In this document: positions 1 through 64,000 of the stretch, piece after piece | Position numbering within the stretch: position 1 is the stretch's first letter | Layout: the number at the start of each line of letters is the position of its first letter | Assembly (NCBI RefSeq): GCF_004664715.2 | Contig: NC_051079.1 | Coordinates: forward strand, 61,865,660 to 61,929,659 | Source of the DNA: Peromyscus leucopus | Lineage: Eukaryota; Chordata; Mammalia; Rodentia; Cricetidae | Direction: 5' to 3' | Length of the DNA stretch: 64,000 nucleotides | Position numbers and translations under genes: made by a program | Notes under the pieces: generated by a model | Told to the model about the DNA's origin: nothing | The model's input: only the letters and a program-made list of their open reading frames with translations | Database searches by the model: none

Positions 1-321
1 GGTAGGCTCTGTGTACAGAGACTGCCTGCGGGTTGGAGCCAGCATCACCCACTAAGCTGTGCTGCCCGGGTGGCTGACACAGCAGTTCAAGACTTGTCTC
101 ATGTCATCAGAGAATGCCACAGATGCTCAGTAAAGACAGATCCAGATGGGACAAAAACCCTCTAGACAGGTTACAGTGTGTTTTAAAAAGAATGTGTGTG
201 GGCTTTAAAAAGGTGGGTATAGGCAGTCATAGAAAAAGTAGTTCATAAATAATAAGAAAATGTCTTTAAAGAGAAAATAAAATAATATAAAGAAGGAAGA
301 TAAAAAATAAAGTCTGGATCC
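1..321. other. Unassigned AT-rich DNA with an LTR-like fragment
   Basis: No gene is visible. The first 60 bases, read on the minus strand, resemble 48,933-48,992, so the window probably opens inside a dispersed LTR-like repeat. The rest is AT-rich with nothing recognisable. Confidence 0.4.
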
Positions 322-337
322 TGTATGGTGTCTTATT

Positions 338-523
338 ATTATTTTTTTTTAAAAAGATTTATTTATTTACTATGTATACAGTGTTCTGCCTGCACACCAG
401 GAGAGGGCACCAGATCTCATTACAGATGGTTGTGAGCCACCATGTGGTTGCTGGGAATTGAACTCAGGACTTCTGGAAGAACAGCCAGTGCTCTTAACCT
501 CTGAGCCATCTCTCCAGCCCCCG
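338..523 (-). mobile_element. B2 SINE with 16-bp target duplication
   Basis: Reverse-oriented B2: an AT-rich tail at the left, then the typical B2 body ending at 'ctctgagccatctctccagc'. It is flanked by an exact 16-bp direct repeat (tgtatggtgtcttatt at 322-337 and 524-539), the target-site duplication expected from L1-driven insertion. Confidence 0.93.
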
Positions 524-539
524 TGTATGGTGTCTTATT

Positions 540-2150
540 GACTTTAAATTTTTTGATTGCTGATGAGTGAACAATAGCTGTTGAAAGACATTGGATTATG
601 GAAACTGCTAAATTAAACCAACCTATATATTTTTTAAATGTCTTAACTTCAAATGGTGGTCAAAAAATGTATAACCTTGGGGGAAGAGATTATACTTTTG
701 TTACTAAGGAAACGAAAGGCTGTGGATTCTTTTCAGGTTAGTAGAGGTCAGATTTGACCAGGGGATTTGACTGAGTGTCTTGGCTACAGACATGGGGGAG
801 GAAGCCAATAAAGACCACAGGACAGGTGATGTGTAAGCTGATCCCTCTGCATGGAAACAGCTCAGAGATGAGAAGAGAAATGATAAATCTTGTTGGCTAC
901 AGAGTACTCATGACTTATTATTACATGCTATCCTTTCATAAGGCATAGATAGAGATTTATATTACAGTTTGGTTATGCAGTAAAAAAACAGACTTATAAA
1001 GTTGAGAGATGCCTTTTACCTGCTTAAACATACAACAAAAAGCCATCTTTAACTGATTTGTACATAGTGCACATTCCATACTTGTGTTAATGCAGATATA
1101 TATATTTATTTATTTATGTGTTTTCAGAGCAAGGGCACCAGACACAAATGAAAATAGGTGGCCCAGGTGATCCAGCCTCTCAGAGTGTCTCTGTTGTAGT
1201 TTCCTCAGAGTTCTGCATGCAGAGCAGCTTCATGGCTGCTGGCTGAGATGGTCCGGCCTCACAGACTACTCCAGCCAGATTTTAGATAAGCCCTACATTT
1301 TCCCATCACACCAAGACTAGACAATAGCTAGCTCTCCTAGGACTTGAATGTAGCTATAGTTTTCCTGCCTTGCCCACAGTTAGGACAAATCTTTGTCACC
1401 CGCCAGTCCCACAGCCGCTCAGACCCAACCAAGTAAACACAGAGACTTATATTGCTTACAAACTGTATGGCCGTGGCAGGCTTCTTGCTAACTGTTCTTA
1501 TAGCTTAAATTAATCCATTTCCATATATCTATACCTTGCCACGTGGCTTGTGGCTCATGGCTTACCGGCATCTTCACATGCTGCTTGTCATGGCGGCAGC
1601 TGGCAGTGTCTCCTTCACTCAGCCTTCCACTTCCCAGAATTCTCCTCTCCTTGTCCCGCCTACTTCCTGCCACTGGCCAATCAGTGTTTTATTTACTGAC
1701 CAATCAGAGCAATTTGACATACAGACCATCCCACAGCACTTGAACATTATCTAAAATTTCTCATGATCCCTCAAAGATGTAATCACCCCTAGACAGCAGG
1801 AAGAAGTCTTGAGAACATGGCATCCACATTCCCAAGAGGTGGGGTGGATGATTTTTGGCTGTTTGGTGGCTTATGGATGTGTATCATCATTTAAGGGGAT
1901 TGGTTACAAATTGTTACTGGTCACAGCCAGAGGAAAACTGAACAAAGGAGATTAGATTCAGGGATCTCTTTCTGAAGGAAAAAAAGGAGGGGATATAGTA
2001 GAGAAATGATGGGATAAAAGGATTGATTATTGAGTCTACTTTTAAACAATCACCAGTCTCAAATATTTTGTATCAGTATGGATTTTTGTATATTGATACA
2101 AATTTAAGGCTATTTTTCTTATACTGTATCTGTAAAGAGATGTTTCCTGT
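540..2150 (+). repeat. Retroelement internal segment 'A', plus copy
   Basis: Parts of this stretch (about 540-800, 1130-1300 and 1975-2150) match, in reverse complement, 3,075-3,870. It is interrupted by an LTR-like repeat at 1,430-1,750. No intact reading frame is seen. It looks like the internal part of a decayed rodent retroelement; the family is not identified. Confidence 0.5.
1430..1750 (+). repeat. Dispersed rodent LTR-like repeat (copy 1)
   Basis: Marked by 'acacagagacttatatt', a 'taaattaatccatttc' segment, a 'ttgccacgtggc' segment and a 'ccaatcagagcaat' end. The same order recurs at 4,590-4,920, 48,690-48,900, 49,085-49,790 (split), 59,800-60,150 and, reversed, 61,615-61,975. CCAAT-like and TTTATT elements suggest an LTR. 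I do not name the family. Confidence 0.6.
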
Positions 2151-2499
2151 CCTGACCACCCAGTTCCAAATAACTGACTCAGGGGCAGAATATGAATTAT
2201 AACTACTCCACCAATAGCTCAGGCTTAACATAATAAATAGTTATACAACAAAACAGTTATCAAGTAAGAATTCCAGTTAAAATATCTAGTCCATTTGTAT
2301 TTGACAAAATTAGAGAAAGTATTTTACTATTTATCTTATCTATGTGAGTCCAACATTTTGTACCTAATTTACCTTTTGTCTTAACTAAGGAAAACTATAA
2401 CTATCAAATCTTCAACTCCATCCAAGACCCCAGAAAGATGAAATGCTATCTAATGACAGGGACCTCAAGCTACCTGGACAGTCTCCCAAAGTACCTTTG

Positions 2500-3075
2500 T
2501 AATGTTGGGATATCCAACTTGGGCCTGCAGGCTGAGTGTATTTGACAGACTCTCCTTTGAATCAGGGGATTCTGAAGGATGGTTCTACCTTGTCTTGGCA
2601 AAGTTTGGCAGTCACATTTTTTTTTTGTGTCCTGCTGGTCCAGTTTGGACAGTAAATGTTAGCAACTGAGGTGAGGGCAGTTTCTTTGCCCAGTGGCTAA
2701 CTTCTGCCACAGAGAAAGTAAACTCCACATGGGGTTTCCTTGATGCCAATCATCTTCTCTGAAGTAGATTAGTACTACCGGGAGTAGACATGTCTCATTG
2801 TCAAACAAATGAAACTTATGTTATTAAAACATCTTAAATGTCATGTTCTGTAGATGACTGAAGTATTTGAAGACCACCTATCTATCTAAAATATATCTGT
2901 TTGACCTTGAAAACATACCTAACATTTGACTACAAATTTAATTGTAATGACTATTAACATGCATTTCTTTATTATCTGAAATAGTTTGTAATAATAACTT
3001 TTAAGGACTAAAAATTTACATTACATTGTTAAATAAGCTGTATAGGCACAAAACCTTGAACAAGAGTAGAAATGT
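2500..3075 (+). repeat. Retroelement internal segment 'B', plus copy
   Basis: Matches 4,960-5,480 in reverse complement, for example 'ctaaaatatatctgtttgac' near 2,887 against its complement near 5,100. It belongs to the same decayed element as segment A. No reading frame is recognisable. Confidence 0.5.
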
Positions 3076-3870
3076 ATGTACAGTATGTTCTAACAAAAAT
3101 AACCCAAATTTGTATCAATATACAAAAATCTTAAATAAGAGTAGAAAAATAAACCTCAAATTTGTGTCAAGATACAAAAATCCATACCAATGTAAAATAT
3201 TTTGAGATTAACAGCTTTTTTTTAGATTAAAGTAGATTCAATAATCTACCCTTTCTCCCATCATTTCTATATCATATTCCCCTTTTTTTCCTTTAGAAAA
3301 AAGATCTTTGAATTTAACTACTTTGTTTAGCATCTTTTTTTTTTTACTATGACCAATAACAATGTGCAACCAAACCCCCAAACAATGACAAATATCTATA
3401 ATTTCTTTTTGGGAATGTGGGCATAGTTCTCTAGAATACTTACTATTGATTGGCGTGCTGGTAATCTTTGGGGGACCCTGATAAAATTTAGGATTATGGT
3501 CAAGTACTGATTGGAGTTTTCTGTGAGGCTGGGTCATCTCAGCCAGCAGCCTTGAGCTGTTCTGGATGCAGAACTCAGAGGAAACTACAAAAGAGGCACT
3601 CTGAAATGTTGGATCACCTGGGTCATCCATTCCCATCAGAGGTTTTTCACAGGGTCTTCCTCTGTCAAACCTGATTTGTTTTTAACCTAGAATGAATCCA
3701 CAGCCTTTTATTTTTTGTGGAAACAAAAGCAGAACCTCTTTCCCAAAATAACATATATTTTGATTTAAATTTTGAAGTCAAAATCATTTAAAAATATATA
3801 GGTTGTTTTAATATAGCAGTTTCTGCAATCCAAGATGTTTTAGCAGCCCAAAAATTTAAAGACAACACAA
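3075..3870 (-). repeat. Segment 'A', inverted copy
   Basis: Reverse complement of parts of 540-2,150, including the stretches around 3,110-3,290, 3,480-3,640 and 3,640-3,870. The open frame at 3,238-3,636 (minus) lies in this repeat and has no recognisable protein family, so I do not call it a gene. Confidence 0.5.
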
Positions 3871-3964
3871 GAACATACAGAATCCAGACTCTCTGTGTAT
3901 TTTTCATCATTACATGGCTTATTCTAATTTTTTATTACTCTATTTCTTTTTAAAGGACTTTACT

Positions 3965-4125
3965 GGCTGGGCGGTGGTGGTGCACGCCTTTAATCCCAGC
4001 ACTTGGGAGGCAGAGGCAGGCGGATCTCTGTGAATTCGAGGCCAGCCTCGGCTACAGAGTGAGTTCCAGGAAAGGCACAAAGCTACACAGAGAAACCTTG
4101 TCTCAAAAAACCAAAAAAAAAAAAA
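3965..4125 (+). mobile_element. B1 SINE
   Basis: Full B1 body with the 'tttaatcccagcacttggga' box and an A-rich tail. It is flanked by near-identical direct repeats (aaggactttact on the left, aaggattttact on the right), a target duplication with one mismatch. Confidence 0.93.
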
Positions 4126-4589
4126 AAAGGATTTTACTATTTTATTCTTGAACTATTTTTTTTGTATACTCTTTCTTCTCTCTCCTATGTATATTTGAAA
4201 TATACTGTAACCTGTTTAGAGTTTTTTTCTGTCTAAATCTTTTCTTACTGTGTATCTGTAACCCTTTCTGTCTGCATGAGCAAAACCCCAAATCTGTCAT
4301 GCAGCAAGTTGGTGCTCACAGCTCAAGTCTAAAGGCAGGAGCTGAGAAACACTTCTCACCTCTTGGTACTGCGGCCTATGTGAGAGATTGCAGAAACTTG
4401 CCACACCACTTAGCTAATGGCAGTTGGCAGCCATCTCCATCTTGTGGGCAGTAGTCTGAAGATGCATCTCTGTATTGTGCCCAGCATAAGAGATTAGGAA
4501 GCACAGTGTGACACCATTTCTGTGCATTTAGAACTCCTTTTTAAAAAAAGCTTTTTCAGGCTTTATGTGGATGTACACCCCATGTTGGG

Positions 4590-4920
4590 TGCGATATGTA
4601 AATAGACGTTACCTGTCCCACCTTACCTAGTCCCAAATAACAGACTCAGAAGATGAAAATTAATGATAAAATACTCAGCCTGTAGCTCAGGCTTGTTACT
4701 AGCTAACTCTTACATTTAAATTAACCCATATTTCTATTTATGCTTTGCCACATGGCTCATGGCTTGTTAACTAATTTTTTATACATCCTGCTCGTCAGCT
4801 GGCTGACATCTTTCACAACTGCCCCAACTCCGTTCTTCTCTCCCAGCATTCTCCCTGTGTCAGACTGTCTTGTGCAATCTCTTTCCAATCAACTTTATTA
4901 TTAACAATGAGCCTAATCCA
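4590..4920 (+). repeat. Dispersed rodent LTR-like repeat (copy 2)
   Basis: Same order of motifs as 1,430-1,750, preceded at about 4,300-4,590 by sequence like that at 49,000-49,080. It lies between the inverted copies of segments A and B. Confidence 0.55.
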
Positions 4921-4959
4921 CAGCATGTATTATATGTTTCTACTTTTATTTAAGGTATT

Positions 4960-5480
4960 GTACCTATGCAGCTCATTTTTAAATGCAATGTAAAATTTTA
5001 GTACTTGAAAGCTATTTAGAATAATAAAGAAAAACAGGTTAGTAGTTAGTCATCTATAACAACCAAACTTATAGCCATGCTAGGTGTGTTTTCAAGGTCA
5101 ATCAGATATATTTTAGATAGAGAGGTGATCTTTAAATACTTCACAAACCTACAGAATATGGCATCAAAATGTTTTAGTAACATAAAGCTTTTCATGACAG
5201 TGAGACATGTCTGCTCCTGGCAGCACCAATTTACTTAAAAAAAAAAAAAAGATGATGGGCATAAAAGAACTTCCATATGGAGTTTGCTTTCATTTCTGTT
5301 AAGATTAGCCACTGGGCAAAGAAACTGCCCTTGCCTAAAACAAAAACAAAAACAAAAACAAACAAACAAACAAAAAAACTGCTGACAGAATGCTGTTCAA
5401 ATTGGACAATCAGAACCCAAAAGAAGACAACTGCCATACTTTACCAAGACTAGGTAAAACAGTCCTTCAAACTCCTGTTT
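4960..5480 (-). repeat. Segment 'B', inverted copy
   Basis: Reverse complement of about 2,500-3,075. The sequence order on the plus strand is A, B, inverted A, inverted B, which is not the order a simple palindrome would give. Confidence 0.5.
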
Positions 5481-5489
5481 CACGGAAAC

Positions 5490-6055
5490 GTCTCCCAGAT
5501 ATTTTAGACCCGTAGGCTGAAGATGGATGCTGCAGTGTTACAAAGAAACCTTGGGGTGACTGTCATTTCTTAGTTTTGAAAGCTGTTTACTCTGTCCTTC
5601 CTGTTTTCTCAACCACATTCAAACACAGGGCTTATAGTGGCGCTGCATAATGAATGAATGGTTCAGGTCCTACCCTTGCTTGAAGTCCTGGGCATAAGCA
5701 CTGGCATTGCCACTGGAGAGGTGGGACTGCTTCCCTAGTTATTTACTATCAGTTCTCATCTAAGTTCATCCAGGATCTCCAGTGGGTGACTTAGATCATC
5801 CTTGCCCTCCAGGGCCAAATAGACTCACGGGCTGCTGTGCTGCTACAAAATCGGTGATAATTAGGCTTACTAACAGCTGGGAGGTGGCGTTTGTCTCTTC
5901 CTCAGGGATGAATGTTGCTTTTATGTCAACTCCAGACAGATCTCAAAAAAAAAAAAAAAATGTAAGAAACAACTCAATGCCTCCGTCCAGTGGGTCATTG
6001 ACAATCCATTATGAAACTGGATACTACCCTTTTTAACCCCCTTCTTCTCCTTTTA
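5490..6055. other. No gene seen
   Basis: Short open frames here have no recognisable similarity or splice context. An A-run at 5,945-5,960 could mark an old retroposed tail, but no family is clear. Confidence 0.4.
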
Positions 6056-6059
6056 AAAT

Positions 6060-6265
6060 TCCTACTAGTTGAAATCTGCTTTATAAACTTTACTCAACTT
6101 TATATGGAAAAACAAAAGACCCAGGATAGCTAAAAGAATCCTATACGATAAAGTAACCCTTGGAGGCATCACCATCCCTGATCTCAAACTCTACTATAGA
6201 GCTATAGTAATAAAAACAGCTTGGTACTGGTATAAAAACCGACATACGGACCAATGGAATCGAAT
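6060..6265 (+). mobile_element. L1 ORF2 fragment
   Basis: Carries the part of L1 ORF2 downstream of the reverse transcriptase: 'ggcatcaccatccctgatct' followed by 'aaaacagcttggtactggta'. It is truncated at both ends and inactive. Confidence 0.8.
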
Positions 6266-6647
6266 TGAAGAGGACTGAAATTATTACTCCTAAAGGAAGG
6301 AGATCTTTGATGAAAACCACTGTTTTTAATGCTAATAACTCAGGAAGTCATGAAGGGAAACTTTACTCCAGTAAAGCAAAATCTAGATCAGAGAGCCAGT
6401 GGGAGTCCTCTAACTCGTATCCGTCACTTTTCTCCTGGTCCCCTGGCTCACTACCCTAACTGCAAGACTTTTCCTCTTGTTACTTCCTGATGTCACCACA
6501 GGCCTTGTGTCATAAACTGTCTAGTTACATATATAAAAAACCACTGTGGTTAAGATATTGGCTCTGCTAGTCCAATATCGACATTTAACCCAACATGAGT
6601 ATGAATCAATGTTTTGATCCACATGATCCAGAGCCAGTGGATCTGTT

Positions 6648-7275
6648 GTGAAATGATTAGCTTGCACTGGCTTCTGTAAACATGCTTATGGCTGTGTGCA
6701 AGGGGGAAGTAAGACATTTCCTCACAGTTACAAATTCCTCAGAAATTAAGTGATTGTAGGTTTTTGCCTTTAAAAGCTCCCTTCCTCTTTTAGCCTGGGC
6801 TGCAGTCTCTTATTCCAATCTGGAGGGTGCAGTTGTAAGGGTCCAAGAAACACTGAAGAAGACCCCAAACTTGAATAGTATGCAAAAAACCAAGAGTGCT
6901 TATTCTGCACAAACAATTGGCATGCAGGGTCAACCATTTATACAAAACGGAGACCCTGATAGGCATGCACAGGCTCCTTTTGGTTAATATTCTGATTCTG
7001 GCCCCTTGGCACCACCCTATGCCCTGAAGTAAAAGCCTATTCTTAAGGGAAACTCTGCCCATTTCTCTTTCTTGTCCTATCTCTTCCGCTTTCCTACCAT
7101 GAGATGCGCACCTCCCGAACCCTTCTCCCTTATCCTTCTCTCTATCTCTCTTTCCCTCTTTCTCCCTCCCCCATCAAATAAAACTCTTGACTGAGCATTG
7201 TCTGCATGGCATCTCTGTATCTCACCTGCCAAGGGACACTTGGTTCTACCTGTCAGCACGTGTATATCATAATAT
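6648..7275 (+). mobile_element. Class II (ERVK-type) 5' LTR, interrupted
   Basis: LTR-like sequence with a TTTAAAAG TATA-like box, a pyrimidine-rich R region and AATAAA followed by 'ctcttgactgagc'. It is placed by the primer-binding site directly downstream. A reverse-oriented piece of another LTR (about 6,825-7,015, similar to 27,838-27,930) is inserted in it. Boundaries are approximate. Confidence 0.65.
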
Positions 7276-7292
7276 TGGCGCCCAACGTGGGG
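7276..7292 (+). promoter_or_regulatory. tRNA-Lys-type primer-binding site of a class II ERV
   Basis: TGGCGCCCAACGTGGGG is the form of primer-binding site used by betaretroviruses and related class II ERVs that prime with tRNA-Lys(1,2). No gag follows; another LTR begins within about 100-150 bp, so the internal region is lost. Confidence 0.8.
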
Positions 7293-7389
7293 CTATTTAT
7301 TATGCGGCATTGTTTACCATGTGAGAATAACACAAGGTACAACAAATATATATAAGAGTATATTAAGGAAAGGGGACAGGTGTAAAGAG

Positions 7390-7828
7390 GTTCATAGGTC
7401 TATAGAAATGGCAGGTATGGGAAGGAGGGGAGGAACGGGTTGAATCTGCTTTTATTGCCGCCTCCCCCCAGCATGCACATATAGTCCTACACAGCTCCGC
7501 GCAAATTACGTGACCTCATAGTGCATGTATTGTAAGGATTTGATCCTTAATTACGTCATCAGCCTTGCCGGCTTCCCAGCCTAAAAAGCGGGTGGGCCCT
7601 CTGTTGGCTCTCTGTCCTTTCTCCTTTCCGCCCCTTCCTCCCGTCGGCCCCCATCTCTCCCTCACCCCTTTCTGTCTCTCTCTGTCTTTCTTTCTCTGTT
7701 TCTCCACCCTCCCCGCCAGTAAAGCTCTAAAAAGGTAACCATGGCTGTGATTCTTTTAATCAGCACAATGATCCTCCGGCATGACTGCTGCAGGCGGCGA
7801 CCAGCCACGAGGGCGCGCGGCAGTAACA
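7390..7828 (+). mobile_element. IAP-like class II LTR
   Basis: U3-like sequence with a CRE-like TTACGTCA and a 'cctaaaaagc' TATA-like box, a CT-rich R region, and a U5 ending in a CG-rich stretch and 'gcagtaaca', resembling the 3' end of IAP LTRs. The start is uncertain. Open frames here are by-products of the CT tract. Confidence 0.55.
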
Positions 7829-7942
7829 GAGGACATAAGGCCCTGGGATCTCATGGCGCATTACGTACGACATAAGGCCCTGAGATGACTAAGCTTCTTG
7901 CCTGGCTGCTGGACAGCACATATAGGGGCATGTAGCTGGCAG

Positions 7943-7970
7943 GGTGGTGGTGGTGGTGGTGGTGGTGGTT
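7943..7970 (+). repeat. (GGT)n microsatellite
   Basis: Nine GGT triplets in a row inside an LTR-derived stretch (7,830-8,130) whose right part resembles 28,415-28,570. Confidence 0.9.
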
Positions 7971-8136
7971 AAGAATCCTAACACTTTTAAGTGTAGCTAG
8001 GGGTATTTCAGGGACAGGTCAAATAAAATAAAATTGACTAAGCAGGCGGCAGTTATTTTAGTACATTTTTGATAGGCTGAGGTTTTTAGCCTTTTCCTCT
8101 TTGGACATACTTGGGTAAGTTTTGAAGGGGGGAGGT

Positions 8137-8632
8137 TGTAGTGTGAGACCAAAGCACCTCCATCTTAAGAAGGCCTCCATTTTGTAAGCCTCTACATTCT
8201 AGGTGTAAGTTCCTGGAACCGCTGACCCAAATTCCAGGAACCTAAAAGTACAAAGTACAGGATATCAAGATAACCATCTGGGAGTGACTGTTTAACCGCG
8301 GAATGTCCCCACCCGCAGGCGGCGGACAAACAACCACCCGCTTTGCAGTAAGATGAAGACAAAGCTTCTGGAAGTCCCTAGAAGTGAGCAAATCAGAAAC
8401 GTACCCGTACCGAAATAATCCTTTGCTGTGGTAATCCTATGGTTTTTGCCTTTAAAAAACTATGTTCAATTCAGGCTGAGCACCTATTCCATCCTCGGTC
8501 AACACCTCGGGTCGGGTGTGCTTGCCGAGGTCCCTGACTAGGCTCGTATTGCTCCCGAATAAAGCCTTGCTTTTGCATTCCGGAATGCTCGACTTGGGTG
8601 GTCTCTCTGGGGGGTCTCGATCTGGGCACAAC
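8137..8632 (+). mobile_element. Solo LTR, gammaretroviral/ERV1-like
   Basis: Starts TGTAGTGTGAG and ends near 'ctgggcaca'. It carries a TTTAAAAA TATA-like box (about 8,450), a 'cagctgagc'-type R start and AATAAA at 8,558-8,563, then a 'ggtctctctggggggtctcg' end typical of class I LTRs. No gag-pol follows before unique DNA. The exact 3' end is not fixed. Confidence 0.6.
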
Positions 8633-9279
8633 GGTAGGAACTGTCCTTATTGGTCATTGCTTTGAGGTACTGTGCCGCGGAATCAGGCCTTGTCCATGCA
8701 CTCTCCCTTGTCCCTGCTATCAGGGGTGCTGTTGGTTGATTAACAGCCCCTTAAAACAGAAACTTGGACCCAGTTTGTAAAATGGAGGAAGTTTAGACCT
8801 CTTACAGTCAGCTGGCCCAAATTCAGCTAATTGCATTTGTTTGAGTCTGAGTGATCTTTCCCAGTGGTCTGCAACCCGGGAACACCATAACCCATCAGGG
8901 CCAAGGAGCTGTTGGGTGAAGCACACAAATGGTGTCAAGTTAAAGCGAAATGGGTTACCTTGGTCAGTTCACCATCCCCTCCCGTGGGGCCTTTGAGGGA
9001 TGGGCAAGCTCTCACTTGCACCCTCATTCCCTGCTTCCGCACCATGCCCTCCCCCCTGGTTCCCAAGGAAGGGAACCTGGCCAGGGTGCAGAGACCCTGG
9101 AAGTTCCCGGAAGTAGGGGGTACCAATCCAGAGGAAGGTAGTCACAGGAACAAAGGAGGGGTGTCTCCTAGGAAAGGAAGTGGACAGACATGGGCGATCA
9201 CATGCCTGCTATTTGTGGAGACAAAAACTAGGGGGCCAGGCCGTCCACGCCCCCTTGTGTTGGGACCCGAGGGCGCCTA
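8633..9279. other. Unique DNA upstream of MBD1 promoter
   Basis: Low-repeat sequence becoming GC-rich toward 9.2 kb. Overlapping open frames on both strands are explained by rising GC content; none shows splice signals or a known domain. The neighbouring CXXC1 gene, expected near here in other mammals, was not recognised. Confidence 0.4.
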
Positions 9280-9760
9280 TGCTCGCTCTTGGGACAGGCA
9301 GACTTGGGAAGCAAATGCGGGGAGCTCAGGGCGCAGGCGCATGGGCCAAGGGAACCTGTGAGGGCTGCGGATGTCGTCAGCGCGCAGGCGCAGCAGAGCC
9401 CGGGCAAAGCGCGCGCCCCACGGACGCGGCAGTACGCAGGCGCCGGAGCCACCCCACTGAGGGCAGGCGTGTCAGGGCTGCACACAGGTGCCGTTCACGG
9501 GTCGGAGCCCGCAAGGCAGCCCGTGGGTTTCCGGTTCCGGGAGTAGCCAACGGCCGCGGAGGCCACAACTAGTGCTAAGGAGGAGGCTGCGGTGGAAGAG
9601 GAAGGAGAAGAAGAGTGGAGCAGGCGGGACGCGCGCGGGCGGGATCCTCCCCATGGGTCCCCGGGCCTAGAGCGCCGCAGGCTGCGGGCCTCGTGTCAAG
9701 CTGGTGAGCCAGCCGCGCGTGTGCAAGTGGAGAGGGAGAGAGAGAGAGAGAGAGCGATCT
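9280..9760 (+). promoter_or_regulatory. MBD1: CpG-island promoter of MBD1
   Basis: The only clear CpG-dense stretch in the window. It lacks a TATA box, as usual for housekeeping promoters. Three NRF1-like motifs (gcgcaggcgc at 9,331-9,340 and 9,382-9,391; acgcaggcgc at 9,434-9,443) precede the inferred start region. A GA-rich run (9,730-9,755) lies just inside intron 1. The transcription start is inferred, not seen. Confidence 0.75.
9550..9703 (+). other. MBD1: MBD1 exon 1, noncoding (approximate start)
   Basis: A consensus donor (CTG|gtgagc) at 9,703/9,704 ends the CpG-island exon, and the next acceptor (cctgcag|g) is at 10,747/10,748. The start is a guess within the CpG island. Open frames across this exon are GC by-products, because the MBD1 start codon is in exon 2. 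Confidence 0.5.
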
Positions 9761-10747
9761 CAGGAGGAGGCTGGGAGGAATCGAGGCTCCCGAGCGCTAG
9801 CGGGGAGACGCGCAGGGCCCTGCAACCAGGAGGAGGCATGGCGTCTTCTGCGCTTTGAAAGAGAGACCTGGGGAAACTGGGCCCAAGTGGGGAAGGGAAG
9901 GAGTGTGGTTCAGGGCGATGACAGCCGTGCCGAGGTTCCGGGACGAGGAGGGATGAGGAATGGAAGAGATCGGAACGTTCAGACAGGCATCAGGCAGGCG
10001 GCCAGGTTAACGGGATAGAAACGGGGACCCTCAAAGCTGATAGTGAGAAGCCGGGACCCGAGACGGGACGGGAGAAGTAGCAGGGTTAGAATTACGAGGG
10101 ACTCGAGACCCGTGGAAGACCAAAAGGAGGAGAACGTCAGAAGACGGACCCACGGATGGTATCGTCCTGGAACACAAGCAGAAACTGAGAGGCGGGTCAC
10201 TATGTGAAGGAACCAGGAAGTTTCACAGGACGATAAGAGAAATCGAGAATGGCAAAGTTAGGGGGGAAGAGTGGTTAACACTGGCTGGAGGGGTGAGGGA
10301 TGAGATTGGAGAGGAATTGTGGGTCAGAGTAATGAGGGAAAAGGAGTTTTGGGGAGAGCTCTTGGTTTAAGAAGGGGGGACACCGGAGGCTTCCAGGCTG
10401 AGGAATGGGAAGAACGAGGGGACTCTTGGATAGATGGAGTTGGGGACTTTCATGCACATAAATGCAGCTGAAACACTGGAAGGCATTGGAAACTCAGGTC
10501 AAGGAAAGTTTAAATGAAGTTAAACTCAAGTAGGGGCCTGAGGAGAAGAGAAATGGGGACCTCATGCCCAGAATAGGTGCAGCTTGTCTCCTCAGACAGA
10601 ATGAGTAGTCTGCACCATGGAAGTAAGTATGTGGTGCAGGTCTGGGGCTAGTATTAAAGGAAACATGATTTTTGTGGCCTGGAAACAGATCCCCCACTTT
10701 CTAGAGCCTCAATTTCTTCCATGCTCTACCTGCTTCCAATCCTGCAG

Positions 10748-10883
10748 GCTTCTGTTCTTTTCCTGAAGCATCTATGGCTGAGGACTGGCAAGACTGCCCA
10801 GCCCTGGGCCCTGGCTGGAAGCGACGTGAGGCCTTTCGAAAGTCAGGGGCCTCTTGTGGACGCTCAGACATCTATTATCAGAG
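10748..10883 (+). CDS. MBD1: MBD1 exon 2: start codon and first half of MBD
   Basis: Acceptor cctgcag|g, 26 nt of 5' UTR, ATG at 10,774, donor GAG|gtaatg, ending in phase 2. It encodes residues 1-36 of the methyl-CpG-binding domain, with Arg22 and Tyr34, which I recall as DNA-contacting positions, both present. Confidence 0.95.
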
Positions 10884-13800
10884 GTAATGGGTGGGTTGTG
10901 GACAGTGTTCAGTGGAGTGAGACCTAGTTAGTAGTTAAATGAATGGAGTTCACATTGTGCATGTAGTCGGTCCTTATTAAAAGTTTTGTGTTCTCACAGT
11001 CACCTATTCTTAATAAAGTTTTATTTGACCAAAGTCAGTATTCACAGTGCATTTGTGATTATTCACAGACACGTATGGGGCAGCTAAAGATTTGACTTGT
11101 CTAGTGCTTGCGTTCCCAATCAGTTGAACAAGAACCTTTGTTTCCTTTTGTACTGCAAATCGGGCATTCTTTCTGTTGTCTATTTAGTGCTATAGTTTTC
11201 TTGCCAAATTTGTTTAAAATGACTCCCAAATAAAGTTCTGAAGGTTTTCTAGTGTTCTGAGTGCAAGAAGACGGTCACGTGCTTTTCCTCGTCAGATAAG
11301 TTTCTTCCATGAATTGCATGTACTATCCGCTTGAGTTACAATGTTAAGGCTCAGAAATGGTGCGTCCTGAAAGAGAAGAGGAAACTTGCTGGGATTGTGT
11401 GAGGCCGCTCTGGGAAGAACAAAAACTAACATCTGTAGCACTTGATGAAGCATCGGAGGAGTTGGGAAAGCAGCTAATCTGTAGATGTGTGAACTGGTGG
11501 CCAGTAAAGCATAGTGAACAGCATTGTTGTGAAGAAGGCCCAAGACTTATTAGCCAGCATTAGGAAAATGTAAACCATTTTAGCTGCTTCTGGCTGGCTT
11601 GCGTGTTTCATAAGGTGATATGGCATGAAGACCTTAAACTTGTGATACAGGTTCTGTACATCAGGTGTGTTCAGAAAAACAAAACCAAAACACTGGCAGA
11701 CAAACGTAGACAGAACATCCTCTGAAGCCAGTGGCCCTTAATCATTAACCGATCATGGAGTCATTTGTAAGAAAGAATGTTACAGTGTCTTGAAGCACAT
11801 ACAACAAGACTGTGCATTGATGAGCTGCTGAAAATGTGGCGGCCATGCAGGAACCTACTGTGTATTTCCTGTGGGAGCAGTGGTTCTTGTTCCATAAATT
11901 CAGGGTGTTTGTAGCAACTTCCTAACACATAATTACTACATATATAATGAGAATTGACTGTAAATACATCGGCCTTGAGGTTCAGAAGCATGTGTTAGAA
12001 TGTATTTTTGATAGAGCTATTAACATTTCTCCACCCTTCCTGTTTATCTGAGTTGCCATTTCCCTAGAAGAATGTAATACAATTTCAGATAGTTTTCATT
12101 ATGTTTATAACTTTTTCACATATGAAATTTTATAACAATTTCAAAACTTAAAAGTAATTGTCAAAAGATACATATTTCTCAGAATAGTAAATTGGTTTGT
12201 TAGTTTTGTGGATGCTGGTAGGAAATGTACTTATGGGCCAAGGATAAAAAAAGCTTCTCACAGTAGTATCAGAACCGAAAATATCTGTTTCTGACCTCTC
12301 CCGGAATCCCAGTTCCCATTGGATGACGTAAAGAGGCCTAAGTAGCATATATGCGGCACTGTCTATTGGAAAGACAGCCTGTCTGTTTGAGCATAGGTAA
12401 TCAAGGAGCAGTACAATAAGCATGCTGCCCTTCCCTGGAAGGGGACCTTTTCTAAAGTTACTTGTTTTTAGAGACAACGAGAAGGTAGTTTGTTTCAAGA
12501 GACACTGAATGCCTCTCACAATTCTTGCAGAAGTGAAAAGACTTGGAGTGTCATCCCTCAATATTAGCTACTTACACTTTGTATTGAATGTAGTTTCACT
12601 TTCATGTTTAAAAAATACCTCTGTTCTAAGCTTTAATGCTCATTCATTTGGTATGTAATACATAACATATTTAAGTACTGGGTACTTGTCTAACGTTCAT
12701 GAAGCCATGGGTTTGATTTCCAGGACTACATAAACTAAGTGTGGTAGTTAGTACACTTCTGAAATCCTAGCACTGGCGTGGAAGTGGCAGGAGGATCAGA
12801 AGTTCTAGGTCATCTTTCTTTACATAGGAGTTTCAAAGCCCTCTAGGTTAAAATGATATCCCCATCTCGAAGCAGAACAAAACAAAATACATATTTTATA
12901 CATGTTACTTAATATGTGTTTTGTGTCGATTTTTACTCATATTTTCAACACTAATAGTGTTACATGTTGTAAGTATATTTGTATGTCTTTATTTTTATTC
13001 ATTTTTGAGACAAGGTTGCTTTCTACAGAGCCTTGGCTACACTGGAACTCATTGTGTAGACCAGGCTGGCCTTAAACTCATATTCATCCACCTGCCATTG
13101 CCCCCCAAGTGCAGAGATTAAAGGCATGTGCTACCATGCCCTGCCTGTTTTATGTGTCTGTACCAATAGTAATACAATCTGAGAAATATACAGTGAATAC
13201 AGTTACACAAACTTGGGTGACATAATATACTACATTACACACCTAAGTCAAATGTTCATATAGTCATACGTTGCTTACTAGGACTGATATATTCTGAGAA
13301 ACATGTTATTTAATGATTTTTCATGTGAAAACCATAGATTATAAAACTAGGACATGTGTCCTTAGACAATATTGTCTTATGGGACTATTGTGTATATGCA
13401 GTTGATCATTGATGAGAGCATCATTGAATACCATATAATTGTATAAGCTATGGAATATGCTCCTATGCTGAACAAAAATCATGAGATTAAATCAAACATG
13501 AGAGAATTATGAAGTCAAAAGAAGCAGTAACCATTTAATTATATTAGGTTACCACTAGTCTAACATTGCAGTTTCACAGTACATTCATTTTTTTGTTAAG
13601 TAGGACTCTAAAATGATAAGAATCACTAAGTTTATAAACCAGTAATTATAATTATTATTAATGAAGCATGTACTGTACATCAGTGTGCAATACACTAGGC
13701 TTGTTTACTCTTTTATTCACCACTTGTGTATATACTTTTGTATACACCACTGCAGGTGCCTGAATACTGTTTTGTGCTATGACATTAACATTATTACAGT

Positions 13801-16800
13801 ATTGTCAGATAATAGAATTTTCCCCTGTATTATAATTCTATGTGATTACCATAGAATATGTGATGTCATGGATCAAAATGAGGTTCACAGTTGTATTATT
13901 TATTAACATTTGTCTGCATGCTGGTATTTATGTTCATATTTTGTATTCCTGTTAGTTATATTGAAGGACTTGGGTGAGGCTCACAGGCTGAATCCAACTG
14001 TTTCCAACATCTCACCGGATCTGTGGGGATGTTCTATGGGGGGCATGACATTAACGCCATCTTGGTGCCAATTCCTTCTGGTTCATTCTCAGCCCCACAG
14101 GAGAGAAGATTCGAAGCAAAGTTGAGCTGACTCGATACCTGGGCCCTGCATGTGACCTCACCCTCTTCAACTTCAGACAAGGCATCTTGTGCTACCCGGT
14201 TCCCAAGGTGCTTCACAGTGTCAGTGTCTGCAGGGGCCTCTGAGTCACATGGCACCCGTGTACTGACTCACATTCTTGCTGTCTTCACCTCCAGACCCAT
14301 CCCTTGCCTGCCCCCAACAAGAAGAAAAAGAAGCCTTCTAAACCAGCCAAGGCTAAGCAACGTCAGGTTGGGCCCCAGAAGAGTGAGGTCAGGAAGGAGC
14401 CTCCACGGAAGGGGCGTAAGGCTGGCGCTGGCGCTGCTGTTGGCTCTGGCGCTGCTGCGGGCGCAGCTCCAGCCTCGTTACCGGCACTTGGGTGAGTGTT
14501 GGCCTAAGGTGAGCCATGCGGGTGAGGCTTGGGATTGGGAGCACTGACCTCGGCTCTTTTCCTTTTAGGTGCTGTGAGAATTGTGGGATCCGCCTCTCAT
14601 GGGATTGTATCAAAAGGCAGAGGTTGAAGGCGTTGTGCAAAGACTGCCGAGGTGAGTTCGTCCCTAGGGAGAGGGAGACGGACCACATCTTAGACCCAGT
14701 GGCAGGCTAGGCTGGAGGGTGTATGGTACGTGTCAGGATGGAGGCTTTGGGCATGGATGGGATCAGCCTGTGACGCCACTCTGTTGGCATAGGGAGAGGT
14801 GAAAGTCAGGCTGACGGCAGGAGCTGCAGCCGTGTGTCTGTGTCTGCCCCTTTCATTCCCATTTCTCTCCATTCTTCTTCCACCAGCACAGAGAATTGCC
14901 TTCAACCGAGAACAGAGAATGTTTAGGGTAAGAACAACATGTCTCCTTACAGTCTACAAGGGAGCAGGATGTGATAGGACTGATGGAGCATTTAGCATTG
15001 ATGACAGGTCTGCAGGGCATGATAGGTTGGTTTTTGTTGTTGTTTTTTAAATAGAGAGTTGGCTGTTGGTTTGTTTGTAGATGCAGTAATGGGAATTAAC
15101 GGGGTAGCAGTAGACACGGGGATGAATTTAACAGGGCACTAGGAGAAGGCACAGTAGCGGTCTTGGTGTCGGCAAGCTAGTCAGTAGTTTCGGAGCTGTA
15201 CTAAGAAGGCTAATGGAGACGAATGAGTACAGCAAACACTTGGAAGGGCAGTCGTTGTGGACCCCTTCCTAGGCTTCTGATCTCACCCCATCCCTTGCTG
15301 ACAGAGAGTCGGCTGTGGAGAGTGTACGGCTTGCCTTGTAAAAGAAGACTGTGGGGCTTGCTCCATCTGCCGCCTGCAGCTGCCCCATGACGTGGCCTCG
15401 GAGCTCTTCTGCAAGTGTGAGCGAAGACGCTGCCTCCGGATTGTGGAGAAGGTGAGGCAGTCAGGTGAGGTGGGTCAAGGCTCTGCTCAGTCCCGGGCCT
15501 TCAAGGCCCTGACCCCATAGGTCACAACTCGGGCTCCCCCCACAGAGCCGAGGGTGTGGAGTGTGCCGGGGTTGTCAGACCCAAGAGGACTGTGGCCGTT
15601 GCCGAGTCTGCCTTCGCCCAGCCCGCCCTGGTCTCAAGCGCCAGTGGAGGTGTTTGCAGCGGCGCTGCTTTTGGGTGAGTCAGGCGGGAGGGGCCACACT
15701 GGTGGAGCCCGGCCGGCCCGAGCTCATCCTGCTGTTACGTTTACCACCGATGCTGCGGTTGCTTCCTCCCGGTGGCTTTGCCTGCCTCATGTCTTCTTTT
15801 CTTTTCTGTCCATGCTCGCCTCCTTGGTTCTGCCTACCTGCCTTTCTCTGCCAGCACTTTGCCCATCGCTTCCGTGGTCACCCTCAAGGATGTCACCAGT
15901 GCCCTCCTCAGGTTGTGGTTTCCCCTACTGTGAGTGCCGACCAGTCATTGCATGCTCTCTGCACTCCCTGGGGGTCCTGTGCCGACCGGGTACCACCAAG
16001 CCTCACTGTCTCTGCTTCTAGGGTAAGCGTGACTGTCGAAAGAGCGGCTCGAAGGTGGCTGCCCGACGTCACTCCCGAGCCCAGCCCCTGCCGCCACGTC
16101 CTGCATCCCAGCACCCAGAGCCCACAGAGCTGGTAAGGCCCCGGTGGGCAGGGGGAAGGCACAACCCTAAACTTCCTCGGGACCTGCCCTGACCCAACAC
16201 GTTTGCCTCTGCAGCACATCAGCGACCTAGCGCCCACATCACCTGCTGAGTTCATCTATTACTGTGTAGACGAGGACGAGCTAGTGAGTGGCCCCACCTA
16301 CCTGGGTAAACCTAGACGCTCCTGATGCTTCGTTAGCCCAAGGAAGCAGATGCTGAAGCGGTAGTAGGGAGTGATAGTGAGTACTAGATGGGAAAGCAGT
16401 TGCCGGGAAAGGAGAAGGAAGGTTCAGCAGCACAGTGCTTCCTGTCAGGCGGACCAGCATCAGTGGCTGGTGCAGGACAAGCAGGCTGAATGGTGGCGCT
16501 CACAAGGGTGCAGGGCAACACGTCAACGCAGCTGGCAGTGGTGAGGACCGGTGGCAGTGAGGGCCCAAGACACTGTCTTGAACGCAGGTGCTCTCTCTGA
16601 TGATGCAGTAATGCAGTGGCCTCAGCCCTAGTGGTCTTGGAGGCCGCGTGGCACAGTGATCGTGGCCTATTTTGAAGTCGCAGATGCCGAGGAGAGGTAG
16701 CAGGCTGAGGCTCGTGTGTAGACAGCTCCTCCATGGGGCTCGAGGAACCAGACCCAGCCCTGCAGCGGGTGTGGAGGACGGCCTCTCCTAGCCTTAGTGA

Positions 16801-18617
16801 CAGCAGCCCCATTCCCCTCCACCCCAGCAGCCCTACACGAACCACCAACGGCAGAACCGCAAGTGCGGGGCCTGTGCAGCCTGCCTACGGCGGATGGACT
16901 GCGGCCACTGCGACTTCTGCTGCGACAAGCCCAAATTCGGGGGCAGCAACCAGAAGCGCCAGAAGTGTCGTTGGCGCCAGTGCCTGCAGTTTGCCATGGT
17001 GGGTGGGGCAGGAAGGGTTAGGTGGATGGGCTAGGTTGGGCCCAGCCCACCCCTGTGTCTGGGAGCAGTGGGCAGGCCTGGTAGATGGGTGGGTGGTGTA
17101 GTGACCGTCGTGGAGGATGAGCAGCTGCTGTGCTGGGCTGAGTGAGTCCAGCTGTACTGCCATTGCAAACAGGAGACTGTAGAGGTTCAGTGGTGAGCGC
17201 GCGCTCGTGTAGGCAGCAGCAGCTTCTGTGCCGGCTCTGACAACGGGAAGTTAGCGGGCACGTTGAGTAGGGCAGGGTGGGTACGGTCGGATGGCACCAG
17301 GTTGACCACACCACCCAATTTTTCTCACAGAAGCGGCTGCTGCCCAGTACCGGGTCAGGGTCCGAGGAGGGAGCAGGACTGCCTCCATGTCGCCCTTGTC
17401 GAAAGAGGCCTGGTTCTCCTCGACGACGACTCCGTCGGATCGCTCCCTCAAAGGCCCCTTTGGCTGTGCTCACCACCCCACCAGGCCCTGCCCGGGCTTC
17501 AGCAAAGCAGCAAGCAGGTAGAGGCTTTGTGCTGCCCCCACCTGACACAGACTTTGTGTTTTTACAAGAGGGTGCCGCCAGTCCTGTGCAGGTGCCTGGC
17601 CCTGCCGCAGCTTCCTCGGAAGCCCCGTTACAGGTAAGGCTCTCCTCCCGCTGCTCCAAGCTCTACCCAGCCTTGTGCCGCGGATCTGAGACCAAGGCTG
17701 CTGCCCTCCTCCCTTATGCAGGAGGCCCAGAGTTGGGGTGTAGCCATGCCGCAGGTGAAGCAGGAGAAGACGGACGCCCCAGAGGAGTGGACATCAGGCA
17801 CAGGCTTCCCGACCTCTGCACTGCAGCCTGGCTACCCTAGCAAGGTTAGCGAGGCAGTGGGTGTCCTGGGGCTGCCGTGCAGGTTGTCCGTAAACAAAAC
17901 TGTAGTGAGCCCTGACGGCGGCGGCTGCGGCACTGTGAATAGTGACGGTGTGTTGATGAGGACCGTTCTCTTGAACTACCCAGCGTGTCTAGCAGGTGCC
18001 TTCCTCTCCATAGGCGGCTAAGTGTCTGCTGTACTGCCCAGCTCACAGGAGCCTGAAGATCGTTGAGGAGTTGGAAAGGTTCATAGACAGAGAGGTGGCA
18101 TTTAGTTATAAAAGCAAGGTCTGTCTGCATAATGGGTTAGCTAAAAACGGCCTCAGCTGGCCCTGCCCTAACTGCTGCCCTTCTTCAATCTTCCAGGCAC
18201 TAGACTCAGACCTTCCACCCGTGAAACAAGAGCCCCCTGGCCCTGAGGAGGATAGAGAAGAAAACAGAGAAGATTATGTCTCTGAATCAGTCCCGGAGGA
18301 GGAGGCAGGAGGGGTTGGCACACCAGTGGTCAGTGCTGGGGGATGTCGCCGCCCTACCCTGACCTTGCCTGCTCTCCTCCTGTCATGCTGACCCATGATG
18401 TTAATTCTTCCCTAGATCACGGAGATTTTCAGCCTGGGTGGAACCCGTCTCCGGGATGCAGCAGCCTGGTTGCCAAGGTGTGCCCCATATAGTTAGGTGT
18501 GGGGACGGGTGGGTGCCGGCCAGGTGTGGGCCCTGAGTTTTAAACGTGGGTCAGCAATTTGATTGGGTATAGAGGGACATAAAGGCCTACAATCATTACA
18601 GTGCACAGCCAGTAAGG

Positions 18618-18665
<48 letters not shown>

Positions 18666-18701
18666 CACTGTAACCATTACAGTGCACAGCCAGTAAGGGA
18701 G

Positions 18702-18736
<35 letters not shown>

Positions 18737-21700
18737 GCGTGCAGCACTGTAAGCTTGCTCCTGAGACCCAGCCTGTTGGTATTCCAGGGCTCTCTTCTTG
18801 GGGAAGGAACAGAAGGACTGATGCTCCACAATGAGATTTGAAAGAAAACAGATAAAGTGAGGCTGGTCCTCAACTCCCTAAGAAAATCCTTTTAAGAGTC
18901 AGACTTGATATATCTAATACATTCTTACTCAGATCACCATTTGTGGTCTTGAAGGCCTTTGAAGTCCCCTGAGCCCATTGTTGGGTGAGCTGTTCCCTGA
19001 TGATGGGAAGAATGTGGATCACACAGATGACATTGGCCTTGCCCAAGCTGTAGAGTTGGTTAGGGGATTGGGCTTTAAGTGACTCTGTGGCTGAGTCTGT
19101 TTGTTTAGCTGTGTGATTTCAAGTGTACCCCCCACTTCCTCGAGTAGCCTCTGTGGGTAGGTTTGGGCTGTGCATCCCAAGCCTTTCCTGTTGAGTTGAC
19201 TGTTGCAGGTGCTGTGTAGAACTGCCCCACATGTCTAGTGACAGAAGTGAGGAGAGAGGCCATTGTAGTGGGAGGACCACCCCTATGGTTAAAAAACTCT
19301 TTAGCCAAGCACCTGGATTCCTTGGTTCCCACACACCAGTTTTAACTGCTAGAAACCTGCTAGTGTACCTTGTGGATAGCGGGTGGAGATGCCTGAGACT
19401 GCCTGGTGTACAGCAGCTGGGGACTTCCACTGCAGCCTGTGAGGCTCAGCTCCAAGGAGATGCACGATCCCGGGTTTCCAGGGGCTTAGGATTTTCTGGA
19501 AGATGAAATTGTTTCCTCTTAACAGAGAAGTGCTGTACTGTTTGCCTTGCTAGTCTGTAGAAGACAGAACAGTGAGTATAGGTGAAAAAGGAGAAATTGA
19601 TGCAGATGCAAAATAGTAGGAAATGGTTTTGTGATTCTGTTTTATACATGGCAAACCTCATTCAACAGACAGACCTGCTCCCTCTTCTCTAGGTCCAAGG
19701 ACCTTAAAAATCCTGAAGCTAAAATGCAGTAGACTGGAGGCCTCTGCTGACTGTAGGCCTGAAGGTGATATTTGCAGATCGGCTTTATGAGAATCAACCC
19801 TGATCTACCAGGGGCTGGGCCATGGTTTGGTTGCAGAGCTTGTTTGTGAATGAACCCTAGGAGAAAATCCTGCAAGCACAATCGAGGAACAGGCCTGCCC
19901 GGTCCTGGAAGCTTAGCGGAAGCCAGCTGGAGAGGAAGAGAAAGAGTAGAAGGCTGGGAGAACGTCTGCTCCTCCAAGGATCTCGAGGCGATGAGAAGTT
20001 GGATGTAGGGTAGGGAGGGATATAACTGAAGCCCCGACAAACAACTCAAACAAGCCATCTTCATAACTGTTTGTTGGTGGCTTCTGGATGAGACCTGGCA
20101 GTGTGTCTGAACATTTTCTCAGGGAAACAGCAGTTGAAATGCTACAGAATAAAGGAGGAAAAGGCATTGTTTGGTGAGCTCCTCCTGTGGAGAGCCACTT
20201 CCTAAACCCTCACAGGAGTCCTTAGGAAGACAGTGAGTGACATTGTGCACTTTTGCAGGAGGGGAAACAGACCCAGAAGAGGTGAATGTTCCCAGTGTCA
20301 GACAGCTGGTGTTGGTAGTCTAGAAATACATCAGGCTATAACAGCTTTCTTCTTTAATCCACTAAACTGTTAACTGCAATCTTTTGTGCAATAATGTATA
20401 TTACAGTAACAGTTTTAGTAACTTTGAAAATAGCAGTGGATCACTATGAACGCTAAGATATCCTTTACACTTTTGCCTCCATTGTGGTTTAGGGATTCCC
20501 AGACTGTGGGTGGATGGGGTCACCTTCTGGACAGAGCATTGATTCATTTGGAATCCAGATTCCCTGAAGGCCCTGGATGCTGCATAGGACCCCTGACTCC
20601 CGAAAGTGTGTTCTTGCCCACTGCTGGCTGACTGTTTACTTGAGCCCAGATGGTCTCCCTTTGGCCGGAGCAGTGCTTGGAACTAAAGCTGTCAGCCTGG
20701 CCCATCTTTTCCTGGCAGCATCTTTTCTCTGATGTCTTTTGTACTTGTTTCCTGCCCTCAGCCCAAATGTTTGTTAGGAGGCTGAATGAATTTATGCACT
20801 GAGTCCTGCCCAAGGGCTGGACTTGGCTCAGCCTTACCTCATTTTCTATCCTTAAAATGCCAAAAAGATATATAATTGGTTGCTTAGCCAGCTTTACAGG
20901 GCTAGGACTGAGTGCCTCGTCATCCTTTGTGTCCTGTGTGTGCCCCTTTGCTTTAACCTAGCCCCTAGGTAATTCAGATGGGGATTACTCATCTCTTATT
21001 TCCACCTCACGAGGCACAGCTCTCTGCCACCCTCTACTCTTGCTTTGTCTACTTCTGTCCTGGAATCATTGCTCTTTAACCCCCAGAGCACACCACTTGT
21101 CCCTAGTATTCTAGTAATCCTGACAGCGACGTTCTAAGAGTAATGCCTTTGGTTGGCATTTGACTTGTGAATGAAGATTCTGATTACTATGTATTGATTA
21201 GGGTACAATCAAAAGATCAGAACCACTACAACAAAGAATAGTGTATGTGTTGTAAGGGAATTTTGGGAGACATTTTACATTATATAATTTTGGGAGATGG
21301 TTTAATAGCCTCTAAGGCTGTCATTTGTATGTAGTGCTGGAACTTAAAAGTATTCAGGACAGTCAGTCAGAAAGGGAAGGTGGATGGACAAATGGGATCC
21401 CATGAACAAGAGTTGGAATTCAAGAAGATGGCCTGGAACCCATGTCAGTGTCTCATCGTCTCCAGCTTCGATGATGTCTGTGTCCTGCAGAAGCTAGTGT
21501 CCTTCCTCAGAGTGAAGTAGCATCTGACCTAGGACTAGAGAAGCTGAAGGAAGATCCCAGGGAAGTTGTAGCAGCTGAAGGCCTGCCTGTAGGACTTGCT
21601 GTTTCCCCATACCAAGGTGAGACAGCAGATTAATGACCACTTGTATGAACTGCAACATGCCTGGTATCCCTGCAACAACTTTCCAACAGCCTGCTGCTGC

Positions 21701-23033
21701 TGCCTCACTTCTGCTAACCACAATGTTTCTGGATTTTCTTAACTAGAAGTCTGTGGGGAAGGATTCTGGGAAGCATAGTCTAGTCAAGGTGACATGTTAG
21801 AAAGCCACCCTGCCATGATGCAGCTCCTAAAGGTCTCAGCAATCACCTGAGGATAACTGACAGAAGTACATTGGGGGAATCGTAAAGACCATGGATTCAT
21901 GATGGTCCCAGCAAGCAAAGAAATCCTGTCAAGCTCATCCATAACAGTCTTGCTGGTCTCAGCTGTATATGTGTTACTCATCCAAGTATTGAAAACTTGG
22001 CCCATAGTTATCACTGTACATGATACTGAGGTCTAGAAATGCAATTTTATAAAATGCATCAGTATATATTACAAGTGATACACAGATCTCCAGTTTATTA
22101 TGGACATTGATGCTCAAAATATAGAATCTAGTATATTATGGAGAAGCCAGTCCTTGTTTGAGTTTTTTGAGATGCTCCAGAAGTTGGAAACAACTTAATC
22201 GTTTCTATTTCTAAGCTGTTCTATTTTAAAATTATTTTAAAATAATTTTCTTGTTCTACTTATTGGTTTTTATGTTAGTTTTTCTTTGAGGAATGTTTGG
22301 TGGTGGTAACAGTGTTGACTGCTGTGGAAAATTTGGGATAGTGGGTGGCAAGATGAAGGTCAGTTCTGTCATTTCCCTAGGCTTCAGATTTCCATAGCTG
22401 CAGGCTAAGGCACTGTGCTACTCATCCACCTTGCAGTCTAAAAGTCTCCTCCACGCCTGGACTGGCTGAGAAGACCATTGGGTAGATTCTAAAGCTGGTA
22501 CCAGGCACCCTGGGGCAGAGTCTGCAAGCAGTCCCTCCTGTGGTACAGAGAAGCCGGTTCCACTCTTCAGAGGATGGTGGAACAGTCTGCGAGTTTCCTC
22601 ACTAGGCTCATCACCTGACTGCTCTGTGGTATGAGCTCAGGATGGTGGTGTGATGTCTGCAAGCAGCTGGCTGCCTCTAAGGGTCAGCTTCCCCAGGCTT
22701 TCCCAAACTCACAAACAGGACCTCTGTGGCTACATGAATCTCAAGGGTGTGGGGCCGGCAGCCCCAATCTCTGGGGTCTTTGACAAACCCTGCTCAAGGG
22801 GTTTCCTCCCTTCTGTGGAGAAAATATGTGCTGGGGACGAGGGGAGACCCACCCAAAGACCAGCACCTAGAGCCGCTCAGATGAAGGAGCTGCCCCTCTG
22901 GACATTGTTGGGGAACCCAGACAGCCTCTTAATTTTTTTTTTCTTTTTTGTTTGTTTCAGGCTACATAAACTGTTAGCAGTAAATGAAAATGAGTATTTT
23001 ACTCAACTGCAGTTGAAAGAAGAAATATTGTAG
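10774..23033 (+). CDS. MBD1: MBD1, methyl-CpG-binding domain protein 1 (whole gene, coding span)
   Basis: Nuclear repressor that binds methylated CpG through its N-terminal MBD and, in this family, recruits chromatin-modifying partners through a C-terminal repression domain. The coding exons are 10774-10883, 14093-14207, 14295-14491, 14569-14651, 14887-14927, 15305-15451, 15546-15674, 15855-15929, 16022-16132, 16215-16283, 16828-16998, 17331-17633, 17722-17844, 18197-18328 and 18416-18477, then either 19693-19732 or 22961-23033. All junctions are GT-AG and one frame runs through, giving 635 or 646 residues (human about 605, mouse about 636, from memory). MBD is at residues 1-70, CXXC1 about 183-231, CXXC2 about 232-274, CXXC3 about 360-416 and the repression domain about 520-622. 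The start is the exon 2 ATG, which begins MAEDWQDCPALGPGW as in orthologues. Oddities are an Ala/Gly tract in exon 4 and a 17b exon copied from CFAP53. Confidence 0.95.
12690..12890 (+). mobile_element. Degenerate B4/B1-type SINE
   Basis: Diverged 'aatcctagcactgg' box and an A-rich end (aaacaaaacaaaat). Divergence suggests an old copy. Confidence 0.55.
12985..13147 (-). mobile_element. B1 SINE, reversed
   Basis: T-rich left end, 'gagacaagg', 'gaccaggctggcc' and 'agattaaaggcatgtgctac' in the order of a reverse B1. Confidence 0.85.
13150..13900. repeat. Old mammalian interspersed repeat
   Basis: The 'agtcatacgttgctta' and 'tcttatgggactattgtgta' segments are like an ancient eutherian repeat I recognise by sequence but cannot name with confidence. 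It is heavily decayed; the open frame at 13,661-13,906 is not a gene. Confidence 0.35.
14093..14207 (+). CDS. MBD1: MBD1 exon 3: second half of MBD
   Basis: Acceptor ctcag|ccccac, donor CCCAAG|gtgctt. Encodes residues 37-75, including Arg44-Ser45 and the VELTRYLG and GILCYP segments that close the MBD fold. Starts in phase 2 and ends in phase 0. Confidence 0.95.
14295..14491 (+). CDS. MBD1: MBD1 exon 4: basic linker with Ala/Gly tract
   Basis: Acceptor cctccag|acc, donor CTTGG|gtgagt. A lysine-rich segment (NKKKKKPSKPAKAK, like a nuclear localisation signal) is followed by a 16-residue Ala/Gly run at residues 118-133 (bases 14,421-14,468). Human and mouse, as I recall, have an acidic DTDTAPAS-type sequence there. 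The flanking VGPQ and APASLPA segments are conserved. Confidence 0.93.
14569..14651 (+). CDS. MBD1: MBD1 exon 5: Cys-rich segment
   Basis: Acceptor ttttag|gtgc, donor CGAG|gtgagt. Encodes CCENCGIRLSWD and CKDCR, a four-cysteine cluster ahead of the first CXXC domain. Confidence 0.93.
14887..14927 (+). CDS. MBD1: MBD1 exon 6 (41 nt)
   Basis: Very short exon between caccag|cac and TTTAGG|gtaaga, encoding AQRIAFNREQRMFR, a segment conserved with human and mouse. It is phased so that exon 5 plus exon 6 restore frame before CXXC1. Confidence 0.93.
15305..15451 (+). CDS. MBD1: MBD1 exon 7: CXXC zinc finger 1
   Basis: 49 codons, phase 0 at both ends. Contains CGECTAC and CGACSIC and closes with KCERRRC. 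It lacks the KFGG motif of CXXC domains that bind unmethylated CpG, as is known for this finger in the family. Confidence 0.95.
15546..15674 (+). CDS. MBD1: MBD1 exon 8: CXXC zinc finger 2
   Basis: 43 codons, phase 0 at both ends. Contains CGVCRGCQTQEDCGRC and ends RRCFW. It also lacks KFGG. The neighbouring finger exons share phase, consistent with tandem exon duplication and with known exon skipping in this gene. Confidence 0.95.
15855..15929 (+). CDS. MBD1: MBD1 exon 9: optional 25-residue linker
   Basis: Acceptor ctgccag|cac, donor CCTACT|gtgagt; 25 codons in phase 0, starting HFAHRFRGH. It corresponds to an alternative exon in human MBD1 isoforms (HLAHR-type, from memory), so it is probably a cassette exon here. 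Confidence 0.8.
16022..16132 (+). CDS. MBD1: MBD1 exon 10: basic/proline linker
   Basis: Acceptor cttctag|ggt, donor GAGCTG|gtaagg. A basic start (GKRDCRKSGSK) leads to a proline-rich part (QPLPPRPASQHPEP). Phase 0 at both ends. Confidence 0.93.
16215..16283 (+). CDS. MBD1: MBD1 exon 11
   Basis: Acceptor tctgcag|cac, donor GAGCTA|gtgagt; encodes the conserved EFIYYCVDEDEL segment before the third CXXC domain. Confidence 0.94.
16828..16998 (+). CDS. MBD1: MBD1 exon 12: CXXC zinc finger 3 (KFGG type)
   Basis: 57 codons, phase 0 at both ends. Contains CGACAAC, CGHCDFC and KPKFGG (residues 395-398), the motif that lets this CXXC domain bind unmethylated CpG in the family. MBD1 can therefore read both methylated and unmethylated CpG. 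Confidence 0.96.
17331..17633 (+). CDS. MBD1: MBD1 exon 13: basic, low-complexity linker
   Basis: Acceptor tctcacag|aag, donor TTACAG|gtaagg. 101 codons with an Arg/Pro-rich part and the conserved GFVLPPPDTDFVFLQEG segment. An internal CAG|gtagag at 17,519 is read through to keep the conserved sequence. Confidence 0.93.
17722..17844 (+). CDS. MBD1: MBD1 exon 14
   Basis: Acceptor tatgcag|gag, donor AGCAAG|gttagc; 41 codons. Contains MPQVKQEKTDAPEEW, with a VKQE motif of the SUMO-acceptor type (psi-K-x-E). Start of the repression-domain region. Confidence 0.92.
18197..18328 (+). CDS. MBD1: MBD1 exon 15: acidic part of repression domain
   Basis: Acceptor cttccag|gca, donor CCAGTG|gtcagt; 44 codons. 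Contains a second VKQE motif (PPVKQEPPGPEED) and a strongly acidic run conserved with mouse and human. Confidence 0.94.
18416..18477 (+). CDS. MBD1: MBD1 exon 16: core of transcriptional repression domain
   Basis: Acceptor ccctag|atc, donor CCAAG|gtgtgc. Encodes ITEIFSLGGTRLRDAAAWLP, the conserved C-terminal segment that in the family contacts the co-repressor MCAF1/ATF7IP. Ends in phase 2, so either 17a or 17b can follow. Confidence 0.95.
18594..18740 (+). repeat. Duplicated unit with two (TG)n tracts
   Basis: The stretch 'attacagtgcacagccagta' followed by a TG tract occurs twice, about 80 bp apart (18,594 and 18,676), each copy ending in a 'cactgtaa' segment. It lies in intron 16 of MBD1. 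Confidence 0.9.
19693..19732 (+). CDS. MBD1: MBD1 exon 17a: conserved terminal exon
   Basis: Acceptor ttctctag|gtcc with a pyrimidine tract. Completing the phase-2 codon from exon 16 gives ...PRSKDLKNPEAKMQ and TAG, matching the human C-terminus (SKDLKKPGARKQ, from memory). This is the ancestral ending. Confidence 0.88.
20148..20153 (+). terminator. MBD1: Poly(A) signal for MBD1 17a transcripts
   Basis: AATAAA about 0.42 kb after the 17a stop codon, followed by a 'tgtttggtgagctcct' GU-rich-like stretch. Plausible, not proven. Confidence 0.55.
20160..22940. other. MBD1 sequence between alternative last exons
   Basis: 2.8 kb of intron for 17b transcripts. Several small open frames occur, none with splice signals or a known domain. 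I see no full-length repeat in it. Confidence 0.5.
22961..23033 (+). CDS. MBD1: MBD1 exon 17b: terminal exon copied from CFAP53 exon 3
   Basis: Acceptor gtttgtttcag|gctac. Spliced to exon 16 it encodes RLHKLLAVNENEYFTQLQLK, three more residues and TAG. Mouse MBD1, as I recall, ends with nearly the same sequence. The exon and its acceptor align with CFAP53 exon 3 (32,381-32,554): the shared tttttgtttgtttcag, the same phase and similar coding (RLRELLASEENEYFTEMQ). In the MBD1 copy the homologous CFAP53 frame is broken by deletions after the stop, and the copy ends at a lost donor (TTCAGgaa, where CFAP53 has TTCAG|gta). Confidence 0.88.
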
Positions 23034-23745
23034 GAGAGAAAAAACAATTATTATTAAGAGAAGAAAGACATTCTTTTGTGGCTGAAAAGCTGAACCCGGA
23101 ATTCAGGAAATGGAATCCAAATCTAGAGATGTACCATGTAGAAAACCTGAAGTGGTTGGGTTACAAATCATTAAGCATGCTAATTTTGAAGGAAACTGAC
23201 CTTAAGAGGGCATACACATGAGTTGCACTCAGACTATTAGTATCCGTCAGTGACTGACCTTGTTACTGACCCTCCCTCGTCTACTTTTCTGTTCTTATTC
23301 TCCCCCACTTAAGAGCAGGGGTACCAAAGCAGCATTCATAATTGGCTCTTCAACATTATAACTCCATCTTACTGTTGATGGGAACTACAGCTGTGGTCCC
23401 CACGAGTGCTGGGGACAATCTAGTTCCCTGGACTATGTTGCCAGTTTTGCCTGAGTTTCTGGCTCAAGAATTGAGTAGCTGAACTTGTGATCTGCAAGTG
23501 CTGGTCCACTCTGATTCCTCCGTTCAGACTATCGTGTTCAGCCCAGTAAGACTACTTACTGCCCCACCAGTGCGTCTGACCTGCCTGCTTCCTGTGTTCA
23601 CCCAAGTGTAAGCCCCATTCTCCGTTCGGTGCAGTGGGAAGATTCTCTTCACAGATATTACTGGTTGTGTGGCTCTATATAGCACTTAAGCTCTTTGAGC
23701 CTTAATCGATTTCATTATAAAATAAAGCTAATGATACTTTCAGTT
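23034..23745 (+). other. MBD1: MBD1 17b 3' UTR and poly(A) signal
   Basis: Begins with the remainder of the CFAP53-derived copy (to about 23,105) and continues to AATAAA at 23,721-23,726. An A-run at 23,811-23,822 lies downstream. The 3' end is inferred. Confidence 0.6.
23721..23726 (+). terminator. MBD1: Poly(A) signal for MBD1 17b transcripts
   Basis: AATAAA about 690 bp after the 17b stop and 574 bp before the CFAP53 start codon, followed at some distance by the GT-rich 'aaggttgtttctgg'. Confidence 0.6.
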
Positions 23746-24129
23746 CCTTCAACCCTGTAAGATTGTTGTCAACCTCAAAGGTTGTTTCTGGAAATATTTT
23801 GCAAATTGTAAAAAAAAAAAAATCAAGCATAATTTTGCCATGTGATTATTACCGCCATCAATATTAACTTCAAGGTAGTAGAAAATTTAACCTTGTCACT
23901 CATGGCCCACTAACCTTTCACGTGCTTTTAGGTCAATTACAGGTGACAGCGAACTGGATTGTTTTGACCCTTCAGTTAGAGGTGTGCCCCGTCTGGTTCC
24001 ATTACTCCACTACCACCACTCCCCCATCCAGTGGTGGGGCATCTGGCAAGCCCTGGAGGACGAGAAGGAGGTGTTCCTGCCAGGGGCCGGGCAATGGATG
24101 GGCGGGGTGATAACAGCAGAGTGCTGTTA

Positions 24130-24299
24130 CGGGCCAGTGACCAGGGAGGGACAACTTCCGCTTGACCCGCCCACCTTCACTAGCGGCTCGTAGGAGGGGT
24201 GGCTCACCATGGCAACGGGCATCTGCGTCTAGGAATTAGACTCCGCTGGGCGTTGCGGTTCCCGGTTCCTGGTCGCAGCCATCCCAAGGAGACTTGAAA
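24130..24299 (+). promoter_or_regulatory. CFAP53: CFAP53 promoter region with X-box-like motif
   Basis: A short moderately GC-rich stretch between MBD1 and CFAP53. CTCACCATGGCAAC at 24,203-24,216 resembles an RFX X-box: a perfect GGCAAC half-site with a weaker left half. RFX factors drive cilium genes, so the site fits the product. Transcription start not determined. Confidence 0.55.
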
Positions 24300-24368
24300 A
24301 TGTACAGCCAACGGTTTGGCACTGTCCCCAGGGAATTTAAAGGCCCCACTCCCAAGGCGGTGATCATA
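24300..24368 (+). CDS. CFAP53: CFAP53 exon 1
   Basis: ATG at 24,300, donor ATCATA|gtaagt; 23 codons, phase 0. MYSQRFGTVPREFKGPTPK is clearly orthologous to the mouse N-terminus. Confidence 0.93.
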
Positions 24369-25459
24369 GTAAGTACAGGCTGTTTGTACGGGAAGCTTAC
24401 GACTTTTTGCATCTGGTGGAGCCTGTCCTTCACCTGGGAAGCAGGTCCCTGATGCAGCGGGGTTTGAGGAAGAAAAGGTTGTTGCTCACCTGTCTATCAT
24501 TCTGCCCACACCCACCCCATCCTTTTCTACTCCAACCTCTAGCTACAATCACCACTTGGGATCTTTGTGTTTTTGTTTTGCCTTCAGTCTCCTCCAAAAG
24601 GAAAGATCTGACCCCTTGCTATGAGCTTGGGTGTTAGAGCATTATGGAAGGGCACTGGGCCAGGAGGCAGATCTATACTGGCTATGGTTCAATGGCACAA
24701 CCTTGGATTGCTCTTGTGACCCTATGGAAATAGTCTATAGAAAAGGACTTGGGCTTTGAATGCTGTGTGTGATAATGGAATGTTCCCTGTGCCCCCCTAA
24801 ATGAGTAAATAGCTGGTGTGGTAGGGACAAAAGTGCCCCTACAGACTGAAAGCAAGCCAGGTAGTTGCCTCCTAGGATGGGCTGATAATGGTAGCCCATA
24901 AGAATGGAATTTAATTTTGCTCAGAATACACGCACTCCTATGGGCTTCTTTATTCCTGCAAACTGGTTTCTACAGACCAGAAAAACGTGCACTGTGTAAT
25001 TAGAGTTATGGCTGGAACCACTACAGGGTGTATAGCACTAAAGAATAATCAGGGGTAAATCCAGTGACCCTGGGAGTTTCCCCTTCATTAAAAGCCCCAT
25101 TCACATGGTGGAAAAGCTTCCTCCTAAATAAGCCATTAAAAGTAGGTAGACGGTTATGGTCTCTATGGTGGCAACTTGTGGAAGAAAGATTTGGGCTAGT
25201 CAAGAATACAGCTGTAATATGGTACATAGGGCACATACCATATTTCCACTTACAGACCTCCCTCTTCTCTAGGTCCAAGGACTATAGAATCTGGCCCTGG
25301 AAGAAAGTAGTCTGGAAACTGCTGTGGGCTTTAAGGGCTCAAGATAACTCCATGAGGGACAGAATCAGAACACTTTTGGGTCATGTATCTCAATGTAGTG
25401 CTCAGGGTCCAGGCCCTTTGTTGGAGAACATATTTATGTTCATAACCAATAAGGATCAG

Positions 25460-25518
<59 letters not shown>

Positions 25519-28500
25519 CAGACTGCTAAAGCTGAACCAGGCCACTGAATACTGTGTGCTTACAGAAAAAGAAATAGGAGGCAAAAGAAGGCAGAGTTGT
25601 TTCTTTTTCTCTGGTGTATAAGTGTGTGATAAGAAATGCAGACATGATGCCAAGTGGTGGTGGTGGCGGCGGCGGCGGCGGCGGCTGCGCACGCCTTTAA
25701 TCCCAGCACTTGGGAGGCAGAGCCAGGCGGATCTCTGTGAGTTCGAGGCCAGCCTGATATACTGAGCAAGTTCCAGGATAGGCTCTAAAGCTACACAGAG
25801 AAATCCTGTCTCAAAAAACAAAACAAAACAAACAAACAAACAAAAAAAACCAAAAAAAAAAAACCAAAAAACAAAACAAAACAAAAAAAAAAAACAGAGA
25901 GAGAGAGAGAGAAGAAAAGAAATGCAGATATGAAAGGATGAGAGGTAACAATTGATGAAGCATAGACTCTCAGAAATTCTCTAGGAAAAAGCAATTAAAA
26001 AAAAAGAATAGTGAGGTGAGTAGCCACCTAGTGTGTAGGCCAGATTCAAATCTAGATGAAGTCACTGTTCTTTAAAATAGGAACCTGAGATGTTATAGTA
26101 GCCAAGTCCTTCCTTGATCTTCACAAATCTTTGCTCTTTCTTTAGTGTGGTCAGAGCATTAGTGTCCATTATTATAGTTGCTAACCACATATGACTTCAC
26201 TTCTGGAAATGTGTTGAGTCACATTTTGAAAAGATAATATTCTGGATATATTGGATAAATAAAATATATTATCACAATCAATTTCCTATTTTCACTTAAC
26301 TAATTCAGTTACAAGAAAAACTTCAGTTATGTATCTGTAGTATATTTCTATTGAACAGTGTGGATTTTGGTCATTGACAAGCCTGTTCCTTGATTGGTAT
26401 CACCTTTTTCCGTTTTTTAGACAATTCAAGGTCCTTCCTTCATCCAGAGACTGGGAACTCAGCTAGGTGTGGTGATACACGCCTGTAACTACAACATTTG
26501 GGAGGGAGAGGCAGATGATCAGTTAAAGAGAAACCTGGAGCCAGCCAGAGCTACATGATACCATGTCTCAATGCCCCAAGCCTTCCAAGGCTTCCAGGTC
26601 TAGCTACCACCCACGCTATTTCTCATCAACTCTTACCCATGTTCCCCCTTTAGTCAAAGTGTACTTCAGGTCTTGATTCCTGTCCTGACAGCTATCAATA
26701 ATTGCATCTAGCTGGCCTGTGAATTGTTCTCAGCCCACCCTTGTCTACCAGAAGCCTAAGTTCTTGCTGTGTCTCCTGCCCAAGTGACCCTGAGCTACTT
26801 CATTGTCACAGAATCTGTACTCATAAAATACCAGGATTGTTAGAGAATAGTAGTTTAATTAAATTACTCTAGACTCCAAAGAGTTTTGATGTGGATTTGC
26901 TTCTCATGAGACACTTCCTACTCTTCTCTTGGGTCTGCTTCCCAGTTCATCCTATCAGCTGTGTCTAGGTACCTTTTTGTGTGCCCCAAACCCGAAACAT
27001 TTCTGCCCCGCCTGCAGGGCTTCAACGGGTTCTCGACCACCCTAAGGAGGGAATGTAGGGACAGGAGATACAAAGGAAAGACACCAAGTCTGGATTCTGA
27101 TCAAGGTGCACTTTATTTCTCTTCCACAAAGGTTTATATAGCTCCACAGGGTGGGGGGGGGAGCAAGAAGCTGTCATCTGCATAAGGTGGGGCAAGCTAA
27201 CAGGATGTTTGTATAGGATGTTTACAGGGTGAGAGGGTCAAGGGCTCTGACTCAGTGAGTGTCCTGTTGCTAGGCAACCTGACTGTAAGATGATCTAGTT
27301 TCCTGTCTTATTGGGGTTCTGTATTTTTCCACTAACTAGAGATTCTGTCCTTGTCCCTGATACTTTTCATCAGTTTATCTTTGGATGCTGTGTTTGTTTA
27401 TTTCCTTTCAATGCTCTACTACAAATCCCCAACCCAGTATCTGATAATCCTGGCACCAATGTTCTAAATGTAATTCAGCAGAATAATGAGTCCGCCTGTG
27501 CCTTCTGGGTTTATTTCTATGAATGAGCACCCACATGCCACCACTCACCCAAGGATTACTGCATAAAACTGCTGCTGAAAACATGATGTTCAAAATTACT
27601 GATTTCTTGGTGGCACCAAAAGGTACAGAGACTGAATCAAGACCACCCAGAAACACTTGTTCACTCACTTATATTGAGAGACTAAATGTGGGAAGAGTAG
27701 GCTCAATGCTAGTGATACAGAAATGATAAAGATGTAGTCAAGGAGATTTCATTTAGTGTGTGGATACATATTCAAAGTGTGTGGGCATGTTCAATGTTTG
27801 AGTGACCGTTGTGCCAAGAGAATACATTTAAAGTGTAGCATCCCAGGAAACGCTGAAGGAAGACCCCAGGCCCAAGTAGGATGCAAGAACAAAGAGCGTT
27901 TATTATACCAGCACGCATGTGCAGTTGTTTATGGTGGTATTTTATTTGTACTGAAATGTGATTTTCATTGTATGTTAAGAAATAAAGTTGCCCGGGGGTC
28001 AGAGCTATTAGAGCCATAGCAAGAGCGTGGCGGTGGTAGCGCACGCTTTTAATCCCAGCACTTGGTAGAAGAGCTAGGTAGATCTCTGTGTGTTCAGGGA
28101 TACAGCCAGCATTGGAGACATACGCCTTTAAGACCTGGAGGGCGGTACTTACAGGCAGTGACGAGGCAGTCATGTGTTTGGGTTTACAACCAACGAGAAG
28201 GCAGAACAGAAAGACTATTTAAAGACAGACACACAGGAAGTAGCTCTCTTTCGGGGAAGCTAGGAGCACTGCAGGAGGTAAGATTTTAGCTCTGAGCTCT
28301 GACCTCTCGGCTTTCTCTTTTATATTGGTTCTGTGTTTTTTATTTTAATAAGACGGTTGGTTACATCTACAGTTGTTCACCTGGACAAAATGGCGGTGAC
28401 CCCGAGAGGGACTGGTAGGCTCCTTTTAAGTACAGCTAAAGGACGTTTCAGGGTCAACTACATAATAACTGCTTGGTTAAGCAGGCAGCAGTTACATTAG

Positions 28501-29772
28501 TATATTTCTAATTGGCTGTGGTTTAGTCTTATCATTTTTGGACACATCTGCATAAGCTCTGAAGTGGCCCAGAAGGGGCTGCTGGGTTTGTCCTTGAGAC
28601 ACTGTTGAAAGACCCCCAGGGGAGATCTTCCTTCAGGAGAGACCCCAAACCCAAGGAACACGCCGAAACCACAGATCAGATGCAAACAGCAAGAGGGTTT
28701 ATTCAGATACACAGGTACCTGGGGCAAAGTCTCTCGGAGGACTTGCGCGCCTTCCTAGGGCAAGGGGGACTTTTTATAGGATCCCAGGGGCAGAGGCGTG
28801 GTTACAGAAGTGAGAAGCATAGTTACAGGGTTCCTATTGGTTGTTTTAAAGAAGGCCAGGGTGAACTTGGGGACATATTTTTAATTCTCGGAAATTTGAT
28901 GTGTGTGGCTGACTTGGCCTTGCCTAGGGTACAGTGGGTGTTTTCCCAGCCCAGCTGCTTATTCCTCAAGGCCGGTGGCCGACTACAGTTATCTCTCTCA
29001 AGGCCGGGTGGCCGGCCATAAATATCCTGTTTTGACTCAACGGTTTTTCTCCCAAGGCCGGTGGCCAACCACAGTTATCTCTCTCAAGGCCGGGTGGCCG
29101 GCCACAGCTGTGAACCCCTGTTTTTCTGGTTCTTGCCTTTCAGAATGGTGTTTCTTAGGCTAAGTTATTGGGACGGGGGGGGGGCATTTCATTGGCCCAA
29201 CGCCCCATGTCCTCATAATGGAGTGGGGGTCTTTCACTGTGAGGCTGACTTAGACCCTCTGGGTTTGTCCTCTCCCTCGACCCTGAATGTAAGGGTCTTG
29301 TAGATAAGTGACCCTTTGTCGGAAAAGACACCTGTTTGTCCTTCTCAGAGAACTGGAACCTAAATTCAGCTGTGAAAATGGGAGAGTTTAACCCCTTCAA
29401 AAGAAACTGAAACTATCCCCAAAATGTCTGTCACATAGGTCTTGCATTCAAACTTTTAAAAACCAACCAAATCAGAGTAAATTTCTAATAGCAGCCCCCT
29501 CCTCCAGTCTTCTTTCCTTTCTTCATTTCTTCCTTTTTGGTCTTTCACAATTTAGTACATGTATAGTTAAATAGTAGCCCTCTTTTTTTTTTTCATTGAA
29601 AGTGTTCTGATGCTAATAACTGATTACAGTGTGCGGACAGTAGGTCACAGGGGCAGGCTTGAGAAAGCCCCTAATTCTTGTTATCCAGGTCTAGCCTATT
29701 TGAAGTACTTTGAGCATAACATTTACATCTCTGGTTGACTAAATAATTTCTAGAACCTAGTCTGTTAAATTT

Positions 29773-29811
<39 letters not shown>

Positions 29812-29837
29812 CTATCATCTATCTATCTATCTATCTC

Positions 29838-29896
<59 letters not shown>

Positions 29897-29916
29897 CTAT
29901 CATCTATCTATCTATC

Positions 29917-29956
<40 letters not shown>

Positions 29957-29994
29957 CCTATCTATCTATGTATCTATCTACTATGTATCTACTA

Positions 29995-30046
<52 letters not shown>

Positions 30047-33000
30047 ATCTATCTGTCTATATTAGTTCTTTGAGAGCTTCCAGTTCCATGCCTGTTTTGC
30101 TTGTATTTACCCCAACTCCTCCCATGTCCACCTCCTTCTTCCATACTCACCCACCTTGTATGCTCTTTCTTTTTTAACCCTTCAAGACCGATTTATGCTG
30201 CCCCAATATTCTTGGATGTGTGATCTTCCACTGAGTGTGGTCAGCTTAACCAGGGGATACACTCTTAGTGAAAGTGCTCTCCCTCTCTCTTCCTCTCTCT
30301 CTTCTTCTCTTTCTCTTCCTCTTCCTCTTCCTCTCTCTCTCTCTCTCTCTCTTCTCCCCCCCTCTCTCCCTCCCTCCCTGCCTCCCCTCTCCCTCTCAGC
30401 AGCTAACAGTTGTTGCCATTTGCTCCACAGCTAGTGATGGGATTGTGTGCCCAGCTTCCCTTTCCATGTTGGGATTCAGTCTGGCTTGGGCTTACCCAGT
30501 TTTTGTGCTGTTGCGGTCACTGTGAGTTCATATGTGCAGCTCCCCTCCTGTGTCCAGAGGATGTTTTCTTGTCATCCACTGCCCCTGGCTCTCACTCTCT
30601 TTCTGCTCTCTCTTCTGCAATGATCCCCGAGCCTTGGAAGTGGGAGGGGGTACTGGAGTGCAGTATATATGTTTCCCTTGGGGCTGAGCATTTTGTAGTC
30701 TCTTATTCTATGCACTTTGACCAGTTCTGGGTGTCCATGTTAATCACCATCTACTGCAAATAGAGGCTTCTGGTGAGGGTTGAGGGATGTATTGACCTGG
30801 TGGGAATATGCAGAAAAGTGTGCAAAAAGCTGTTCAAAATTTAACTTTAATACTTTTTTCTAATTTTAATCAAAGGACTTTTTAAGAAAAATAGATGCTC
30901 TATAACTCATGATTTGACTTACGTTTCTTGAATGATGGTGCAAAAATGATAGGCATTCAGTAGGTTGCACTTTAAAATGTGAATTTGGATCTTTTCGTGG
31001 ACTAGCAATATATAGTAAGGTGACTCTCAAGGCCTTGGGCATGCCGTTAAGGTGGAGCCTACACCAGGCTCAGGAGAGATCGTGAGGCCGAGTAACAGAT
31101 ACTCTGCAGTATTTGTGACGCTTGGTAGTTTATGTGTGTTAAATGCATTTTAGTATCTCCTGTTTACAATAGGTTTTATCAGAATGCACCTCATCACAAG
31201 TCAAAGACTCTCTGTGCTTGAGGCTAATTTGAAGGATATCAAACTCAGGGAACAAAACAAGTTAGCCTTTAGATGCTTAAGCTGCTTTTTTGGTTGTAAC
31301 AGCAACAAGTTGTAACACACTTGTAAGAAGTTGTGACACACAAGTTTTTTTCTATCCACAGTCAGGCTCTTGAATTTTGCTTCTTGTCAATGACAGCTGT
31401 TGTTTGTCTTCAGCGGGCCAAGCATCCCAAGGCCCATAGGGCTGAGCAACATCTGAAACGAATCCAGCGCAGCTACCACAAGTATCACACTACTTTGGCG
31501 TCCATTAAGTCCAACGAGCAGGATCGCCTGCGAAGTGACTGGCTGGAGCACAATGACCGCAAGTACTTCGACAGCCTGGTGCGAGCGAGGACCAAGGATG
31601 CCATGCAAGGCTTCATCCTCAACACCGAAGAGAGACGCAACAGGTAAGGCTCGTGAACCCGGTAGCCCAGGCGCCCAAGTGTTCACACGTTTGATTCCTT
31701 TGAGTACTGGGGCTCAAACCCAGGGCCTCTCCTAGGCTAGGCAAGTTCTCTAACATTTCGTTATGTCCTCAGCTCACCCATGTTTAATATTGTGCATGAA
31801 ACAATCAAGTGAAATAAAGGTCCTGCTAAGTTTTTCATAGTAAAACCAGTAACTGTTGTTTGTGATTATTTTTGCTTATGTTAACAACATTTTTATGGAA
31901 AAAGAGTATACTGTTGTATGGTTTGATTCTTTAATTAAAATCTGTCCACTCTGCTACTTTTGAAGATAAGCATTCATATTTTACCTGTATATTATCAAAT
32001 AAAATATGGCACAGATTAAGGTCTTATTTTATGGAGACCCACAGTGACTTTTTTTTAAACATTATTTATTGGAGGGAGGGAGTGTCATTGTGCCCGTGGA
32101 GTTCAGGAGACAACTTTTGGGAGTTGGTTCTCTCCTTCCACTGTGTGGGTCCCAGGGTCAAACTCAGGTCATCAGACTATTCTTTCAACCGAAAAAGAAG
32201 TGGGGTTCTGAAGACAAAACTCATGCTTGCAAGGCAGGCGCTTTGCTGAGTTATTTCCTCAACTTAATAGTCATCTTTTATTTCTGAAGAAACAGACACT
32301 AATTCAGAAGAACAAAAGTTAGTTGGAATGATAATTTTAATGAATAAATTACTTAGTTGCTTTTTGTTTGTTTGTTTCAGGCTACGTGAACTTTTAGCAT
32401 CAGAAGAAAATGAGTATTTTACTGAAATGCAATCGAAAGGAGAAACCATTGAAGAGAAAAAAGACAAAATGAGAGAGAGAACCAAGTTTTTACGAGAGAA
32501 GAAGGAGAAAGAGAGGCAGGATTTTGTGGCTGAAAAGTTGGAGCAGCAGTTCAGGTAATAAAGGGGAAGAGTGCACAAGTGGAGTGTGGACACGGGACAC
32601 GGGACTGTTAGACAGACTATGGAAGGGAGACGGGCAGAAGTGCTTCGTCAAGGGAAGGAAGCAGACACTCGGTTCCCTTCCTCAAGACCATGATGGATCC
32701 CTGAGGTGGGAGGGAGAACATTAGACAGAAAATGGTAGAGTATGTGGCAATGAACAACGGGGGCCTTAAAGGGGAGGGGTGAGAGGAAGGAGAGGGGGAG
32801 GGGAGGGGGGGAGAGCCCCCTCCCATTGGAGCACCTGGGATGGGTGGGGGTTGGGCACAGAGGAGCCTTCTCAGAGAAAGCCCTGGGATCAACCTCAGGA
32901 ACAAAGGAGATGCCAGATTTTGTAACTTTCTGGAGGCTGGTGGACGCTTCACACCAGTGATTTAGTTCAACATAACCTTCATGACAAAGGGCACGGAAGA

Positions 33001-33719
33001 GCCAGGATAAATTAAGAGCTGTCAGAGCATAGACTGCCTTCTAGTCCTCTGGCAGGCGGTGGCTGTGGGGGGCAGGGCTTGACTTCTTTAGGCTGTGGAA
33101 TCTCTTTTAAGAGTGACCACTGTCTTAAAGGGCAGTCTTGCATTCTAACTGGTATATTAAAAATGATTTAGGAAAGCTAGCTCACAGTAAATCGTAGCCT
33201 TAGAAGGGTGTGCACAGTAATCATACTTTAAATCTTGGTAATCACTTAAAATTCACAGATTAAATTCATAGATCACTTAAAACACAAGTGCTCAGTTTGT
33301 CTTAAACCCTGCTCTAGGGCTCTGGGCTTGCCTCCCAAGATTGGAAGTGCCAAGTGAGGGTCATTTTCACCTCTGCCAAATACATGGTGGGTCGCCGTTT
33401 ACTAGTGTCCGATTATTGCCTGGTACCGTGATCAATTCTGATCACCTAGACTTGTGATCCACTTCCTGACACAGACTACAGAGACCCTTCGCTTTCAGAT
33501 CCCTGGTCTTCTCTGTACTCAGTTTGATCCCATGATTGTCTCTAGTGTCCCTTCTCATTTTGCCTTTCTACCTTAAGATGTCCTGAATCTGTTCTGATTT
33601 CATGAGACGTTTTGAAGGAAGTACCACTCCTTTGAAATGACCTATTGTGTGTTACATCATCAGAGTGTGGCAGATGCCTTTAACAGCATAAACTAAGACA
33701 CATTCCTTACCTTTAAAAG

Positions 33720-33769
<50 letters not shown>

Positions 33770-36700
33770 CCATCCCTGTCCTAGGTAGCTTCAGCTATCA
33801 ACACAGCCTAGAGCTTGCTGAGAGAAGCCTCAGTCGAGGGATTGCCAGATCAAGTTGGCCTGTGGCCATGTCGGTGAGGAATTGTCTTGATTGATGTGAG
33901 AGGTCCCAGCCCACTGTGTGTGGCATCATCCCTAGGCAAGTGGTGGCCTGGGCTGTATAAGAAAGCTAGCAGAGCTGTGGAAGGGGGACCTCTCACAATG
34001 TACCTCATTTAGGCAAATAATTATAGGCAACTAAAGAATGTTGAGAGTGGGAGAATTAGTCTTCCAGGGGTGAGCTCCTTGGTTAGTGTTACAGTGCCAA
34101 GTGGTCAGCCCTGAAATCAAATAAAAGGGACATTGGACAGACTCAGCAGATTGTATTCATATCTTTATGCCTTTATATATCCCCAGGCATAAAGCAAAGA
34201 TATTTGGAAAAGTCTCCATGATTGCTGTTTCTTCCTAGTTTTTAGAGTAAGAACATATTTATAACTAATTTATTATTCTGTGGCTATATTTTCACTGCCT
34301 CTTCTACTAAGAGGTGGACATTAAGGACATTGCTGTCATGGGGCTAAGAGCTGTGCACTGCTTTTGCATGTTCTGTTTGTAACACACAGATCTGGCAGTT
34401 CACAATCATCTGACAGTCCAGCTCCAGGGGATCTGCTGCCCTCTTCTGGACTCCATTGGCACCTGTACTCATGTGCACATACCCACATATAGACAGACAC
34501 ATATAGACATAATTTAGAAAACACAAAAAAACCAAATCTTTAAAAATTCCCATCATATTTCTCAAGTTGGTTTCTTCATTTTGCTCCCTTTTTTAAATGC
34601 AAGTCCTTCAATGTAGTGATTATCACATGATAGGATTATCAGTTTCATATGTCTTTTAATTTTAAGATTTTAATCTGCAGAAGGGATTTGAAAAGGTCAA
34701 ATTTTTCCTGGAAGTGTTTAAAACATAGCCATTAGTCTTTTCAAAAATTCATTAATAAATGCACTTATTATTTTATACTTATGAGCTTTTTGTCTGCATG
34801 GGTGTAAGTGCACCTGGTGCCTAGTGCCCAAGAAGGCCTTGGAACTGGAGTTACAGACAGCTGTGAGCTGCCATGTGGGTGCTGGAACCAAACTAGGGTC
34901 CTCTGCAGGAGCAACCAGGGCTTTAACTGCTGAGGCATCTCTCTAGCCGGAATACATTCATTTTTGAGATGAGGTCTAACTTTGTAATCTAGGCTATCTC
35001 AATACTCACATTGTAGCCCAGGCTGGCCTTGAATTGAAGATATTTCTACCTCAGCCTCCCAAGTCCTAGGACTGCCACCACCCCTGGCTTCAATAAATAT
35101 TCAACCTCTTTGATAGAATACTACGGTGATTGGCTTAAGGAGAATGAATATCAGTTAGGTTCTCAAGTCACTGAACATGAATAAGCAAAGGGACGTCTCT
35201 TGTTAAGTTGCATTCGGGACCAGAGGGTCTAAGAGGAAGTCCCCACTTAACTTGCAGAATACAAAGGGAATACAAGAGTTCATTTTCACAGCACTTGCAA
35301 AGCAAGGTGAGAAAGCAGCAAAATTAGATCAAGATGTGGTCCAGAGAACCATGAAATCTTCATCACTGACCACAGTTCTATAGACTTTCCATTAACAATA
35401 CACACTACACTAATTCTTCCTGCTAGAGCAGTGGTTCTCAACCTGTAGGTCTAGACCCCTCTGGGGGTAGAACAACCCTTTCATGGGGGACTTGTATCAC
35501 ATATCCTGCACATTGTATATTTACAACACGATTCATAATAGTGATAGAATTACATTTATGAAGTAGCAACAAAAATAATTTCATGGTTGGGGGGTCACCA
35601 CAGCATGAGGAACTGTATTAAAAGGTCGCAGCGTTAGGAAGGTTGAAACCACTGCAGCAGAGGATAATAGGAAAAGTACGCTGCTGTAATGAGTAATGGG
35701 CATAGGATGCAAGAACAGCTAGCTGGTAAGAAGAAATTCAGACTTAGGAACCAGAGAGAACAGGTTTCTGGGCAGGGGTTTTAAAGATGAGGCAATTGGC
35801 CCGGATAAGTTAATTCTTTTTGTTTTGTTTTATTTTTGAGGCAGGGTCTCACTGTGTAGCCCTGGCTGTCCCAGAACTCACTATGTAGACAAGGCTGGGC
35901 CTTGAACTCATAGAGATCTGCCTGCCTCTGCCTCCCAAGTGCCGGAACTAAAGGTGTGCACCACTACACCTGGAGAGATAAGTTAAATTTTTGATCCAAA
36001 GTCACACAGGAGATGGCAGAGCAAGGATTCAAGGCGATCTGGCCTGATGGCAGGACCGTATCTTAGCAGGGTCTATCCGCTTGGACCTGCCCCCTGCCTG
36101 TGGCTTCCTCACACATCCTCTGTCCAGATGGCCTGCATCTGGCTGGTTTTGGTTGTCCTTGCTCCTGTGCGTTACTGTGTAGTCAGATGTCTACACACAG
36201 CGCTGCCCCCACGGAATGCTGGGCTTTGCCCTTTTAAATCTCCCTTGCAGGGAACGTTATGAGGAGCTCCGCAGTAAACTGGTCAGCGTCCACGAGCTGA
36301 AGGTGGGCGAGGAACGGAAGGCCCAGGTGGCGTTCAACGAGGAGCTGAAGAGGCAAAAACTGGTGGAAGAGCAGCTGTATGCGAGGCTCTGGGAGGAAGA
36401 CAGACTAGCCAAGGAAAAGCGAGAAGCTTACGAGGAGAGGAGACAGAAAGCGCTGGTGGAAAACACACGCCTGGGGCTGGATGCTCAAGTCACTAGCAAC
36501 CAGGCGCAGAGGCAGGCTGAACAGAGGATGAAGGAAGAGGAGGCCCGCCTCCTGGTGAGCCCTTCCAAATGCCTGTGATGGGGTGATGCGCTCCATGAGG
36601 GTAGCGCTTTCTGGCTGGTTAATATAGATTTTCAGGCTTGGAGTTTGGGGCTGGTCCACTAAGCACATTTCCACTTTGAAGTCTCATGGCTTCTTAATAA

Positions 36701-39270
36701 TACACTCAAGTCTAGATGTACAGATGTGCATAGAAGCACAAGGCCCGGAAGACTGTAGGCTGGCATGTGGAGCGTGGTGGTGAGTGATGAGTAATGGGAT
36801 CAAAGATCATTTACGTTTACTTTTCTGTGTGTGTCACTTTTGGACACACACCTACCTATTGTTTACAGTCACACACTGAGCAATTCTAACAAAGCTTTAT
36901 TGCTGCCTCAGCTATGTTAAAAAGCAAGCTCCCTTTCTACAGCCCCCTTAATGCAAGAGATCCCTTAGGCTCACCCCTTAGGCAAATGCATTGACTTACT
37001 TGCCTCCTTAACTATGCCGGTCCATCTTGATTGCTCTTCAGGAGAAGAACAACGCACAGGTTAAGCTAGAGAAGGAACAAGAGAAGCTCCGGAAACAGAA
37101 GTCCAAACGGGAAACCAGGAACAGTTTGCAAAAGGCTGTGCAGGAGAAGCTGGAGTCTCTGCAGCAGGAGCACAGAGAGGAGCAGGACTTGAACATGAAA
37201 CTTGTGGGAAGGGCCCTGCAAGACTTGCAAGAGGAGGCAGATAAGAAGAAGCAGAAGAGAGTAAGGCGTTTATTTAGTGCCTACTGAATGCTGGTCAGGA
37301 TTGGCTGTTGTCAGTCTTATGGGTTGTTACTATTTCTCTCTCTTCTTTTTTCAGTTAGTGAATCAAGTTCAATTTATTTATTATTATTATTATTATTATT
37401 ACTAAGAGATTTTCTATTCATTTTACATACCAACCACAGATTCCCCTGTCCTCCCTCCTCCCTCCCCCCAACCTCCCTCCCCACAACCCACCCCCCATCC
37501 CACCTCCTCCAAGGCAAGGTCTCCCATAGGGAGTCAACAGAGCCTGGCACATTCAGTTGAGGCAGGTCCAAACCCCTCCTCCCTGCACCAAGGCTGCGCG
37601 GTGTCTCACCATAGGCACTGGGCTCCAAAAAGCTGGCTCATGCACTAGAGACAGGTTCCAATCCCACTGCCTGGGGGTCCCCTAAACAGTTTAAGCTAAA
37701 CAACGGTCTCACTTATCCAGAGGGCCTGGTCCAGTTCCATGGGGGCTCCTCAGCTATTGATCCACAGTTCATGTGTTTCCACTGGTTTGGCTAGTTGTCT
37801 CTACTTTTTTCCATCATGATCTCAATGTCCCTTGCTCATAGAATCCCTCTTCTCTCCCGATCGGACTCCTGGAGCTCGGCCTGGCACCTGGCCATGGATC
37901 TCTGCATCTGCTTCCATCAGTCACTGGATGAGGGCTCTATGATGACAGTTAGGGTATTCAACCATCTGATCACCAGAGTAGGCCAGTTCAGGCACCCTCT
38001 CAACCATTGCCAGTAGTCTATGGTGGAGTTATCCTCATGCATTCCTGGGAACTTCCCTAGCACTCTGTCTAGAAAATATCACCCTGAGTGAGGTAACCCA
38101 GACTCAGAAGCACAAACATGGTATGTACTCACTCATAAGTGGGTACTAGATGTAAAGCAAAGGACAACCAGACTGCAACCCCACAGTTCCAGGGAGGCTA
38201 GCTAGTAAGGAGGACCATAGGAAGGATGTATGGATTGCCCAGCGAAGGAGAAATAGATGAGATCTACATGAGCAAACAGGGAGTGAAGGGGAGGTCAATG
38301 GAGGGCAAGGGATGGGGGTTGAGAACATAGGGGAGCAGAAGGTTTGAGCTGGAACAGGGACAGAGTAGGAGAGCAAGGAAAGAGATACCATGATAAATGA
38401 AGACATCATGGGAATAGGGTTGTTACTTTCTGTGTGCTTTATGGTGCAAGGCCCTAAACTCAGTCTCCAGCACCAGAAAGGAATGAAGGGAAGACAGGAG
38501 GAAGAGGGTAAAAGAGGGAGGGAGGAGGGGAAGGAAGACTATAAAAGATAGTTTTAGTCACCCCAGCAGTGCAGGAGCACTCCAGTATCTCCACATTCTC
38601 TTTAGCTTTTGATATTGTCACTCTTTTTGCTTTATTATGGTACATGTTGACTAATATCTCATATGACTTTAATTTGCATTTCACTCATGGTTAATGATGT
38701 TGAACAGTGTTTTATGTTCTTATTTGCCCTCTCCTTAGTCTCCTAGGTGAAAGGTCTCTTTATGGGTTACTTAGGTCATTCCTGTTGATGTTCCAGTCAA
38801 CCCATTGTAGGGTAGCAGTATTCCCATTGAAAGTGTGCTGGTTAAGTGCTTTAGGAAACTCTTTGAGAAAGCATTTGAATCAGCTTATTCAAAAATGTGC
38901 TGTCAAATACTTCAAACAGATACAAAGAATGGTCTGAGTCCCCTTGTGTCCTTAGCAAGCTTTAGAAAACTTCAGCTAAAATCCATTCTTGTCTTGTCTA
39001 TACCTACAAGCACTTCTGAGTCCTTTGAAGTAAATTCCAGACATAATAGTGTACCAATGAATGTTTAAGTATGTGGCACCACAAGATAAGGATGGTACCT
39101 TTTAGAAGACTGCTTTTCAGGCTGCCTTAGGGGTTGACAAGATGGCTCAGCAGGCAAAGGAGTCTACTATCAACCCTGTTGATTTGAGTTCTTTCCCTAG
39201 GTAGAAAGACAGAGCCTGTTATTAAAAGTTGTCCTTTGATACCGCCCCTTCCCACCACAGGCATGCTAAT

Positions 39271-39308
<38 letters not shown>

Positions 39309-40040
39309 ATGGTACATGTGTTTCCACCCATACACATTACACATTCACATACCAAATAAATTACCATGTGTGGTAGTTTGAATGTAATTGGCCCCCATAA
39401 CCTCTTAGGGAGTGGCACTAATCTCTTAGGAGGTGTGGCTTTGTTGGAGGAGGTATAGCCTTGTTGGAGGAAGTGTGTCACTGTGGGGGTGGGCTTTGAG
39501 ATACCCTATGCTCAGGATATCACCCAGTGTCTCAGTCGACTTCCTGTTGCCTGCAATATGTATGACTCTTAGCTACAGCTACAGCACCACATCTGCCTGC
39601 ATGCCGCCATGCTCCCTACATGATGATAATGGACTGAACCTTAAAACTGTAAGCTACATCACCTCAATTAAATGTTTTTGTTTTTTGTTTTTAAATAAGA
39701 GTTGCTGTGGTCATGGTGTCTTTTCACAGCAATAACAACCCTAATATTCCATGTAAGTCAAAAAAATAAACTTGCTCTTACTGATGTGTTCTAATAACAT
39801 GAATTAAATTCTATGCTATGTAGGAAGACATGGAAAGAGAACAGAAGATATACAATGACTATCTAAAGCAGCGGCGAATGGAAGAGAAGGCCCAAGAGAA
39901 AGAACTAGACAGAATACTAGAGGACATAAAGGCCAAGAAGCAGGCTCAAAAGGATCAGGAGCTGGCCCTTGAAAAGGAGGCAAGGAAGCGACTCCAGAAC
40001 GAAGTCATGTGTACAAGAAAACTCCAAGTTCAAGAAAAGC
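24300..40040 (+). CDS. CFAP53: CFAP53 (CCDC11), coding exons 1-6; 3' part outside window
   Basis: Cilia- and flagella-associated protein 53, a coiled-coil protein of centriolar satellites and axonemal microtubules needed for motile cilia and left-right asymmetry (family knowledge). Exons are 24300-24368, 31414-31643, 32381-32554, 36251-36554, 37042-37260 and 39824-40040. All junctions are GT-AG in one frame, giving residues 1-404 of about 514. The sequence is rich in Glu, Lys, Arg and Gln with heptad-like coiled coil from about residue 100, matching the TPH-domain family. The start MYSQRFGTV agrees with mouse as I recall it. The last exon ends in phase 1. No match to the remaining C-terminal residues was found up to 64,000. 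Intron 1 is 7.0 kb, and intron 6 is at least 24 kb and full of retroelements. Confidence 0.93.
24650..25460 (+). other. Intron 1 segment ending in a 56-nt A-run
   Basis: Non-repetitive-looking sequence ending at an uninterrupted A-run (25,461-25,516), as in a retroposed copy. It contains a 25-nt exact match (25,258-25,282) to the acceptor and start of MBD1 exon 17a. The open frame at 25,064-25,621 runs through the A-run as lysines and is not a credible gene. Confidence 0.35.
25648..25916 (+). mobile_element. B1 SINE with GGT/GGC expansion
   Basis: B1 with an expanded triplet block at 25,656-25,686 and a long A-rich tail. Flanked by a 17-bp target duplication with one mismatch (aagaaatgcagacatga at 25,631; aagaaatgcagatatga at 25,917). 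Confidence 0.92.
26460..26585 (+). mobile_element. Diverged B1-type SINE
   Basis: 'gtgatacacgcctgtaact' and 'tttgggagggagaggcag' in B1 order; many mismatches, so an old copy. Confidence 0.6.
26970..27300 (-). mobile_element. Reverse-oriented LTR
   Basis: On the minus strand it shows a GCTATATAAACC TATA box followed about 30 bp on by AATAAAG in the R-region position, the layout of a retroviral LTR. Ends not fixed and no internal genes are attached. Confidence 0.55.
27836..28605 (-). mobile_element. Reverse-oriented LTR split by a composite repeat
   Basis: The left part (27,836-27,930) has TAATAAACG on the minus strand and resembles 6,825-6,990. The right part (28,380-28,605) resembles 7,980-8,130. 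A composite repeat lies between them. Confidence 0.5.
27931..28375 (+). mobile_element. Composite LTR-like repeat with B1 module
   Basis: 'tggtggtattttatttg' and 'aataaagttgcccggggg', then a B1-like 'tttaatcccagcacttgg' block and a 'ctctgacctctcggctt' segment. A related copy lies at 58,690-59,170. A partial direct repeat (cagttgtt) flanks it. Confidence 0.55.
28606..29236 (-). mobile_element. Gammaretroviral (MLV-type) solo LTR
   Basis: 631 bp with perfect inverted ends (TGAAAGACCCCC at 28,606 and GGGGGTCTTTCA ending at 29,236), the terminal sequence of murine-leukaemia-virus-type LTRs. It is flanked on both sides by CTGT, a 4-bp target duplication as made by gammaretroviral integrases. On the minus strand it has TATAAAAAG and AATAAACCC, and U3 carries tandem repeats (28,965-29,110). 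With no internal region between two LTRs it is a solo LTR left by recombination. Confidence 0.9.
28965..29110 (-). repeat. Tandem repeats in LTR U3
   Basis: The block 'caaggccgg(g)tggcc' occurs four times within 145 bp, and an approximately 75-bp unit ('gttatctctctcaaggccgg' onward) occurs twice. Such direct repeats are typical of retroviral enhancers. Confidence 0.88.
29776..30055 (+). repeat. (ATCT)n/(GATA)n microsatellite
   Basis: About 280 bp of ATCT repeats with a few interruptions (actatc, tcctatc, gtat). Open frames here translate the repeat. Confidence 0.97.
30060..30790 (-). mobile_element. Old L1 3' UTR (Lx type) with CT tract
   Basis: Antisense L1 3'-end sequence ('tttgagagcttccagttcca' to 'ttaatcaccatctactgcaa'), interrupted by a CT-rich tract at 30,282-30,398. 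No coding part is kept. Confidence 0.65.
31414..31643 (+). CDS. CFAP53: CFAP53 exon 2
   Basis: Acceptor tcttcag|cgg, donor AACAG|gtaagg. Encodes residues 24-100, including HLKRIQRSYHKYHTTLASIK and GFILNTEERRN. Phase 0 to phase 2. Confidence 0.94.
32381..32554 (+). CDS. CFAP53: CFAP53 exon 3 (source of MBD1 exon 17b)
   Basis: Acceptor gtttgtttcag|gctac, donor TTCAG|gtaata. 58 codons' worth, phase 2 at both ends. Encodes RLRELLASEENEYFTEMQ and the start of the charged coiled coil ending EKLEQQFR. Its 5' half is duplicated as the terminal exon of MBD1. Confidence 0.95.
33722..33768 (+). repeat. (GT)n microsatellite
   Basis: About 23 GT repeats in CFAP53 intron 3. Confidence 0.97.
33780..34010 (+). 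repeat. Dispersed rodent repeat
   Basis: Segments such as 'ttgatgtgagaggtcccagc' and 'tgggctgtataagaaagct' belong to a common rodent interspersed repeat whose family name I cannot give with confidence. No coding capacity. Confidence 0.5.
34320..34510 (+). mobile_element. B2/B3-type SINE
   Basis: B3-like order: 'agagctgtgcactgcttttg', 'gatctgctgccctcttctgg', and an ACA-rich end. The small minus-strand open frames here are by-products. Confidence 0.7.
34785..34955 (-). mobile_element. B3-type SINE, reversed
   Basis: Reverse B3: 'gagctgccatgtgggtgctg' and an 'actgctgaggcatctctcta' end. A reversed, diverged B1 follows at about 34,960-35,090. Confidence 0.75.
35429..35654 (+). mobile_element. 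URR1-like hAT (MER1-type) nonautonomous DNA transposon
   Basis: Inverted ends CAGTGGTTCTCAACCT and a slightly decayed AGGTTGAAACCACTG enclose a 226-bp element with the 'aatttcatggttggggggtc' segment of rodent URR1-type repeats. The 8-bp flanks (tgctagag, cagcagag) match only partly. Confidence 0.8.
35820..35970 (-). mobile_element. B1 SINE, reversed
   Basis: 'tttttgaggcagggtctcac', 'tagacaaggctgggccttga' and 'ggtgtgcaccactac' in reverse-B1 order. Confidence 0.85.
36251..36554 (+). CDS. CFAP53: CFAP53 exon 4
   Basis: Acceptor cttgcag|gga, donor CTCCTG|gtgagc. Residues about 158-259: continuous coiled coil containing AFNEELKRQKLVEEQ, LWEEDRLAKEKRE and ENTRLGLDAQ, all conserved with human. Confidence 0.95.
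37042..37260 (+). CDS. CFAP53: CFAP53 exon 5
   Basis: Acceptor ctcttcag|gag, donor AAGAGA|gtaagg; 73 codons in phase 0. Contains EEQDLNMKLV and RALQDLQEEADKKKQKR. An L1 sits only about 70 bp beyond its donor. Confidence 0.95.
37332..38416 (-). mobile_element. L1 3' end with inverted 5' segment
   Basis: Flanked by an 11-bp target duplication (gggttgttact at 37,321 and 38,417). From the left to about 38,060 it is antisense L1 3' UTR. From about 38,070 to 38,412 it is sense and represents the sequence just upstream in the L1. This is the product expected from twin-priming during L1 insertion. Confidence 0.85.
39274..39306 (+). repeat. (AC)n microsatellite in a B2-type SINE tail
   Basis: AC run at the 3' end of a diverged B2/B3 SINE (about 39,125-39,360, plus strand). 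Confidence 0.85.
39369..39748 (+). mobile_element. MaLR (MT/ORR1-type) solo LTR
   Basis: Starts TGTGGTAGTTTGAATG, contains 'aggaggtgtggctttgttgg' and 'gataatggactgaacc', and a AATTAAATG poly(A) region. Flanked by a 5-bp duplication (ccatg at 39,364 and 39,749), the size expected for class III elements. Ends 75 bp before CFAP53 exon 6. Confidence 0.85.
39824..40040 (+). CDS. CFAP53: CFAP53 exon 6 (last in window)
   Basis: Acceptor tatgtag|gaa, donor AAAAGC|gtaagg. Residues 333-404, containing QKIYNDYLKQRR, KAQEKELDRILED and EVMCTRKLQVQEK, conserved with human. Ends in phase 1, so further exons are required. Confidence 0.94.
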
Positions 40041-42285
40041 GTAAGGAACTGAATTATCTCCATCTTCTCTTTGCCTTTACTTTTTAAAAGTTAATTGTTT
40101 AGTTAGCATTCAACTCAAAATGATGGGTTTCACTGTGACGTTTTAATACATACATATCATTATATTGTGCTCTCCTTCACCCTTTCCCCACCATCCTCTT
40201 GTACCCTCCTCTTCCATGCTCTTATCTTAACCATCAAAACATTGAAGTATGTATCTGTGAAATGTCATGAATGTTACAAGTACTAAGACTCCTGCTTTTG
40301 CGAACCTTATCTAATTAGAACTGGAGACATCAATGAATGAGAAGCTTCACATCTTAGCAGACACTGCACAGTCCCAAGGGAGGTGTTCTCAAGGTCGAAG
40401 GGCAGTATGTACTCTGAGTGCCATTTACTTTGATGATTATAAAAGACAGGAAATGGCGGAAGGCAGAAACTCACCTCTTCTTCCTCCCTTTCACCTGTCC
40501 CTCTTTTCTTTCTGAAGGTGTTTCTATCCCTGTAACTGTGCAAGTCATTTTTAGCAGCCTGTAATGTACTGAACCCTGAGAGATCCTAGGTGTTTGTTGA
40601 AGTCAACTCAAATGGCTCATTCACTCAAGGCTCTTTGTGTCCCCCCATTGAAAGTGTATTCTTCTTTCCAAGGCTTTAACTATGACTTTCTGACATTTCA
40701 GATGACTGACAGACCAGAAGGGTCTCCATTCAGAGACCATTCTCAAAATTTGGAGAGGTCTTCTCCCCCTTTTCTATCAGCAGTCAGTCTACATCAGTTC
40801 CCAGGTGTTTCATAAAGAACTTTCAATTATTCGTATGAGGGTTAACTTTAGTTTAAGATTTCTGGAAGTACCTATGTGCTGTGTTACCCTCGACTCATGG
40901 ATCTCCCTGGACCGAGTTGCCCCATACTACTAAGTGACAGATTCTATTAACTCTGCCTTAGAAGCCAGACCAGGGACTTCTCAGGTCATGCCTCTCTGTA
41001 GCTGTGTCTTCCTCCTTCCTCTAGTCGAGTCTGCACACTGGCTAACACACTCCCAACTGTATGATAGATACCCATTAACGAACTGGGCCTCACAGCCCTA
41101 TTCATGCCATATTCTCAAGGTCGTGTATTCCTTTCTAAGGGCAAGATGACACCCCCACACCCTTCACTCCCCCATGCTCCCACCCCCATCACCTGGGAAT
41201 CAGAGACAGTCTGAGTGCAGGTGTGTACTGTGGATTACTAAAACCTGTAAGGGACCTCTACTCTACTACATGGGCCTGAGCCCTCCCCAGAGTTCCTGCC
41301 ATGCTGGTATCTGCCTACCTTTATTAAAGGTAATATTTCTTCCAATAAATCTCTTTAGTGTAATCCAACGTAGTGCCCCTCTTGCTCTCTGAATGTAGAG
41401 GCCTTCAGTGAGAGTCTCAAAGGGTCTCCTGGAGACCACCAGTCTTACAGCTTCTGTGTGTCTAGATTATAACTTCTTTTTTAAAAAATTAATTTATTTA
41501 TTATGTATACAGCATGTATGACTGCAGACCAGAAGAGGGCACCAGATCTCATTACAGGTGGTTGTGAGCCACCATGTGGTTGCTGGGAATTGAATTCAGG
41601 ACCTCTGGAAGAGTAGTCAGTGCTCTTAACCTCTGAGCCATCTCTCCAGCCCCAGATTATAACTTCTTACAGTTTCCCACTCATGACCCTTTGACTCAGG
41701 AAATTGTTAAACAAATCCATATCTATGAATGTATAAAATAGGTACACAGATCAATGAACTGATAATATATCATAAGTAAATTTATTTTAAAACAATTCTT
41801 TGGTATATGTATATTTTTACCATTTATTAAAGGTAAAAGCAAAATTGCATACTAATGAGGTGGGTATGCTTGCATATTTTACATAAAGAATGAAATCTTG
41901 AGGCCTAATCTTGGTGGAATATTTGATAATGCATGACAGCATCTTTTATATTTTCAGAGTTGACTGGTGTTTTTATTTTATAATCATCAACACTGAGAAT
42001 GCAACTTCACATAAACATGTAGTTCAAACTGGCAGAATTACATTGAAGCCTGTTTCAGAAATTGTTGGAAGTTCTGCCCTAATCCCAAGTGAAAACTCAT
42101 TTACTGATCTTTTAAAATGAAACTCAAGTCAGCAATTCAAACAGCAATAATAGTACATTAATCAATAATCAAACATCCTAACATAATACAATTCAAAGAT
42201 CTGATAATACTGAGGAATGTTAATAAGAAAATAATTGAAATCTTTGTTTATTTCTGTGACCTGCACAGTTTAGGGATTGACCTAA
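40041..42285. other. CFAP53 intron 6, proximal part
   Basis: Mostly unassigned intron with a short reverse L1 piece (about 40,100-40,215) and one B2. No match to the missing C-terminal part of CFAP53 was seen here. Confidence 0.5.
41479..41653 (-). mobile_element. B2 SINE, reversed
   Basis: Reverse B2 with an exact 15-bp target duplication (agattataacttctt at 41,464 and 41,654). Confidence 0.93.
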
Positions 42286-42289
42286 CTGG

Positions 42290-42650
42290 GGCAATGGGGG
42301 CTGAAGAAGGGATAGACTCTATGTACAGAAAAGCTGGGGTGAGATGGTCCAGCGCTGTCGTGGAGACGCACTGAGAGCATCTTGGAACCTCAGCACATTT
42401 ATTAGGTGTGTTAGCTGATAGAGGGTCTCTGTAGGGGAGCAGTCTCAGGATGCAGCTGCTACTTTATACACACACTGATCTTAGCTAGAGGTCAAATATT
42501 TCTCAACATCTGCACTTGGACCAGAGGAGGGCCTGGCTGTTCTCATGGGTCTGAGGCACTGGCATCTCCAGCTTGGCTGTGCTCCTGTCAACAGCACATT
42601 TGCTCAGGACTTTATCTGCTTCCTGTATCTTTCCCTTTGGTATTTCTTTT

Positions 42651-42734
<84 letters not shown>

Positions 42735-45300
42735 TTTTAATTTTATATAAGAGATTTTCTAGTCGTTTTACATATCAGCCACGGATTCCCCTGTCCTCCC
42801 TCCTCCCACCCCCAGCCTCCTCCCCCATCCCCCACCCCATTCCCACCTCCTCCAAGGCAAGGTCTCCCCTGGGGAGTCAGCCCAGCCTGGTAGATTCAGT
42901 TGAGGCAGGTCCAGTCCCCTCCTCCCTGCACCAAGGCTGAGCAAAGTGTCTCAGCATAGGCCCTAGGTTCCAAAAAGCCAGCTCATGCACCAAGGACAGG
43001 TCCCGGTCCCACTGCCTGGGGTCAAGCCCCAGGTGGAGCTCCAGGAGTCCAATCCACGAAGAGAGAGGGAGAGAGAGAGGGAGAGAGAGAGGGAGAGAGA
43101 GAGACATAGAGACAGAGAGAGAGAGAGACAGACAGAGAGACGGAGAGACAGAGAGAGAGAGAGAGAGAGAAAATTATATGAGCAAGAGATATTGAGACCA
43201 TGATTGGAAAAAGCACAGAGACAAATAGCCAAACTAGTGGAAACACATGAACTGTGAACCAATAGCTGAGGAGCCCCCATGGAACTGGACCAGGCCCTCT
43301 GGATAAGTGAGACAGTTGATTAGCTTGCACTGTTTTGGAGGCTCCTTTGGTATTTGTTAAATGCTCCCAATGCAGCTCGACCTCCAGTCCCTGCAGCAGC
43401 TCCACCCACCTAGTCTCTCGAACCTGGCTGAGAAGGGATGAAAACAAACTCCTTGACCTCTGGCCTGGGTTGTTCCAGTCATTCTGCTCAAAGGCTGGAC
43501 GAACTGGGAAACCAGTAAGGCCTTCCTGGCCCCTGCAGCACCTCTCCTCAGGGCTGCCTGTAAGAGCCCGGTTACAAAGTCTGGGCACCGTTTTGCTGGC
43601 CCTGGCAAAACTGTTAGTGGCCAGGTTTTTGACCCTTTGGAGGACAGTTCTCTCAGTGCCCTTAAGGCAGCAATATTAATTTGTTGGTAAGCTTGAAAAG
43701 GATAGTGTAATTGGTTTTCAGCTCCCTGTTAAGGTCCCATAACCCTCAGGAGCATATGGGGGTTATGGCAACTCCGTGGGCTGGAGCACATGGCACCTGG
43801 CCCTGACAGGGTTCTGTAAACCCATTTTTGAATAACAGGCAATCCCCTGGGTTGAGGCAAGACTTTTCCATGGGTAGTCAATCAGAAGGAGGTAGTCATT
43901 GTCGCCGGGGATCCTCTGAATAAGCCCTTGAATGTATGGAGCTGTAGGTTCATAGGCTGTACAGGCTTGTTTGATCTCTTTTAAAAAATGTGAAGGTGCA
44001 GTCTCATAATAGCATACCATTTAGTTGGGATTCTGTGGATCAAGTCACTCAAATATGGGAAAGCGGTTAAAATCATTAGTGTCTTCCCCCAAATCTTTCT
44101 CGCTAAACAAGGTTTGTGGTAAAGGAGTGAGTTTATTTCCCTATATGTCTCATGGCTCAAGGTATAATTTTTGCCCCAGATTGGGTGTCTTTGTCCTCAT
44201 GGACATGTTTCTCAGCATCACTGACTGAAGCATCAGGCAGGTCAGGGCCAGCATGACATGTGAATCAAATTTGCATGTTTCTCCAGATTCCAGGGGTGCT
44301 GTTGGAGCCTCAGCTGTGGTCCCCTTGTAACTATGTATGGCTATCTCTGGGGGACAAGGAGTCAGTCCTTTGTAACCCAAGGGGCAAAGCCCACAAAACC
44401 AGACAACTGGGACCCTATTTGACAGAGTCTGTCCTTAGTGAGGAAACGGCCAGGGTCTATGGAATCCCATATAAGACTCCATCAACCAAATGTAAAAACG
44501 AGAATGTATTCAGGTCCTTTAGCTGTGTATCCATCCTTTAACTTTTCTCCTCGTTTTTTTCAAATAGCCAAATTTCCTGTCCTTTCTGGAAGCCAAGGGC
44601 ACTTCTCCTGAACATAGTCTAAGAACTGATGTAACCATAACATTTTTATTTCCTTGGTTCCCCAAAACCTCCTTCAAAATCTAAAGATATAATTGCCCGT
44701 CTCTCGACTCTGCTGTCCCATGTTTGGCTCCAAGTGCATAAAAATGAGCTCCCCTAAACTTTATTTGCATGCATCTGCATTTCTCCTAAGAGATTTCCCT
44801 CATCTGGCCAAATGTCAAGCCCCCAGAGCCAGGATCCTTGTTAGGGTGCCATTTGCATGGCTTAGTGATTAACCTAAGTGACAGGGAATGAAGAAATGAT
44901 AGGCACACATACAGGAAGGCTGGGATCGGGTGGGCCGTGGGCCGTGATGGAGATGTGCAAGCAGTCTGGGGACTCAGCAGCTTTTTTATGTATAAGGCCT
45001 TTGGTGAAGGCAGGTGAGCTAATCTTGATGGGGGGGGGGGGTCTGTGTAGGCAAGCAGTCCTGGGATGCAGTCATCAGGAAGGAGGAAGCAGGGGTTGGT
45101 AATTTCTGCACACACTGGTTTCAGCTAAAGATCAAACTTTCTTCAACACCTGTACTTGGAACCCAGGAGGGCTTTGCCATTCCTCTCAGCCAGACCAGGG
45201 GAAGGCCTTCCATCCCCATAGATCTGAGGCATTTGTGCCTTGACATGTCTAGGCCTATGCCAATGGCACACACACATTCACTTTGGACCTCATCCAATCC
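42290..45300 (-). mobile_element. Class II ERV remnant: LTR-gag fragment-LTR
   Basis: Two related LTR stretches (about 42,290-42,640 and 44,880-45,300, sharing 'gagggcctggctgttctc' type sequence, 'tgggatgcag' and the 'agctagaggtcaaa' region) flank an internal part of about 1.5 kb. Its minus-strand frames (about 43,360-44,020) resemble the capsid region of betaretroviral/IAP-type gag, broken by stops and frameshifts. pol and env are absent. An L1 is inserted at 42,646. Confidence 0.55.
42646..43343 (-). mobile_element. L1 3' end with inverted 5' segment
   Basis: Flanked by a 12-bp target duplication (cctttggtattt at 42,634 and 43,344). 42,740 to about 43,021 is antisense L1 3' UTR, and 43,022 to 43,343 is sense, continuing the same L1 upstream. 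Its tail has become a TTTC microsatellite (42,650-42,734). A GA-rich tract (43,059-43,170) lies in the inverted part. Confidence 0.87.
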
Positions 45301-45331
45301 CCATGATTTGCCATAATTACACCATTTTGTT

Positions 45332-45336
<5 letters not shown>

Positions 45337-45367
<31 letters not shown>

Positions 45368-45514
45368 GTTTTTCGAGACAGGGTTTCTCTGTGTAGCATT
45401 GCGCCTTTCCTGGAACTCACTTGGTAGCCCAGGCTGGCCTCGAACTCACAGAGATCCTCCTGGCTCTGCCTCCCGAGTGCTGGGATTAAAGGCGTGCGCC
45501 ACCACCGCCCGGCT
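45337..45514 (-). mobile_element. B1 SINE, reversed
   Basis: Long T-run (about 32), 'cgagacagggtttctctgtg' and 'attaaaggcgtgcgccacca'. Flanked by a 15-bp duplication (ccattttgtttcttt at 45,322 and 45,515). Low divergence suggests a young copy. Confidence 0.95.
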
Positions 45515-46470
45515 CCATTTTGTTTCTTTAGGAACAGAAAACTTGGCGCATAAACTGCAATTCATAGCACACAGTCACCCAAATCTAACCCACAGCAATC
45601 CCAACGGCCTTCATTGGCGCTGGGTGGTATGGCATTATGTGTAGTAAAAAACTCACACACTGTGCACTTGGAATCAAGGGGCCGGGGAAGTCACTGCAAC
45701 ACTAGCAGGCATGTCCAGAAACAAATCAGTCATGTTACCTGTTTGATTTTGAATTCAAGTTTGGTTGTTGCAGGTTCAGGAACCTTTTAATGTTGCCAAC
45801 ATTCTCATGGCTCTGCATTCAGTTATGTGACTCCATGTAGAATTACAAACCCCCATTTTAAGAAGCCGAAAACTATACTACCCCATGTGTTTCCTCATCC
45901 TCATTTAGTCATGGAGTAAAGTTTGTTGCTACCTTGAGGTTTCTGCCTCTGCTAGAAAAGTACAATATAGACTGGGAGAGTACTGTTGGATTTCCACACA
46001 AGTGGTCTGTACAGGAATAGCTCATCTTGGTTTTGCCAATTAATTCTTTACTTTAGGAACAATAATAGCAGTAAAAAAATTATTAATTCAAATTAGTTAA
46101 ATTTCTCAGCAAATGAGAAGAAAATTTATAAGTGGAAACTATGTTTGTATTCATCATTGATAAATGTTGAAATTTTTGAGGAACCATGGAAAACTTAAAC
46201 ATCTAGGGTGAGTTATAAGTACACAAACAAAACCAAACATGATTCTACCACCCAGGAAATCATAACTGTTCACAGCTTTTGAGACCTTCTCTTCAGCATT
46301 TTCACACGTGTATAATTTTCTCTCAAGAATCAGAATGAGCCTAGTTGTTTTTGCTACTTGGTGAACTCCCGTTTTCTTCCTCCTCCTTTTCCTCCTCTTC
46401 TCCTCCTCCTCCTCCTCTTCTTGTGCTGAAGATAATACTGAAGGTCTCAAGTGTGATAGGCAAGGGCTCC

Positions 46471-46834
46471 ATGGTGGTTTGAATGAAAATTGTCCCATAA
46501 GCTCATATATTTCAATACTTTCTCCCCAGTTGGTGGAACTGTTTGGGAAAGCCTAGGAGGTGTGGCTTTGTTGGAAGGAGGTGCGTCACTGTGTGTGAGG
46601 TTTGAGGTTTAAAAAGCTCAAACCATTTCCCAGTTAGCTCTCTCTACCTGATTCTTGTGGATCAGATGTAAGCTGTCAGCTGCTGCTCCAGTGCCACACC
46701 TGCCTACCTGCCTGCCATGCTCCCTCTCATTATGGTCACAGACTCACCCTCTGAAGCTGTGAACCCCCCAATAAACCCTTCTCGAAGTTGCCCTCATTGT
46801 GTCTTATCATAGCAATTTAAAGTTAACTAAAACA
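46471..46834 (+). mobile_element. MaLR (MT/ORR1-type) solo LTR
   Basis: Starts TGGTGGTTTGAATG, has 'ggaggtgtggctttgttgga' and an AATAAACCC poly(A) region. Near-identical flanks (gctcc, gctct) fit a 5-bp target duplication. Confidence 0.8.
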
Positions 46835-46869
46835 AGCTCTAATACTGAGCTAGACTATTTATTAGTCCT

Positions 46870-47047
46870 CATTTTTTTTTTTTTTTTTTTTTTTTTTTTG
46901 GTTTTTTGAGTCAGGGTTTTTCTGTGTAGCTTTGTGTCTTTCCTAGAACTCACTCTGTAGCCCAGGCTGGCCTCAAACTCACAGAGATCCACCTGGCTCT
47001 GCCTCCAGAGTGCTGGGATTAAAGGTTTGTGCCACCATTGCCCAGCT
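46870..47047 (-). mobile_element. B1 SINE, reversed
   Basis: T-run, 'ttgagtcagggtttttctgt', 'cccaggctggcctcaaactc' and 'gggattaaaggtttgtgcca'. Confidence 0.93.
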
Positions 47048-47054
47048 TTTGTTT

Positions 47055-48420
47055 TTTTTTATTTTTTATTTTATTTTATAATTTAATTTAATTTTACATA
47101 TCAGCCTTGGATTCCCCTGTCCTCCTCCCCCCCCCCCCCCGTGTTCCCCTCAGTCCACCCCCCATTCCCATCTCCTCCAGGGCAAAGACTCCCTTGGGGA
47201 TTCAGCTCAACTTGGTAGATTCAGTCCAGGCAGGTCCAGTCCCCTCCTCCCAGGCTGAGTAGAGTATCCCTGCATCCAGTCCCCTCCTCCCAGGCTGAGC
47301 AGAGTATCCCTGCATAAGCTCCAGGTTCCAAACAGCCAGCTCATGCACTAAGGACAGGTCTCGGTCCCACTGCATGGGTGCCTCCCAAACAGTTCAAGCT
47401 AATCAACTGTCTCACTTATCCAGAGGGCCTGATCCAGTTGGGGGCTCCTCAGCTATTGGTTCATAGTTCATGTGTTTCCACTAGTTTGGCTATTTGTCCC
47501 TGTGCTTTTTCCAAGCTTCGTCTCAACAATTCTCACTCATACAAGCCCTCCTTTTTCTCGCCAATTGGACTCCTGGAGCTCTACCTGGGGCCTGGCCATG
47601 GATCTTTGCATCTGCTTCCCTCAGTCATTGGATGAGATTTCTAGCATGACAATTAGGGTGTCTGGCCATCCTATCACCAGAGTAGGTCAGAAGGAACATT
47701 ACCAAACTCCTTCTATGAGGCTACAATTACCCTGATTCCTAAACCAAACAAAGATGCAACAAAGAAAGAGAACTACAGACCGATCTCCCTCATGAACATT
47801 GATGCAAAAATACTCAATAAAATACTGGCAAACAGACTCCAAGAACACATCAAAACAATTATCCACCATGATCAAGTAGGCTTCATCCCAGGATGCAGTG
47901 GTTCAACATACGAAAGTCCATCAATGTAATACACCATATAAACAAACTCAGAGAAAAAAACCACATGATCATCTCACTAGATGCAGAAAAGGCATTTGAC
48001 AAAATCCAACACCCCTTCATGATAAAGGCCTTGGAGCGATCAGGAATACAGGGAACATACTTAAACATAATAAAGGCAATTTACAGCAAGCCAACAGCCA
48101 ACATCAAATTAAATGGAGAGAAACTCAAAGTGATTCCACTAAAACTGGGAACGAGGCAAGGCTGTCTGCTCTCCCAATACTTATTCAATATAGTACTTGA
48201 AATTCTAGTCAGAGTAATAAGACAACATAAGGAGATTAAGGGGATACAAATTGGAAAGAAAGAAGTCAAGCTTTCCCTATTTGCAGATGACATGATAGTA
48301 TACATGAGTGACCCCAAAAATTCAACCAAGGAACTGATACAGCTTATAAACACCTTCAGCAACATAGTAGGATACAAGATCAACTCAAAAAAATCAGTAG
48401 CCCTCCTATATACAATTGTT
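47055..48420 (-). mobile_element. L1 with inverted 5' segment carrying part of ORF2
   Basis: 47,055-47,690 is antisense L1 3' UTR. From about 47,690 to 48,418 the L1 runs sense and encodes the reverse-transcriptase part of ORF2, including [16 protein letters not shown] and the FADDM catalytic motif. The segment between them is missing. Flanks are T-rich (ttgttttttttt), so the target duplication is only plausible. It is 5'-truncated and rearranged, hence inactive. Confidence 0.82.
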
Positions 48421-48432
48421 GTTTTTTTTTAA
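47893..48432 (+). pseudogene. Partial L1 ORF2 reverse transcriptase frame
   Basis: A 179-codon open frame within the inverted L1 segment. It has the LINE reverse-transcriptase palm motifs ([27 protein letters not shown]). It lacks the endonuclease, the rest of the reverse transcriptase and the C-terminal region, and its end is fused to flanking sequence. Not a functional gene. Confidence 0.85.
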
Positions 48433-48519
48433 TAGTAGTCTTGGTATGTAGCTTAGGCTAACTTTAAATTTGGAATCCCCTACCTCTGCCTCTTTAATAT
48501 GGAGGTTGCATTCATGTAT

Positions 48520-48660
48520 AGCCTTGCATGATTCATATGAGATGTGCTTTTTAGAAAAGTTCTTTGAGACTTTCATACATATATACAATATCCTATCCGC
48601 CCACTGTCCATCTCCTAACTCCTCTAGGATCCCCATCAATATCCCCCTCTAACTTCATGT
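48520..48660 (-). mobile_element. Short L1 3' UTR fragment
   Basis: 'gttctttgagactttcatac' and 'cctctaggatcccc' are antisense L1 3'-end sequence. No coding part. Confidence 0.55.
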
Positions 48661-48689
48661 ATTTAAAAAAAATAACCCACTGATGTAGG

Positions 48690-49265
48690 CAAAGGTTTCC
48701 TGTCCTAGGGGCCGCTTCCAAATTACCACACAGTGGCTTATATTAATTGTAAATGCTTAGCCAATAGGTCAGGCTTGTTACTAACTAGCTCTTACATTTA
48801 AATTAACCCATTTCTATGCATCTATGTATTGCTACATGGCTTAGTGTTCTCTGATCATGTGAGAAAAATCTTAAATTACTATGTCAGCCACCAGTGTGGC
48901 TCAGCTTAGCACATGGTACTGGTACATTGTGTTGGAGGCTGGCTCCAGCCTGCAGGCAGTGTCTGTACAGTGAACCTACCTAAGAGACCTTAGTTACCAG
49001 GGAGCTGTGCCAGGAAGCTATGTTTGGCTCCATGTTTTGAACTTTAGCTTTCTCAGGCTTGATGTGGATATACATGGCTGGATGTTGGATGCCATAAGTA
49101 GACAGATTTTTCTTTGGGCTGCCAGTTCACAAAAAAATGACACAGAGATTTTTTTTTATTTATTATGAAAGCTTGGCCTTAGCTTAGCCCTTATAACTTA
49201 AATTAACCCATATTTTAAAATCTACATTGTTTTATGTGGCTCAGTTACCTTACTCTATATTGCAT
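48690..49265 (+). repeat. Dispersed LTR-like repeats (copies 3 and 4, left part)
   Basis: 48,690-48,900 and 49,085-49,265 both carry the 'gcttaa...taacccatttct...catggc' order of the family seen at 1,430. The second copy is split by the LTR at 49,270-49,630 and resumes at 49,632-49,790 with 'ccaatcacagtgacac'. Confidence 0.6.
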
Positions 49266-49269
49266 ATCC

Positions 49270-49630
49270 TGAAATGAATGATAAGTGGTGCTGGTTATGG
49301 GAGGAAAGCTCACGGTCATGACAGAACCCGGTTGCTTAGTAGTGGAGAGCTTTATTAGGAGGAAGGGGGAGGAGGGACAAAAGGACCAGGCCTGGGGAGG
49401 AAAGAGAGAGAAAGATGGTGTGGTGGGGGGGGGAGAGAGCAGAGCAGAGCAGAGCAGAGAGAGAGAGGGTGGGGTCTGCATCTCGGCTATTTAAGGCACA
49501 GACTGTGGGACCTTGCCACATGTCCACGATCACCGGTGCACAATGATGATGCAAGACACAAGACCCCTTGCTTAACTCCTGAACTGCACATGTGCAGTCA
49601 TGCAGCTGGAGTAAGGGCAGAATTCTAACA
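49270..49630 (-). mobile_element. Reverse-oriented LTR inserted in copy 4
   Basis: Minus-strand features: starts TGTTAGAATTCTG at about 49,630, TTAAATAG TATA-like box near 49,488, AATAAAGCTC near 49,352. It splits an older LTR-like repeat, giving relative ages. (AGAGC)n and G-rich tracts lie within it. Confidence 0.7.
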
Positions 49631-49723
49631 CATCCCGCTTCCTCAATGTCTGACTGGCGACTCCACCTTTCTTCTTCCCAGAGCACTCTCTGTCCAGAAG
49701 TCCCGCCTATACCTCCTGCCTAG

Positions 49724-50470
49724 CTATTGGCCAGTCAGCTCTTTATTAAACCAATCACAGTGACACATCTTCACACAGTGTAAAGGGCTGACAGTCTGGT
49801 GAGTTCCTATCCCTATGTAGTAAAGGGGATGGAGGTCTAAGTATAACCAGCAATCCTGGCTAATTTCCGGCTGGGAATAATTAACTGAGCAGTGGACCAT
49901 GTCAAGAGTAGGGATGGGGCGTCCTTCAGGTTCTTGGACAGTGGGAGGTGAGACTTTGGCTCTGGATGTGTCAAGTACTTTTAGGGGAGATTTGATCAGA
50001 CCTTGACATGGGTAGAGTTGGATGCCTAGGTTCTTCCTGTTTCCCAAAGGCCAGATACTTTTTAAGGATTTTTTTTTTTTCAGGAAAACCTCAGTTTCAA
50101 TACACCAATTTTTACAATGAAAACTCCCTTGTTCTTGGCAACTAAGAGACCCAGCCACAGGACATGCATAGAATTGTGAACTCTGTATTTCTATCTGAGA
50201 GGATACATTCTCATATCTTTCCTTTCCCCAATACAACCAGACGTTTAAATTGAGCATCAGCGAGCAAAGGCCAAGATGAATATGGGTTACTGGTCTGTAG
50301 TCACACTAGCTAATACCTTCCTTGTATCTGTCTTCCTCCGTTCCCAGGTCAAAGCCTGAGGGTGGTGCAGGTTGGACCAGAACCCTGTATTTAGACTAAA
50401 CATAAGACTCAGGAGGAGATAGAGGGGCAGGGAGTGGAAGTACCAGGGGCCTGGTGAAACCTTAGTGGGT
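49724..50470 (-). pseudogene. Decayed env surface-subunit remnant of gammaretrovirus-like ERV
   Basis: The minus-strand open frame 50,257-49,724 has the cysteine pattern of a gammaretroviral surface glycoprotein and, near its end, a CWLC-type position that reads CWLY, so the disulphide-exchange cysteine is lost. The transmembrane subunit is absent. It lies directly 3' of the integrase remnant in viral order. It is a dead copy in CFAP53 intron 6. Confidence 0.65.
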
Positions 50471-50825
50471 CATTTGGCATCCTCATCTGTGGCTTCCACT
50501 TTCTTCACCTGGGTGTGGTGGATCCATGGTGCCATTTCAGTTGCTTTCAAAGCTGTAGGCACGGAGAGAGTCACCTTCTAGTCACCTTCTAGGGTCCTCT
50601 ACAAGTTGGTCCCAGCACCCCTTTGGCTACCTGCTTGACCCAGGCAGTATCACTGGACTCAAACAAGGGGAGACTGTGGTGGACTTGAAGGTCAGTTGGG
50701 TCTCTCGCATCGTCTGATGAATGGGCTTTATGGAAGACTAGAGGGTCTGTAATGACTTGGGAAAGGAGTGGTTAGAGAGTCCTACCAACTGCTGGTCTCT
50801 GAGCCTGGGAAACTGTGGGGGAGGT

Positions 50826-52226
50826 ATTTTTGTTTGTTTTGTTTTGTTTTTCTGTCTTTTTATTTTTTCTTTTCTCATACAATGCATCTTGACTGAATCC
50901 TTCCCTCCCTTTACCCCTACCGGCCCTCTTTTCACACCTACCCTCTCCCCCAGATATGCTGCTCCTCCATTTCCCTTCTGGAAAGAGCAGACCTCCCAGT
51001 GATATCAACTGAACATGGCATAACAGGATGCAATAAGACTAGGCACAAACCCTTATATCAATGCTGGATGAGGCAACCCAGCAGGAGGAAAAGGGTCCCA
51101 AGAGCAGACAAAAGAGTCAGAGACACCTCCACTCCCAAGGTTAGGAGTCCCACAAAAACCCCAGTCTAAAACCACAGCATATACACAGAAGACCTATCAC
51201 AAACCCATGAAGCCTCCATGCTTGCTGCTTCAGGCTCTGTGAGCCCCTGTGAGCCCTGATTAGTTCATTCTGTGAGCCATGTTCTCCTGATGGCCTCAAC
51301 ACCCCTGGCTCCAACAAGCCTTCCTCCCTCTCTTCCACAGAGTTCCCCCAGCTCTACCTAATATTTGGCTGTGGGTCTCTGCATCTTCTCCCATCATCTT
51401 CCAGAAAAAGCCTTTCTGATGGTGATTGGGCTAGGCACCAATCTATGAATATAGCAGAAATTTGTAGCATGAATCTTAAAAGGTCTTAGTAATAAAATCA
51501 AACCTGGAGCCAGGTATTGGGGTGAATGATGGAAGATCAGAGAAGCAGAACAAGCCACAGCCACCTCACCTTGCCAATTCTTCAGCTGATCCTGTTTCCT
51601 CAGACTGGAAGCCTTTGAATCCTCATCCAGAATGGATCTCAGCTGAACTGTTGCTCAGAAGCCTAAAAGCTTAACCAGCTCTAGTTCCTGGTCCTCACGC
51701 CTTATATACCTTTCTGCTTTCTGCCACCACTTCCTGGAATTAAAGGCTCATTTCCTGGGATTAAAGGCATGAGTCACCATGCCTGGCTGTTTCCAGTGTG
51801 GCTTTAAACTCACAGAGATCCATCCGGTGATGGATTAAAGTGATAGGATTAAAGTGCGCGTGTGCCACCATTTTCTGGCTTCTATATCTAGTGGCTGTTC
51901 TGTTCTCTGACTCCAGATAAGTTTAGTAGGGTACACAATATTTTGGGGACCACAGTATCACCACAAATATCATTAGGAATCATTTCATTGACTTTTTTTG
52001 CTTAGTCTTATTTGGTTCTACCCTATGTCTTTGAACCATTCAGCTTCCAGTTCCTGGCCATCCAGGCAGTGACAGGCATGGGCCCCCTCTCATGGCACAG
52101 GCCTCAAGTTAGACCAGTCATTGGTTGGCTGCTCTCACAAGCTCTGAGCCACCATTGCCCCCAGCACATCTTGCAGGCAGGACAGGTGTGGGTCGAAGGT
52201 TTTGTGGTTGAATTGGTGTCCCAGTA
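50826..52226 (-). mobile_element. L1 3' end (Lx type) inserted in ERV integrase
   Basis: Antisense L1 3' UTR flanked by an exact 10-bp duplication (tgggggaggt at 50,816 and 52,227). Removing it makes the integrase remnant continuous. A composite repeat (about 51,461-51,963) is nested inside. Confidence 0.82.
51461..51963 (-). mobile_element. Composite repeat with B1-like modules nested in L1
   Basis: Contains reversed B1-like blocks ('gggattaaaggcatgagtca' and a second 'taggattaaagtgcgcgtgt') between non-B1 ends. The surrounding L1 sequence resumes at about 51,964 ('atcattaggaatcatttcat'). Confidence 0.55.
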
Positions 52227-53399
52227 TGGGGGAGGTCTTTTAAACATGATTCTCATAGGGGATAATCCCTCCTTTTATGGGGTTCAGTGGGCCCAAATCA
52301 AAGCAAAGGAAGGAGGTCTATCTACCCTTCACTGGACTCTAATAAGAGTTCTGTTAGAGTTTCTTTTAATGTCCTGTTTATTCTTTTAACCTGCCCAGAC
52401 CTCTGAGTTCTATATGCACAATGAAATTTCCAATCTTTCCCCACAACTTACACTGCTAATTGAGAGATTTTTGGCTATGAAAGCTGGTCCATTGTCAAAC
52501 CCCATTGCCAAAGCAGGGGACCAGTTTGTGGGGGAGCTTTTTAAGCTACTGTTTGAGCAGTTTCAGTATGAGTAGGGAATGCTTTTACCCTCCTAGAGAA
52601 AGTACTCATAAAAACTAGGAAGTACTTGTATCCTTCCTTTGCAGGCCAAATCTCAGTGAAGTCAGCTTCCCGGGGGTTCACTGGGGCCTTGACCTCTCAT
52701 TTAGACCCTTTCCTGGATAAGGATTTACTTGAGCACAAACCTGTCACCTGACTTATACATCCCATTTTAGGCAGTCCAGTCTAGGTATAATATACCTTGG
52801 TCTGAGCAACTCAGAAACTTTTGTAGACCCCAGATGAGTAGCCTGGTGAAGGTTAGTTACCAGAGTCCTGCCAGTTGTTTCTGGGAGAATGATTTTTTTC
52901 CCTCTGGTGTCTTCCACCAACCTGTGGGTTTGAGGCATCCATTTTTTTTTCTTTTTGCATCCTCTCTTTCTTCTTGGTTGTACCATGAAGTCTCAGGCAG
53001 CTCCCTGCACCCCCCGTCAGGGTATGTCCTCAGATTATTAATAGGGTCCACTGGTCTTAGGGCCATTTGTTGGGTAGCCAGGGCAGCAGACTCCTTTACC
53101 TCTTGCCACAGGGGAGTCATCATTTTGATGTCCTTGAAGTAGAGCAGTGGAGGATAGCAATTTGTGGGGGCAGCCAAATAGCTTCTAGGAGGGCCAAGAT
53201 TTAATGTCCTTTCCTCCAGCGTTGAGAAGCCCCTTCCACTATCAATCATACCATGGACACGCACGGTAGAAAAAGCAGAGTGGCTGTCTACATACGTGGC
53301 ATTGGACTTTCCTTTTCCCTGTCTGAGAACCTGGTAAAGTTTGGTCACTTCTGCTCTCTGGGCTGAACTACCTGGCTTGGATTCAAATCATCTCAGTTA

Positions 53400-54870
53400 A
53401 AGTACCTTCATATTCAGTTATGTATCTGGTTTCATCTCTCATCTCATGACAGTCATGGACGAGCACCTATGGGCCATCATCAGGCAAGAGGGCAGCAGGA
53501 TGGATGGCAGTGGGCTTCTCAAACTGGACCCCAGGGTGGTCCAGGAGTAGGGCCTGGTACTGGGTCACACAGGCATTAGATAGCGGGCATTCCTGGAGGT
53601 GGGGTGCTATGAGTATAAGATCCTGACCTAGAGCTAACTTCTTTTTTGTTGTTGTTGAAAGACTAGTGGTAGCTCTTAGACAGATGGGCCATCCTGTGGC
53701 TCCAGGGTCCAATCGTTTGGACAGAGATATGTCACAGGGCGTTTCCATGGCCCCAGAGTCTGAGTTGAAATCTCTTTTGTAATGTCTTTTGTTTCGTGGA
53801 CAAACAGATGAAAAGGTTTTGAGACATATGAGAGTTCTAGGGATGGAGCTGAAGTCAGGGCTGTTTTTAAAGCCTCGAATGTCTTCTGTTTAGTCTCAGT
53901 CCAGATTAAGGGGCTCAGTAGCCCCCCTTTGTGCTGGTGTATAGAGGCCTTGCTATTTCTGCAAACTCTGGTATCCAGAGGCAGCAATACACACACCTGG
54001 GAACTCTTGAACCTGTCTCTTTGGAGTCAGGATCTGAAGGAGTGCAGCAGTCCTACTCTGAGACCGGCTCCTTTTGTCTCCCTTCAGCTAGTAGCCCAAA
54101 TAGGTGGCCCTGATGTACAACAGTTGGACTTTCTTAGCCAACAATCTATAGCCCAATCTATAGACTAGAACTCCTGAAGCCGCCCCTCAGGGGCTCTTTT
54201 ATAATTTACTTTCCCGAGAAACCTCTGAAGGAAGGGCAGGAGTTCAGCATTTAGCATCGCATCAAAAAAGGATTAGAGAATTTTTAAATCCTTGGGGCAA
54301 CATGGTCCAGATCAGTTGCCTGCTGTAGCCTCTCTCTGGGTCCTCTCTCTGGGTCCTCTCTCTGGGTCCTCTCTCTGGGTCCTCTCTCTGGGTCCTCTCT
54401 CTGGGTCCTCTCTCTGGGTCCTCTCTCTGGGTCCTCTCTCTGGGTCCTCTCTCTGGTCCTCTCTCTGGTCCTCTCTCTGGGTCCTCTCTCTGGGTCCTCT
54501 CTCTGGGTCCTCTCTCTCTGTCCCTTTCAAAGCAACAATGGCTCAGCTCAAATGCATCTTTCCGGCCCAAGACAGTGTACAGCTGTTTCTCCGGAAGCAT
54601 CAGAACCATGAGAATCAGAGGTCTCAGGTTTCTTCACAGGCCCGAGAGGTGTATTCCACAGTGACTGACAGAGTGCCAGGATGGTGCACAGAAGACGCTG
54701 TCTCTCCAGGCCAGGCAACATGGACTGCAATTTCCCCTTGTTTTCAGGCTCACTGGGAGTTGTTTAATCTGGATGGAGGTGGTCGACCTGGTTAGTTGAA
54801 CTGGTATAGGAACTTGGTGTTGGGCTCGTCCTGGGGGTTTGGTTTCTGCCCATACTGCCATGAGTATTTG
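53400..54870 (-). pseudogene. Decayed reverse-transcriptase remnant of gammaretrovirus-like ERV
   Basis: Minus-strand fragments in viral order: RT N-terminal fingers (about 54,860-54,600), the LPQGFKNS-type segment near 54,300, palm remnant (about 54,290-54,050), then connection and RNase H start (53,996-53,467). Frames are broken by stops, and the YVDD catalytic region is not recognisable. A 13-bp minisatellite interrupts the RT between fingers and palm. Confidence 0.72.
54331..54520. repeat. 13-bp minisatellite inside ERV reverse transcriptase
   Basis: About 14 copies of a 13-bp unit (tctctctgggtcc), two of them 12 bp. The minus-strand translation repeats RERTQREDPERGP. It sits where RT normally encodes a short acidic/basic WRDPE-type segment, so it probably grew from that sequence. 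Confidence 0.92.
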
Positions 54871-55029
54871 TTGTTAATCTGAGAGAGAGTCCGACTGTAT
54901 CTCATGGTCAGAGAAGGTGATGGTGGCTTTCAGTTTATGGAAAAGGCTTTGTCCCTCTCAGTTCTCTGTTGTTAATCGCCTTTTGAGCTACCCCCAGCAT
55001 CTGGGACCTATTTATGTCTTTAATTTTTT

Positions 55030-55330
55030 TAAACTTTTGCAACTTTTCCTAATATCTGGGGCCAACTGGATGACAAAGGAAATCTTTTCAGCAATTGTCT
55101 TTAATGCTTCTAAAGGGGACCTAGCAAACATTGTTTAAAGTCTCTTTGGTCAGGCTTGGACAGAAGAGAAAATCCATTCTTTCCAGGCGGCATTGTCCAG
55201 CAGCAGTACCCCCATCCAGTCTGGGGCCAGTTTTTCTACTTTTTTTCAGAGGAAGGTAGGTTTTAAGTTTTCCAATTATATGGATCATTGACCGAAAAGA
55301 CGTAAATCATGGAAGGGAAAGAAATGGAAC
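55030..55330 (-). pseudogene. Decayed gag capsid remnant of gammaretrovirus-like ERV
   Basis: Minus-strand fragments resemble gammaretroviral capsid (a NDPYNW-type segment near 55,290 and an APDIRK-type segment near 55,060), with stops. It lies upstream of RT in viral order; protease is not recognised. Confidence 0.5.
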
Positions 55331-55684
55331 TTCCCTTTTCCCTTCCCTAGGGCTGTTCGAGCAGGTGAGGAGCACAGGGAACACACACCTGGGGAACTGC
55401 TTTACCATCCCTGTGTGCATTCTGCTTAGATGTCAGGGAGCCCTGGGTGAGAGACTCAGCTTCTCCATCCCCTACACAGGGACCTACCTGGAAACAAGAA
55501 AGAGCTCTGGGAATGGGACAGGTGGAGTTTTTGTTTTGTTTTTCTTGAGAGTTTCTCTGGGCAACCTGGCAAAGTCAAAAGGATTTGGGTTCCCAATAGG
55601 AGGGGGCATAGACAACACCTTGGAGGGGAGATGTCTCACATCAGAGAAAACCACTGATCAATACAGGGAAACAGAACTGACAGG

Positions 55685-55687
<3 letters not shown>

Positions 55688-55731
<44 letters not shown>
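55688..55731 (+). repeat. (AC)n microsatellite
   Basis: About 22 AC repeats. The open frame across it is not a gene. Confidence 0.97.
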
Positions 55732-55735
<4 letters not shown>

Positions 55736-55899
55736 GGGTGGCCACCACACATTTGAACACACACAGGGGAATTTGGTGACATTTCCCACAGATTCTGGAT
55801 ATGCAATGGCTGTGTCCAACCTCTCCTATGTGTCCTAACAGGAGGTGCCTTAATCAGACTTACTGTTAGTTCCACAGAGTGAGAATAAGATCACTACCA

Positions 55900-56315
55900 C
55901 AAATTTTGAGCCAAATTTGAAACAAGCTTTATTAAATAATAGCCAGGATGATGGACACTGGCCAGGTCTATACCCAGGACTCCAAGAGAATTACCTTAGT
56001 CAAAGGCTTATAAAGGCAAAACCCAAGGGCTACACACTTCCCACCCCCATCCAATAGGAGGCACACACGCATCCTGATGTACTTCCTGTCTATGTACCTC
56101 CCGCCTATGCATGATCAAGCACACATCCTGTGCAGCTGGGGCAACCAAGCTTGTTTATAGAAGCAAAAACATGTGGCTTGTTATCTTATATGAACAACAG
56201 CCCCTAGCATTCCAGGACATTATCTGTTCATGGCAACTGGGGCTTAAAGGTTAGAGGTATTGTTTTATAGATCGCTTAAAGCATAATAATGTAGACTTAA
56301 AATATAACTTTAGCC
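55900..56315 (-). mobile_element. Reverse-oriented LTR, possible 5' LTR of the ERV
   Basis: Minus-strand TTTATAAGCC TATA-like box (near 56,010) and AATAAAGCTTG (near 55,930). Its position upstream of gag on the minus strand fits the 5' LTR of the ERV at 49.7-55.4 kb, but no matching 3' LTR was identified, so the link is inference. Confidence 0.5.
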
Positions 56316-56349
56316 CTCACATTATCTCCAGAGGTGACAGACCAGGAAA

Positions 56350-56560
56350 CTTTTAAAAATTTTTTTTCCTTTTATTTTATTTTACAATACCATTCAATTC
56401 TACATATCAGCCACAGATTCCCTTGTTCTCCCACCTCCTGCCCCCCTCTCCTTCCCCCCAGCCCACTCCCCATTCCCACCTCCTCCAGGGCAAAGCCTCC
56501 CCTGAGGACTGAGGTCGACCTGGTAGACTCAGTCCAGACCAGGAAATTTTTTGTTTCCTT
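56350..56560 (-). mobile_element. L1 3' UTR fragment, 5'-truncated
   Basis: T-rich left end, then 'tctacatatcagccacagat' and 'cacctcctccagggcaaagc', as in the L1s at 37.4, 42.7 and 47.1 kb. Confidence 0.8.
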
Positions 56561-56779
56561 TTGAGGGGGAGCTATCAGACTCCTCAAAAGTGTTAGGCAG
56601 TGGTCGATCAAAGGGAATCGTGGGGACCTGGAACATCTCAGGTTGCGAACCCCCTAGAAGCCCCTTGCACACCACACTCTTTCCTGTTCCAAGGGGTCCT
56701 GAGACCCCCAGTGTCCCAAGGTCTGGTCTCTAGAATCTTGGTGGAACCTCCAGAGATCTGGGGTATGCACCAGAGAAGA

Positions 56780-57040
56780 CTGCTCAGACATGGGTTTAAG
56801 CCAATGGAAAGTCTTTATTAGCTGGTCGGTGACTACACTGAGTGTTCAGGATCTCACTGAAGCCCCAAACCTTTCTCAGGGTGAGCTTCTGAGCATAAAA
56901 CCATATCATGGGTGACATACTTCTGTTAAAAAGAACAGGTAGCTAGAAGTGGAACTACAGGAGCAAAAAAGCAAGGTCAGTACATTTAGAAACATTCCCA
57001 GAACTATGGACTTTAATGAATTAGGTCTTTGTTCTCTTTT
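56780..57040. other. No gene seen
   Basis: Contains a reverse LTR-like stretch (TAATAAAGAC on the minus strand near 56,815) and no recognisable coding sequence. Confidence 0.35.
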
Positions 57041-58689
57041 TGGCTGGGTGGTGGGGTGCTGTCTATGTGCTGAGCTTTATGCTGAATGGTACCTCCATCA
57101 TGGAGTCAGTTATGCTAAGATCAGGGGGCCTATTACATATAGCTGGAAAATATTTTTCCCATTCTTGGACCTGCATCTTCACTGAATTAGCAGTTTATTT
57201 TGCTATACATAAGTTTTTAAGTTTCACGAGATTTCCATTTGTCACTTGTTGATGTTATTTCTCATGCTACCAGGGCCCTATCCAAAAAGTCCTTACTTCT
57301 ATCTATATGTGGAAGCATACCCCTCTAGCAGTTTTAAGGTATCAAGTCTTCTTATATTGAAGTCTTTGATCCATTTGGAGCTGAGTTTTGTGCAGGTGAA
57401 ATGTGAGGATCTAGTTTCATTCTTCTTCATGTTGACACTCAGGTTGTCTAACACCATTTACTGAAAATGTTATCTCTTTTCCAGTATACCCTTTTTACTT
57501 GTTTGTCAAAAATCAGGAAGCTGTAGTTGCATGGACTTATATCTGGGTCTCTATTCTACTGATAGAGTAATTTTATTTGTTTATTTTTGTGCCAGTACCA
57601 TGCTTTTTAAAATTATTATGGTTCTGTAATATAACTTGAAATCGGGTATAGTGATACCTCCTACTGTGTTCTTTTTGCTCTGGGTGACTTTGACTATCCT
57701 TAGTCTTTTATGTTTCTATATACAGTTTAAGATTGTATTTTCCTATATCTGAAGAATTTCCTTGGTGTATTGATTGGACTTGCATTGAATCTATAGATTC
57801 AATATGGTAGAATTCTATAAGATTATCATTTTACAGTACTGATTTTTCCAGTCCATGAACATGGGAGGTCTTTCCATTTGCTAGTATCTTCCTTAATTTC
57901 TTTCAGAGTCTTAAAATTTTCATTTTAGTGGTCTTTCATTTTTTTAGATAGGTATTTTCTTTTTTTAGTGGGTAAAGTGAATAGAATTGTTTCATTTGTT
58001 TCTTTCTCAGTATATTTGTCATTGGTATATAGTAAGGCTACTAATTTTTGCATGTTAATTTTATATACTGCCACTTTGCATTATATTTTGAAAGTGTTTA
58101 TTAGTTCTAAGGGAGCTTTGGGGTAGAGACTTTAAAGTATCCTGTGTAAAGAATCATGTCATCTACGAAAATAGATATTTTGACTTCTTTTCTATTTATA
58201 CCCACTTATTTCTTTCTCTTGTCTTATTGCTGTAGCTAAAACATCAAGCACTGTATTGAATAAGAGTGGAGAAAGTGGAAACTTGTTTCTGATTTTAGTG
58301 GGAATACTTTGAGTTTCTCTCCATTTAGCATGATGTCGGCTGTAGGTTTGTAATGGATAGTCTTTATTTTTCTCCTTCCATCTTTAACTTCTCCATGACT
58401 TTTATCCAGAAGGGATGTTAGATGTTGTTGAAGGCTTTTTCTGAATTTATTAAGATGATCATGTGATTTCTATCTTTGAGTCTCTTTATGTGGTGAATCG
58501 TGTTTATTGATTTATGAATATCCCTGGGAAGAAACCAACTTCTCATTCATGACATATGATCTTTTTTTTTTATGTGAACTTGGATTTGTTTTGCTAGTAT
58601 CTTATTGAGAATTTTTGTCTTCCTCCTCCTTCTTTTTCTGTTGCATCTTTGTTTGGTTTTGGTATTAGGTAATAATGTTTTCATTAAAA

Positions 58690-59175
58690 AGAATCTGATA
58701 GTATGGTGATATTTTGTTTGTGATCTAACAAATAAAGCTTGCCTGAAGATCAGAGTACAGAGCTAAGGCACTAGTTAGCCATAGAGGCCAGGCAGTGGTG
58801 GCCCACACCTTTAATCCCAGCACTAGGAAGGCAGAGGCAGATGGATCTTTGATTTCAAGGCCACCCTGAGTTACACAAGATTGATCCAGTCTAAAAGAGA
58901 AACAGAGCCAGACAGTGGCGGCACACAACTTTGATTCCAGCACTTGGGATCTCATACCTTCATCCTGGCTAGGGAGGTGGAGACAGGAAGTGATATGACT
59001 AGGCAGAGAGAGGACTATAAGGCGGGGAGAGAGAGGAGCTCAGTCTCTTTCAGGCTGGGGAGTTGGGGAGGTAAAAGATGGTAGTTATGGCTTGTTCTTT
59101 TGTCTCTCTAATCTTTCAGCATTTATCCCTATATCTGACTCTGGGTTTTTATTATTAGACCAATTAGAATTCATA
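58690..59175 (+). mobile_element. Composite LTR-like repeat with two B1-like modules
   Basis: Starts 'tggtgatattttgtttgtg' with AATAAAGC shortly after, contains two 'gccaggcagtggtgg...ccagcac'-type modules, and ends near 'aattcatattaca'. Flanked by a short direct repeat (tgatagt), and related to 27,931-28,375. Confidence 0.6.
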
Positions 59176-59404
59176 TTACATGATAGTCATTCTTTCCTAT
59201 TTTATGGGATTATTTTAATAATATTAGTGTAAGTCCTTGGAAAATGTATTCTGCAGTGAATCCATCTGGTTGTGGTCTTTTTTTTGGGTGGGTTAGATTT
59301 GAATTTCTGTTTCAATCTCATTGCTAGTTATAGGTCTATTTAAATTACTTATTTCATTATGGTTTAATCTTGGAGGTTATACACATCTCAAAATTCACCC
59401 ATTT

Positions 59405-59555
59405 CATTTTTTCCCCGAGACAAGGTTTCTCAGTATATCTCTGGCTGTCCCGTAACTTGCTTTGTAGATCAGGCTGACTTCTAAACTCAGAGCTCTGCCT
59501 GCCTCTGCCTCCCCAGTGCTGGCATTAGAGGTGTGCACACTATATCCAGCTCCAG
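59405..59555 (-). mobile_element. B1 SINE, reversed
   Basis: 'ccgagacaaggtttctcagt', 'gatcaggctgac' and 'cattagaggtgtgcacac' in reverse-B1 order. Confidence 0.85.
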
Positions 59556-59799
59556 TTCATCTTCTTAAAGAACAAACTCTTCATTTAATTGATTCTATTT
59601 CCCCCATTTCTATTTCATTAATTTCTGTCCTGATCTCAACTTATTTTTGGCAGTCTACTAAATTTGAGGTCTGATTTATCTTGTTTTTCTAAGGGTCTTA
59701 AGTGATTTGTTAGCTTATTTGTTTGAAATCTCTTAATTTTTTTTTTTATTTAAGGCTATAACCTTCCCTCCTATGTAGTTGAAAGTTTCCTGTGTCCTG

Positions 59800-60150
59800 C
59801 CAGGTCCCACAGCCACTCGGACCCAGTTAAACACATAGAGGCTTATATTACTTACAAACTGTATGGTCTATGGCAGGCCTCTTGCTAGCTAGCTCTTATA
59901 TCTTAAATTAAACCGTTTCTATTAATCTATGTTTTGCCACATGTTCCATGGCATTACCAGTCTGTTGACATGTTGCTTTTCCTTCAGTGGTGGCTGGTGT
60001 CTCTCCCTGCCTTCTTCCTATCTCTCTGTTTGGATTTCCTACCTGCCTCTTAGCTGCCTTGCCATAGGCCAAATGGCTTCATTTATCAACCAATCAGAGC
60101 AACACATATTCACGTCATACAGAAAGATATCACCCATCACTCTTAGAGTT
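59800..60150 (+). repeat. Dispersed rodent LTR-like repeat (copy 5)
   Basis: 'cacatagaggcttatattac', 'cttaaattaaaccgtttcta' and 'caaccaatcagagcaacaca' in the family order. Nested in the old L1. Confidence 0.6.
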
Positions 60151-60277
60151 GCCTTCATTGTGTTCCATGGATTTTAGAACATTGTAGTTTTATTTTCATT
60201 TATCTCCAGAATATTTGAATTTTCCTTCTGGGTTTCTTCAGTGATTTAATTATTGTTCACTAATATGTTGTTGGATA

Positions 60278-60321
<44 letters not shown>

Positions 60322-60959
60322 GTGATGTTCCTATTGTTACTGATATCTAACTTTATTCCATTAATCAGTCGGACTGAGTACAGACTATTATTTTCAATTT
60401 CCTGTATCTATTAAGGCTTGCTTGATGTCCTAAAATGTGGTCTACTTGGAGAACATTTTATGTGCTGCTGAGACAAGTGTGCATTTTTTCTTTATTTTTG
60501 GTGTTTGGGTGTAATGTTCTATAGATATCTGTTAGGTCTATTGATTTATGATGTCATTTAATTGTAATCTTTGTGTGGATAACCTGTCTATTGGCAAAAG
60601 TGGGGCATCACCCACCATTATGCTGTTGGGTTAAATTTGTGACTTTATAACTAATAGAGTTGGCTTTATGAAATAGGGTACAACTGTGCTTGGTGTAGAT
60701 ATGTTCAATATTGTGATATCCTCTTGGTGGCTTGTTACCTTAATGAGTATGAAGTGGCCTTTATCTCTTCTGAGTAGTTTTGGTTAGAGATCTGTTTTGT
60801 CAAATATTATGTAGCTATGGCCATGTTCCTAGTTCCATTTGCTTGGGATATCTTTATCCCTACTTGTATTCTAAGGTACTAACTATCCTTAATGGTAAGG
60901 TGTATGTCTTAGAGGGAGCAAAAAAAGATGGATCCTTTTAACCTTCTTTTTTAATTAAA

Positions 60960-61165
60960 AATATTATTTTAAAATCACGTGTAGGTTTGTGTGTTTACAT
61001 GTGGATATGTGCAATGAACTCTGATGCCCTCAGAGACCGGAGGCATTGAACCCCTGGAGCCAGAGTTAGGACTGGTTGTGAGCTGCCAAAAGGGTGCTGG
61101 GATACTAACTCTGGTCCTCTAGAAAAACAGCAAGTGCTCTTAACTGCTGAGCCAGGTCTCCAACC
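60960..61165 (-). mobile_element. B2/B3-type SINE, reversed
   Basis: 'ggttgtgagctgccaaaagg' and 'cttaactgctgagccaggtc' in reverse B3 order. Confidence 0.75.
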
Positions 61166-61614
61166 CCTGCATCCTATTTACTACTCCAGTTTGTTAATCT
61201 GTGACTTTTTATTGGGGAGTTAAGCCCATTAATACTCAATAATATTGAAAGCTGTGTTTTAATTGCTGTCATTTTTTATGATTTTTTAAAAAGATATTCT
61301 TTGATTGACTGCCTTGATATTGTTTATTTTTCCTTGTGGCCTCTTAGGTATGTTTATCCTTCTTTTTGGTCTGAAGTATTCCTTCAAGTATCCTCTGTGA
61401 GGCTGGCTTAAGGGTCATAAATTCCTTTAGTTTGTTTTTATCATGGAAAGTTTTTGCTCCCCCTTCACTCATAACAATAGTGCTGCTGAATATAATAGTC
61501 TGGGTTGGCAATTATGTTTTTTCAGAGCTTCAAATATCTCGTCCCAAGATTTCCTAGCTTTTGAACATTTCTATCAAGAGCTGGTAAGATGGCTTATGGC
61601 TGATGGTGCTTGCC

Positions 61615-61975
61615 AACAAGTGTTGTGGGATAATCTTTTTGTACACTGTGAAGATGTATCTTTGCCAAGGTGCCTTTGAGTTGTTTAATAAAGAGCTGAA
61701 TGGCCAATAGCTATGTAGGAGAGGATAAATGGAATTTCTGGGAAAAGAGAGGAAGAGGAGAAAGAATCTAGGTGTGCAGATTATGCCAGCAAGACTTGGA
61801 GCAAGTCAGACATACAGTACAGAGGAGAGGTAACCGAGGCACATGGCAACAGGTAGATTAATAAAAACAGTTAATTAAATTATAAGAGCTAGTTGAGGAA
61901 GAGCCCAAGCTAAAGGTCAAACTTTCATAATTAATATTAAGTCTCTGTATCATTATTGGGGATCTTTTGGTCCCA
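61615..61975 (-). repeat. Dispersed rodent LTR-like repeat (copy 6, reversed)
   Basis: Reverse of the family: 'gtgttgtgggataatctttt', 'taataaagagctgaatggcc' and 'gtctctgtatcattattggg'. It shows the likely true end (tgtgggataatc) of the family. Confidence 0.6.
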
Positions 61976-62699
61976 CAAAGGAAAGTCTGGCTACATTTGA
62001 GAAAGCTTGCTCCAACCAAATAAGTCTCAGAACCCACACAGTAGAAGGAGAGAACAAACTCCCACAGATAATCAACACATACACTTAATTAATTAATTTA
62101 AATGTAAATTTAGAAGTTTTTCTTATAGAGTTTTCAGTAGCTATTCTAATGGGCTGCCATTATATATGACTTGGTCCTTCTCTTTTACAGCTTTCAATAC
62201 CCTTTCTTGATTTTGAGATTTTGCTGTAATATGTGATGGGTCCCTTTTCTTGTCCCATCTATTTGGTATTCTGTTGGCCTCTAGTACCTGTAGGGGCATC
62301 TCAAGATTGGAAATTTTTCTTTTATAACTTTATTTAAAATGATTTCTTTGCCCTTGACCTGGAATTATTCTCCTTATTCTATGCTCACATTTCATAGTTA
62401 GATCTTTTTGTAGTGTCTCAGAGACCCTGTATGTTCAATTCATGTGTTAACTTTCATATTTTCTGAGGCTGTGATCCTATTCTTCTACTTTGTGTTTTCC
62501 ACATGGCTCATTTTGTTGCTAAGGCTTTCTATTGAACTTTCCATGAATTTTTTTCTCATTTCCAGCTTCATTTCACTTTGAGTTTTCTATCAATTTATGC
62601 CTGTCCTCTCAGCTCATTGAGGTGTTTCTGTCCTCTTCAAATTCTTTGAACTCTTTGAATTTGTTTATAACTGTCCTTTTGAATCCCGTGTTTTCTTTT

Positions 62700-64000
62700 C
62701 TTTTTTTAAAAATTTTCATTCATTTTTACATACCAACCACAGTTCCATCTCCCACTTGTCCTCTAGCTCTCCCCTCCCCCATCTCCTCCCAATCTACCTC
62801 CCAGCCACTCCTCCAAAAAGGTAAGACCTCCTATGGGAAGTCAACAAAGCCTGGTACATTAAGTTGAGTCTGGACCAAGCTCCTCCCCGCTGCATCAAGG
62901 CTGAGCAAGGCATCCTACCATAGGGAATGGGCTCCAAAAGGCCAGCTCATGCACCAGAGATAGATCTACTGCCAGGGGCCCCTCAAACAGACCAAGCTAC
63001 ACAACTATCTCTCACATGCAGAGGGCCTACTTCGGTCCCATGCAGGCTCCACAGCTGTCAGTCTAGAGTTGTCGAGTTCCCACGAGCTTGGTTCAGTTGT
63101 TTCTGTAGATTTACCCATCCTGATCTTGACTACCCTTGCTCATAAAATCCCTCTTCCCTCTCTTCAGCTGGACTCCTGGTGCTTGGCCTGGTGCTTGGCT
63201 ATGGATCTCTATATCTGCTTCCCTCATTTATTGGATGAAGGCTGTGTGATGACAGGATATTCACCAATCTGATTATAGGGGAATGTCAGTTCCTGTACCT
63301 TCTCCATGATTGCTAGGAGTCTAAGCTGGGGTCATCCTTGTGGATTCCTGGTAATTTCCCTAGTGCTGGCTTTCTCCTTAACCCCATAATGGCTCCCTCT
63401 ATCAAGACATCTCTTTCATTGCTCTCCCACTCCCTCCCTCTCCCAGTTTGATCATCCCATTCCCTCATATTCTCATCCCCAATTCCCTCTCCTCTATCAC
63501 CCCCCACCCCAGTTTACCCAGGAGATCTCATCTATTTCCCCTTTCCTGGACAATCCTTGTATTCCTCTTAGGGTCCTCTGTGTTACCTAGCTTTTCTGTA
63601 GCTATGGATTATAGTCTGGTTCTCCTTTGTTTTATATCTAGTATCCACTTATGAGTGAGTACATACCATGTTTGTCTTTCTGAGTCTGAGTTACCTCACT
63701 CAGGATGATTTTTTTCTGGTTTTAGCCATTTGCCTGCAAATTTCACGAGGTCATTGTTTTTTACAGCTAAGTAATACTCTATTGTGTAAATGTACCACGT
63801 TTTCTTTATCCATTCTTCAGTTGAGGGGCATCTAGGTTGTTACCAGGTTCTGTTTATTATGAATAAAGCTGCTATGAACATAATTGAGCAAGTGTCCTTG
63901 TGGTATAATTGAGCATTCTTTGGGTATATGCCCAAGAGTGGTATCACTGGGTCTTGAGGTAGATTGATTCCCAATTTTCTGAGAAGTCACCATACTCATT
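62700..64000 (-). mobile_element. L1 3' UTR and ORF2 end, antisense, running out of window
   Basis: The T/A-rich left end and 3' UTR ('cattcatttttacataccaa' onward) are followed at 63,640-63,730 by the junction sequence 'cactcaggatgatttttttc' and then antisense ORF2 C-terminal sequence to the window end. It is a second L1 abutting the older one. Confidence 0.85.

Follow-up and report, generated by a model that had tools for sequence, protein, structure and literature searches.

Exon gain from neighbouring genes has been described in published accounts as the joining of a neighbour's exon material to a gene, the main route being at the level of DNA and not retroposition. Tandem chimerism, or cis-splicing, has been reported for MBD1 and CFAP53 (CCDC11), the same gene pair as here (PMC5053695, PMC4450057, PMC11995180), and in human lung an MBD1-CFAP53 read-through RNA was PCR-validated in 1 of 64 patients (PMC5053695). 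Under the used-together-fused-together proposal, mutational mechanisms may replace RNA-level joining by DNA-level fusion (Bolotin, Melamed, Livnat 2022; PMC9925542). The available text of a review of MBD1 deals with its CXXC isoforms and contains no occurrence of the term 'C-terminal' (PMC4394467). No account of the origin of MBD1 exon 17b was found in the literature consulted on MBD1 with CFAP53 or CCDC11, and words of its tail peptide gave no match in a literature search.

The locus studied here lies in a 64,000-nt stretch of the Peromyscus leucopus genome (the window), in which MBD1 is followed on the same strand by CFAP53. The alternative last exon 17b of MBD1 resembles the published cases of neighbour exon gain in its source and in its DNA-level route, but differs from them in that a single exon was copied, the donor gene remains whole and a 23-residue tail was gained instead of a domain. 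The read-through RNAs employ CFAP53's own exons, whereas 17b is a second genomic copy with a terminated transcript; as a separate genomic exon of MBD1 it is not accounted for by joining at the RNA level alone. Compared with used-together-fused-together it is an exon copy and not a full fusion, and the main text of that proposal mentions MBD1 0 times (PMC9925542). We consider it very likely that 17b arose when CFAP53 exon 3 was duplicated, 3' splice site included, at the level of DNA, that the copy pre-dates the common ancestor of living placentals and that it was turned into an alternative last exon. The exon itself is already annotated, its tail being present in isoforms 2 and 4 of mouse MBD1 in UniProt.

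Table 1. Exons and signals of the MBD1 3' end and the CFAP53 5' part, in window coordinates.
Feature	Position	Strand	Remarks
MBD1 exon 16, last common coding exon	18416..18477	+	phase-2 donor AG|GTG; translation ITEIFSLGGTRLRDAAAWLP(R)
Alternative last exon 17a, coding part only	19693..19732	+	(R)SKDLKNPEAKMQ-stop; tail matches Peromyscus models P0011 and P0020
AATAAA, candidate poly(A) signal for exon 17a	20148..20153	+	inferred from sequence
Exon 17b 3' splice acceptor tract	22939..22960	+	18/22 nt identical to CFAP53 exon 3 acceptor
Exon 17b coding part and stop, (R)LHKLLAVNENEYFTQLQLKEEIL-TAG	22961..23033	+	copy of first part of CFAP53 exon 3
Non-coding rest of exon 3 copy within 17b	23034..23107	+	several deletions; donor lost
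AATAAA, candidate poly(A) signal for exon 17b (inferred)	23721..23726	+	760 nt into exon; 579 bp before CFAP53 ATG
CFAP53 exon 1 coding part, MYSQRFGTVPREFKGPTPKAVII	24300..24368	+	phase 0 at end
CFAP53 exon 2	31414..31643	+	phase-0 acceptor; out of frame if joined to MBD1 exon 16
CFAP53 exon 3, original of copy	32381..32554	+	174 nt; enters and leaves in phase 2
CFAP53 exon 4 (end approximate)	36251..36554	+	

CFAP53 exon 3 (32,381-32,554) and its splice acceptor match window positions 22,939-23,107 with E=7e-23. When 22,001-24,000 was compared with 26,001-45,000 by blastn, the match resolved into a coding-side block with 88 of 108 positions identical (81%, E=7e-23; 22,941-23,047 against 32,361-32,467) and a post-stop block with 31 of 38 identical (82%, E=2e-4; 23,074-23,111 against 32,522-32,559). 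None of 1000 dinucleotide shuffles reached the score of either block (70 against 14.9 +/- 2.6 and 40 against 19.1 +/- 3.1 respectively), and chance similarity was rejected on this ground. The post-stop sequence as a whole keeps 61 of 76 aligned nucleotides, an identity inflated by the free placement of 31 gap positions, and the donor is lost (CAGGAAAT vs CAGGTAAT). Of the acceptor tract, a 20-nt score is reached by 15 of 1000 shuffles; its 17-mer TTTTTTGTTTGTTTCAG occurs with up to two mismatches solely at the 17b and exon 3 sites (0 and 1 mismatches) on both strands of the window, and allowing three adds 12 further matches, each with 3 mismatches. No homology was detected past the acceptor tract or past the exon end, the 300-nt and 1-kb flanks scoring like shuffles. 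A search of the 2,475,057,610-base source genome with 22,940-23,120, passing over simple repeats and very common words, detected 17b and exon 3 and no third copy. Within the window, tblastn with a cattle CFAP53 model recovered the gene's own exons plus 22,959-23,045 and 23,051-23,125 (E=1.9e-7), the sole further match up to E=5 being at E=0.40. Several alternative MBD1 ends, among them 17a and 17b, follow exon 16; 17b shows CFAP53 ancestry, and the other MBD1 3' exons gave no match in this search.

Joined to MBD1 exon 16, exon 17b reads in frame as RLHKLLAVNENEYFTQLQLKEEIL-stop, and the P. leucopus MBD1 model P0001 ends with the identical tail. The intron phases agree, exon 16 leaving and 17b entering in phase 2, and between CFAP53 exons 2 and 3 the frame of exon 16 continues in exon 3 alone. 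The tail comprises 23 codons plus the shared R, with the TAG at 23,031-23,033. The earlier note was right about the phases, the reading frame, the lost donor and a stop after 24 codons (23 and the shared R), and its central reading of 17b as a duplicate of CFAP53 exon 3 serving MBD1 as an alternative last exon agrees with the alignment, the in-frame joins and the P. leucopus model. As features of the DNA, 17b bears its own acceptor, stop and candidate poly(A) signal. Many MBD1 isoform models are predictions. In mouse, the UniProt isoforms 2 and 4 (P0184, P0181), which bear out the statement in the earlier note that mouse MBD1 ends alike, and the further entries P0171 and P0182 carry the tail. 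The rows P0041, P0172, P0182 and P0183 with the source label 'lgn' (2,545-3,135 nt), which we take to mean SRA-assembled contigs, encode the joined exon 16-17b ORF. Together the mouse entries and these contigs are suggestive of a spliced 17b mRNA. An AlphaFold model of P0001 built with 31 sequences has a mean pLDDT of 39, and about 43 in the tail, too low to judge tail helicity.

Of the 120 MBD1 rows listed by a tail search (the best 120 of 458 at E<=10), 112 terminate in the 17b tail as counted by eye, where the regular expression used for the conservation set caught 110; beyond them the scores drop from 56 bits to 32. At least 49 named species among the matches listed carry it, with sloth, armadillo, elephant and manatee among them, and all four placental superorders are represented, so the event would be much older than the date before the mouse-cricetid split first proposed, which is too young. 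No non-placental row is among the 120 listed matches, the presence of marsupial MBD1 models in the database being uncontrolled, and no catarrhine row with the tail is among them, where clustering at 90% may hide such rows; capuchin tails are altered (PRKLLVNANEYF). All 23 residues are identical in the sloth, elephant, ground squirrel, colugo, jaguarundi and horse models, and the tail is therefore probably under purifying selection across placentals. In an alignment of 31 models, majority identity averages 0.93 over the final 24 residues, compared with 0.79 in the median window of that length and exceeded in 43 of the 575 windows, figures biased upwards since the models were picked as tail bearers and species with a decayed tail go unlisted. 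The commonest non-rodent tail, LRKLLAVNENEYFTELQLKEEAL, matches the CFAP53 chain of 7rro, presumably cattle, at 17 of 21 residues, and the Peromyscus tail does so at 15 of 21 (both by eye); outside rodents, too, the exon thus resembles CFAP53, contrary to one outcome that would have told against the earlier note. This PDB chain carries the name MBD1.

That the sequence passed from CFAP53 to MBD1, as first proposed, is supported by solved structures: the exon 3 stretch aligns with chains of 8snb (E=8.9e-18), 9d5n (9.4e-7) and 8g2z (7.5e-6), and a weak alignment is obtained with 6u42 (E=0.17); of these we take 8snb to be from sea urchin, 8g2z from Tetrahymena and 6u42 from Chlamydomonas. With the organisms so assigned, its presence in outgroup chains is the ground for rejecting the opposite direction. 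The earlier note's picture of a C-terminus derived from a cilium protein is apt as to ancestry, though not as a claim of ciliary function. We also considered, and rejected, gene conversion as a means of keeping the copies alike. CFAP53 reads EESGYF in dog and EENGYF in puma where ENEYF is kept in the 17b of fox, dingo and jaguarundi, and mouse 17b has NEKEYF against EENEYF in chain 8i7r, presumably mouse; as residues changed in one copy are kept in the other, there is no sign of concerted change among the few residues compared. Same-residue codons of the window pair are spelled identically in 10 of 12 cases, which might hint at conversion or at a constraint on the RNA, though the codons are too few to decide.

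The most likely origin of 17b is a duplication of the exon within the locus, at the level of DNA, that predates crown placentals. A retrocopy, in which partial CFAP53 cDNA was inserted upstream and then exonised, might likewise leave homology ending near both exon borders, but a copy of spliced mRNA would be without the intron-side acceptor tract found at 17b, exon 2 or exon 4 sequence, which such a copy would carry joined to it without introns, was not detected next to 17b by tblastn in the window (neutrally decayed pieces could escape), and the sole genome copy found is local and on the same strand; this origin is very improbable. The preference for DNA duplication in the earlier note is thereby upheld, although the upstream 'intronic homology' on which it leaned amounts to the acceptor tract and goes no further. 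A serious contender, which we rate somewhat short of probable, is that a large segment spanning MBD1-3'/CFAP53-5' was duplicated in tandem and that selection spared exon 3 and its acceptor alone; this would be a possible mutational step inside the main explanation and not an exclusive alternative to it. The copies lie on the same strand 9.4 kb apart and neutral flanks would vanish over such time; against this, no remnants of CFAP53 exons 1-2 or introns were detected by tblastn and flank shuffles, as decay would predict likewise. On the intron side the homology spans about 22 nt, a short stretch for placing recombination breakpoints, and any extent or mechanism assigned to the duplication is accordingly tentative.

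What has kept the exon invites two further readings. It could be a decayed, roleless copy reported merely because gene predictors extend MBD1, as its early stop, downstream deletions and altered capuchin form would allow, but the identity of the tail among distant placentals and its presence in UniProt-named mouse isoforms and 'lgn' contigs make this hardly credible. Alternatively 17b might be kept mainly as RNA, a splice decoy that catches MBD1 read-through bound for CFAP53 and makes it terminate at the poly(A) site of 17b, the encoded peptide being of secondary importance. The read-through modelled in 23 named taxa and validated in human lung, the candidate AATAAA upstream of the CFAP53 ATG and the retained post-stop sequence would suit such a role; the amino-acid-level conservation of the tail is unneeded by it, and the gap placement noted above weakens the post-stop figure. 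We regard it as unlikely, if less so than a roleless copy.

Under the favoured local duplication, the copy of CFAP53 exon 3 now sits some 9.4 kb upstream of its source, in the stretch that separates MBD1 17a from the start of CFAP53, and its frame would have been kept because the phase 2 in which exon 16 ends is also the entry phase of exon 3. An apparent 1-nt deletion, a stop after 23 codons, the missing 5' splice site and a poly(A) signal farther downstream would then have turned the copy into a terminal exon. The choice between 17a (13 codons including the R) and 17b (24 including the R) would be made by alternative last-exon splicing and poly(A) choice and would alter the residues after the conserved exon 16; the tail may have a function of its own and may be coupled to the repression domain, of which the SETDB1/ATF7IP complex is a known partner.

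MBD1-CFAP53 fusion models, counted from the Pfam domain column of model rows, occur in the 23 taxa mentioned above, and a single dog model splices MBD1 exon 16 straight to CFAP53 exon 3, the junction type of 17b. The earlier note had not remarked on this read-through link. Models of the two genes are often merged in databases, and caution is called for. We offer as a speculative and rather doubtful extension that a chimeric RNA was assimilated into the genome: an in-frame exon 16-exon 3 read-through would have come first and been useful, after which a copy of this very exon was fixed upstream as a private MBD1 exon, now encoding the favoured tail and also shielding CFAP53 from MBD1 read-through as a splice decoy and terminator.

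The CFAP53 ancestry of 17b would supply an origin for a conserved alternative C-terminus of the methyl-DNA reader MBD1, and presents a clean natural case of an exon moved between neighbours with both genes intact. As models from living species join MBD1 to CFAP53, in one case at the exon from which 17b was copied, the question whether chimeric RNA precedes DNA fusion becomes testable at one locus.

Exon 17b, which like 17a is an alternative last exon that can follow MBD1 exon 16, is very probably a homologous DNA copy of exon 3 of the neighbouring gene CFAP53 that is used as a last exon. Blastn aligned the two exons in two blocks (E=7e-23 and 2e-4), and none of 1000 dinucleotide shuffles equalled the score of either block, so the similarity proposed in the earlier note is real. 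A search of 22,940-23,120 against the whole 2.48-Gb source genome, skipping simple repeats and very common words, found two places only, namely 17b and CFAP53 exon 3, while tblastn of the window with a cattle CFAP53 model returned CFAP53's own exons, 22,959-23,045 and 23,051-23,125, with a single additional match (E=0.40) up to E=5. Identity extends over 18 of 22 nt in the acceptor tract, 56 of 69 aligned nt in the coding part and 61 of 76 in the rest of the exon, where the copy has 31 gap positions. The match ends a few bases from the end of CFAP53 exon 3, where the donor GT is now GA in the copy, confirming the proposed donor loss. The acceptor tract is informative because its 17-mer, at up to two mismatches, has no other site in the window and because a copy of a spliced mRNA would be without it. 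The upstream intronic homology formerly claimed holds for this tract and goes no further, as the 300-nt and 1-kb flanks on both sides do no better than shuffles. The two exons also share an exact 18-nt run, GAAAATGAGTATTTTACT (22,986-23,003 and 32,406-32,423), and spell 10 of 12 same-residue codons alike, perhaps more than expected for a copy this old.

Features of the MBD1-CFAP53 interval in the window
Feature	Position	Strand	Remark
MBD1 exon 16	18,416-18,477	+	donor phase 2
Exon 17a	acceptor join at 19,693	+	joined to exon 16 reads RSKDLKNPEAKMQ-stop
Exon 17b	acceptor join at 22,961	+	joined to exon 16 reads RLHKLLAVNENEYFTQLQLKEEIL-stop
Possible poly(A) signal of 17b	23,721	+	
CFAP53 start	24,300	+	
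CFAP53 exon 3	32,381-32,554	+	

The window itself corresponds to C17:61,865,660-61,929,659 of the source genome. MBD1 spans about 12 kb of the window, and its exon-joined query is closest, among the matches listed, to the P. leucopus model P0001 (93%; P-numbers denote protein rows of the database searches). Additional alternative MBD1 tails, such as ...AVWLPRAGNREGKMDVK... and ...GWPGTHVSLSPPP..., are modelled in other mammals, and a similar reading occurs between 17a and 17b near 21,400-21,500 (region about 21,340-21,640).

CFAP53 is the source of the copied exon, since its exon 3 stretch aligns not only with four close solved CFAP53 chains (7rro, 9cpc, 7ung and 8i7r) but also with the distant chains 8snb (E=8.9e-18), 9d5n (9.4e-7), 8g2z (7.5e-6) and, weakly, 6u42 (0.17), entries that we take to include axonemes of sea urchin, Tetrahymena and Chlamydomonas.

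A search for the C-terminal residues encoded by 17b (the tail), using the final 41 residues of MBD1 in a sloth model as query, gave 458 proteins at E<=10. Among the best 120, 112 end in the 17b tail (49 species names by our own count), seven in 17a and one is a dog MBD1-CFAP53 fusion; the score drops from 56 to 32 bits directly after the tail-bearing rows. These represent Euarchontoglires (rodents, colugo, capuchins), Laurasiatheria (carnivores, horses, rhinoceros, pigs, sheep, porpoise, bats), Xenarthra (sloth, anteater, armadillo) and Afrotheria (elephant, manatee), and the copy is therefore older than living placentals; the earlier dating to before the mouse-cricetid split was too young. 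No non-placental was among these best 120 of 458, in a database that may contain no marsupial MBD1 models, so the copy may be older still. Nor was any catarrhine, though clustering may hide such rows, human ones included. In capuchins (P0058, P0060) the tail is changed to PRKLLVNANEYFTELQLKEEAL, which, with no catarrhine among the matches listed, may reflect relaxed constraint in monkeys and apes. The manatee model P0190 reaches the tail via other sequence rather than straight from exon 16, and P0103, an MBD1 protein of Cricetulus griseus, is labelled histone-lysine N-methyltransferase MLL in its source record, perhaps a misnaming due to the common CXXC domain. A 360-bp gap between the human MBD1 transcript NM_001204139 and CFAP53, given in PMC5053695, suggests a human MBD1 transcript ending at about the 17b position.

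Within the tail, LRKLLAVNENEYFTELQLKEEAL is the counterpart of CFAP53 LRELLASEENEYFTEMQLKEET. Its K, V, N and L are unlike all CFAP53 residues examined and are common to the models of sloth, elephant, ground squirrel, jaguarundi and horse, which places about four replacements before the placental radiation and none later in those models. The final two residues seem, from Peromyscus DNA alone, to be due to an apparent 1-nt deletion. Across 31 models, mean majority identity was 0.93 for the tail against a median of 0.79 for same-size windows (43 of 575 higher), a figure biased upwards because the models were drawn from the 112 for bearing the tail and about 13 are mouse-like rodents. Even so, some placental models that are roughly 100 million years apart have identical tails, which implies, as judged from proteins, purifying selection.

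Mouse MBD1 ends in the same tail, as the earlier note proposed, in UniProt isoforms 2 and 4 (P0184, P0181) and in the entries P0171 and P0182, which go under the names Mbd1 protein and unnamed protein product. Exon 16 plus the tail is also encoded by contigs with the source label 'lgn' (P0041, P0172, P0182, P0183), which we take to be SRA-assembled. Together these indicate that the exon 16-17b mRNA is spliced, since the contigs measure 2,545-3,135 nt whereas the gene is several times longer.

CFAP53 itself is also reached from MBD1. A junction search gave 608 proteins at E<=1, and of the best 120, 98 from 23 named taxa have Pfam domains of MBD1 as well as of CFAP53 (table read by eye); among the matches listed these are mostly carnivores and ruminants, with pangolin, a bat and the rodent Scotinomys. 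By script, exon 16 continues via an intergenic exon or CFAP53 exon 1 in 80 of 111 rows new to this search or fused, and by eye in nine further mustelid rows. In the dog model P0189, exon 16 is followed directly by CFAP53 exon 3 (AVWLPRLRELLASEESGYFTEMQ), and in the bat model P0307 it joins exon 4. These fusions are gene models, and neighbours can be merged by automatic pipelines; human RNA is evidence independent of them. As described in PMC5053695, RNA joining exon 14 of NM_001204139 to CFAP53 exon 2, with the frame not kept, was PCR-validated in normal lung of 1/64 patients. Prostate studies (PMC4450057, PMC11995180) place MBD1-CCDC11 (CCDC11 being CFAP53) among 16 starred fusions passing six criteria in prostate cells, and link MBD1-CFAP53 RNA with worse outcome in prostate cancer. 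In the window, exon 16 joins CFAP53 exon 3 in frame and exon 2 out of frame, so that of these two the copied exon is the in-frame partner; this is no proof that read-through came first, because any retained reading frame needs it.

We propose that CFAP53 exon 3 was duplicated locally at the DNA level, that a frame change and stop in the copy and loss of its donor followed, and that the resulting terminal exon, with its possible poly(A) signal, alters the end of MBD1 through the choice of alternative last exon. The MBD1 repression domain presumably adjoins this end, and our guess is that last-exon choice tunes it. Less probably, 17b would be kept mainly for its RNA, as a putative decoy intercepting MBD1 read-through into CFAP53, which would account both for the retained post-stop sequence and for its position just before CFAP53. 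The tail itself is already annotated; no description of its CFAP53 ancestry was found in the open-licence literature searched. Exon transfer between neighbouring genes is a known kind of event (PMC2926785), and what is unusual here is the living read-through of the same gene pair.
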